The notes under the pieces were generated by a model, which did not search any database, was not told where the DNA came from, and saw nothing but the letters and a program-made list of their open reading frames with translations. 40,298 nt of DNA from a virus. The position numbers were made by a program, and so were the translations under genes. Below, in pieces: positions 1 through 40,298 of the stretch. The stretch covers positions 1-40,298 of the IMG/VR virus record IMGVR_UViG_3300009537_000058; one strand, written 5' to 3'. Within the stretch, counting starts at the first letter, position 1. Every line of letters starts with the position of its first letter.

Positions 1-1245
1 GGTTATGGTGCAGGAACAGGAACAACAGCAGGACAGGCTTGTCAAATATTATTCAGCATTAAAAGTGATGGTAGTGCGGATGTAACACAAGCAACGGTAT
101 CAGCACAGCCTCTTTTGTTAGCACATAGTGGTACTAACTATTGGTGGGGTAGTGGGGTAAATGGTAATTATTGCAGTACACCAGATGCGGCAGCTAATCA
201 AATTACAGGAGATATAGATATTAAAGCAAAAATTAATATTCACTCCACTGCATCATCCCATCAATGGATAATAGAAAAAAGATTAAATACAACTAATGAC
301 CAGTCTTACGAAGTTATTATTGACATAGGCGGAAATTTAGCTTTTGGTTATTCAACTGATGGGGTAACTTTTAATTATACCATTAGCAGCTATGCTGTAC
401 CAGTATCAACTGATATATGGGTAAGGGCTACAAGAAATGCGACAACAGGCTCCATTGTTTTTTATTCATCAACAGACGGTACAAATTGGACTACTCAACA
501 AACTGTTAGTGGAAGTGCCGGCGCTATTTTTGCAGGAACTGCGACGGTTCAAGTTGGACAAAACCAAGTTAGTAGCGCATATTTTTTCAAAGGCAAAATT
601 TACCGAGCCACCATATCCAACACAATAGGAGGTGCGCCTGTGGTAGATTTCAATCCTGCCACCTACAATGCGGCAACCTCTCAAACGGCATGGACAAGTG
701 CTACTGGTGAAGTATGGACTATTAACACAGGAACAGCAGCAACAGGGTATAAAGGGGTGTTGGTGGATAGAACTATTATGCAAGGGGATGGGGTGGATGA
801 CACATTAATCACAGGCACAATGACAAGTTTTGGATCAGCAACCATATACGCATCCATTAACCCAATTAATTTAACAACTAAATATTTATTGGGTGCTGGC
901 CAAGCCGATATAAATATATTATATTATTCAGGGTCTATGAGATATGGTAACACTGGGGCTTATTCGGAGATTATATTTACAGGCGTTCAGGCCAATAAAC
1001 GAGCTTTATTCACGATGCAAAAAAACGGAACCAGTTCATTAGTGATGTATAATAATGCAAATCAAGTTGCGGGTACAGTAGGAACAACAGCCGCCACCAC
1101 AATTAAATTATTTGCGCCAAGCGGTAGTTCGTTAATAGGAAATGCTAATTTTCTTACGGCTATATATGCTGGGTTAATTGATTCGCCAGATACAAGAACA
1201 GCGGTCTATAATTTATTAAAAACTTTAAACAACGGGGCATTTTAG
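1..1245 (+). CDS. Lectin-like tail fibre or virion surface protein (5' end outside window)
   Basis: The frame is open from base 1, so this is the C-terminal part (414 codons visible) of a longer protein; the TTG at 115 is not a convincing start. The sequence is rich in Ser, Thr, Gly, Asn and Ala and has the alternating beta-strand look of a LamG / concanavalin-A-like sandwich: 'WIIEKRL', 'YEVIIDIGGNLAFGYS', 'WVRATRN', 'GSIVFYSSTDGTNW', 'FFKGKIYRATIS', and a second similar half ending 'FLTAIYAGLIDSPDTRTAVYNLL'. Such domains in phages usually bind glycans on fibres or decorate the head. It ends 3 nt before the next gene and lies upstream of the lysis module. No enzymatic motif was recognised, and the receptor-binding role is inferred from composition and fold pattern only. 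Confidence 0.6.
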   Translation, partial: GYGAGTGTTAGQACQILFSIKSDGSADVTQATVSAQPLLLAHSGTNYWWGSGVNGNYCSTPDAAANQITGDIDIKAKINIHSTASSHQWIIEKRLNTTNDQSYEVIIDIGGNLAFGYSTDGVTFNYTISSYAVPVSTDIWVRATRNATTGSIVFYSSTDGTNWTTQQTVSGSAGAIFAGTATVQVGQNQVSSAYFFKGKIYRATISNTIGGAPVVDFNPATYNAATSQTAWTSATGEVWTINTGTAATGYKGVLVDRTIMQGDGVDDTLITGTMTSFGSATIYASINPINLTTKYLLGAGQADINILYYSGSMRYGNTGAYSEIIFTGVQANKRALFTMQKNGTSSLVMYNNANQVAGTVGTTAATTIKLFAPSGSSLIGNANFLTAIYAGLIDSPDTRTAVYNLLKTLNNGAF

Positions 1246-1248
1246 ATT

Positions 1249-1506
1249 ATGATAGACGAAGAACAAATACAATTTCCTCTCTTCTTCCTTTGCTCATCAA
1301 TGACAATTTGGAAGAACAGAAACAAGAAAGTTGATGACTTTTACGGATGGGATGACGGTGAGGGAAACCAAACTTATTCGCAGCCAATAGAATCTTTAGA
1401 TGGCATATACTTTTTAGTGGCTTCACAAGAAATAGCAGATGTTGCGGGAGTAAATATTAAAGACTGTGTAACCTACGATACAATTAATTTTAAAAAAACA
1501 TTATAA
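1249..1506 (+). CDS. Hypothetical small phage protein (85 aa)
   Basis: A real gene by position: it starts 3 nt after the fibre gene stop and its TAA overlaps the next ATG (TAATG). The protein is soluble and mildly acidic, with an aromatic-rich stretch 'KKVDDFYGWDDGEGN' and a C-terminal half with beta character ('GIYFLVASQEIADVAGVNIKDCV'). I do not recognise a family. The spacing suggests translational coupling between the fibre and the following membrane protein, so a virion-assembly or chaperone-like role for the fibre is possible but unsupported. Confidence 0.6.
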   Translation: MIDEEQIQFPLFFLCSSMTIWKNRNKKVDDFYGWDDGEGNQTYSQPIESLDGIYFLVASQEIADVAGVNIKDCVTYDTINFKKTL

Positions 1507-1937
1507 TGGCAAAAGACATAGCAACATATTGGGGAAGATGGGTGAGTTTGGCAATCGGCATCGTAACCTTATTTGGTTATGTAGTTTCAATTTCGTGGAA
1601 TCAAGGTAGGGTAATCGAAAAACTTGATAACGTATGTGCAGAGGTAGCAGATGTTAAAAGTAACCAAAGGGTACAAATACAGGCTTTAAGTGCTTTGTTG
1701 GTAACACAAGGAACGTCTGAAACTAATCAAAAGAATATTAAGGATATGCAGTTGAAAGTGATAGAGAGATTAGATAAAAATGATATTACTCTTAATATGG
1801 TTAACCAAAGACTAAGTAGATTAGAATATAGAGCAGGGATAGCCTTCGTGTGGACTAATAATATTTTAGAAGCAAGTGAACTACCCACCCACGCCATAGG
1901 CGATGGGATGGGCTTCAGGAGTCAGCACTTTGACTAA
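1506..1937 (+). CDS. Membrane-anchored coiled-coil protein with IS-derived C-terminus
   Basis: 143 aa. Residues about 12-32 ('VSLAIGIVTLFGYVVSISW') form one transmembrane helix. Residues 35-115 are a long amphipathic, coiled-coil-like region ('VIEKLDNVCAEVADVK', 'MVNQRLSRLEYRAGI'). One TM helix plus a coiled coil next to a lysis cassette fits a holin accessory or similar small phage membrane protein. From residue 124 onward the codons lie inside the IS200/IS605 right end (bases 1876-1937), so about 20 C-terminal residues ('ELPTHAIGDGMGFRSQHFD') are read from transposon DNA and the native C-terminus has probably been lost. Start is the ATG overlapping the previous stop. Function is unknown; topology is visible in the sequence. 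Confidence 0.65.
   Translation: MAKDIATYWGRWVSLAIGIVTLFGYVVSISWNQGRVIEKLDNVCAEVADVKSNQRVQIQALSALLVTQGTSETNQKNIKDMQLKVIERLDKNDITLNMVNQRLSRLEYRAGIAFVWTNNILEASELPTHAIGDGMGFRSQHFD
1876..1930 (-). mobile_element. IS200/IS605 right end with hairpin; candidate omegaRNA 3' end
   Basis: Read on the - strand this stretch runs GAAGCCCATCCC..., folds, and ends in GGGTAGTTCAC, the usual look of an IS200/IS605 right end. The hairpin is nearly perfect. On the + strand 1884-1895 pairs with 1899-1912 around a 3-nt loop (ATA), giving three 4-bp blocks (CCCA/TGGG, CCCA/TGGG, CGCC/GGCG) separated by single bulged A residues at 1903 and 1908. In live elements this structure is the transposase-recognised right end and also the 3' scaffold of the TnpB guide RNA, with the guide being the flanking sequence beyond TTCAC (here the complement of about 1856-1875). 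No left end, tnpA or complete tnpB is visible, so it cannot move by itself. Confidence 0.75.
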
Positions 1938-2024
1938 CGTCAACAGTTCGTCCTGATTTTTAAGAGTGTGTTCCCCACTCAAATTATTTTTAAGAGCAAA
2001 TGATTTATGAATTGGATTTCTTGC
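1881..2024 (-). pseudogene. tnpB: 3' remnant of IS200/IS605-family tnpB
   Basis: On the - strand an open frame of 47 codons ends in TAG (complement of 1881-1883) and is blocked upstream by TAA at 2025-2027. It reads '..NNLSGEHTLKNQDELLTLV' then '..LTPEAHPIAYGVGG', which resembles the short tail common at the C-terminus of IS200/IS605 TnpB proteins, where the coding end overlaps the right-end hairpin. The RuvC and zinc-finger parts that would lie upstream on this strand are absent: beyond 2024 comes phage sequence and a promoter. It is GC-rich compared with its AT-rich surroundings. Family assignment rests on the recalled C-terminal pattern plus the hairpin, not on a search. Confidence 0.75.
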
Positions 2025-2048
2025 TTAATTAATTAAATTATATATTTG
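2021..2048 (+). promoter_or_regulatory. Bacteroidota-type promoter for the 2054 gene and lysis cassette
   Basis: CTTG at 2020-2023, a 17-nt spacer, and TATATTTG at 2041-2048 match the Bacteroidota -33/-7 pattern (TTTG ... TAnnTTTG). The ATG at 2054 is only 5 nt past the -7 box, so transcription would begin at or next to the start codon (leaderless mRNA). The -33 element falls on the last bases of the tnpB remnant, so the insertion or its deletion may have built or reshaped this promoter. Confidence 0.6.
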
Positions 2049-2053
2049 AATCC

Positions 2054-2443
2054 ATGAAGTTAAATCTAGAAATGCAATTATTTGGTCTGGATGGCCAACC
2101 TGCAACACAAACAGAAATCACAGGCTATGATGAGAAGGGTCAAGCTAAAGGAATTAAAGAGGTTCCGCTAACAGTTGGACTTGTTATTCGTCAAGCATTA
2201 AACACCATTAAAAAAGACTCTAACCCCTCACTAGAGGACAGTATTAAAAGAGGTAAGTGGGCACTTGCTATCGGCAGGGGTATTTCCCCAGATCTAAAGA
2301 TAGATGATCAGTCTTACGTTAAGAAATGCGTTAACGAAGCAGGGTTTAATCCTATCATAGTAGCACAAATGGACAACTACTTCGAATCAAAGGGTAAAAG
2401 CCTTTTTGAAGAGGATATGCCCGAGCAAGTGGAGGGTTGCTAA
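2054..2443 (+). CDS. Hypothetical phage protein (129 aa) opening the lysis operon
   Basis: Acidic soluble protein. The N-terminal part 'LNLEMQLFGLDGQPATQTEITGY' looks beta-rich. The rest is helical with 'PLTVGLVIRQALNTI' and 'IKRGKWALAIGRGI', and the C-terminus is acidic ('LFEEDMPEQVEGC'). Small proteins of this length and layout occur in many Bacteroidota phages, but I cannot attach a function. It starts almost directly at the predicted transcription start downstream of TATATTTG. Its stop is 2 nt before the holin ATG, so the two are probably translated together. A tail-assembly-chaperone-like or regulatory role cannot be told from sequence. Confidence 0.65.
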   Translation: MKLNLEMQLFGLDGQPATQTEITGYDEKGQAKGIKEVPLTVGLVIRQALNTIKKDSNPSLEDSIKRGKWALAIGRGISPDLKIDDQSYVKKCVNEAGFNPIIVAQMDNYFESKGKSLFEEDMPEQVEGC

Positions 2444-2445
2444 CC

Positions 2446-2799
2446 ATGAAACGCTTCATTAAGTTTTGGTCACAGATTTGGACACTCCCTTTGGGGTTTT
2501 TCCTGTTTTATCTTTCTCCCTACATCATACATTACTTTGATGAAACAGCAGAAACAATGACGATAGGGCAACTGCAGAAAGTTATATTTGTAGTAGCCGG
2601 AATACTCGTCATTGATGGCATGGGATGGTTACTTATATCACTTAACTTCCCTGCTTTGTATTCAAAGTATAAGAGGCGGTATAATAATCAGATAGGATTA
2701 GATCAATTGACAGCATGGGAGCAAAGAAAATACTTACTATGCTTACTTGCTATATACTTGTTTGTTGGTGCTATACTAGCACTGGCAGCAGCTGTATAG
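2446..2799 (+). CDS. Holin-like membrane protein
   Basis: 117 aa from the ATG at 2446; an upstream in-frame TTG overlaps the previous gene and is less likely. Three hydrophobic segments are visible: about residues 12-31 ('TLPLGFFLFYLSPYIIHYF'), 45-65 ('KVIFVVAGILVIDGMGWLLI') and 96-117 ('LLCLLAIYLFVGAILALAAAV'), separated by charged loops including 'YSKYKRRYNNQ'. Position immediately before, and overlapping with, the endolysin gene supports a role in permeabilising the inner membrane at lysis. The assignment rests on topology and context rather than on a recognised holin family, so another lysis-cassette membrane protein remains possible. Confidence 0.65.
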   Translation: MKRFIKFWSQIWTLPLGFFLFYLSPYIIHYFDETAETMTIGQLQKVIFVVAGILVIDGMGWLLISLNFPALYSKYKRRYNNQIGLDQLTAWEQRKYLLCLLAIYLFVGAILALAAAV

Positions 2800-3272
2800 C
2801 TTGTAAGAGAGAGTGTGTCATAGACGTTGCCACATCACAACTGGGGGTTCAAGAACTTACAGGTAATAATGATGGGGTGCAAGTCGAGGCATACTTAAAG
2901 AGCGTGGGACTAGGGAAGGGTAACCCATACTGTGCCGCTTTTATTGCTTGGGTCAATAAATCGTGTGGTGTGTTTCGAGGTACAGCATGGAGCCCTTCTT
3001 GGTTTCCGACAGACAAAATAGTAGTAAATAAACAAATTGGGTGGGATAAGGCCGAACCGGGTGACGTATTCGGCCTTTATTTTGCCAGTAAGAAAAGAAT
3101 AGCCCATGTAGGGTTAATAAAAGAGATTGGGATAGGTCATATCATCACAATAGAGGCTAACACCTCTCCTTCTGCAACTTCTGGTACGAGTTCTGACAGG
3201 GAAGGGGATGGTGTTTGGTCAAAGAGGCGAATGAAAGCAGGGATATATCAAGTAAGTAATTGGATAAAATGA
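2715..3272 (+). CDS. Endolysin, CHAP / NlpC-P60-type cysteine peptidase or amidase
   Basis: 185 aa. The core resembles cysteine-type peptidoglycan hydrolases: 'ATSQLGVQELTGNNDGVQVEAYL' followed by 'NPYCAAFIAWVNKSCGV' with the probable nucleophile C73, 'IAHVGLI' with H131, and 'IEANTS' supplying E147/N149 as third residue. 'AEPGDVF' before the His is also typical. The N-terminus ('KKILTMLTCYILVCWCYTSTGSS') is hydrophobic and looks like a signal peptide or signal anchor, which would export the enzyme without needing a large holin lesion. The gene overlaps the holin 3' end by 85 nt in another frame; using ATG 2739 instead would still keep most of the hydrophobic segment. It would cut peptide or amide bonds in the cell wall at lysis. 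Confidence 0.82.
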   Translation: MGAKKILTMLTCYILVCWCYTSTGSSCIACKRECVIDVATSQLGVQELTGNNDGVQVEAYLKSVGLGKGNPYCAAFIAWVNKSCGVFRGTAWSPSWFPTDKIVVNKQIGWDKAEPGDVFGLYFASKKRIAHVGLIKEIGIGHIITIEANTSPSATSGTSSDREGDGVWSKRRMKAGIYQVSNWIK

Positions 3273-3445
3273 CAGAGCAAGCATTAAAAGAGCAGCGATT
3301 ATCTAATATGAGATGGCTTATAGACACTCGTACCAAGCAAGTTGCAATCATTAATACTGAAAACGTCAAATTGAAGAAAACACTGAAAACACAAAAAATC
3401 GTTATATATTCGCTTATAATTATAATTCTATGGCTACTATTTTAA
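3269..3445 (+). CDS. Small C-tail-anchored membrane protein
   Basis: 58 aa starting at the ATG that overlaps the endolysin stop (ATGA); a TTG 9 nt upstream is in frame but less likely. Residues 1-38 are charged and helical ('ALKEQRLSNMRWLIDTRTKQ', 'VKLKKTLKTQ'), and the last ~15 residues are a membrane segment ('IVIYSLIIIILWLLF') running to the stop. It overlaps the next gene by 16 nt. It could be an antiholin, a lysis regulator or an unrelated small membrane protein. With its N-terminus in the cytoplasm it does not look like an Rz-type spanin, and the u-spanin candidate lies two genes on. Confidence 0.6.
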   Translation: MTEQALKEQRLSNMRWLIDTRTKQVAIINTENVKLKKTLKTQKIVIYSLIIIILWLLF

Positions 3446-3957
3446 AAAATTGGCACGTTTCCTACGATACGTTGTCGTACCCCAAGTACCTTACATCAGA
3501 TAGGGCATTTATAAAATTTACTCCCTCCTGCAGATATAATTTAGGTGATGATGATCAACTTGACTGGAATAAACTATTTGGCTTTTCAACACAACTGCTA
3601 CCCAGTGAAGGAATAAGACCCTCCCACTGCAATTCGGTTAGATTCGGGTGGAGATATAACAAAGAAGCGGACCGCATAGAGGTGTGTGCTTACTACTACA
3701 TAAACAAAGTACGGCACTATGCAGAAAATAGTGGGGGTAAAATAGCTTCGTTAGAAATTGATAAAACTTATTTCTTCGAAATCATCCCCAATAATGCGGG
3801 AGGATATTTGCTTTTGGTTTCAGATAACCATGGAGTATCATATTTCAATGAAGCGGTGGAAGTAAAGCAATCAATTTTCGGGTGGCATCTATGTTTCTTT
3901 TTCGGAGGCAATGAATCTGCACCACAAAAAATAACAGCTATAATGGAGAGATTCTAA
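3430..3957 (+). CDS. Conserved hypothetical protein within the lysis cassette
   Basis: 175 aa, no signal peptide, rich in aromatic residues and beta-strand-like segments: 'NSVRFGWRYNKEADRIEVC', 'YYYINKVRHY', 'LEIDKTYFFEII', 'GYLLLVSD', 'GWHLCFFFGG'. This looks like a compact beta-sandwich protein, and I have the impression that similar proteins occur near lysis genes in Bacteroidota phages, but I cannot name the function. Start is ATG 3430, inside the previous gene; the TAATG junction couples it to the spanin-like gene. Carbohydrate binding is a reasonable guess for an aromatic beta-sandwich and is not shown by the sequence. Confidence 0.65.
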   Translation: MATILKNWHVSYDTLSYPKYLTSDRAFIKFTPSCRYNLGDDDQLDWNKLFGFSTQLLPSEGIRPSHCNSVRFGWRYNKEADRIEVCAYYYINKVRHYAENSGGKIASLEIDKTYFFEIIPNNAGGYLLLVSDNHGVSYFNEAVEVKQSIFGWHLCFFFGGNESAPQKITAIMERF

Positions 3958-4472
3958 TGAGAAGTGTGATATTTATACTAATGGTGGTTTTCGCTAGTTC
4001 TTGCGTAACCAAACAGGCGTGTGAGAGAAAGTTTCCTGCACAATCAAAAGATAGTACTGTTATAAAAGACAGTTTTGTCATCAAGATAATAATCAAAGAT
4101 TCGGTTGCTATCCGAGATTCGATAGTTATTCACGAAGGAGCATCCGGCAAAGACAGCGTACCGTGTAATGAGAACTCTAAGACTGTTATCAAAAGAGGTG
4201 GAGATGAATTTGTCATACAGGTAAGGAACGGAAAAGTATATTTTAGTTATGATCTAAAAGCAACAACAGAGAGATATCAGAGTATTATCAGAGAGAAAGA
4301 CAAAGAAATTGAACAAGCTAAAAGCAATGTCCAGGTAAAGGAAAAAGTTATTACCGTCACGAAAGAGGTATTGTATATACCCTGGTGGGTAAAGATATTG
4401 GCGTGGATAGGGGCTATTGCGATGGTGGTGTTGTTAGTAAGGTTATTGATATTTTATTTCTTTAGGAAGTGA
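3957..4472 (+). CDS. Unimolecular spanin candidate (lipoprotein with C-terminal TM helix)
   Basis: 171 aa. The N-terminus 'RSVIFILMVVFASSC' is a lipoprotein signal with Cys16 as the likely lipidated residue. A middle region carries repeated 'KDS' motifs ('AQSKDSTVIKDSFVIK', 'IKDSVAIRDSIVIH') of beta character and then a coiled coil (about 95-135, 'ATTERYQSIIREKDKEIEQ'). Residues ~143-168 ('WWVKILAWIGAIAMVVLLVR') are a transmembrane helix followed by a short basic tail. A lipoprotein anchor at one end and an inner-membrane helix at the other is the defining layout of u-spanins such as phage T1 gp11, which fuse outer and inner membranes in the last step of lysis. Context (same operon as endolysin and holin) agrees. 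The lipobox is relaxed, which is common in Bacteroidota. Confidence 0.75.
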   Translation: MRSVIFILMVVFASSCVTKQACERKFPAQSKDSTVIKDSFVIKIIIKDSVAIRDSIVIHEGASGKDSVPCNENSKTVIKRGGDEFVIQVRNGKVYFSYDLKATTERYQSIIREKDKEIEQAKSNVQVKEKVITVTKEVLYIPWWVKILAWIGAIAMVVLLVRLLIFYFFRK

Positions 4473-7336
4473 GCGAGATAGACTTAGATAGTTTGGACTG
4501 GAGTAAGATGGTTGCCAACACATACCGGTTGCAGCCACGTCAAGATGCAAGAGATTTATTTCCGATAATCTTTGCATACAAGGAATTTCACGAAAAACTA
4601 CACGACATTGATACCCTAAAAGTATTAAAATACATACCGCTTGTTTACGATAAAAACTCTCCTTTACACAAAGAATATCCCGAACTAAATAAGTTAAAGA
4701 TAAAAGCAGCCGACATAGCAGGGTTTATCAGACAGGATAATGGCAAGTTTCTGAGCAATGTAGAAGAGATGCTGGACGGTTCAAATGAGATAGTAAATAA
4801 GATGATTATCCGCTATTGTCTGCTCCAGAAATCGGCACTATATACAAGGTATGTTGTACTTAATGAAGTATATGCAAGGGAGATAAATGGATTATTGCAG
4901 GGGAAGAAAAGTAAGATAGAGGAATTTACTAAGATAGCAGATGAGTTAGACAATGTAAGACAGCAACTTCTCAGTAAAGATACTTCGGAAAAGTTAAAAA
5001 CCGACTTCGAGAAATTTTACTTCGATGACCAGCTAAAGTTAAGGCCAGAGGATATAGCATACGCACTTAAAAAGAAAATCGATCCGGTACCCGTACCCGA
5101 AAAAAAAAAGCCAATTCGCGCAAGCTCGCAACTCGTAACAAAGTACGAAAGTGAAGATGAGTATTGTGTCCTCAATGAAGATAAGTCTTTACACCCTATT
5201 TATATAAAACTACCACAGTGCCCAGATAGGACGTTAGTGGAGGGTTATGGCAAAAAAAAAGAAGATCAGAAATTCAACTATGCCGAGATACCCTTAAGAC
5301 TTGAAAAAATCATTGAGAAAAGTGAGACGATAGATGGCATTTGGGAGTTTCTCGAAAACAACTACATGGCTTATATCGAGGAAATCAAATGGATACAGGA
5401 GCAGTGGTATTATTTACTCAACGGATATTGGTTTTACAACTTCGGTAAACCCACATATATTGATGGGTGGCACTATGGATATTTGAATTTTTGGCAGTTT
5501 GCGGGAGGTATAAGGCCGGAATACAGAGATAGAGATAGGAAACAGTACCATGGACTAAGATATGCCTATACAACGACATTAGTGCCCGAAGTAACGGCAG
5601 ATGGAAGATTTGTTTATGAAGATGATGATAAACGAATACTAAAGATGAATAATGTTGGCCGGAGGGTATTCATGGGATATACCGGACCAAAACACAGAAG
5701 AGCGGGAGACTCGAACAAGTTTTTATGTGCATTGTATTTTGAGACAATAACACGAACAGGGGCGAACTCGGGTATAATATCAATGACGGGAGATCATGCT
5801 AAGAAGAAACTGTTTGATGAGATATTAGTATCCGGATGGCAACAGATGATATTTATCTTTAAGCCAAGAACAACGGCCAATGAAAACCCCGATAAAGAGA
5901 TAAAGTTCATACAGAGGAAACAGGCAACAAGTGCCAGGATAACACAGCAGCTAAAATCTAAAATGGACTACTCGCCAACGAGCGCGAGCAACTATTATGA
6001 CGGAGGAAAATCATTTTGGTTGCTTGTCGATGAGACAGGAAAGACAGTAGAGAACGAACCATTTGAACGACATCAGCAGTTAAAAGAGTGTATGTCGCAG
6101 GGAGCGGGTATCAAGATAGGTGGATTTATGGGCTATCCTTCCACGGTAGGAGAAATGAAAGGGATAGGAGGCTCGGGGTATTTCCGTATCTGCCAGAACT
6201 CTAAATTTGAAAAGAGAGATATTGCCGGACAGACAAATACAGGACTTATGCTTATATACATGAGTGCGTATGAGGGACTGGAGGGATTTGTAGATGAGTA
6301 TGGTTATAGCGTAATAGAGAAGCCAACGCCACGTCAAGAGGCATTTATAGGTAAGAATTTCGGGTCTAAAGAATTTATAAAGAATAAGCGGCAACACTAT
6401 TTAGACATAAACGATTTTGATGGCTATAACGAATTCGTAAGGCTGTTTCCGGTTGAGTATCTTGAATGTTTCAGAACAGAAGATGGAGACATTGGCTTTA
6501 ATACAAAGATACTTAACGAAAGGCTTGACGAACTAGCATTAATAGAGCATGAGTTTATAAGAGTAGGCTACTTTGAATTTGAGGGAGAGAAATATAACTC
6601 TAAAGTAAAGTGGATAGATAATCCTAAAGGACGATTTAAGATTTCACAAAAACTACACGATACACAATCAAATCAATATACGATAGGCTTTGTAAATGGG
6701 GAGATGCAGAGATTTCCGAAAAACCCAAGACATACACTAAGTTGTGATCCATTTAAGCAGGAGAAAGTAAGAAGTGGCAGAATGAGTGATGGGGGTATAG
6801 CCGTGTTCTATGACTATGATCAAGAGGTTGATGAGGGTGTTGATGTACATAACTGGAAAAGTCATAGATTTGTATTAACATATCGTTATCGCCATTTAAA
6901 AACGGCAGCTTTTTATGATGATGTGATTATGGCCGCACAGTACTTTAATGCTCTGGTGTATCCGGAGATAAACGTGGCAGATATAATCAGGCACTTCGAG
7001 GAGGCGGGGTTTGCAGGTTATTTCAAATATGATATTGACAGGATTACTGGCAAATACAAGGCAACACCGGGCTTCATAACACAGGGCAAGGAGAAGCAGA
7101 ATTTGTTCAATAGTCAGCGAGATTATATCGAAGTCCATGGTCACAGAGAAAGGCACTCAGATTATCTGTTTGAGTGTAAGGAAATACAGAGCATGGAGGA
7201 ATTGACAGACTTCGACTTATTCACGGCAACTGGAGGGTGTTTACTGGGCACACGGAATAAAATGGCCAGAATAATAAAACTCCGTCAGCAGCCGATGTCA
7301 CTATCGAAAATGTATTCAAAGAAAAGATATAGATAA
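4469..7336 (+). CDS. terL: Terminase large subunit with long N-terminal extension
   Basis: 955 aa from a GTG overlapping the previous stop; an in-frame ATG at 4508 is the alternative. ATPase: a deviant Walker A at about 403-417 ('GYTGPKHRRAGDSNK'), Walker B 'FWLLVDETGK' with D521-E522, and a coupling motif 'IGGFMGYPSTVGEMKG'. Nuclease: an RNase H-like fold beginning 'LSCDPF' (D760), with further acidic residues in 'DVIMAAQYFNALVYPEINV' and 'ADIIRHFEEAGFAGYFKYD'. It packages DNA through the portal encoded next door. Typical TerL proteins are much shorter; the extra is N-terminal. Residues 1-200 are helical ('YIPLVYDKNSPLHKEYPEL'), joined by a linker with runs of 10 A (5100-5109) and 9 A (5252-5260). 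No separate small terminase is seen nearby, so the extension may supply that function. Confidence 0.85.
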   Translation: MSEIDLDSLDWSKMVANTYRLQPRQDARDLFPIIFAYKEFHEKLHDIDTLKVLKYIPLVYDKNSPLHKEYPELNKLKIKAADIAGFIRQDNGKFLSNVEEMLDGSNEIVNKMIIRYCLLQKSALYTRYVVLNEVYAREINGLLQGKKSKIEEFTKIADELDNVRQQLLSKDTSEKLKTDFEKFYFDDQLKLRPEDIAYALKKKIDPVPVPEKKKPIRASSQLVTKYESEDEYCVLNEDKSLHPIYIKLPQCPDRTLVEGYGKKKEDQKFNYAEIPLRLEKIIEKSETIDGIWEFLENNYMAYIEEIKWIQEQWYYLLNGYWFYNFGKPTYIDGWHYGYLNFWQFAGGIRPEYRDRDRKQYHGLRYAYTTTLVPEVTADGRFVYEDDDKRILKMNNVGRRVFMGYTGPKHRRAGDSNKFLCALYFETITRTGANSGIISMTGDHAKKKLFDEILVSGWQQMIFIFKPRTTANENPDKEIKFIQRKQATSARITQQLKSKMDYSPTSASNYYDGGKSFWLLVDETGKTVENEPFERHQQLKECMSQGAGIKIGGFMGYPSTVGEMKGIGGSGYFRICQNSKFEKRDIAGQTNTGLMLIYMSAYEGLEGFVDEYGYSVIEKPTPRQEAFIGKNFGSKEFIKNKRQHYLDINDFDGYNEFVRLFPVEYLECFRTEDGDIGFNTKILNERLDELALIEHEFIRVGYFEFEGEKYNSKVKWIDNPKGRFKISQKLHDTQSNQYTIGFVNGEMQRFPKNPRHTLSCDPFKQEKVRSGRMSDGGIAVFYDYDQEVDEGVDVHNWKSHRFVLTYRYRHLKTAAFYDDVIMAAQYFNALVYPEINVADIIRHFEEAGFAGYFKYDIDRITGKYKATPGFITQGKEKQNLFNSQRDYIEVHGHRERHSDYLFECKEIQSMEELTDFDLFTATGGCLLGTRNKMARIIKLRQQPMSLSKMYSKKRYR

Positions 7337-7338
7337 CA

Positions 7339-9717
7339 ATGGGCGACAAAAATTATGTACCTGATTCAATCTTTAAAGGTGTTTCAGAAAAATATTCAGA
7401 CTACAAAAACGGAAGTTACTTTCCGTCAGACGATATTGATCCAGATGAAAAAAATGGCGCATGGTGTTTAGCGTGGGCGCAAGCACTTTGGGGATTGTTT
7501 CTTAATGGGTCCTGCTACACATCACTAGCAGATAACCAAGAGATAAAACTAATGAGAGCATACGGAGCGGGACAGCAGCCAAAAGAGATATACATGGATT
7601 GGCTATTGGGAGACCTGTCAGATAATCCACTAAGAGAGGGATATCTTGCAACCAACTGGGAGATATTCTCACCTATGCCGAAGTACAAGAGGATTATAAT
7701 GGCAAGATTTGGTATGCAGGAGTACGATTACTCAGCAACGGCAATTGATCCTTTCAGCGTAAACGAAAGAGAGGATAAGATATGGGAGACGTGGTATAAC
7801 AGTCTGTATGGAGAGAAAGAGGCAGAGATAATGAACATTATCGGGTTGCCACAGGGATCAGAGTCGCAGTACACAGCAAAGTCACTCGAAGAACTAGAGA
7901 TGTTTAACGAGATGGGAGGGTTTAAACTAAAGAAAGAAGCAACCATTGAAGCACTGTTAGAACTAACGGATTATTTAAGTGATATGCCGCACATTAAGGA
8001 TAAGGTTATAAATGACCTAATTGACTTAAATAGACTGGCTATGAGAGATTATTACGATACAAGTACCTGCACGATGAGAGCGGAGTATGTAGATTGGGAG
8101 AGGTTGATAATTGACTACAGCAGCGAAACAGATTTCAAAGACATAAGATTTTGGGCATATTTAAAATTTGCAACTGTAAATGATATTCGCGTACAAACAG
8201 GATTAACAGAATCGGAATTATTAAAATTAGCATCTCCATACTTAGGTATGTACGGCAACATGAACTCGGACATATTTAATAACTATGCAAGCAAGGGGTT
8301 TAAGGACGTAAACGGCAATATTGTGTATAACAATTTAAGAGTGCCGTATCTAATGTGTGAGTGGTTAAGCACAGATACAACCTATAAAACGGTAAAAAAT
8401 GGCAAGTACTATCCACAGGAAAGAGGAAAAATTATCAACACCAAGAACAAGAAAACAGACATTACAAACATTAATAATGTTTACACTTGCAATTGGATAA
8501 TAGGATCAACATTTGTATGGAACGATGGGCCACAATTAAACATAGCTAGGCCGAACATAAAAAACCCTCGACTTAGCATCCACGCCATTGCATTGCCGGG
8601 TAAAAGCATTACAAAGACAATTGTGCCAAATCTTGACCAGATACAGTTGACAAGTGTAAAGCTACAAAATGCGATGGCAGTAGCGAAGCCACAAGGATTG
8701 AAGATTGAAATTGGGTCGCTGAGTAATATTGACTTAGGAGATGGAGAGTTGACACCAATAGAGTTGATAAAAATAGCAAGACAAACGGGTGATGTACTCT
8801 ACAGGGCAACAACTCATGCTGGACAATACACAGGACAAGCAAATCCAATTGATATAAGTCAGGGAGGATTGGGAGGACTGCTAAATGAATTCGTTCAGAA
8901 CTTTGAGTTGAACTTCCAATTTATTGCGGAACTTACAGGAATTGATAGGTTAAGTGCGGCAAGCCCAAGGGGAGGAGAAACAACAGCGACAGCCTCAAAG
9001 CTGGCAGTAGCAGCAACAACAGATGCGTTACAACCACTATACACGTCTTATGTAAGGGGAAAAGAAGATATGGCGATTTGTGTTGCAGACAAAATACAGA
9101 GGATAATAAGACATAAACCAGAGGCATACGAAGCATATAAAGATGTTATTGGCAGCATAGGGATAAAAACCTTAGAGATAGCAGCAGATGTGGGATTGGC
9201 ACGGTTTGGCATTAAGATAGAAATTAAGCCAACAGAAGATATAAAGCAAATGGCAATACAGGCCGCGACAGAAGCATTAAAGCCGGGCAAAGATGGAGAG
9301 AAGATAAATATTGTAGATTGGTCGTTCTTTATGGAGCTAATACGGAGAGGCAGAGTAAAACACGCACAGGCGTTAATGGGATACAGGCTAAATGTTTCGA
9401 GAGAAGAGAGCATAAAGCGACAGGAAGATAATATGCGAATGAACGGAGAGAACATGGTACGTCAGGAGCAGGAGAAGAGAAAGACATTGGAGATGGAATT
9501 GACGATGAAGGGGCAGATAGAGATACGAAAAGAGGCTGTTATAGCATTGTTAAAGATGCAGGTGGAGGATAATTCAGCTATGAATAAACTGAAGCAAGAC
9601 ATGATAATGATGTATATGCAACCAGAAGGAGGGGGGCAAGATCAAGCAGCGCAGCAGCCGCAAGCACAACCACCAGAAGCTAAAATCGAAAGTAATACTT
9701 TAGATCCGATGGCGTAA
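7339..9717 (+). CDS. Portal protein
   Basis: 792 aa, starting 2 nt after the terL stop. Position directly after terL and before a scaffold-like and capsid gene, length, and motifs such as 'ADNQEIKLMRAYGAGQQPKE' support a portal of the crAss-like / Bacteroidota podophage type. The middle has 'ELNFQFIAELTGIDRLSAAS' followed by 'GGETTATASKLAVAATTDAL', which resembles the portal region preceding the stem and wing helices. The C-terminus is a long charged helix ('QEQEKRKTLEMELTMKG') and then a disordered Gln/Pro tail ('QDQAAQQPQAQPPEAK'). A dodecamer would form the DNA channel, dock TerL during packaging and hold the tail afterwards. No protease domain is fused. Confidence 0.8.
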   Translation: MGDKNYVPDSIFKGVSEKYSDYKNGSYFPSDDIDPDEKNGAWCLAWAQALWGLFLNGSCYTSLADNQEIKLMRAYGAGQQPKEIYMDWLLGDLSDNPLREGYLATNWEIFSPMPKYKRIIMARFGMQEYDYSATAIDPFSVNEREDKIWETWYNSLYGEKEAEIMNIIGLPQGSESQYTAKSLEELEMFNEMGGFKLKKEATIEALLELTDYLSDMPHIKDKVINDLIDLNRLAMRDYYDTSTCTMRAEYVDWERLIIDYSSETDFKDIRFWAYLKFATVNDIRVQTGLTESELLKLASPYLGMYGNMNSDIFNNYASKGFKDVNGNIVYNNLRVPYLMCEWLSTDTTYKTVKNGKYYPQERGKIINTKNKKTDITNINNVYTCNWIIGSTFVWNDGPQLNIARPNIKNPRLSIHAIALPGKSITKTIVPNLDQIQLTSVKLQNAMAVAKPQGLKIEIGSLSNIDLGDGELTPIELIKIARQTGDVLYRATTHAGQYTGQANPIDISQGGLGGLLNEFVQNFELNFQFIAELTGIDRLSAASPRGGETTATASKLAVAATTDALQPLYTSYVRGKEDMAICVADKIQRIIRHKPEAYEAYKDVIGSIGIKTLEIAADVGLARFGIKIEIKPTEDIKQMAIQAATEALKPGKDGEKINIVDWSFFMELIRRGRVKHAQALMGYRLNVSREESIKRQEDNMRMNGENMVRQEQEKRKTLEMELTMKGQIEIRKEAVIALLKMQVEDNSAMNKLKQDMIMMYMQPEGGGQDQAAQQPQAQPPEAKIESNTLDPMA

Positions 9718-9720
9718 TAA

Positions 9721-9750
9721 TTTGGAAAGTAAAAAAATAATATAACTTTG
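9721..9750 (+). promoter_or_regulatory. Bacteroidota-type promoter before scaffold and capsid genes
   Basis: TTTG (9721-9724), an 18-nt spacer, and TAACTTTG (9743-9750) match the -33/-7 consensus well. The ATG at 9758 is 7 nt past the -7 box, so transcription would start about at the start codon and the message may be leaderless. The site would add extra transcripts for the scaffold-like and major capsid proteins. Confidence 0.7.
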
Positions 9751-9757
9751 CGTAATC

Positions 9758-10762
9758 ATGACAGATACAGCAGATTTCTTAAAAGACATAGGGGCGGTTT
9801 CCGATGGAAGCCAGAACCCACCAGCAGGTGATCCACCTGCACCACCTGCGGGGAACGAGCCACCTGCACCTGTACCAGTATATAAACCAAATGAAATATT
9901 TGGTGATGACTATCAAGACTGGGAGAAGGTAAAGACGGAGATTCCGGCTAAACTTCAAAGATTCTCCGACATGGAGAAGCAACTCGAATCGTTAAAGAGC
10001 ATTGAATATGCTGATACCGATGTTGAGGGTTACAACCAATGGATTAAAAGCACAGGGGTGAAGAGTTACTCTGCGTATGACAGGTTCAAAAATTCCGACA
10101 GTTTGGATGGAGTTGATGCACTTGTAGCAAAGCAGCTAATTGAAAATCCTGAGTTAATTGGTTCAGAGGACAGGCTAAGGGCGAAACTCTTAGCCGACTA
10201 CAAACTTGATCCCGAACTTTTCAGTGCAGAAGAAGTGAAGTTTAACACCATTCAAGCCAAAAAAGATTTCGAGTCAGCAAAATCGTTTCTTACAGGTATA
10301 AAGGACAAGATGAAGGTTATTCCATCCGATCCCGAAGCGAAGAAAGAAGCAAGTAAAAAGAAGCATGAAGCGTGGTTGGGTCAGATAGGCAAATCGTTAG
10401 AGGCATTTGATAAAATGTCAATTCCGGTAGCTGGTGCTGAAAACAAAATCGAAACTCTGAGTGATTATGCAGTTAAGCCTGAGATAAAGCAGAGAATCGT
10501 TGAATCACTTGCTCATACTTTTAGCGGAGTAGAGATGAATGAAGAAAATGCAAAATACATTGAGCCTCAATTCGTGAGACAATTTGTATATGAGAATCTT
10601 CCTTATATCATCAAACACGCAACCGACATCAAAGAAGCGCAACTCAGAAAAGAATACGATGAGCGTTATGGTGGAGGTCTGACACCAAAATCTCCAGGTG
10701 GTGGTTCCGGTACTGGCGACAAAGATCAACTTCAAGAACTCTTTGATAAACACCGAACTTAA
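9758..10762 (+). CDS. Putative scaffolding / prohead core protein
   Basis: 334 aa. Residues ~15-45 are a Pro/Ala/Gly-rich disordered segment with PPA repeats. The centre is highly charged and helical ('FESAKSFLTGIKDKMKVI', 'EAKKEASKKKHEAWLGQIG'). The C-terminus has a Gly/Ser linker ('GGGSGTGDKD') and a short basic helix ('LQELFDKHRT'). A long acidic helical rod with a small basic C-terminal capsid-binding tail is the usual layout of phage scaffolds, and the position between portal and major capsid genes is the standard scaffold position. It has its own predicted promoter. No protease motif is seen. It could instead be a head cargo protein; the call rests on architecture and synteny. Confidence 0.65.
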   Translation: MTDTADFLKDIGAVSDGSQNPPAGDPPAPPAGNEPPAPVPVYKPNEIFGDDYQDWEKVKTEIPAKLQRFSDMEKQLESLKSIEYADTDVEGYNQWIKSTGVKSYSAYDRFKNSDSLDGVDALVAKQLIENPELIGSEDRLRAKLLADYKLDPELFSAEEVKFNTIQAKKDFESAKSFLTGIKDKMKVIPSDPEAKKEASKKKHEAWLGQIGKSLEAFDKMSIPVAGAENKIETLSDYAVKPEIKQRIVESLAHTFSGVEMNEENAKYIEPQFVRQFVYENLPYIIKHATDIKEAQLRKEYDERYGGGLTPKSPGGGSGTGDKDQLQELFDKHRT

Positions 10763-10781
10763 AATTTAATAAGAGAAAAAC

Positions 10782-12242
10782 GTGAAAAATATAGTAAAAA
10801 TACTAAGTACAATATTGTTTATATACGGTATTGTATTAATGTTCACTGGAAGCAGTGAGGGAGCCGTTCTTGCGATGGCAGCAACAGGCGGAGCGATAAC
10901 AGAAGGATATGTATCCGGATTTGACCTTAATATGCGTAAAGTTTACCCTGAACTCGTAAAGAGATATGGCGATCAAGGCGCAGAATTTATAGGTATGATA
11001 ATGGCAATGGGCTGGGATAGTACATCAGACGTACAGACTATCGAACACTTTGAAGATGACTGGATTTGGGATAATTTCAAAGCGACTTGTACAACAGGTG
11101 GAGCAGGCGTAGCAGTTGCAGTAACAGTAGATGCAAGCTCAATGGATGAGGATGGAAATTTCTTCCCGGGAGTAAAGGACATAATTGAATTTCCCAATAG
11201 AGATTCTAATGGTGATCCAATTCAAGGATATATTACATCAATAACAGGAGCAGCGTTAACGGTAAAACCACTAAAAGCAGCTTGGGCAATTCCAACACTT
11301 TCAACAGCAACAGAACTTATCGTTATCACAAATGGTAATAGTGAGGGTTCTGGTCAACCCGGTCCAAAAAGACGTGGGGCATACAAGTACACTAACAAAT
11401 TCGCAATTGGTAAAGCAAGTGTTGAAGTTACAGGAAGTGAAATGACAGATCGTTCATGGATACAGGAATACGATGGTAAATCAGTAAATTCATGGTATGA
11501 TATTGCAACAAACATGGACTTAGACTACAGCATGATGCAGAACATTCAAGGAGGATTCTTGGGTGGTCAGGAAATTGACAATAGCGTAAACGATCCAGAT
11601 AACGACAAGGCCGTAAAATGGACAAAAGGTTTGTTCCCAACAGTAAATGAAGTTGGTATTCAACATCCTTACAGTACATTTGGTGTCGCTGATTTTGATG
11701 AAATTGAACGTCAGTTGAGCCGTGTTTATGCAGGTACATATACTTGTGCCATGTTAGGCATTGAAGTTGACATAGCAGTTGAAAATGCGTTAAAAACATA
11801 CTTTAACTTTACCAATATTGACTTCATAACCAAGCAAGGAAATCAAATGTTCTTCAAAGGTGACGAAGGTCTTTCTGCTTCGGTAGGATTTAGTTACTTC
11901 CAGAAAGCAAAGAGAAACTTCGCATTAAAGCGTTTTAGCACATTACACAATCCTAAAACATACGGAGCAGGTGGTTTTGACTATGTAAACAGGGCACTTA
12001 TGTTCCCATTACGTTCAAATAACATAGATGTTAAAACAAAGAAAGCAATACCTGCAATAAGAGTTGTTTATAAGGCATTGAATGGCTACAACAGAAAAAT
12101 GGAAGTGTTCCAAACCGGTTCGGCAAATGCAGCCAAGTGGGGCGTTACCAATGATGTTGATAATCGTTTGTTCCACCAACGCTGCGAATACGGATTCGAA
12201 GGCTTTGCTTGTAATCAAATGGTAAACATTTATAAACCATAA
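10782..12242 (+). CDS. Major capsid protein (HK97-fold, crAss-like type)
   Basis: 486 aa. Placement after portal and scaffold, length, and the block 'FAIGKASVEVTGSEMTDRSW' with later 'GAGGFDYVNRALMFPL' and the C-terminal 'QMVNIYKP' fit the large MCPs of Bacteroidota podophages. It is followed at once by a strong terminator, in keeping with high expression. Oddity: the predicted start is GTG 10782, and residues 2-20 ('KNIVKILSTILFIYGIVLM') are a membrane-like helix, unusual for a capsid protein. In-frame ATGs at 10839 (M20) and 10875 (M32, 'MAATGGAITEGYVSGFD') would give a more ordinary N-terminus, but both lie far from the upstream gene. The start is therefore uncertain; the family call is not. 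Confidence 0.78.
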   Translation: MKNIVKILSTILFIYGIVLMFTGSSEGAVLAMAATGGAITEGYVSGFDLNMRKVYPELVKRYGDQGAEFIGMIMAMGWDSTSDVQTIEHFEDDWIWDNFKATCTTGGAGVAVAVTVDASSMDEDGNFFPGVKDIIEFPNRDSNGDPIQGYITSITGAALTVKPLKAAWAIPTLSTATELIVITNGNSEGSGQPGPKRRGAYKYTNKFAIGKASVEVTGSEMTDRSWIQEYDGKSVNSWYDIATNMDLDYSMMQNIQGGFLGGQEIDNSVNDPDNDKAVKWTKGLFPTVNEVGIQHPYSTFGVADFDEIERQLSRVYAGTYTCAMLGIEVDIAVENALKTYFNFTNIDFITKQGNQMFFKGDEGLSASVGFSYFQKAKRNFALKRFSTLHNPKTYGAGGFDYVNRALMFPLRSNNIDVKTKKAIPAIRVVYKALNGYNRKMEVFQTGSANAAKWGVTNDVDNRLFHQRCEYGFEGFACNQMVNIYKP

Positions 12243-12260
12243 TTTATTTAATTTCAAAAT

Positions 12261-12290
12261 GGGGGTGTCGATGACATCCCCTTAATTTTA
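12261..12290 (+). terminator. Rho-independent terminator after the capsid gene
   Basis: A 9-bp stem (GGGGGTGTC / GACATCCCC, one G-T wobble) with a 3-nt loop at 12261-12281 is followed by TTAATTTTAT. It sits 18 nt after the capsid stop and would end or weaken transcription before the tail-connector genes. Confidence 0.8.
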
Positions 12291-12295
12291 TAACA

Positions 12296-13165
12296 ATGTT
12301 ATATAAAAATGATGAGCCGCATACTTTGACGGCAAAAGAAAAAGAAAGCGTTTTAAAATTTGTTGGGAAGTATCCCGCAGTTATTAAATTTACGGATGCG
12401 GCATATTCCGTTCATCCAGACGGAAAGAAACGTAGGCCGTACAGTGTTAATCTTCCGTTAGAAGAAGTAATCTTCACAGAAAATATTGGTTCTGTCAAAT
12501 GGAACTACTGTGAGAGTCCTCCTAAAATGGATAAGATAACGCAAGAGTGGACGTATCCACGAAAGACAATGCCTATGTATGGGCAGTTTGTAATCGGTTC
12601 AGAGAAGATTGATTTAATTTGGTTTTTCATCAACGTATCCTCCCTAAGAGAATTGAGGGATGATGAAACGAACAGAATCCAAGTTAGTCGTCCATTGTTT
12701 AAGATCGAGAACAAGCGGATAGAAGCAGCTAAGAAGAGCGAGGGCTATCAATTACAGGCGCGAGTATATGAGTTAGTGTGGGGACCATCGGCAGAGCGAG
12801 AGAGATTAGAATCTTACGCTTATGCGCTAGGAATTGGTTTTGGAAAAACAGATACAGACCAAGAGATTCAGGTCGCGGTATTTGGCAAAATAAATTCTGA
12901 GAAAGACGGAGCCGCAAGGTTTTTAAAACTCATTAATGACGAGAGAAAGTTTGAGTTACTGTCGATTGTAAAGAAAGCGATTGCTAACGACATTATTAAG
13001 TACCATGAACAGTCTTTGTCGTGGAACTTAGTTGACGGCAAAAAGCAGAGAGGGCAGGAGATATGTAAACAGATAGGGGGAATGACAGCAGAGGATAGCA
13101 TTATATCAGCAATAGAGAGAGATAAGTCAATACTACTTATGTTGGGCGAAGTGGAACAGATTTAG
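12296..13165 (+). CDS. Hypothetical protein between capsid and tail-connector genes
   Basis: 289 aa. The N-terminal part is basic ('HPDGKKRRPYSVN'). The centre contains 'PLFKIENKRIEAAKKSEGY' and 'YELVWGPSAERERLESYAY'. The C-terminal ~100 residues are helical and charged ('ARFLKLINDERKFELLSIV'). Proteins of this size and position in related podophages are often head-completion or auxiliary proteins, but no motif lets me choose. It begins 6 nt after the capsid terminator with no clear promoter of its own, so it probably relies on read-through, and it ends 28 nt before a second terminator. Expression is therefore likely to be lower than that of the capsid gene. Confidence 0.6.
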   Translation: MLYKNDEPHTLTAKEKESVLKFVGKYPAVIKFTDAAYSVHPDGKKRRPYSVNLPLEEVIFTENIGSVKWNYCESPPKMDKITQEWTYPRKTMPMYGQFVIGSEKIDLIWFFINVSSLRELRDDETNRIQVSRPLFKIENKRIEAAKKSEGYQLQARVYELVWGPSAERERLESYAYALGIGFGKTDTDQEIQVAVFGKINSEKDGAARFLKLINDERKFELLSIVKKAIANDIIKYHEQSLSWNLVDGKKQRGQEICKQIGGMTAEDSIISAIERDKSILLMLGEVEQI

Positions 13166-13193
13166 TTTGAGTTAATTTCTTTAAAGCATTAGT

Positions 13194-13229
13194 AAAGGCT
13201 ACTCTGAAGGGGTGGCCTTTGTTTTATAA
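13194..13229 (+). terminator. Rho-independent terminator before the tail-connector operon
   Basis: AAAGGC (13194-13199) pairs with GCCTTT (13215-13220), extended by AC/GT after one mismatch, and is followed by GTTTTATAA. The descending arm overlaps the -33 box of the next promoter, giving a compact stop-and-restart junction. Confidence 0.65.
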
Positions 13230-13247
13230 TAAGAAGTTGTAAATTTG
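13218..13247 (+). promoter_or_regulatory. Bacteroidota-type promoter for the tail-connector operon
   Basis: TTTG (13218-13221), an 18-nt spacer and TAAATTTG (13240-13247) fit the consensus closely. The ATG at 13262 follows 14 nt later, leaving a leader of only a few bases. It likely drives the run of genes from 13262 onward. Confidence 0.75.
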
Positions 13248-13261
13248 AACAAAATAGAGAT

Positions 13262-14461
13262 ATGATACCATCAATTCAAACAACCTTTCAGTTAGCAGCA
13301 GCTAAGCTAAGTGCGAAAGTACAGGACATATTTAATTACACCACCCTTATATATGGAGAAGCCTATGGTAACGTCAAGGCTAAAAAGGGGAATACAATAT
13401 TCCATGAGAATACAAGCTGGGTAACACCGGACATAACATTAGCAAGTACGACAATCGTAGAGATTGACTTACCGCTAAATGATGACGGATTAACGGTACA
13501 ACAAGGTGGATATGAGTTTATATACAGCGTTGAGTTAGTTGACCAGTTATTATATGGGACGGATTATATTGGATGTACCGCAAGTGCATCACCGATAACA
13601 GAAGTCTATCTTAACGCACCAGACCCCAATATTGCGGCAGCAGTAACAGAGTTGCTTGCAACACTATCAAATGTAAGAATTGTTGTTTATGATAGTTCGA
13701 ATAATGAATTAGGAGAAGCATTTGTAATAGGGGCAACAGATGAAATTATCTATTGTACAGAAATTGATTATACTGGGACTATTGGTTATTTTAAAATTCT
13801 AGGCACTAATATTTACTCAAAGACATTTGCTTATGATTTTAGCACTGACGTGCCGGAGGCGGAGATATGTGTAGAGGTAGATTGTTACAGAGCGCAGTTG
13901 ACGGCATACGACAGAACTGTTTATCCTTCTGACTTAAGCGGAGAGGCTACAAGAGTATTAAAAATACAATATCCAAGACTTTCAACAGGATCAGCAGTTC
14001 ATGCTCCTGCAACAACATCAAGTTCGGCATTAACGATTGGCCCAAATCTATATTCGGGAACCTTTACAACAACAGTAACGACAGAGATAGCATGGGCGTA
14101 TAGTGACGGTCTTAATGTAACGGCAACGGTAATCGGTTACAATGAAGTAAACGTACAGTGCGATGCAGGACTTTGTTGTGCTTACAGCTGCATAAAGAAT
14201 TTCTTTGACAGGTACAAAGAGGCAATAAGGGTAGGTAGTAGGAGTATTGAGGCATTGAAAGAGCAGAACTTCATGATATCGAAGTATGTTGAGTTGTATA
14301 ATATTGCCGTAGGATGCAGAAACACAACAGATGCAACGACAATAATTACGGAGTTAAAAGCCTATATGCAAGCAAAGAGTGCTGACTGTGGGCAGTTGAG
14401 CGATTGCTGTGGTGAGCAGAATGAGCCAACGATAATTTATCCATTATTTTCAGCAGAATAA
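13262..14461 (+). CDS. Putative structural protein with cysteine-rich C-terminal domain
   Basis: 399 aa. Residues 1-290 are beta-rich with Thr/Ser-rich strands ('TIVEIDLPLNDDGL', 'TGTIGYFKILGTNIYS', 'SGTFTTTVTTEIAWAYSDG'), typical of virion surface or fibre domains. The last ~90 residues change to a helical, Cys-rich domain: 'CDAGLCCAYSCIKNFFDRY', 'GCRNTTD', 'SADCGQLSDCCGEQ'. Counted from residue 300 there are at least nine cysteines, enough for metal binding or disulfide cross-links. It is first in the connector operon behind its own promoter. I recall Cys-rich C-terminal tails in other Bacteroidota phage virion proteins but cannot name this one. Head fibre, tail appendage or ring component are all possible. 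Confidence 0.62.
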   Translation: MIPSIQTTFQLAAAKLSAKVQDIFNYTTLIYGEAYGNVKAKKGNTIFHENTSWVTPDITLASTTIVEIDLPLNDDGLTVQQGGYEFIYSVELVDQLLYGTDYIGCTASASPITEVYLNAPDPNIAAAVTELLATLSNVRIVVYDSSNNELGEAFVIGATDEIIYCTEIDYTGTIGYFKILGTNIYSKTFAYDFSTDVPEAEICVEVDCYRAQLTAYDRTVYPSDLSGEATRVLKIQYPRLSTGSAVHAPATTSSSALTIGPNLYSGTFTTTVTTEIAWAYSDGLNVTATVIGYNEVNVQCDAGLCCAYSCIKNFFDRYKEAIRVGSRSIEALKEQNFMISKYVELYNIAVGCRNTTDATTIITELKAYMQAKSADCGQLSDCCGEQNEPTIIYPLFSAE

Positions 14462-14464
14462 AAT

Positions 14465-15175
14465 ATGAATATCTGGGATGTATTTGAGTTCAATAATGCC
14501 AGACTGAATAAAGACCAGTCAGGGCGTTCATTGACTCCCGAACAGTTTAATATAGTAGCGCAAATAATCAGTTTTGAGTACTTCAAACTAAAGATAGGTT
14601 TGCCGGAATTATACAGACCAGGACTTCCGATTGCTCCTCAACAATGGCAAGTAGGACAGAAGATAACTGATGACTGCCGACATTTATTGACATGGATGGG
14701 AGGACCGGACAAGGCACTGATGAGTATGGATAAGTGGGGGGTAGCGAATGTGCCAACGGACTATATTGCATTTTCAAGCTGTTATGCTGACGAAGTGAAA
14801 AATGGAGTATTGAAGCCACGAACAATAGATTTTTTGGGTGACGACAAGTGGGCAAACAGAGTTAGTTCCCCAATAAAGTCACCGACAAAGAAATATCCGA
14901 TAGCTAAGTGGATAGGATCGCAAATACAGTTTGCTCCGGCAGACATGAGATATGTTCATTTCACTTATCTAAGAGAACCAGTAAAACCAGTTTTAGCATA
15001 TACCTATGACGGCAACAACGATATAGTATATGACGAAGATAATAGTGTTCAATTTGATTGGCCACAAATTTGTTTGTCAGACATTGCCAATATGATATTC
15101 GAGATACAATCGACAAATATTAGCGACCAGTTAAAAATTCAATTAGCACAAGCTCGTAAAGCACAAGGAGTATGA
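14465..15175 (+). CDS. Putative head-tail connector / ring protein
   Basis: 236 aa. N-terminal helical segment 'RLNKDQSGRSLTPEQFNIV' followed by 'AQIISFEYFKLKIGLPELY', then strand-rich parts with 'NVPTDYIAFSSCY' and 'KWIGSQIQFAPADMRYVHFT', the kind of 'approach a property value, then measured Y' strand pattern seen in T7 gp11-like and crAss-like ring proteins. It lies in a string of three similar-sized proteins ahead of the large tail protein, as expected for stacked rings below the portal. It overlaps the next gene by 4 nt (ATGA). Role is inferred from synteny and size; no catalytic motif is seen. Confidence 0.6.
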   Translation: MNIWDVFEFNNARLNKDQSGRSLTPEQFNIVAQIISFEYFKLKIGLPELYRPGLPIAPQQWQVGQKITDDCRHLLTWMGGPDKALMSMDKWGVANVPTDYIAFSSCYADEVKNGVLKPRTIDFLGDDKWANRVSSPIKSPTKKYPIAKWIGSQIQFAPADMRYVHFTYLREPVKPVLAYTYDGNNDIVYDEDNSVQFDWPQICLSDIANMIFEIQSTNISDQLKIQLAQARKAQGV

Positions 15176-15795
15176 TAAAGGAGAAATTAATTGAATTAGT
15201 ACAATTAAATCTTGCAGGTGGCGACACGTCAGAAGAGACGGGCAGCAAGTATGACATACGAGAAATTGAGTTGTATGTAGGCATGGTGTATGATGATCTT
15301 ATTATGCAAGCGTATATAGAGGGGCGTAAGACAGGTGATTTTTCTTTTCTTGACGATTATGCCGCTCCATTCAAAGTAAGCGTTTTAAATGATGAGGATC
15401 GAGATGAGAGATATATTGTTTTACCTGTTAATCCTGTTACATTACCCGATCAGGCAAGTATAAGATTAATCAGTCCGTATAAAAACCAGAATTTCAGTTT
15501 TAACCCAATGGAGAGTAATAGTTCGGGAGTATGGGATGAGTTAGACGTGGATATAGTTGATACACGACCAAGTTACTATGTAGAGGGCTTAAATGTATAT
15601 TTTGACGACAGATTAGCTGCAGATGAGTTAATGGTGAAGTTGGTGCAGCCGTTTAGTAACATACCGGACAGCAGTGAAGTGTATGTACCGGGAGGAAAGA
15701 ACACAATAATATTTGACAAGGTGAAGGAGATGTTGGCATCGAAGAATCAGTTTCCTCGTCAAGACATAGATAATCAAACATCAAAACAAGTATAA
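15172..15795 (+). CDS. Putative head-tail connector / ring protein
   Basis: 207 aa. An N-terminal helical adaptor-like half ('KEKLIELVQLNLAGGDTSEE', 'IELYVGMVYDDLIMQAYIE') is followed by a beta-rich half: 'YIVLPVNPVTLPDQASIRLI', 'SYYVEGLNVYFDD', 'MVKLVQPFSNIPDSSEVYVP'. Helical adaptor plus beta-barrel 'LP ... I' segments is the pattern of tail-ring proteins in podophages. It starts inside the previous gene's stop and ends 1 nt before the next gene. The C-terminal ~25 residues ('NQFPRQDIDNQTSKQV') are polar and probably flexible. Assigned by context with its neighbours at 14465 and 16017. Confidence 0.6.
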   Translation: MIKEKLIELVQLNLAGGDTSEETGSKYDIREIELYVGMVYDDLIMQAYIEGRKTGDFSFLDDYAAPFKVSVLNDEDRDERYIVLPVNPVTLPDQASIRLISPYKNQNFSFNPMESNSSGVWDELDVDIVDTRPSYYVEGLNVYFDDRLAADELMVKLVQPFSNIPDSSEVYVPGGKNTIIFDKVKEMLASKNQFPRQDIDNQTSKQV

Positions 15796-15796
15796 C

Positions 15797-16015
15797 ATGG
15801 CAAAGACAGTTAAAGCGGCTGTTAAGACGGCAGTTAAAAAAGCGAAAGAAGTAATTATTAAGAAACCCAAAGAAGTAGTAGAGGAAGAGATATCGCAAGA
15901 AGAAGTTGAAGTAGTTGGGCACTTTATTACCGAACCAAAAGAAGAGCAAAGTGGCATTGACTGGGATGCGGTTGATTTTCGCAAGAAAAAAGAGCAAGAA
16001 CTAAGAAGAAGATAA
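15797..16015 (+). CDS. Small Lys/Glu-rich protein
   Basis: 72 aa of very biased composition. Residues 1-28 are Ala/Lys/Val-rich and basic ('AKTVKAAVKTAVKKAKEVII'), recalling histone-H1-like tails. The middle is acidic ('EVVEEEISQEEVEVV') and the C-terminus basic ('RKKKEQELRRR'). The strong charge blocks suggest a disordered or helical protein that could bind DNA or bridge ring proteins. It is packed between two ring-like genes with 1-nt spacers, so it is a genuine member of the connector operon. No family recognised. Confidence 0.6.
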   Translation: MAKTVKAAVKTAVKKAKEVIIKKPKEVVEEEISQEEVEVVGHFITEPKEEQSGIDWDAVDFRKKKEQELRRR

Positions 16016-16016
16016 T

Positions 16017-16781
16017 ATGACGATAGGCAATCAAGTTGGAGGCATGGTTAATTTACGGTACATTGTCCGTAATTACCAGAACGAAATTGGCGATTACAGC
16101 AATACGCAATTCAAGCGATTGATGCAAATTGCCATTGATGGCTTAACTCACTTAAGAATCTATCATCAGGCCGCAATTGAAGTTGTTTATTTAACGATAA
16201 ACGAAGCAGGTATTGCAGTGCTTCCACCAACGTATATTGATTACATAAAAGTCGGCATGACGGTTTCCGGTAGCAATGATTTATACATACTGGGAATAAA
16301 TCCAAGGATGGCATTAAACAGGGCGCAGGAGTGCGGAGAAGATATAAGGGTGATGAGTACTGCAGGAGTTGGCATTTCGGATGGTTATTTTTTCACACCA
16401 CACGAGAGAAACGGAAGTTATGTCCCAACACTATATGGTATTGGAGGTGGGTTTGCTCGTGCATACTTTAAGATTGACAAAGAGGCGGGGCAAATACAAT
16501 TTGACGGATCAATACCAAATGGTGAGATTGTCCTTGAATTTAAGAGCACAGGAGTTGGGCCGGGCACAGTTGTAAACCGTGTTTGTATTAAGCCAATAAA
16601 AGACTGGATGGGGTACCACAGCATCAAGCGAAATCTGACAATACCTATGAATCAAAAGCAATTGATGAAGCAGGATTTAGAAGAGTCGATTAAAGAACTG
16701 AGGGCTTTCAACCAGAAGTTTACCATGAGAGAGTACATGGATACGTTATACCGAAGTAAAAAACAAACACCTAAGCCATAA
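16017..16781 (+). CDS. Tail ring / tubular-A-like protein
   Basis: 254 aa. N-terminal helices ('LRYIVRNYQNEIGDYSNTQ', 'FKRLMQIAIDGLTHLRIYH') precede a strand-rich core with 'AVLPPTYIDYIKVGMTV', which matches the signature of podophage ring / tail-tubular A proteins (LP-x-DY-I-x-xx-KVG). After it come 'GIGGGFARAYFKIDKEAGQ' and 'QFDGSIPNGEIVLEFKSTG'. A basic helical C-terminus ('ESIKELRAFNQKFTMREYMD') follows. It directly precedes and overlaps the 1262-aa tail protein, as the ring protein adjoining the muzzle does in crAss-like phages. It would form the ring between portal and tail tip. Confidence 0.7.
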   Translation: MTIGNQVGGMVNLRYIVRNYQNEIGDYSNTQFKRLMQIAIDGLTHLRIYHQAAIEVVYLTINEAGIAVLPPTYIDYIKVGMTVSGSNDLYILGINPRMALNRAQECGEDIRVMSTAGVGISDGYFFTPHERNGSYVPTLYGIGGGFARAYFKIDKEAGQIQFDGSIPNGEIVLEFKSTGVGPGTVVNRVCIKPIKDWMGYHSIKRNLTIPMNQKQLMKQDLEESIKELRAFNQKFTMREYMDTLYRSKKQTPKP

Positions 16782-19700
16782 TGAAGCAGACACTACCATT
16801 TACAGGGAGGCTTGACCAAGATACTGAGCCAAGATATTTAAAGCCTGGTAAGTATAGGAGTGCGTGGAACGCAAGGGTAGGAACATCAAATGAGGGTAAT
16901 GAAGGAGCATTAGAGAGTGTAGTTAGTACAATAAAAAGGACGGCAACACTTCCTGCAGGAACAAATACCTGTATCGGGCAATGTCAGGACATAAAGAACA
17001 GTTCGATTATTTACTGCATTCATAATAGCAATGGAAACCATAGAATAATCCGATTTAACACAATAACAAAGGGCACATCACATATACTTCCGATTGTATG
17101 GGACGTAACAGTATTAAACTGGACGGTAGCGGGTCGGTTGTGGAATATGAGGATAGTTGAGACCGGCATTGATAACGGACAACTAATGTTTTTCACAGAC
17201 GGTAATAATCAGCCGAGAAGAATAAATCTGAATATCGCAACGCAGCGAACATTATTCTATACCCTAACAGAAGATGATATTAGTGTAATTAAAAAAACAC
17301 CAAACTTAGCCCCTTTAATAGAATTTGATACTATTGCAGGAAAAAGTAATGCAATAAAAAACGCAAATTTCCAATTTCGTTATCGCTGGGTTTATGAAAA
17401 TGGGGAAATATCATCATCAGGGCCAATATCTGAAATATCACTTGCTCCGCAAGACGGAACAGAATATAACACAATTAAGGTAACATTTAATTCCGGCAAA
17501 AGGGGCGTTTTAAAATCTGAAATAATGGTCAGGGTCGGGAATGGTTCTACTGAGACTGGCACTATAAATCCTGAGTGGTATATTTTTAATACATGGATAA
17601 AAGGCTCTTTACAACACGACACTAATTATACTATTAATTTCAATAATGATGAAGTATTTAAATCCGTAAGCAGAATTGATACTAATAAGATTTTTGATAC
17701 CGTACCCCAATTAGCAGGGGCGCAAGAAATAATAGAAAGCAATCAGATAATTTACGCAGATATAACAGAGGGGTATGACAATATTAAAACAGATGTTAGT
17801 TATCAAATTTTATATGAAAAAACGGGACTAAATAAATTTACTTCCTTTGTGGGTGAGGATGCAAAATATACTTTTTATGTTTTTCCTAATTTTTTACCGA
17901 GCATTGGAGACATTTTATATGTAGAGATAGAGGATGAGAGTTATGGACATTTAATAACTCAATCATTTGTCATAGATTATATACCAACAAGTGCATTAAT
18001 AGCGAATAGTCTGGCTGAAATGCTTAGGGTAAACAATAAAATAGCGACCGTAGGAGTAGCAACAAATCCTGCACCGATATTTACAAATATAGTTAGACCC
18101 GCAATATGCTATTGGAAACCAAAAAACTATGCTAAAACAATTCAAATAGTTGATTGGGAAAAAATAGGAGACCAAAACTTAAATACATCCGGTGATACCA
18201 AAATAACCTTCCAAAAAACAATAGTTAATGGAGTATTAAGGGTAAACGATAGTGATTTTATCTTACAAGGGGATAGAGCATTAACTGTTAATTATCAATT
18301 TGATATATATATTAGAATAGATAATCCACATCCGCCAGCGACTAATGCGGTTTATCTATATAATGTAGATGATAGTAAATACATTATATTTAAACAAATT
18401 GCGTATGGTACGGGTATAAGTACATTATTAGTGACATTTAATTTATCGGGAGAATCATTAATAGGGAAGAAAATAGCAATAGCGATAGGGTTGGGTGTAA
18501 GTGGGCAGAAGATACTATCGGGAGCGACATTAAAAATAAATACCATTAATACAGGAGATTATATTGCAACAGGGCTTAAATCAGGGGCAACCCATAAGTG
18601 GGGAATAGTGTATTTTGATGAATATATGCGAAATGGTGGGGTACAAAAAACCAATGAAGTATATGTTCCATTTCCTACGGAAAGAGCATGGTGGCACAGT
18701 CCATATAACTTTAGGGGAGAGGGAACAGGGTATATTCCTTATGTAGAATGGAGCATAAAACACAGACCCCCAATCTGGGCAAAATATTGGACATGGGCGT
18801 ATGATGGTTCAAGTGTTCAGAATTATGCTCAATTTATAGCACTAATAGACGATCTTTCAAAAGATATTGGACCGGGTACAATTAAAATAAGTCCGATAAA
18901 TCTCTCTTATTATAAATATATTTACAGGGCATTTTCAGTTGGAGACAAAATCAGGTTATTGTTTAAGAAAGATTCTCCCGTAGGTGAGGAAAATAGAATT
19001 ATATCAACAATAACAACATCATTTGATAGTCTTATAGATGGATTAATTACCGCCATATCAGAGGATTATATAGAGTGTGAAACAAATGATGGGGCAATAA
19101 ACATAAGTACTATTAATGGGGCGACAGTAGAAATATATTCATTAACAAAGGCAGAATTATATTTTGAAACCACAAGTTATTTCGCATTAGATGATGTGGG
19201 TAATGTTAAAACAATTTATGAAGTAGGAAATTGGGGGCAACCGACAAGATACCATAGAGGAGCCAGTCAGAATCAGGATGCAAACAATCCAATTACTATA
19301 CCGGCCAAAGGATTTTTAAAGGGCAATGCATATTTTCGATATATTCCACAAGCGATAGATGCAAAAGCAAAAGTTCCTTCAATGCCAATTATCACTGAAT
19401 CAAATTCTATATCCTACAATTACGAATCAAACTATTGGGATAAGGGAAGAGTACAAGTAGAAACGCCAAATCAAAAACAGCAGAGAATACCATATCTGTT
19501 AAGGTGGGGAGGGAAGCTATTTCAGACAAGCCAGATAAACAACATGAGTTCCTTTGATAGTGGAAACTACAAAGTATTGAGTGCAAAGTTTGGCGCAGTA
19601 ACGGCCATGCGAGAGAGGGGCTATACGCTAAAGATAATCCAAGAGTCAAATATTTCATCAGCCTTTATCGGAAGGAGAGAGATACAAAATGCAGACGGCA

Positions 19701-20569
19701 GCACACAGTTGGTAGTGACGGACAGCTTAATCGGCACAGTAAACCCAAGCGAATATGGATATGGTACTAAGTATCCCGGCAGTGTAGTTCTGTATAACAA
19801 CAAGATATACTTTGTTGACACGATAAAAGGCGTTGTCATAAGGGATGCAGAAAACACTCCATTCCCTATATCGGATTATGGCATGAGCAAGTACTGGAGA
19901 GCAGAGTGCGATTTGATAGAATCAGCAAGTGCAGTTATAGTTGCGGGATTTAACAAACAGGAGAATAGTTTGTATATCACATGGTTTAACGGAGGCAAGA
20001 CAATTAGTTTCTATGAACCAGAGAGGCAGAATGAAGAAGCTGGATGGGTAGCGAATCACAACTTTGCAAAAGCCGGAAGTTCTGTAGAGATGATGGCCTG
20101 GATAGGTAAGACATTTACTACATTTATTGGAGGAGAGTTATATGAGCACAATGTAGGCACTAATTACTTGCAGATGTTTGGGGAGCAGAAAACTTTATCG
20201 GTTACTTCTGTATTCAACCCCGAGCCAAATAAGGTGAAAGTATTTTTAGCGCACAGTATTCATGCCAATATCTATGCGCTTAAAACGATATTAACTTGTC
20301 CTGTAACGGAGATGTTCCCAGTTGGGATGAGGACAATCCTCGTGAACAACAATTACAAGTTGAAAGAAGGTGTTTACTATGCAGCATTAAAGAAAGACGG
20401 ATATACAAAAGGCCCATATTCTGATACAGATGCGAATTTCCGGAAGATGCTAATAAGTGGAAGAGAGATGAGGGGACACGTTATTTTTGCGGAAATAACT
20501 TATGCAGACAGTAAATTGTTTGTATTGTTTACAAATGAAATGGAATTTATAAACTCTGAGGAATCATGA
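16781..20569 (+). CDS. Large tail 'muzzle / stabilization'-like protein
   Basis: 1262 aa. The N-terminus 'LPFTGRLDQDTEPRYLKPGK' with 'YRSAWNARVGTSNEGNEGAL' is close to the opening of the crAss-like 'stabilization' (muzzle) proteins ('... lDtd ... l.pg.YrdA.N'). The body has propeller-like repeats ('GQLMFFTDGNNQPRRINLN'), long beta-rich domains and a C-terminal part with 'PGSVVLYNNKIYFVDTIKGV' and 'TWFNGGKTISFYEPERQ'. It would close the tail and contact receptor-binding proteins, and probably opens the channel for DNA ejection. By hand count, lines at 17641, 17881 and 18361 have 25-33% GC, against 42-47% at 16861 and 19981, so the middle (about residues 165-870) may be an exchanged module. It overlaps neighbours by ATG/TGA junctions. 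Confidence 0.7.
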   Translation: MKQTLPFTGRLDQDTEPRYLKPGKYRSAWNARVGTSNEGNEGALESVVSTIKRTATLPAGTNTCIGQCQDIKNSSIIYCIHNSNGNHRIIRFNTITKGTSHILPIVWDVTVLNWTVAGRLWNMRIVETGIDNGQLMFFTDGNNQPRRINLNIATQRTLFYTLTEDDISVIKKTPNLAPLIEFDTIAGKSNAIKNANFQFRYRWVYENGEISSSGPISEISLAPQDGTEYNTIKVTFNSGKRGVLKSEIMVRVGNGSTETGTINPEWYIFNTWIKGSLQHDTNYTINFNNDEVFKSVSRIDTNKIFDTVPQLAGAQEIIESNQIIYADITEGYDNIKTDVSYQILYEKTGLNKFTSFVGEDAKYTFYVFPNFLPSIGDILYVEIEDESYGHLITQSFVIDYIPTSALIANSLAEMLRVNNKIATVGVATNPAPIFTNIVRPAICYWKPKNYAKTIQIVDWEKIGDQNLNTSGDTKITFQKTIVNGVLRVNDSDFILQGDRALTVNYQFDIYIRIDNPHPPATNAVYLYNVDDSKYIIFKQIAYGTGISTLLVTFNLSGESLIGKKIAIAIGLGVSGQKILSGATLKINTINTGDYIATGLKSGATHKWGIVYFDEYMRNGGVQKTNEVYVPFPTERAWWHSPYNFRGEGTGYIPYVEWSIKHRPPIWAKYWTWAYDGSSVQNYAQFIALIDDLSKDIGPGTIKISPINLSYYKYIYRAFSVGDKIRLLFKKDSPVGEENRIISTITTSFDSLIDGLITAISEDYIECETNDGAINISTINGATVEIYSLTKAELYFETTSYFALDDVGNVKTIYEVGNWGQPTRYHRGASQNQDANNPITIPAKGFLKGNAYFRYIPQAIDAKAKVPSMPIITESNSISYNYESNYWDKGRVQVETPNQKQQRIPYLLRWGGKLFQTSQINNMSSFDSGNYKVLSAKFGAVTAMRERGYTLKIIQESNISSAFIGRREIQNADGSTQLVVTDSLIGTVNPSEYGYGTKYPGSVVLYNNKIYFVDTIKGVVIRDAENTPFPISDYGMSKYWRAECDLIESASAVIVAGFNKQENSLYITWFNGGKTISFYEPERQNEEAGWVANHNFAKAGSSVEMMAWIGKTFTTFIGGELYEHNVGTNYLQMFGEQKTLSVTSVFNPEPNKVKVFLAHSIHANIYALKTILTCPVTEMFPVGMRTILVNNNYKLKEGVYYAALKKDGYTKGPYSDTDANFRKMLISGREMRGHVIFAEITYADSKLFVLFTNEMEFINSEES

Positions 20570-20922
20570 CAAACATAAAGGCAACAACCAGGTTTACATA
20601 CGGAACGATGAGTGAATCACGGTTGGAGAAGGCTGTTATGAGGTGGATAGGTGCAACGGATAATGTACCTGTAAACATGAGATTTTACATACAGTGGAAG
20701 TTTAATGAGCAGGGGGTTGCAGTTGGAGCATCAGTGAGGGTAGTAAGGGGAAATGTATTGTGTGGCGAATATAACCCATTTGGGAGTTTATCATTGCAGT
20801 ATATTATAGATCATTCTACCTGTAGTGAAAGTAGTAGCGATAGTGGCGAGGAGTTAAAGACTAAGCCATTGACGTATTTTGAGGACGATTATATTGAGGA
20901 CGATTATTTCGAAGTATTATGA
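20566..20922 (+). CDS. Hypothetical tail-associated protein with acidic C-terminus
   Basis: 118 aa. The first ~90 residues look beta-rich ('MRFYIQWKFNEQGVAVGASV', 'RVVRGNVLCGEYNPFGSLS'). The end is strongly acidic, with Ser/Glu and a doubled EDDY motif ('YFEDDYIEDDYFEVL'). It is coupled by ATGA overlaps to the muzzle-like gene before and the collar-fibre gene after, so it is probably an adaptor or chaperone for tail tip assembly. An acidic tail would suit a chaperone that shields a basic partner. No family recognised. Confidence 0.6.
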   Translation: MTNIKATTRFTYGTMSESRLEKAVMRWIGATDNVPVNMRFYIQWKFNEQGVAVGASVRVVRGNVLCGEYNPFGSLSLQYIIDHSTCSESSSDSGEELKTKPLTYFEDDYIEDDYFEVL

Positions 20923-21896
20923 CATGGACATACGAACCTTTAGATTTAGAAAAGCGTGACGAACAAAGTAATGCTTTAACGTGGCCACAGGGCGATATGA
21001 ACTGGACAAAGATTGAAAATTACTTCAATGCGATGGGAGAACAATTGCAATCAATCATAAATAATAATTTGCCGGCAACTGGAGACATTAAACTATTCGG
21101 AGGTAATGTTGTTCCGGATGGGTGGTTAAAATGCGATGGTAGCTTATTGGTAGCCGCAGCAGGTTACGAGGATTTATATGCAGTGATAGGGACGGCATTT
21201 GGCAGTGGAGGAGTAGGGACATTTAAACTGCCGGATTTACAAGGACGAGTTCCAATAGGTGCGGGATTTGGAGCAGGGCTAACGCCAAGGACACTAGGGA
21301 AAATATATGGTGCAGAGACAAATGGGCATTCGCATACCATAACGGTACAATCGGGAGGTCCAATTGGCATCAACAATGTTTATAACACTGCATCAGTAGA
21401 ATTATTATACACACCAACAGGGGCGGTTGCAATTGATCCAGTAACACCAACAGGGGCAGTAAGTGTTGATTCAACTACAATAGAGGCAGATTTTAGCAAC
21501 ATAGCTAACCACACGGATACAATTCAAGATTCGGGGCACTTGCATACTGTTACGCTAACTTGTGTTGATGCAGCATCGGGGGCAGAACCTGGATGGGCGA
21601 GTTGTAATAATGGAGACCCAATAGACACATCAACAACGGTAGTAAGCATTGATTTAGACCTTGCACATTCAGGAACGCAAGATTTAAGTCATGACCACGG
21701 AGCAACATTTACTGGAAATGAGATAGTGATAAATGGAGGATTCACAGGAGAAGAGGTTGATTTATCACATACTCACGAATGGAATTTAGTAATTACAGCA
21801 CTGCAATTTGCACATACACATACAGCAAGTGAAACAACGGCAACAGTTCCGTTAATACAGCCATGTACGACAGTTACTTATCTGATTAAGACATGA
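20919..21896 (+). CDS. Tail collar-domain fibre protein with His-rich receptor region
   Basis: 325 aa. Residues ~55-115 form a phage tail collar domain: 'GDIKLFGGNVVPDGWLKCDG' followed by 'YAVIGTAFGSGGVGTFKLPD' and 'LQGRVPIGAG'. After that come several His-x-His units ('GHSHTITV', 'GHLHTVTL', 'SHDHGATF', 'SHTHEWNL', 'AHTHTAS'), the pattern found in T4 gp12-like short fibres, where stacked histidines of a trimer coordinate metal. The N-terminal 50 residues contain 'WPQGDMNWTKIENYFNAMGE', a likely attachment region. It is therefore a probable receptor-contacting fibre tip. It overlaps the following 67-aa gene by ATGA. Confidence 0.85.
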   Translation: MTWTYEPLDLEKRDEQSNALTWPQGDMNWTKIENYFNAMGEQLQSIINNNLPATGDIKLFGGNVVPDGWLKCDGSLLVAAAGYEDLYAVIGTAFGSGGVGTFKLPDLQGRVPIGAGFGAGLTPRTLGKIYGAETNGHSHTITVQSGGPIGINNVYNTASVELLYTPTGAVAIDPVTPTGAVSVDSTTIEADFSNIANHTDTIQDSGHLHTVTLTCVDAASGAEPGWASCNNGDPIDTSTTVVSIDLDLAHSGTQDLSHDHGATFTGNEIVINGGFTGEEVDLSHTHEWNLVITALQFAHTHTASETTATVPLIQPCTTVTYLIKT

Positions 21897-22096
21897 TATA
21901 CTTTATAGCTTTTACATATGGCAAGAATAAGGTATCGAACATAGAGGTCGATATTAAGGGGAAAACTTCTATTACAGCGATAAATGATATTAAAGTGATA
22001 GAAAAGTACATTTCGGAAATAAAGACCGATAAGGGGGTTTTAAAATACACAGACGTAATTATTACAAATTTCATACCTTTGAGGAAGGAGAACTAA
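21893..22096 (+). CDS. Small hypothetical protein after the collar fibre
   Basis: 67 aa, starting at the ATGA overlap with the fibre gene. It has beta/alpha character ('MIYFIAFTYGKNKVSNIEVD', 'VIEKYISEIKTDKG') and no signal or membrane segment. Small proteins of this kind next to fibre genes often help fibre folding, which is only a positional inference here. It ends 3 nt before the next gene, whose start is preceded by GGAAGGAGAA within this gene's 3' end, one of the few purine-rich Shine-Dalgarno-like stretches in the window. Confidence 0.6.
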   Translation: MIYFIAFTYGKNKVSNIEVDIKGKTSITAINDIKVIEKYISEIKTDKGVLKYTDVIITNFIPLRKEN

Positions 22097-22099
22097 GTT

Positions 22100-23056
22100 A
22101 TGGCAATACCATTAGCAATACCAATAGCACTATCAGCAGCGAGCACAATACCGAAGTGGTATCAAGCTTGGAAGCAGAATAATTTAGCAGATAAACTAGA
22201 GAAAGACCTAAGCAGACCGGATTTCGAAATACCAGAGAGTGAGAAACGAGCATTAGAGAGTGCAAAGGTGCAGTCGGGCATGACACGTTTACCGGGGCAA
22301 AGCGGAATAGAGGGGAGACTTGACCAAGAAACGGCTAATAAGCTGAACACCATCGAAAGAATGGGAATTGGTGGGCCAACGGATATAAATGCAGCATCGA
22401 CAGCATACGGGCAGCAACAGGAGGGTGAGACTAATTTAGGAATAAAGGCGTCTGATATGTATTTGAGAAATCAAGACGTATTAAGAAGTCAGTTGGATAA
22501 GATGGGTGAGTGGGAGTTTAAGGCGTGGAATTGGGATAAGAAATTACCTTACGAGAACAGAGCAGAAGCAATACAAGCATTGAGAGAAGGAAGCATAAGG
22601 AACTTGAATACGGCAGCGAGTGAAACAGCCGGGGGATTTGCAAATATCGCACTATCGGAATATATGAGAGGGAAGAATGAAGATATGTGGAAATCGATGT
22701 TTGGGGATAAAGGTGAATTAGGTAGCGTAGAAAATCCAATGCAGTTGACAAATTCTCCATATACGCCATCTCCGACATGGGGGGCTGGACAACCAGAACC
22801 GCAGGGGGTATTAGGCTCTAATTATAACCTAGCAACACCAGAGAGCAAAGCAATGAATAACCCCTTTATGCCTCAATTAAATCCAATAGATGTTCCAGGT
22901 AGTGATTCTCCGAAAAGTTTTGATTTAAGGACAAATGATGGGAATAGTTGGGACAATAAAGGATGGTCTGACTGGGATATTTTTCAAAAGAAACTAAACG
23001 TCCAGAAATTCGCGCAGAAGCCTCTTTTTGAGAAATTTACTTACGGAATGAAATAA
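22100..23056 (+). CDS. Putative internal virion / ejection protein
   Basis: 318 aa. The N-terminus is hydrophobic and Ala/Ile-rich ('AIPLAIPIALSAASTIPKWY') and could insert in membrane. It is followed by a helical region with the pattern 'RPDFEIPESEKRALESAKVQ' and 'SGMTRLPGQSGIEGRLDQ', which I associate with a conserved protein upstream of the giant polyvalent protein in Bacteroidota podophages. Further helices ('DMYLRNQDVLRSQLDKMGEW') and a disordered Pro/Asn-rich C-terminal third follow. Position between tail fibres and the 3788-aa gene fits a T7 gp14-like role: part of the conduit ejected ahead of the DNA. No enzyme motif. Confidence 0.6.
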   Translation: MAIPLAIPIALSAASTIPKWYQAWKQNNLADKLEKDLSRPDFEIPESEKRALESAKVQSGMTRLPGQSGIEGRLDQETANKLNTIERMGIGGPTDINAASTAYGQQQEGETNLGIKASDMYLRNQDVLRSQLDKMGEWEFKAWNWDKKLPYENRAEAIQALREGSIRNLNTAASETAGGFANIALSEYMRGKNEDMWKSMFGDKGELGSVENPMQLTNSPYTPSPTWGAGQPEPQGVLGSNYNLATPESKAMNNPFMPQLNPIDVPGSDSPKSFDLRTNDGNSWDNKGWSDWDIFQKKLNVQKFAQKPLFEKFTYGMK

Positions 23057-23059
23057 AAT

Positions 23060-24658
23060 ATGGATCCATTAGCAATATCATCAGGACCAAATAGGGGTGA
23101 AGCGGCAGTCTTACCGGAAGGTCACTTTTTAGACTTCTCTAAGCAAGTACTAAAACTTGGTGAGATAGATAGGGAGGAGCAGGCAAAAAATGCAGCAGCC
23201 ATAGGGAAATTAGTGAGTGACGAAGTAAAATCGAAGTGGACATCGGATCAGGTTAATTATTTCCAACCTCAGATGGAGAAAATCAAAACAGAGGCGATAG
23301 ACTTATTCAAAAAAACTAATGGCAAAATAAACCCGGTACAAGCATTTGAGATGCAGCAGAAGTGGAATAAGCTAAAAGGGGAGGCAGAGGCAGGTAATGC
23401 TATGTGGAGTGAGTATGCTAAAATGGCCCAAGAGTTACGAACTAAGCCAGAACAGTACGAGAATGAGCAGTCAAGAGCCAACTTAGATAAGGTACTAAAT
23501 CCAACTAAATATCCCGAGATAAAAAAAGAGATAGACGAGCAATACGGAGGTAACATAGGAGTATGGAGAACAGAGAATATTGATAAGTACGGACTAGAAA
23601 AATCACTTACGCAAGACCAATACATAGCAGAAACGAGTAAGGACGAGAAGCCAAGTAAGGGCGAACTGAGGGATAATAAGGGTAAAATAATTTACGGCAA
23701 ACATCCGGCAACAGGGCAGACTTATTACACATCATTAACCACATACACGCCAAATCAACTTGATAGACTTGCCCAAAATGCCCTTAATGATAATTCATGG
23801 AAAGGCATGAAATCAAAGAAATTGGCAATAGAGGATTTGAACAGTCAAGTTGATATTGATAGCGAGGGCAAAATATCCTTTAAAGAAGGTATCAATCCAG
23901 TATTAAAAGGTTTTATATTAGAGGAGAAATTAACAGGCGTATCAGATGCAGAAAAGATAAAAAAGCTAACTAAAGCATACTACAAGGCGCAATATCTGAA
24001 TAAGGTTCAAACAAAAGAAGATTTAAGGGAACTTGCATTTCCTCCAAAGGGAGATGGTAGTGGTAGTGGTAGTGGAAAACCGGAAGATTATAATTGGTCA
24101 ATTGGCACTAAGACACAAGAAGTAACGCCACAAGAGAGTGAAGCATCGGCAAAAGCAAGAGCAGATAAGTATTATAAAGGAAATATTGAAGAGGCAAAGG
24201 CCGCAAGCAAGGAATACGCAAAGCAGCATCAAGCCAAACTCCAGGCGATGTATGGCAAAGAGAATTCTTACATAGCATTTCAAGCTAAAGGGGGAAAAGA
24301 CAACCCAATAATAACGTATACACAACCGGGCACAATTGGAGAATCTGCACAATACAGAACAAATGGATTTGTAAAAAAAGGTGGAGAGTGGAAATTCGTA
24401 GGAACGCAAGCAATGGATAAAGAGAAGATGGATGCGTTAATGGCGGGATTTTACGCGTTAAGTGAGGAAGAGAAAAAGAAACCAGAGAACAAGCCAAAAT
24501 TCAATTTTGAGCCCCAAGAGTTTGAGATTACACTTGAAGTAGCGGCAGCGCATGGCTTTCATGGGCAGAATGCAGTACAGAACATGAAGAATTGGTTGGA
24601 AAGTAAAATTAAGCCTGGGCAGGTCAGTAATACATTGGTAAAAGGTAACGTAAGATAA
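23060..24658 (+). CDS. Putative internal virion / ejection protein (532 aa)
   Basis: Long helical, charged protein: residues 30-140 have coiled-coil character ('QVNYFQPQMEKIKTEAIDLF', 'EAEAGNAMWSEYAKMAQELR'). At nt ~24054-24075 a short (GGTAGT)n tract encodes a Gly-Ser linker ('GDGSGSGSGKPED'). After the linker come 'SAKARADKYYKGNIEEAKAA' and a probable globular end ('FEITLEVAAAHGFHGQNAVQ'). It starts 3 nt after the 318-aa gene and stops 2 nt before the polyvalent gene, so the three are one expression unit. A cargo or ejection role is inferred from this clustering and from architecture. No catalytic signature is visible. Confidence 0.58.
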   Translation: MDPLAISSGPNRGEAAVLPEGHFLDFSKQVLKLGEIDREEQAKNAAAIGKLVSDEVKSKWTSDQVNYFQPQMEKIKTEAIDLFKKTNGKINPVQAFEMQQKWNKLKGEAEAGNAMWSEYAKMAQELRTKPEQYENEQSRANLDKVLNPTKYPEIKKEIDEQYGGNIGVWRTENIDKYGLEKSLTQDQYIAETSKDEKPSKGELRDNKGKIIYGKHPATGQTYYTSLTTYTPNQLDRLAQNALNDNSWKGMKSKKLAIEDLNSQVDIDSEGKISFKEGINPVLKGFILEEKLTGVSDAEKIKKLTKAYYKAQYLNKVQTKEDLRELAFPPKGDGSGSGSGKPEDYNWSIGTKTQEVTPQESEASAKARADKYYKGNIEEAKAASKEYAKQHQAKLQAMYGKENSYIAFQAKGGKDNPIITYTQPGTIGESAQYRTNGFVKKGGEWKFVGTQAMDKEKMDALMAGFYALSEEEKKKPENKPKFNFEPQEFEITLEVAAAHGFHGQNAVQNMKNWLESKIKPGQVSNTLVKGNVR

Positions 24659-24660
24659 TT

Positions 24661-27600
24661 ATGCCGGACAAAATAGAAAAAATACTACAAGATTATATAG
24701 CCACAGCAAATAGCGGTAAATATAATAGTTGGGATGAGGTTAATTCTAAGTTTCCTGAGTTAAAAGGGTACGATGCCAGCGTTCTCCAAGACTATGTAAC
24801 AACAGCCAATAGCGGCAAATACAAAACGATAGAGGATGTAAATGCTAAATTCCCTGAATTATTTAAAAAAAAAAGTTCAAATGGAGCTTCCGTTGTTTCG
24901 AAGCCAGAATTACAATCACCTTCGAAAGAGCCTAAGACAGTACAACCGGAGGGGACAGAAGAGTGGAATACGATTGCTCCAGAGAGTAGAGAAAATTTAA
25001 GACCTGACGGCACAAAAAAAGGTAAGGGGTTTTTGGGCGAATTACCAATGCAAGATGGTAGTGGTAAAAAAGCCACTGAATTAAGTATAGGTATTGAAAT
25101 TGATGGTAAAGAAACATTGATACCAACAATAGTTCCAACTTTAACAGACGAGGAAAGGCAATTTCTTTTAAAAGGTGGGAATGTCTTGGATAAAAAAAAC
25201 CCAATGGCAAATGCAATAGTTGACAAGGCTGTTGCCCACGCAAAAGAAAGAATATCAACCGGCAAAACCCCATTTGCAGAAGAAGAAAACCCATTTAAAA
25301 GCAATGAGAAGGTACCTGTTGATAGCCCATTTTCACCAGATTACAAACCTAAGCCAGTAGCTATACCTATTGATGATGCTTTTCAATATACCAACAAAGA
25401 GTTGGCTAACAAGTTGGAGGGCATGAATGAGAGGATGAGGAAATCAAAACTTACTTCAAATGATAAGCAGTATGGCACATTAACATCAATGTTAGACCCA
25501 GAGCCACTCTCACCACTTTTTACTCCTTCCGGAATAGATAAAGAGGGTCTTAAAGATAGATATAAAGCTAATGGTATTTATGACTTAAAAGATAAGTTCA
25601 GTCCCAAAGCTATACAAGGTAGTGAGGAGGATGTATTCAACTACTTAGAAAACAGGCCAAATCTTGCTCGACAATTAAAAATAAAAGACAAATTATCAGA
25701 GCAAGAGCAATTCAGTATAATTTACAAGTCACAAGAAAATAAAATACAATCCTTAGAACAGGATATGGAAATCTTACGCAAGAGAAGCGGAGAAGTAATT
25801 GGGACGTATGAAAAGACAGCCAAAGAACTTAACAAGGCGGCAGAGAATGTGGGTGTAGTAAGGCGAGATTTTACAAATGCACAGGCTAAGTTGCTTTCCG
25901 AAAAAGGATATCATCAGGCTTCGGCAACGATTAAACAAATATCGTTAGATATTGAAAAACTAAAAGATTATGCTAAATCAACGGAAAGTGAAATACAAAA
26001 TATAAAGAGTAATGCGGATCGCATAAATATTTACTTACAACCATACAACCGTTTAATAGTACAAGACAGATTTACTGGAGATGAGGCGCAGTATAGGGAG
26101 TATCTTAGTTTGCATGAGCAGCTAAAAGGGTTGAATCAGAAATATAATTCTATTGTAGAAAATCCTGAATATAAAAAATATGCGGCATTAGCAGACTCAT
26201 ATAATGTTGCAGTAGAAACCGCAAATAGTATATTAGCAAAATACCCCAACATAAACGAGAAATACAACAGTTATAAGCAGTCATTCGATAAGTACAATAC
26301 AATATTAGCACAGGCCGAACAACTAAAAGCAAATCCGGACGTACAACAGTATTATAAAACAGGCAGCGAATTACAAGGCATAGCCAAAAAACTATCCGAT
26401 TCAGAATTGGCGTTGCCGTCATTGAAAGAGATTAAATTTAACAATGATTTGTGGCAAAAAAGATTTACCTCTATGCCAGTACTATCGCCAGCACTATCTG
26501 GTATAGTTTCGTTTGGCAATGCGGTCACGGATTTAGGGGCTAATTTAACCAGTGGGTTTGTTAATGCTGTGGGAGGACTAACAGAAGCAACGATAGAGGG
26601 CAGGGATAAATATACTCCAAGACAATATGATAAATTGGCATTATTCTTTGAGGATGTATTTGCTGCACCATTTATAAGGCCAGAAAAATCATTAGTTGAC
26701 CAACAGGGGAACTTCACGCCTTCGTTTTCAGGGGCAGCTAACGATGTAGCTTCGCAGATTCCTTTATTTGTATTCTTAGCAATGACATCAGGAACCGGAG
26801 CCGTATTGGGGCAAGAAGCAAAAGGAATTGCAGGTAAACTTATAAGTAAACAGGCACTTAATTTAACGGTACAGGGTGCGCTTGCTTCGTATTCCGGTTA
26901 TTATAAACTAGCACAAGAGAAAGGGTTAGAAGGGACAGAGGCGCATACTTACGCAGCACAAATGTCATTTTTCGAAGGCGCATCGGAATTAATAAGCCCT
27001 AACAGAAAAATACTTTTCAAAGAGTTTAGCCCTAAATTACTGGATGACTATGTTCAAGTATTAGCAAAAAAACAAGGGGTTGGCGCAGCAATAAAAGAGG
27101 GATTAAAAACATATAGTGAAGATTTTTTAAAGGAGAACTTTGAGGAATGGGCAAATATGGGCGCACAGATGATGGTTGATTTTAGTCATGGGCTAAAAGC
27201 AGAACCACCAACTGTTGGGCAGATACTTCAAACAGCAATATCAATGGCACCGCTAATAGGCGGAAGTGGTTATAGTGGATATAAGAATGCAAGGCAAGAG
27301 CAGCAAATCGCAGTATATAAGATGGCAAATGACCCTGAAAATGCCAAATTACAATTAGATGCTGCATTTGAGAGAGGAGATATAACACAAGAGGATCACG
27401 ATGCTATAATAAATGACATGGCAAAGTTGGTTGTAAAGCTAGGGGGTGTACCATCAGAACTGTCAGATATTAAAAAAATAATGATTTCAAACAATCTTAT
27501 GGCAATTGAAGATGCACAAACAACAATTGCGGGAGAAAACATTGATCCTTCTATTAAAGCGAGTTATGAGGCGCAAATAAAGGAGTGGCAGAATAACATA

Positions 27601-30600
27601 AAAAAGATAATGGTTGCTCCAATAGGGGAATTAGAGAAGGAGTTTGCAACAAAATATGGATATACAGAACCAGAAATACCGAAAGTTGAACCGATTGAAC
27701 CCAAAATAGAACCAGTTGAAGCACCCAAAATTGAACCCAAAATAGAACCGGTAGAGCCCAAAGTAGAGCCATTAGCAGAAGAAGTAATTCCGATTGGCAC
27801 AAAACTATCAGATGCGATAGAAACGCCTCCCGAGATGAGTATTAAAGGTGAAAAGGGTGTAATAAAAGTTGATGAAGGAGGAAAGGTAGAATTTGTAACA
27901 GAAACAACTTCACACGAGTTGGGGAACATTGAAGAAATCAAGAACAAGAGTTTAAGCGAGTTGGGGGTAGAAGAAATAAAACCACTTGACATTGAAGTTG
28001 CCGAAGATTACAGCATCACGATTGATGGGAATAAATACGTAAATAATTTCTCTGATCCGATGGCAGCTGTCAACCATGATAAATCGGGTAATGTTATTTC
28101 GATAAATCTAGAAACGGAGGATGGAAAAAAAAGGACAATACGAGGGGATAGAGCGGAGCAGGTAGCATATAATTACACACTATTAAATTTTGAAAACAAT
28201 GCAACAGAAGAGCAAATCCGAGCAGCCACAGAAGAGGCAGGAACAATTGAGCCAGTTGAAGGAAAAGTTGAAAAAGTTGAGCCCAAAACAGAAGAGGGAG
28301 TTGCTCCAGAAACACCTAAGCCAGTCGAGCCAAAGTCAGAAGTAAAAGCGGGAGAGCCGCAAGTAAAGCCACCCGCCACAGAAGGTAGTGGTGTAGGGGG
28401 AGGGGTAGAGCAATCCACCGCCCCAGAAGCAAAGGATAAGGTAGTAGGTAGTGAAACACCTGATGCGCTGAAAAATGTAGAGGATGAAAAAGAAAGAACT
28501 GTAACTCCAGTCAGCAAAGGCAATAAAAACACACTAGAGATTGAAGGATATGGATCAATTCTAACAAGTGGATTTATAAACAGACTTGTTGAAGCTGGCC
28601 GATTACCAAATGAGGCACTAAAAACTAGGCACATACAATTAACAAAAGAGTATGCTACTAAACTTTTGAATGAAAACTCCGACTTGTTTACGCAAGAACC
28701 GCCAAAACCTAAACCCACACTAAGGCAAAATACAGCAAAGAAATACAATAAGATACCCGTTGAAAGTGTAAGAACAGAGATAATGAAGTACTTCGCTTCC
28801 GGGTATTTCCTAGATGCCGAAGAAACACAGAGGAGAACAGGACTTCCGGCAAAAGATTTGATTGGCTTCATAAAAAAGGGAGCATATAGCTACCATGATC
28901 TTGCAGAATCTATTGGAGGAGAGTTGGGTCGGGATGTTAATGGGAAAGAGTTCGATGACCTTGTTACTGACATTATATCCATGGGCAAGGGGCAAATCTA
29001 TAATGAACTTAATGCTCTTATTGATAGGCAAAACGGGGTTGATGACAGAATATCTCCAGAAGATGAATTAGCGGATGAAGAAAAAAATGTTATCCAAGGA
29101 GATTTAGATGGAGAATTATCGCTAGAAGAGCAGGAGTCATTGGATAATGTAATAGCAAAATATACAGAGAACGGAATTACAAACTGGGCACAGATTGAAA
29201 AAGATATTGATGGATTTGTCCCCGAAATAATTGAATTAACAACTAAAGCACATGACAGACTTAAACAAATCACCGAAGAAAACCTCCGAGAAGGTAAAAA
29301 GCCAAAAGAGGGAAAAGCTAATGAGAATGATATTGCTAAACCAAAAGTCAAAGAACCAACCAAAGCCGAAAAGCCAACAATAGCAACAGAGGCTATAGAT
29401 CTAGAAAATATCGCTTTCGAGCCAAAAACACCATATCAGACAGGCTTGGAACTGGGTGGAGAAGGTAAGAGTGATGCTCGCAAGGAGTATGAGGCAAAGA
29501 TTAGCGAGGCTAAAAACAATATTCGGGAGGCGCAGCAGAGGTTAGATACGGAAAGGGAGAAGTTAGTAAGGAGGGGTGCAAGTAAAGAGAAAATTGCAGA
29601 GGCACTTGCTATATTTGAGAAGGGAGTTGTAGAGTACACTAAAATATATCAAGATTTAATTAGTGCAAAAAAAGCGAAGAATGTTGCTGACTTTGAAAAA
29701 AAGCAAAATACATTATTTGAGCCCGGTAAGGAGTATAATTCAGATGCCCAACAGAATCCAGGCAAGTTCGACAAGACAGAAGGGTATGCAGCGAGTAGTG
29801 AGACATTTATTGGCACAGAGATAATAAATCTTGGAGTTAATTTCATGGGGAATGAAATGACCGGACCCGCTAAAATAAAATCGCCAGCCGATATTGCATA
29901 CATCTTTAGGCATCTTGAAAATGAAAAGAGCGAAAATGCGTTTGCCGTATTCGAAAAGGGAGGGAAGTACCAAGTTCTATACATAGGCACAGGAGGGACA
30001 TCTGCTACAGTTGTGGATGCGAAAAAAATAGTAGCAGCAGCGAAAGATTATGGGGCAGAAAGAGTAACATTCATACATAACCACCCAAGCGGAAATTTAA
30101 GTGCATCGCCACAAGATAAAATCTTGTTTAGAAATGTAAAGGAATTATTAGAAGAGCTTGATATAGCATTGATGGATGGTATTATAATTGACATTGATAA
30201 AGGGCTATTTGCAACATTTGACGATCAAATATCGTGGGGTGCGATAGACAGGCCGACATCCGTTGAAAAAGAAAGAGCGATAGAAATACATCATTTCGGG
30301 AAAAACAAATACTACCAACCAGAATCAGAGAGAACACAAGTTGTTTCTTCACATAGTGTCGGAGTGTATCTAAGCAAGCAGAAGAGGGGCACTACGCCAA
30401 AGATACAGGCGATAATTCTGAATAGAGCGAATATTGTAACAAAGTCCTTGATGTACGATGAGACAATCGACATGGAGCAACTTAAAAAGGAGTTGATTTA
30501 TGAGGTTGCCAAGTATGGAGAATCTTTAATATTAGCATCAAACAATAAGTTAACAACAGAGTTTATTGCTGATTTAAAGAGAGTGTTAAATAAGCAGAAT

Positions 30601-33600
30601 ACTAATATTCTCGATGTAGTTGATATAAAACAAGACGAGAGTATATTACAATCAATGAAGAGTTGGGCAGATGAGGGCAAGTTAGGGGAGCCGGAGGTGC
30701 CATACGGATCGGAGGGGATAAGATTAAGATCAATACTTAACAACATTGGATTAAGTGAGAGGGGATGGAGCAGTAGTGACAATTCTCAGTTGGGGGAGAG
30801 GATAAATAAGGAGCTGAAAAGAGTAGGATTAGACTACAAATATAAAGCAGCATGGTACAACTATACTAAGTCATGGCATATTGTTAATAAGGTAACGGGA
30901 AATCACGTAAATCCTGTATCGGTTAAAGAGCCTCCAGTTGAATATGGTAAACCAATTCCTCCCGAAGCACTTGCAAAAGCATCAGAAGTTTTAAAAAAAC
31001 TATTTGACAAAGGCACTAAAAATTTTGATGATGTAATCAATTATTTATCGACACACTTAGGCGAGGAAAAACTTACAACTCCTACTAAATACGGACCGAC
31101 ATTTATAGATTTCTTAAAAACGGCATATATTACTGCATGGGCGCAATCATCAGATGCAGACGAATTAACATCACCACAAGAAGTAAAAAATTATGAAAGA
31201 CGAGAAAAAACAACTACAGGACAGCGACTTGGAAATGGAAATGGGATTGGATCCAGACCAGCCGGCACTCCAGCAACTGGAGGAGTTAGCAATGACAAAC
31301 GACCAAGCCTTCGAGTTATTGACCAAGAAAATTTACCCAAACCGGGAGATCATGTCAATATTGGACAATACGATATAGACGAAAATCAAAGGTTAGCGGT
31401 AAATTTAGCGGTTGAGGCGTTTACGAGCGATAAGAAAGGTTTTATGCTTGCCGATGGCACAGGAGTAGGAAAAACAAGAATAGAGCTTGTAGCGGCAGAG
31501 GAATGGCGTAAAAAAAGCAATAAACCAGTACTGATAGTTACAAAAAACAAACAAATCATAGCCGGTAGTTTTACGGCAGATGCGAAATCGTTGGGTATTA
31601 ACTTGGACAACTTTGTAATGGCGACATATACAGGTTTAGATAAAATACCTAAACAAGAGTATGGTTTGGTGATCTTTGACGAAGCTCATGAAATAAAAAA
31701 TGCAACCAGCCAAAAGAGTATTGAGGCGGGGAATATCAAATCGGATCACATAATGTTTGCGACAGCGACCCCGATGGATAGGCCAACTGGATCGGCATAC
31801 TTTATTTCTAAAATGAGTAATAGACCACTCGAAGAGGTAGAGGCGGAGATGGGATTTTACACGAAAGTAGAGGTAGATAAATATGGTAATGAGAAAAAAG
31901 GTGTATATCCTTTAAAAGGTTTCAACTGGGGAAAAATATTCGATAACATCATTAAAATAAGAAAAGAGGCAATAAAGAATGGGCAGATGATAAGGAGGGA
32001 GTATCCTTTCTTTGGTACCATAACCTCGGATAATGTATTATTGGGGGAATCTTTCAATATAGGTCACCAAAGGATAGATGACTACTGGCAGGAAAGAATT
32101 GATGCGGCAAGGAGTCCACAAGCTAAAAAGAATCTTGCAGGACAGAGAATTGGCGAATTATCAAGACATACGGAATCGGGGAAAATTGATATAGCCTATA
32201 AGCTATTAAAGAAAGATTTAGCAGAAGGGCGAAGTGTAATACTGATAGCAGAAGGGGTAAATGATAGCGAAATAAAAGGACTTGATGGGCAAGTAGTAAA
32301 AGGTCTATTGAGTGAGGTGGCAAAAAGGTTAACAGCAGAGGGGATAGATTTCGCAAAGATATTTGGACCTGGAGATAAAGGAGGTGAAGTAACTAGGTTT
32401 CAAAATGGAGGAGTGCGGGTAGCTTTAGCAACACCACAGAGCGGGGGAACGGGAGTAAATCTTGATGACATAGTTGGTGACAAGCCAAGAACAATGCTTG
32501 TAACGACAGCAAATTATGCAGGAGACCAAGTGGACCAGATATTCGGAAGAGTAAGCAGACGAAATACAGCTAGTCCGGCAAAGATTCAGATGTTATTTTC
32601 TCCTGAAAGTTTAAGTGATGAGAGGAGAAGGCAAATATTTGAAACTAAAGCAAAAGTATTAAGAAGGATACAGGCCGGAGAGGATCCCGACTTGGCAATG
32701 TTATACGAACAGACAGAAGGAGGAATAGGCGAGGATGGGCAACTAGCGGCAGATGCAGCTTCAAACAGCAGAACAATTGATGAGATAGTTAAAGCTACAG
32801 GGGAGAAGGCTGATTCGTTTTTATTCCACGATAGGGTAAAGAAGATATTAGAAAAATTAGGGGTGCCGGTTGCGGAAAAATTATTAAGCAAGCGATATTT
32901 AGGATTATTTAAGCACAGAGAGAAAAAGATTAGAGTACAAGGGCTGTTTGACATATTTGTTGCATCACACGAGGCGGCACACTGGATAAGTAGGGAGTTT
33001 GGAATTGGGTTGCGAATAAGAGCAGATAAAAACGGCACAAAGGACTTACGCAAAATGCTTACGGACATATACGTTGAGTTTTACCCAAGAGCAAGGAGAT
33101 CTCATAGCCTTGAAAAAAGGGTAGAAGAGGGTATTGCGGTTTTGCTTGAAAATTACTTGTATGATCCAACGGGTATTCATGGGAAGTATGGGTTACTTGT
33201 AGATTCTTTTTTAAAGCCAACAGGGGAATATTATCATCCTAAGTTCAGCGAATTATTGGGAGAAATGAATAAGTTAATCAAAGACTATTCAAATCTAACA
33301 CCAGAGCAGAAAATAGGAACAAGAATTGTTTCCGGAGATGTAGTTAAAGATCAGGAGGGCTTAGGGATTGCAAATAAACTGATAACACAAATTGTATCCT
33401 CAGCAGCACCTTTAACAATTATTGATGAAATGGCAGGAGCCAAATATAGCGATCAATCAGAGGTTGCATATATTAGATGGTTAGATAGGAGTAAAATTGT
33501 AACCAACTGGGTACAAGGAAAGACTCATGCTATGTCGGTGGATAAGCGAGGCAATTGGTTCCCTATAAAAGCGAGTGTGGAGCAGTATCTAAGGACATTC

Positions 33601-36027
33601 AAAACCGATGAAGAGCGAACTAATTTTGAAGAATTTTTAGTGGCAAGAAGAGCCGTGGGAGATGTGAACTATCTTCATGAATTAGAGAATGAACTAGCGG
33701 AAGTAATCAATAAAATAATCGAAAGGGAACAAGACCTTGATGAAGTGGATAGAAAAGGTCCTACAGGGGCAGAAAAAGCACTTATCAAACAACTAGCAGA
33801 GCAGGTAGAGAGGCAGAGGAGCATAATAGCAAATGACAAATTTGACTTACAGACGGTGACAGATGTAGTTAACAAGTTTGAGGGGAAATTTACGAAAGCA
33901 ACAGAAATTTATGACAGAATCAATAACGCACTTGTAGATTTCGCTTATACTAAAAATCTATTATCAGCACAGCAAGCGCAGGATTATAAGTCAAATAAAA
34001 CCTATGCAAGATTTATGCGCATGGTAATGGATGATTTAATGACCGACCTCCCGCAAGGAACAAATAGTCAAGCTAAGGTAAGGGTATTTATGGGGCGTAA
34101 AGGAAGTGATTTGGCGGTAGTAAGCCCAATTTACGGACAAATTCTCGCGATAAATGAAGTAATAAGTAAAGGACTGCAGAACGATATATGGTTAAGAGTA
34201 GCAGATTTATCGTCAACCAATCCCGAGATAGCAAGACTGTTTGAGCATATGCCAACGGTAAGGGCAGTTGATGATACAGGCAAAGTAACATATCCGCAAA
34301 CAAACAAGCCAAATCATATTATGGTGTGGCGTGATGGCGTAAGAGAGTTTTATTTAGCTTCGCCAGAATTAATTGGCGTTGCCGAAAGTTTAACACCTCA
34401 GCAATTTGATACAGCAGCAACAATGCTAAGATATGCCTCCGGGGTATTCACACGATTCACTACAACTGCTTTCCCTATATTTCCTTTAATAAACGTACCA
34501 GTTGACACGGTAAGTGCATTGATGAACACTAAAACGGGATTTAGGCCGGGTTGGGATCAATTAAAAGCACTTAAACACATTGGTATATACATGGCAGATT
34601 ATATCAAACATGCGGAGACGGTTACAAAATGGTGGAATAAGATTGCCAAAACAAAAATTAAAGACCTGCAAGAGGAGGATATGAAGTTATTTGACAAATA
34701 TCTTGCACTCGGAGGGCATGGGCACACACAAGCAAGTTTTTATAACTTAATGCCAGAAGAAGCAATAGTTGTAGCAAAAGGTGGTACTAAAATTAAAAAG
34801 GCGATTGATATTTTAGAGATACCATTATCAATAATGGAATTACCCACAAATATCAGTGAGTGGATGACAAGGTTTGCAGAATTTAGTCGAGCAAAAAAAC
34901 TTGGATATAATGATGATACAGCGATGTATATGGCTTCGCAAGTTACAGTTGCATTCCAACAAACAGGGGCTATGGGAGGACCAGTAGGTAGAGCATGGGT
35001 TAAATCTATGCCATATTTCTCCGCTGCAATTCAAGTACTCGCCAAACTACTAAGATCAACTAAAGACCAACCGGAAAGAGTGGGATTGGTTGTAGCAGCA
35101 TTACTAAGCATTGGATTATCATTAATGATGTTACTGATGGAGTATGGAGATGATGACGACAAAGACTTATTGTCAAATCAAGAGCCAGCAGATCTTGCAA
35201 GGTGGCTTTATTTCCCCAATTTCCTTGTAGGAGGAAAAGGTTTTACCAGAATAAGAATACCTGAGCAGGTTGGATCGATAAATGCAATGGCAATGATGGC
35301 AATATTATCGTTTTATGATCCAAAGAGGAACATAAAATACAGCTTTAATGATTATGTGAAAGCGGGAACGGTATCTATACCACAGCAATTTAACGTAACA
35401 CAGCCTGCACAAATGTTTACTTCATGGTTGCCACAGTTAGTAAGACCTGGTGCAGAAACGCTATATGGAATTAAATCATATCCAGAGATGATGCCAATAG
35501 TGCCGATGGGATTGTCACATAAAGAATCACAATATCAGTACACAGAATACACCTCGAAGGTTGCAAAATCGGCAGGACAGATGATGGGTGTTTCGCCAAT
35601 GAAGTTAGACTACTTTATTAAAGCCCAATTTGGACGAACAATACCATATTTTATACCGGGGTTTAAGAACAGAGAAGTACACAACCCTCTTGAAATCGAC
35701 TATGAAGATTATAAACTGAGAGGAAGAGTATTCAATAACTTTCACGAGATGTACAGAAACGTAAGTGCGCAGAATTCGAGTTTAAAAGAGAAGAAAGCCG
35801 AAGGCATGAAGTTGGATGAGTATATAAAGATAAAAGCAAATTTCAAGGCGTTAGATGCGCTGAAAGATATTCTAACGGATGTAAGAAGGAAAGATTCTAT
35901 CCCATTGGATGCTGCTAAGTTGATATTTAAAGTGGTTAATGATGTAACGAACAGTCAAAACCCATACGAGTTGACTCCGGATATAGTAAATTTAAAAAGA
36001 CAAGTTGATATATTCTTAGGTAAATAA
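24661..36027 (+). CDS. Giant polyvalent protein: JAB/RadC-like, SF2 helicase, zincin-like, LPD38-like
   Basis: 3788 aa in one frame. Visible order: two 27-residue N-terminal repeats (8-34, 41-67); a small conserved domain (~115-215, 'LIPTIVPTLTDEERQFLLKG'); coiled coils (350-620); a hydrophobic region (~695-780); a Glu/Pro/Lys repeat linker (~1005-1040); a JAB/RadC-like domain with 'HNHPSGNLSASPQD' (H1806, H1808); a Strawberry-notch-like SF2 helicase with Walker A 'ADGTGVGKT' (2264-2272), DEAH (2340-2343) and motif VI 'QIFGRVSRR' (from 2626); 'SHEAAHW' (H2770-E2771-H2774) with E2822/E2823 downstream, like a zinc peptidase; then a long C-terminal region with a TM stretch (~3474-3496) and LPD38-like sequence. 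Such proteins are thought to be packaged, injected with the genome, and to act against host defences or on host DNA. A 10-A run (24865-24874) lies near the N-terminus. Confidence 0.85.
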   Translation: MPDKIEKILQDYIATANSGKYNSWDEVNSKFPELKGYDASVLQDYVTTANSGKYKTIEDVNAKFPELFKKKSSNGASVVSKPELQSPSKEPKTVQPEGTEEWNTIAPESRENLRPDGTKKGKGFLGELPMQDGSGKKATELSIGIEIDGKETLIPTIVPTLTDEERQFLLKGGNVLDKKNPMANAIVDKAVAHAKERISTGKTPFAEEENPFKSNEKVPVDSPFSPDYKPKPVAIPIDDAFQYTNKELANKLEGMNERMRKSKLTSNDKQYGTLTSMLDPEPLSPLFTPSGIDKEGLKDRYKANGIYDLKDKFSPKAIQGSEEDVFNYLENRPNLARQLKIKDKLSEQEQFSIIYKSQENKIQSLEQDMEILRKRSGEVIGTYEKTAKELNKAAENVGVVRRDFTNAQAKLLSEKGYHQASATIKQISLDIEKLKDYAKSTESEIQNIKSNADRINIYLQPYNRLIVQDRFTGDEAQYREYLSLHEQLKGLNQKYNSIVENPEYKKYAALADSYNVAVETANSILAKYPNINEKYNSYKQSFDKYNTILAQAEQLKANPDVQQYYKTGSELQGIAKKLSDSELALPSLKEIKFNNDLWQKRFTSMPVLSPALSGIVSFGNAVTDLGANLTSGFVNAVGGLTEATIEGRDKYTPRQYDKLALFFEDVFAAPFIRPEKSLVDQQGNFTPSFSGAANDVASQIPLFVFLAMTSGTGAVLGQEAKGIAGKLISKQALNLTVQGALASYSGYYKLAQEKGLEGTEAHTYAAQMSFFEGASELISPNRKILFKEFSPKLLDDYVQVLAKKQGVGAAIKEGLKTYSEDFLKENFEEWANMGAQMMVDFSHGLKAEPPTVGQILQTAISMAPLIGGSGYSGYKNARQEQQIAVYKMANDPENAKLQLDAAFERGDITQEDHDAIINDMAKLVVKLGGVPSELSDIKKIMISNNLMAIEDAQTTIAGENIDPSIKASYEAQIKEWQNNIKKIMVAPIGELEKEFATKYGYTEPEIPKVEPIEPKIEPVEAPKIEPKIEPVEPKVEPLAEEVIPIGTKLSDAIETPPEMSIKGEKGVIKVDEGGKVEFVTETTSHELGNIEEIKNKSLSELGVEEIKPLDIEVAEDYSITIDGNKYVNNFSDPMAAVNHDKSGNVISINLETEDGKKRTIRGDRAEQVAYNYTLLNFENNATEEQIRAATEEAGTIEPVEGKVEKVEPKTEEGVAPETPKPVEPKSEVKAGEPQVKPPATEGSGVGGGVEQSTAPEAKDKVVGSETPDALKNVEDEKERTVTPVSKGNKNTLEIEGYGSILTSGFINRLVEAGRLPNEALKTRHIQLTKEYATKLLNENSDLFTQEPPKPKPTLRQNTAKKYNKIPVESVRTEIMKYFASGYFLDAEETQRRTGLPAKDLIGFIKKGAYSYHDLAESIGGELGRDVNGKEFDDLVTDIISMGKGQIYNELNALIDRQNGVDDRISPEDELADEEKNVIQGDLDGELSLEEQESLDNVIAKYTENGITNWAQIEKDIDGFVPEIIELTTKAHDRLKQITEENLREGKKPKEGKANENDIAKPKVKEPTKAEKPTIATEAIDLENIAFEPKTPYQTGLELGGEGKSDARKEYEAKISEAKNNIREAQQRLDTEREKLVRRGASKEKIAEALAIFEKGVVEYTKIYQDLISAKKAKNVADFEKKQNTLFEPGKEYNSDAQQNPGKFDKTEGYAASSETFIGTEIINLGVNFMGNEMTGPAKIKSPADIAYIFRHLENEKSENAFAVFEKGGKYQVLYIGTGGTSATVVDAKKIVAAAKDYGAERVTFIHNHPSGNLSASPQDKILFRNVKELLEELDIALMDGIIIDIDKGLFATFDDQISWGAIDRPTSVEKERAIEIHHFGKNKYYQPESERTQVVSSHSVGVYLSKQKRGTTPKIQAIILNRANIVTKSLMYDETIDMEQLKKELIYEVAKYGESLILASNNKLTTEFIADLKRVLNKQNTNILDVVDIKQDESILQSMKSWADEGKLGEPEVPYGSEGIRLRSILNNIGLSERGWSSSDNSQLGERINKELKRVGLDYKYKAAWYNYTKSWHIVNKVTGNHVNPVSVKEPPVEYGKPIPPEALAKASEVLKKLFDKGTKNFDDVINYLSTHLGEEKLTTPTKYGPTFIDFLKTAYITAWAQSSDADELTSPQEVKNYERREKTTTGQRLGNGNGIGSRPAGTPATGGVSNDKRPSLRVIDQENLPKPGDHVNIGQYDIDENQRLAVNLAVEAFTSDKKGFMLADGTGVGKTRIELVAAEEWRKKSNKPVLIVTKNKQIIAGSFTADAKSLGINLDNFVMATYTGLDKIPKQEYGLVIFDEAHEIKNATSQKSIEAGNIKSDHIMFATATPMDRPTGSAYFISKMSNRPLEEVEAEMGFYTKVEVDKYGNEKKGVYPLKGFNWGKIFDNIIKIRKEAIKNGQMIRREYPFFGTITSDNVLLGESFNIGHQRIDDYWQERIDAARSPQAKKNLAGQRIGELSRHTESGKIDIAYKLLKKDLAEGRSVILIAEGVNDSEIKGLDGQVVKGLLSEVAKRLTAEGIDFAKIFGPGDKGGEVTRFQNGGVRVALATPQSGGTGVNLDDIVGDKPRTMLVTTANYAGDQVDQIFGRVSRRNTASPAKIQMLFSPESLSDERRRQIFETKAKVLRRIQAGEDPDLAMLYEQTEGGIGEDGQLAADAASNSRTIDEIVKATGEKADSFLFHDRVKKILEKLGVPVAEKLLSKRYLGLFKHREKKIRVQGLFDIFVASHEAAHWISREFGIGLRIRADKNGTKDLRKMLTDIYVEFYPRARRSHSLEKRVEEGIAVLLENYLYDPTGIHGKYGLLVDSFLKPTGEYYHPKFSELLGEMNKLIKDYSNLTPEQKIGTRIVSGDVVKDQEGLGIANKLITQIVSSAAPLTIIDEMAGAKYSDQSEVAYIRWLDRSKIVTNWVQGKTHAMSVDKRGNWFPIKASVEQYLRTFKTDEERTNFEEFLVARRAVGDVNYLHELENELAEVINKIIEREQDLDEVDRKGPTGAEKALIKQLAEQVERQRSIIANDKFDLQTVTDVVNKFEGKFTKATEIYDRINNALVDFAYTKNLLSAQQAQDYKSNKTYARFMRMVMDDLMTDLPQGTNSQAKVRVFMGRKGSDLAVVSPIYGQILAINEVISKGLQNDIWLRVADLSSTNPEIARLFEHMPTVRAVDDTGKVTYPQTNKPNHIMVWRDGVREFYLASPELIGVAESLTPQQFDTAATMLRYASGVFTRFTTTAFPIFPLINVPVDTVSALMNTKTGFRPGWDQLKALKHIGIYMADYIKHAETVTKWWNKIAKTKIKDLQEEDMKLFDKYLALGGHGHTQASFYNLMPEEAIVVAKGGTKIKKAIDILEIPLSIMELPTNISEWMTRFAEFSRAKKLGYNDDTAMYMASQVTVAFQQTGAMGGPVGRAWVKSMPYFSAAIQVLAKLLRSTKDQPERVGLVVAALLSIGLSLMMLLMEYGDDDDKDLLSNQEPADLARWLYFPNFLVGGKGFTRIRIPEQVGSINAMAMMAILSFYDPKRNIKYSFNDYVKAGTVSIPQQFNVTQPAQMFTSWLPQLVRPGAETLYGIKSYPEMMPIVPMGLSHKESQYQYTEYTSKVAKSAGQMMGVSPMKLDYFIKAQFGRTIPYFIPGFKNREVHNPLEIDYEDYKLRGRVFNNFHEMYRNVSAQNSSLKEKKAEGMKLDEYIKIKANFKALDALKDILTDVRRKDSIPLDAAKLIFKVVNDVTNSQNPYELTPDIVNLKRQVDIFLGK
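24682..24861 (+). repeat. Two tandem 27-residue repeats at the polyvalent N-terminus
   Basis: Residues 8-34 ('ILQDYIATANSGKYNSWDEV...') and 41-67 ('VLQDYVTTANSGKYKTIEDV...') share LQDY, TANSGKY, DEV/EDV and KFPEL, with a 6-residue spacer. The DNA copies have diverged at third positions, so the duplication is old. Likely a small binding or packaging module. Confidence 0.85.
27670..27780 (+). repeat. Glu-Pro-Lys repeat linker in the polyvalent gene
   Basis: Imperfect repeats encoding 'EPKIEPVE', 'APKIEPK' and 'EPVEPKVEPL' form an extended, charged linker between the hydrophobic N-terminal third and the later enzymatic domains. A second Pro/Glu-rich linker lies at about 28255-28440. Confidence 0.8.
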
Positions 36028-36067
36028 GGGATAGCGACAATAATTATTTTTATCAAAACAAGTAAAT

Positions 36068-36075
36068 TATATTTG
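36068..36075 (+). promoter_or_regulatory. Bacteroidota-type -7 box before the 93-aa gene
   Basis: TATATTTG at 36068-36075 matches the -7 consensus. Only a T-rich stretch (36046-36051) stands where the -33 TTTG should be, so this is weaker than the other promoters. ATG 36095 follows after 19 nt. Confidence 0.5.
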
Positions 36076-36094
36076 AACATTAAATAACAAAACA

Positions 36095-36376
36095 ATGGCA
36101 GTAGTAGCAGTATTAGGAATGAATGTTTATGCGATTAATGGCGGTGTTGAAAATCCAGCGGTAACAGTAGGCATCCCTGTAGAAAGAATTCAAACGGTAG
36201 GAGTTCCAAAAAGAGGAGCGACAGCAGGTACGCAAGTATGGGTAGGTAAACACAAGCCATCGAACTATGATAGTCTTTACTCAGAAGTAGCGGTAAGTAG
36301 CGACATGAGTTCAGATGCAACGTATTACTATTCGGTAAACACAGTTGCAGAGATATTAACTGCGATAAACGGTTAA
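36095..36376 (+). CDS. Small conserved phage protein in its own transcription unit
   Basis: 93 aa, no membrane segment. It is beta-rich, with alternating hydrophobics and Gly/Val-rich turns: 'VENPAVTVGIPVERIQTVGV', 'PKRGATAGTQVWVG', 'DATYYYSVNTVAEILTAI'. It sits alone between a promoter-like box and a strong terminator, an arrangement used for abundant small virion proteins, so a head decoration or cement role is an attractive guess. I recall similar ~90-residue proteins in Bacteroidota phages but no function. The start 'MAVVAVLGMNVYAING' is mildly hydrophobic but too short and strand-like for a signal peptide. Confidence 0.65.
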   Translation: MAVVAVLGMNVYAINGGVENPAVTVGIPVERIQTVGVPKRGATAGTQVWVGKHKPSNYDSLYSEVAVSSDMSSDATYYYSVNTVAEILTAING

Positions 36377-36396
36377 TAAATCGCTTAACGAATTTT

Positions 36397-36430
36397 AAAA
36401 GCCTCAATGATAGGGGCTTTTATTATTTTT
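36397..36430 (+). terminator. Rho-independent terminator after the 93-aa gene
   Basis: AAAAGCCTC (36397-36405) pairs with GGGGCTTTT (36413-36421) through 9 bp including one T-G wobble, with a 7-nt loop, and is followed by ATTATTTTTT. A-tract plus U-tract symmetry means it could also act on the other strand. It separates the virion genes from the glycosyltransferase cassette. Confidence 0.85.
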
Positions 36431-36442
36431 TGACGTGACCAC

Positions 36443-36474
36443 TTGTATATATGAAAACGGTTGATATATATTTG
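36443..36474 (+). promoter_or_regulatory. Promoter candidate for the glycosyltransferase cassette
   Basis: CTTG (36442-36445) and TATATTTG (36467-36474) resemble the -33 and -7 boxes, although the 21-nt spacer is longer than the 17-18 nt seen elsewhere in the window. It follows the terminator directly, so the cassette has its own start of transcription. Confidence 0.5.
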
Positions 36475-36485
36475 ATGAAAGATTT

Positions 36486-36502
36486 GTCACAAAAAATGTG
36501 AC
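36486..36502 (+). promoter_or_regulatory. Leader hairpin upstream of the glycosyltransferase gene
   Basis: GTCACA (36486-36491), loop AAAAA, TGTGAC (36497-36502) is a perfect 6-bp inverted repeat lying between the predicted transcription start and ATG 36518. As RNA it is a stable small hairpin in the 5' leader; as DNA it is a palindromic site of operator type (GTCACA-N5-TGTGAC). The sequence does not tell which. Confidence 0.5.
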
Positions 36503-36517
36503 TCACCAAGCGAAGCT

Positions 36518-37342
36518 ATGAATGATCTATTAGATATTAACGATAAAAAGTGGTTAGGAGAATTCGGTACCATACTAACTAATACTGGAATTAAGGTGAG
36601 GCATAATGCAGGGATGTGCAGTTGTTTTACAGTTAGATTGATTTCAATCATTAAGTATTGGAATAAGTTTAACAAGCTGCCAATGGTTGATAGTTCTGAA
36701 CAGCTTTATTACTACAAGGACGAATCGGGTGCTGATTTAATGCCACGATATTTTGGAGAGTATAATGAAAGGGGAGATTTGCCGCAAAGGATAGAAATTA
36801 ACGAGGATTACATGGATATTCAATGGCTACCGTACAGGGCATTCAACTTTGATTCATTGAACTATCTCATTAAAAAATACTTCATGCCCACCAAAGAAGT
36901 AAAGGACTTGGTGGAAATGTTTATTGATAAATATGATTTGAGAGAAAATATTTGCACAGTATTTTACAGAGGAAACGATAAGTATCTTGAAACTAAAATT
37001 GCATCACATCAGGAATTTATCGACAAGGCTAAGGAAATAAAAGGAGTAAGATATTTAGTGCAAACAGATGAATTAGAGTTTTTACAAGCATTTAGAGAAG
37101 AGTTCCCGAATGCTCTTTTCATCGTAGAGACGACCGCATTAAGTAAATTTAATGGTTCAGTTCAATTTGTTTTGCCTAAGAATGAAAGGCCGGCACACGG
37201 CATAAACTTTTTAGCGGCACTGATTGTTCATTCGCGATCACAACATCTGATTACTCATTCAGGTAATTGCGGGTTATGGAGCGTACTTTACAGAGGGCAC
37301 GGTAGAAATATTCACCAATATTGCAATGGACAATGGATTTAA
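36518..37342 (+). CDS. Glycosyltransferase, fucosyltransferase-like (GT-B, O-FucT/NodZ-like)
   Basis: 274 aa. The second half resembles the nucleotide-sugar domain of alpha-1,6-fucosyltransferase / protein O-fucosyltransferase-type enzymes: 'ICTVFYRGNDKYLETK' (R151, D154, like the H-x-R-x-x-D-K motif), then 'GVRYLVQTDELEFLQAF', 'PNALFIVETTALSK' and 'HLITHSGNCGLWSVLYRG'. The N-terminal part has several Cys and Trp residues and could form the acceptor-binding domain. It would transfer a deoxysugar or other sugar from an NDP donor to a glycan in the cytoplasm. It is the first gene of a cassette with two more glycosyltransferase-like genes and has its own promoter-like site. The exact sugar cannot be read from the sequence. 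Confidence 0.6.
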   Translation: MNDLLDINDKKWLGEFGTILTNTGIKVRHNAGMCSCFTVRLISIIKYWNKFNKLPMVDSSEQLYYYKDESGADLMPRYFGEYNERGDLPQRIEINEDYMDIQWLPYRAFNFDSLNYLIKKYFMPTKEVKDLVEMFIDKYDLRENICTVFYRGNDKYLETKIASHQEFIDKAKEIKGVRYLVQTDELEFLQAFREEFPNALFIVETTALSKFNGSVQFVLPKNERPAHGINFLAALIVHSRSQHLITHSGNCGLWSVLYRGHGRNIHQYCNGQWI

Positions 37343-37974
37343 AGAACGTAACATTAGTATTATTTGTCCCTGACGACAATCAAGAGAGAGTAAATAGGGC
37401 TTCATTGATAGTTGAAAAGCTAATTGAAAATATAAATTTTGGAGGAGTAAGGATAGTTTCACACTTAAAGCCAGACAGGTGTCGAACATATTGGGACAAG
37501 ATTCCATTTCAAACCTATTACGAGTCTCAAATATATCAAGCTACAGAACTGCACAATCATTTTGATACGGAGTTTATGATGCACTGTGAAACGGATGGTT
37601 ATCCGGTAAACTTTCATTTGTGGAAACCAAAGTTTTTAAAGTACGATTATATTGGAGCACCATGGCCGGTACATTTTCGGCATTCTGACATCAATAGAGT
37701 TGGCAATGGGGGCTGCAGTATTCAGAGTAAGAGATTGCGGTTGTTTTTAAATAAGTACAAAGATTACTACAAGCCAGACATAAATTCTGATAATTTCATT
37801 TGCCACTGTATGTATTCATTTGCGATTAAAGAGGGATTGACATTCGCTCCGGTAAAGACAGCACTGGAGTTTAGTTTTGAACAGAACATAGAGGAATACC
37901 CAAACTGGCAGCCAAGTCAGAGTTTTGCATTTCACGGTAAATTCGGATATTTTAAAGAATACTTAACGATATGA
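37333..37974 (+). CDS. DUF5672-like putative glycosyltransferase
   Basis: 213 aa from ATG 37333, which lies inside the end of the previous gene; a TTG 12 nt earlier is in frame but unlikely. Core motifs match the DUF5672 pattern: 'YDYIGAPWPVHF', 'NRVGNGGCSIQSKRLRLFL', a later Asp-rich position 'INSDNFICHCMYSFA', and the C-terminal 'EEYPNWQPSQSFAFHGKFGY'. 'MMHCETDGYPV' could supply the metal-binding Asp of a GT-A fold. Proteins of this family sit in polysaccharide loci and are regarded as glycosyltransferases. Together with its neighbours it probably acts on a cell-surface or virion glycan. Donor and acceptor are unknown. Confidence 0.7.
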   Translation: MDLKNVTLVLFVPDDNQERVNRASLIVEKLIENINFGGVRIVSHLKPDRCRTYWDKIPFQTYYESQIYQATELHNHFDTEFMMHCETDGYPVNFHLWKPKFLKYDYIGAPWPVHFRHSDINRVGNGGCSIQSKRLRLFLNKYKDYYKPDINSDNFICHCMYSFAIKEGLTFAPVKTALEFSFEQNIEEYPNWQPSQSFAFHGKFGYFKEYLTI

Positions 37975-38360
37975 AAAAACTATTATTTACAGCCCTATTG
38001 CTGATTAGTACATTAGGGCACACTCAAAATCTACTGGGATGGTCCAGGATAGAAATTAGGCAAGAATTGACAAAATAAGGCCATGCGATTACCGAAAATC
38101 AACTTGATGATCATAGCGGCTATTATCTTTTTGCAGAATCACTTTACACAATAAAATGTTACTACTTTGATAATGGCAATGTGTGTAATTTGTACATCCT
38201 TATAACGAAAAATATGACCTATACGGAAGTTGAACGGATACTCATAAGTAATGAATACTATGAAAGAAATGGGATATATTTTAAAGGAGGGAATAGGGCA
38301 AAGATAAGATACAATGAAGATTTGAAAAGTTGGCTAATAGAATTCACAAGAATAGATTAA
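37971..38360 (+). pseudogene. Secreted-protein gene interrupted by an in-frame TAA
   Basis: ATG 37971 overlaps the previous stop (ATGA) and opens a clear signal peptide 'MKKLLFTALLLISTLGHTQN'. The frame stops at TAA 38076-38078 after 35 codons but continues in the same frame, uninterrupted, for another 93 codons to TAA 38358-38360 ('GYYLFAESLYTIKCYYFDNG', 'MTYTEVERILISNEYYERNG', 'LKSWLIEF'). The next gene starts 1 nt later, exactly where an intact gene would end. The simplest reading is a single C-to-T change of a CAA codon. The full product would be a ~129-aa exported small protein resembling host-like periplasmic proteins. Sequencing error or recoding are alternatives. Confidence 0.75.
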
Positions 38361-38361
38361 T

Positions 38362-39150
38362 ATGGAAATAGCAGTACGACATAGTGCAAACGCAGGAGAC
38401 ATAATTTACAGTCTTTGGGCGGCAGAAAAACTTGCAGAAATAACGAATGAGCAAGTAACATTCTATCAAAGGTTAGATGTCCCCGCATTTTATTATGAGG
38501 GAGCAATTCATCCAACAAGGTCACGAAAAGGCATCCAGGTTACAATGAATGAAAGTATGTTTGAAATGATGTATCCACTTGTAAAGAGTTGTGATTTCAT
38601 CAAAGATTTCAAGATATGGGGAGGTGAGAGGGCTATGAACTTTGATAGGATCCGAGAGATAAAGATGAACCAAGCATTTACCGATATAAGAATGTGGTAT
38701 GGTATGGTATTCCCGGAATTAACTTGCGATATAAGTTCAAGGGTATTGAGTGTTGGAGTAAAAGTTCCCCTTGATGTAAGCGATGCTATAATTGTAAATA
38801 AGACAGCACGATATGGCAATCCTAATATAAGTTATGACTTTTTAAATAAAGTAAAAAGGGAGATATATTTTGCAGGAGCATTAGAGGAGTATTCCGATTT
38901 CCAAACAAAAATTGTTAAAGCAAAATATTTACCGGTTAAAAACTTCTACGAGCTTGCCATTTACATTCAAAACTGCAAGATGTTCATTGGTAGCCAGTCG
39001 ATGTGTTTTGCGATAGCAGAGGGCTTAAAAAAGCAAAATAGGCTATTGGAGATTTGTCCAAATGTACCAAATGTTGTTCCGGTGGGTCCAAAGGCATATT
39101 CAATTTATTTACAACAGTCATTTGAGGATACCGTAAATTCAATACGATGA
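38362..39150 (+). CDS. GT9-like (heptosyltransferase-type) glycosyltransferase
   Basis: 262 aa. The N-terminus 'HSANAGDIIYSLWAAEKLAE' is the GDxxx...A loop of GT-B family 9 enzymes (ADP-heptose:LPS heptosyltransferase-like). The C-terminal domain has 'IYFAGALEEYSDFQTKIVKA', then 'FYELAIYIQNCKMFIGSQSM' followed by 'CFAIAEGLKKQNRLLEICP', matching the 'l..li..a..fIG.dSg..HiA.al' nucleotide-sugar site. The usual acidic residue after G-x is replaced by Gln (GSQS), a feature of divergent phage and Bacteroidota members. It starts 1 nt after the pseudogene. It probably adds a sugar to LPS-like or virion glycans; the substrate is not predictable. Confidence 0.7.
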   Translation: MEIAVRHSANAGDIIYSLWAAEKLAEITNEQVTFYQRLDVPAFYYEGAIHPTRSRKGIQVTMNESMFEMMYPLVKSCDFIKDFKIWGGERAMNFDRIREIKMNQAFTDIRMWYGMVFPELTCDISSRVLSVGVKVPLDVSDAIIVNKTARYGNPNISYDFLNKVKREIYFAGALEEYSDFQTKIVKAKYLPVKNFYELAIYIQNCKMFIGSQSMCFAIAEGLKKQNRLLEICPNVPNVVPVGPKAYSIYLQQSFEDTVNSIR

Positions 39151-39311
39151 TATTCTTCATGTATTACGGAATTTTGGCATTTGTATATTTATTGTTGTTG
39201 GCTGCGATTAAACTTTATAAGGTGTCACGTCAGTTTATATCTGAGCGCAAGATGTGTTTAAACAGCATAAAATCTATAAAATATATGAAAGGGGAATACA
39301 ATGTGGCATAA
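39147..39311 (+). CDS. Small single-pass membrane protein (54 aa)
   Basis: ATG 39147 overlaps the GT9-like gene stop (ATGA) and the frame runs to TAA 39309-39311. Residues 2-22 ('IFFMYYGILAFVYLLLLAAI') are a transmembrane helix, followed by a basic tail ('KLYKVSRQFISERK', 'SIKSIKYMKGEY'), so the C-terminus is probably cytoplasmic. It overlaps the following HTH gene by 11 nt. Tight coupling on both sides makes it a credible gene despite its size. Function unknown; it might tether the glycosyltransferases to the membrane, which is a guess from position. Confidence 0.6.
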   Translation: MIFFMYYGILAFVYLLLLAAIKLYKVSRQFISERKMCLNSIKSIKYMKGEYNVA

Positions 39312-39645
39312 TAGGGGATTGATGGTAGAGGATTATATTGCTAACGACATGGACTGTCCAAGTATAGCGAAGAAATGGGGAGTAACTATAAAGGAGGTCG
39401 TAAGTTATATTGAGATGTACTATGGGAGAAAGATGTGTCAGAGCGGGGAAATGGCATTGAAGAAGTCAAGAGACGAGAACAATGTATATCGAATGGCGGA
39501 GAAGGTTGAGACATTAAAGGAGTGGGATTATAAGATGAAAAAGTTATTTGTGCAGGTAAAGGTTTCAAACAGGAAAGAAACTATGTCGGAGATAGCAAAA
39601 AACATTGGAGTAAGTAGGTCGTATATGTACGAATTATTAGAATGA
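39301..39645 (+). CDS. Helix-turn-helix DNA-binding protein (two HTH units)
   Basis: 114 aa from ATG 39301, preceded by GAAAGGGG at 39288-39295, a fair Shine-Dalgarno-like stretch. Two HTH-like units are visible: N-terminal 'DYIANDMDCPSIAKKWGVTI' with 'KEVVSYIEMYYG' and C-terminal 'KETMSEIAKNIGVSRSYMYE' ending at the stop. A charged helix lies between them. The layout suits a small regulator or a nucleoprotein that binds two half-sites; small terminase subunits also use HTHs, but its position far from terL argues against that. It is coupled by ATGA to the methyltransferase remnant, so it may have regulated it or shared its role in DNA recognition. Confidence 0.65.
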   Translation: MWHNRGLMVEDYIANDMDCPSIAKKWGVTIKEVVSYIEMYYGRKMCQSGEMALKKSRDENNVYRMAEKVETLKEWDYKMKKLFVQVKVSNRKETMSEIAKNIGVSRSYMYELLE

Positions 39646-39941
39646 GAACAATTTGGACTATGAGAATATTGATAGGATGCGAAGAAAGTCAAACGGTTAC
39701 TAAAGCATTTAGAGCATTAGGACACGAAGCATATAGTAATGACTTGAAAGAATGTAGCGGTGGGCATCCTGAGTGGCAAAATGATTGGGATTTTATAGGA
39801 CTTCATCCGGTATGCACAAAAATAACTTTAAGCGGAAATAGACACTATGCACCTGGAAAGCCTAAACATTTTGAAAGGACTGAAGCAGTTGAATGGACTA
39901 TTGCACTCAAATACTTGAAGGGCTTGAAATCGAGCAGATAA
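39642..39941 (+). pseudogene. Decayed DNA cytosine methyltransferase (N-terminal fragment)
   Basis: 99 codons from ATG 39642; the family start is probably ATG 39660 ('MRILIGCEESQTVTKAFRAL'). The sequence matches the N-terminus of the phage/bacterial DNA cytosine methyltransferase family with 'GHEAYSNDLKECSGGHPEW', then 'WDFIGLHPVCTKITLSGNRH' and 'YAPGKPKHFERTEAVEWTIA'. Two faults show: the segment expected between 'HPEW' and 'WDFIG' is shortened to 'QND', so the strand and helix that follow the first motif are missing, and the frame ends 'ALKYLKGLKSSR' where the 'V-x-x-ENP' catalytic-region motif and the remaining half should follow. No continuation is seen in other frames. It is almost certainly inactive. 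Confidence 0.75.
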
Positions 39942-39990
39942 AAACTTGCTGGATATGTCCAAGTATGGCTTATAACAAAATAAAAAACAA

Positions 39991-40298
39991 ATGTCAAAAA
40001 CAAAAATTTTCTTCGACACGGAGTTTACAGGACTTCATCAAGGCACAACACTAATTTCATTAGGTGCTATTTCGGAATGTGGTAAAACATTCTATGCTGA
40101 ATTTACAGACTATGCAATTACCCAAGTGGATGATTGGTTAAAAGAAAATGTAATTGCAAAACTAAACCACCCTAAAGGTGATGTAAGCGATTGTATAGTA
40201 ACCGAAGATAGACCAAATGATATGTTGGTTTATGGAACTACCAAAGAAATTAAAACCTATTTAGAAAAATGGCTTTCACAATTTGAAGCAGTAGAAAT
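39991..40298 (+). CDS. DEDD-type 3'-5' exonuclease / exoribonuclease (3' end outside window)
   Basis: Starts at ATG 39991 and is open to the window end (102 codons seen). The N-terminus 'MSKTKIFFDTEFTGLHQGTT' has the first DEDD motif (D9-x-E11) followed by 'LISLGAISECGKTFYAEFTD', the pattern of Rv2179c-like 3'-5' exoribonucleases that occur widely in phages. Next come 'VDDWLKENVIAKL' and 'GTTKEIKTYLEKWLSQF', which leads up to the second Asp motif lying outside the window. It would trim RNA or DNA 3' ends with two metal ions. A 46-nt AT-rich gap after the methyltransferase remnant precedes it, and no promoter is evident there. Confidence 0.8.
   Translation, partial: MSKTKIFFDTEFTGLHQGTTLISLGAISECGKTFYAEFTDYAITQVDDWLKENVIAKLNHPKGDVSDCIVTEDRPNDMLVYGTTKEIKTYLEKWLSQFEAVE

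What the first reader, a model, noticed from the sequence alone, without database searches (positions are those of the whole stretch)
24661..36027. 3788-aa polyvalent protein combining protease-like, helicase and zincin-like modules
One open frame of 11.4 kb holds a JAB/RadC-like HNHPSG motif, a full SF2 helicase of Strawberry-notch type, a HEAAH motif with a downstream Glu, hydrophobic segments and an LPD38-like end. Polyvalent proteins are known, but this combination and order (JAB, helicase, zincin, membrane-linked end) could form a single injected counter-defence machine. It is the best candidate in the window for an undescribed system.
Basis: partly seen in the sequence, partly recalled or inferred. 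Interest (0 to 1): 0.75.

Follow-up and report, generated by a model that had tools for sequence, protein, structure and literature searches.

The report
Phage giant injected multi-enzyme protein (polyvalent)
A phage of Bacteroidota-type bacteria carries one very long protein, most likely packed in the virus particle and shot into the host with the DNA, that joins a RadC-type enzyme, a DNA motor and a protein-cutting domain; it is a new arrangement of the known 'polyvalent' phage proteins, not a new kind of system.

Summary
Window 24661-36027 is one 3788-aa ORF. Pfam finds RadC (E 7e-16, JAMM residues intact) and LPD38 (3e-14). A complete Strawberry-notch-type SF2 helicase (aa 2192-2705) folds confidently (pLDDT 80). 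HEAAH plus E2823 lie in a zincin block collinear with other polyvalent proteins. A second JAB-like domain lacking the active site may follow RadC (weak evidence).

TerL, portal, MCP and a crAss-type muzzle place the phage among flavobacterial podoviruses (Callevirus, Elemovirus, Panino). There the last structural gene is a long protein, and phi40:1 gp101 in that place is a virion protein by MS/MS. The C-terminal core matches internal-virion-position proteins of podoviruses. So a packaged, ejected polyvalent protein is likely; counter-defence is inference.

It is not an undescribed system. Helicase-zincin-LPD38 core in the same order occurs in four other viral contigs (one with an adenine-methylase motif where RadC sits here). 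RadC plus this helicase occurs in seven other phage giants; one, L291, has all four parts in another order. New here: RadC in phage-type LPD38 proteins (reported only from conjugative elements in 2017) and the RadC-first order. None of 102 other LPD38-core ORFs has RadC.

The parts
24661..36027 (+). Whole polyvalent protein gene, 3788 aa
24685..24864 (+). aa 9-68: two copies of a ~30-aa repeat (LQDYxxTANSGKYxxxxEVNxKFPEL)
   Evidence: sequence; similar stretches in other giants
24994..25305 (+). aa 112-215: small domain 39-48% identical to short phage proteins beside endolysin/terminase/connector genes
26665..27306 (+). aa 669-882: N-terminal Gly/hydrophobic module, weakly related to the N-terminal module of the syntenic virion giants (phi38:1, elemo, Gundel, L202)
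   Evidence: hhalign E 5e-4; BLAST aa 689-785 vs L202 giant E 1e-5
29878..30198 (+). aa 1740-1846: RadC-like JAB domain, E1758 H1806 H1808 S1816 D1819 intact
30274..30705 (+). aa 1872-2015: domain that follows RadC in all 8 phage giants; possibly a second, inactive JAB-like domain
   Evidence: profile-profile with RadC P 0.006 only
31234..32775 (+). aa 2192-2705: Strawberry-notch-type SF2 (SWI2/SNF2 class) helicase; Walker A 31456-31476, DEAH 31678-31689, motif VI 32545-32565
32734..33606 (+). aa 2692-2982: zincin metallopeptidase-like domain; HEAAH 32968-32982, Glu E2823 at 33127-33129
33778..35679 (+). aa 3040-3673: C-terminal core shared with internal-virion-position proteins of podoviruses
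35080..35136 (+). aa 3474-3492: transmembrane-like segment inside the core; BA3 and HTVC034P have hydrophobic segments at the aligned place
35224..35640 (+). aa 3522-3660: LPD38 (PF18857)
16781..20569 (+). Tail muzzle protein (crAss muzzle C-terminal domain PF25729), anchor of the synteny
22100..23056 (+). 318-aa protein in the place of phi40:1 gp099 (virion, MS/MS); placed by order, no sequence match
23060..24658 (+). 532-aa protein in the place of phi40:1 gp100 (virion, MS/MS); placed by order, no sequence match
36396..36422 (+). Terminator-like hairpin (10-pair stem, T-rich tail) after the block (and after a short ORF 36095-36376)
   Evidence: number of such sites not above chance

Best explanation
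It is a virion-packaged polyvalent protein of a Bacteroidota-type podovirus, the largest and last gene of its capsid-tail block. Proposed working: during assembly the protein enters the capsid (shown for the syntenic protein of phi40:1, inferred here). At infection it is extruded, partly unfolded, through the tail with or ahead of the DNA; the N-terminal module and the C-terminal LPD38 core, with its membrane-type helix, form or line the path into the cell (inferred from relatives). In the cytoplasm the zincin cuts the polypeptide (inferred, the general hypothesis of Iyer et al.). This frees a RadC plus SNO-helicase unit that works on DNA: the motor translocates on incoming phage DNA or host DNA, and RadC, a metal-dependent JAB-fold enzyme, processes nucleic acid or nucleotide substrates. 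RadC takes the place that an adenine-methylase motif holds beside the same motor in L304, so protection or early processing of the incoming genome is the most likely purpose.
For: Domains. Synteny TerL-portal-MCP-muzzle-small-medium-giant in flavobacterial phages and viral contigs. phi40:1 gp097-gp101 annotated from experimental MS/MS proteomics. Same helicase (43-45% identity) in giants of muzzle-bearing relatives L209-L211/L296. C-terminal core in the T7-gp16-like place of Pelagibacter phage HTVC034P and in Thalassomonas phage BA3. Full-length fold-level matches of the zincin-core block to 'Large polyvalent protein' models. phiCrAss001 precedent for cargo ejection through such a tail: PMC10172136. 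Methylase motif in place of RadC in L304.
Against: No virion data for this phage. Sequence homology to the MS/MS-detected giant covers only a weak N-terminal stretch (E 5e-4); the rest is positional. The zincin/core model has low confidence (pLDDT 58) and no PDB match, so catalysis is unproven. RadC function is unsettled.
Confidence: 0.66

Rival explanations
1. An ejection/channel protein with passenger enzymes that mainly start replication or repair of the phage genome after entry (RadC and the helicase as DNA-processing enzymes), not counter-defence.
For: RadC is thought to act on nucleic acids (PMC5512222); the SNO helicase is a SWI2/SNF2-class motor; the motor also occurs without methylase or RadC motif in muzzle-bearing relatives (L209-L211, L296).
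Against: The same motor is paired with an adenine-methylase motif in L304, the classic counter-restriction pair.
Confidence: 0.35
2. A specific counter-defence effector: RadC/JAB removes a protein or ubiquitin-like conjugate, or the RadC-helicase unit blocks a restriction or nuclease complex.
For: JAB-fold metal site intact; the distribution of helicase-methylase pairs in polyvalent proteins suggests anti-restriction (PMC5512222).
Against: Iyer et al. state that RadC-clade JAB domains are unlikely to have the groove for a ubiquitin tail. No defence target identified; the PADLOC hits are only generic helicase similarity.
Confidence: 0.3
3. An intracellular, non-packaged enzyme or a decaying mosaic without working catalytic sites.
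For: No direct virion data; zincin model of low confidence.
Against: All motifs intact, ORF unbroken over 11 kb with even GC3; position and C-terminal core are those of ejected proteins.
Confidence: 0.08

Closest known systems
Phage-type polyvalent proteins (Iyer et al. 2017, PMC5512222)
   Same: Giant single polypeptide with unrelated enzymes, zincin, SWI2/SNF2- or Strawberry-notch-type motor, LPD38; placed with virion genes
   Different: RadC is listed there as found only in conjugative-element polyvalent proteins; here it is fused to a phage-only LPD38 protein
DarB-like giant of Bcep22-like phage JC1 (gp69, PMC9144972) and BA3_0002 / L096-type proteins
   Same: Motor and/or methylase cargo with a C-terminal LPD38; zincin upstream of the core in BA3 and L096
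   Different: They carry a methylase (in JC1 and L096 next to an SNF2-type motor; BA3 shows only the methylase motif) and no RadC; JC1 also has a lytic transglycosylase-like domain
Viral contigs L304, L320, L293, L297 (IMG/VR)
   Same: SNO helicase, zincin, LPD38-type core in the same order
   Different: L304 has an NPPF methylase motif upstream; no RadC motif in any of the four (L320 and L293 are cut at the 5' end)
Viral contig L291 (IMG/VR, ORF of at least 5938 aa)
   Same: Helicase, HExxH, RadC plus following domain, LPD38 (85.6 bits)
   Different: Order helicase-HExxH-RadC-LPD38; the HExxH there did not match the zincin profile
phi40:1/phi38:1 gp101 and phiCrAss001 cargo proteins
   Same: Same genomic place after the muzzle; gp101 found in virions by MS/MS; cargo ejection model
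   Different: gp101 is 1691 aa, with none of these enzyme motifs and only weak similarity at the N-terminal module

Membership tests
Phage-type polyvalent protein | Several biochemically unrelated domains in one polypeptide | tested here: met
   RadC, SF2 helicase, zincin-like, LPD38
Phage-type polyvalent protein | LPD38 or another phage-only LPD domain | tested here: met
   PF18857 E 3e-14
Phage-type polyvalent protein | Encoded with virion genes | tested here: met
   Last large gene of the TerL-portal-MCP-muzzle block
Phage-type polyvalent protein | Packaged and injected with the DNA | not testable with these tools
   Only by synteny: phi40:1 gp101 MS/MS
RadC/JAB | E...HxHPxG...SxxD metal site in a RadC-like domain | tested here: met
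Strawberry-notch-type SF2 helicase | AAA_34 N-half and Helicase_C_4 C-half | tested here: inconclusive
   AAA_34 35.3 bits > 27 on the isolated half but 26.8 < 27 in the full protein; C-half not recognised directly, but homologues L214, L216, L217 give Helicase_C_4 at 23.7-29.3 bits, below 30.5
Strawberry-notch-type SF2 helicase | Two RecA lobes with motifs I-VI | tested here: met
Zincin metallopeptidase | HEXXH helix and downstream Glu helix in a zincin fold | tested here: inconclusive
   Motifs aligned and in helices, but model pLDDT 58 and no PDB fold match
Crassvirales | crAss muzzle, tail-barrel ring proteins, MCP and TerL of the order | tested here: inconclusive
   Muzzle C-terminal domain PF25729 30.8 bits; nearest relatives Callevirus, Elemovirus, Panino at 22-27% identity; order membership not tested by a tree

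The most novel reading that the evidence does not exclude
Phages use a recurring two-part RadC unit (active JAB followed by an inactive JAB-like domain) coupled to a Strawberry-notch motor as an injected device that edits DNA, or removes a conjugated defence mark from it, in the first minutes of infection, in place of the usual methylase.
Probability: 0.17. Interest if true: 0.7.

Novelty: new variant of a known kind. Interest (0 to 1): 0.42.

Why it matters
RadC is a widespread bacterial and mobile-element gene with no settled function. Finding it at least eight times in phage giant proteins beside the same DNA motor, with a conserved partner domain, removes the published rule that RadC polyvalent proteins belong only to conjugative elements and offers a testable setting for what RadC does in early infection. 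The protein also shows a swappable cargo slot: methylase or RadC upstream of the same helicase-zincin-core chassis.

Tried and rejected
Single-protein scans of viral contigs with the giant and with TerL found nothing; alignment queries were needed. tblastn of the middle third (aa 1001-2080, RadC included) against the phage collection gave no match. PHROGs gave only a weak helicase hit and a RadC-type hit. The one genome-contig scan with the core found one distant MAG locus, so prophage distribution was not tested. The MT835526 helicase match was not followed up: the one ORF translated there did not look like a helicase. The second domain after RadC as a proven JAB duplicate: left as inference (P 0.006, no PDB match). 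Fold search of the zincin-core model against PDB found nothing. One phrogs search and one pfam search failed on bad coordinates. PMC13288928 (phi38:1 virion methylation) does not name gp101.

Full report
Observation. The frame 24661-36027 is real and unbroken: 3788 codons, even third-position GC. Whole-protein Pfam gives RadC (aa 1740-1846, E 6.9e-16) and LPD38 (aa 3522-3660, E 3.4e-14) well above their cut-offs, and SF2 motor families around 2239-2374. Cutting the helicase half out raises ResIII to 45 bits and AAA_34, the Strawberry-notch N-half, to 35 bits (cut-off 27).

Helicase. Profile scans of 2.9 million viral contigs found close relatives (the best 42-48% identity over about 460-510 aa); 49 of 57 lie in ORFs of 1500 aa or more. 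All SF2 motifs are conserved. The AlphaFold2 model (pLDDT 80, pTM 0.73) matches SWI2/SNF2 motors such as Chd1, Mot1 and CSB. Relatives L214, L216 and L217 match both Strawberry-notch halves, the C-half just below its cut-off.

RadC. JAMM residues E1758, H1806, H1808, S1816 and D1819 are invariant in the window protein and seven other giants; a profile of them finds the solved RadC 2qlc at E 9e-13. RadC passes Pfam's cut-off in L213, L288, L290, L291, L306 and L314 (L310 is just below). In all eight a further ~130-aa domain follows. It is collinear with RadC but lacks the active-site histidines; the profile comparison is only suggestive (P 0.006).

Zincin and core. HEAAH alone would be weak, since HExxH occurs in 4% of shuffles. 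But aa 2740-3660 align in one stretch with L096, a methylase-SNF2-zincin-LPD38 giant (E 4e-14), and the EG motif of the second helix is aligned. The core (3040-3673) is shared with Thalassomonas phage BA3 and Pelagibacter phage HTVC034P gp44; the latter lies between an internal virion protein B-like gene and the tail fibre. The model of this block is low-confidence (58) and has no PDB match, yet it matches BFVD entries named large polyvalent protein over its full length (best E 6e-22).

Is it packaged? TerL, portal, MCP, ring protein and muzzle relate the phage to Callevirus, Elemovirus, Bacelvirus, Gundelvirus, Panino and uncultured relatives. In the relatives examined with an intact block a large protein comes last, after the muzzle and the small and medium genes; Gundel's block is arranged differently. 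In phi40:1 the muzzle, the three genes after it and the large one (gp097-gp101) are annotated from experimental MS/MS proteomics. Four related contigs (L209, L210, L211, L296) with a phi38-type muzzle gene nearby carry this very helicase in their giant at 43-45% identity. For L210, L211 and L296 the giant's N-terminal part matches those of the phi38, phi46:3, elemo or Gundel giants. The window's own N-terminal module matches weakly (E 5e-4 and 1e-5). Packaging of the window protein is therefore a strong inference, not a result.

How common is the architecture? Helicase-zincin-core in this order also occurs in L293, L297, L304 and L320; L304 has a methylase motif upstream, where RadC sits here. 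L291 has helicase, HExxH, RadC and LPD38 in another order. Among 102 other ORFs with the core, 26 have an upstream HExxH, 16 a methylase motif and none a RadC motif. The profiles were trained on some of these sequences, so self-matches there are not counted as evidence.

Literature. Iyer et al. 2017 (PMC5512222) list LPD38 as phage-only and RadC as conjugative-only among polyvalent proteins, and describe Strawberry-notch motors and zincin processing. Among papers holding RadC, polyvalent and phage, no other was on RadC polyvalent proteins as far as titles and abstracts show. The new point is thus RadC in phage-type giants, here and in seven other contigs, and the RadC-first order on an LPD38 chassis.

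Mechanism, with status. Shown: domain presence, intact motifs, helicase fold, syntenic place. Inferred: packaging, ejection, zincin self-processing, RadC-helicase action on DNA, and counter-restriction as the purpose, by analogy with the methylase-helicase pair.

Noticed in passing
window 24994-25305: aa 112-215 is a ~100-aa domain 39-48% identical to short stand-alone phage proteins beside endolysin and small-terminase or connector genes (Acibel007_49, MEP301 gp34); no Pfam family was found for it.
   Followed up: partly
window 24685-24864: Two copies of a ~30-aa repeat (LQDYxxTANSGKYxxxxEVNxKFPEL) open the protein; similar stretches occur in the giants of L204 and L218.
   Followed up: no
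L005:26439-32958 and L006:13229-18718: phi46:3 encodes the equivalent protein as two ORFs (gp120 and gp121), while Panino has the matching parts fused in one.
   Followed up: partly
L177:1306-1761: A relative by TerL (G007) carries a solo RadC gene of 151 aa with an intact HNHPSG motif, a possible source of the fused domain.
   Followed up: no
window 36518-39150: After the virion block come genes with a DUF5672 match (PF18922, 37321-37974) and unnamed neighbours that may be glycosyltransferase-like.
   Followed up: no
L204, L205, L206, L010, L012: HExxH motifs recur in the giants of other flavobacterial phages, in a zincin-like segment shared by Gundel, Manatee, L202 and L204 that did not match the one in the window by BLAST.
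   Followed up: partly
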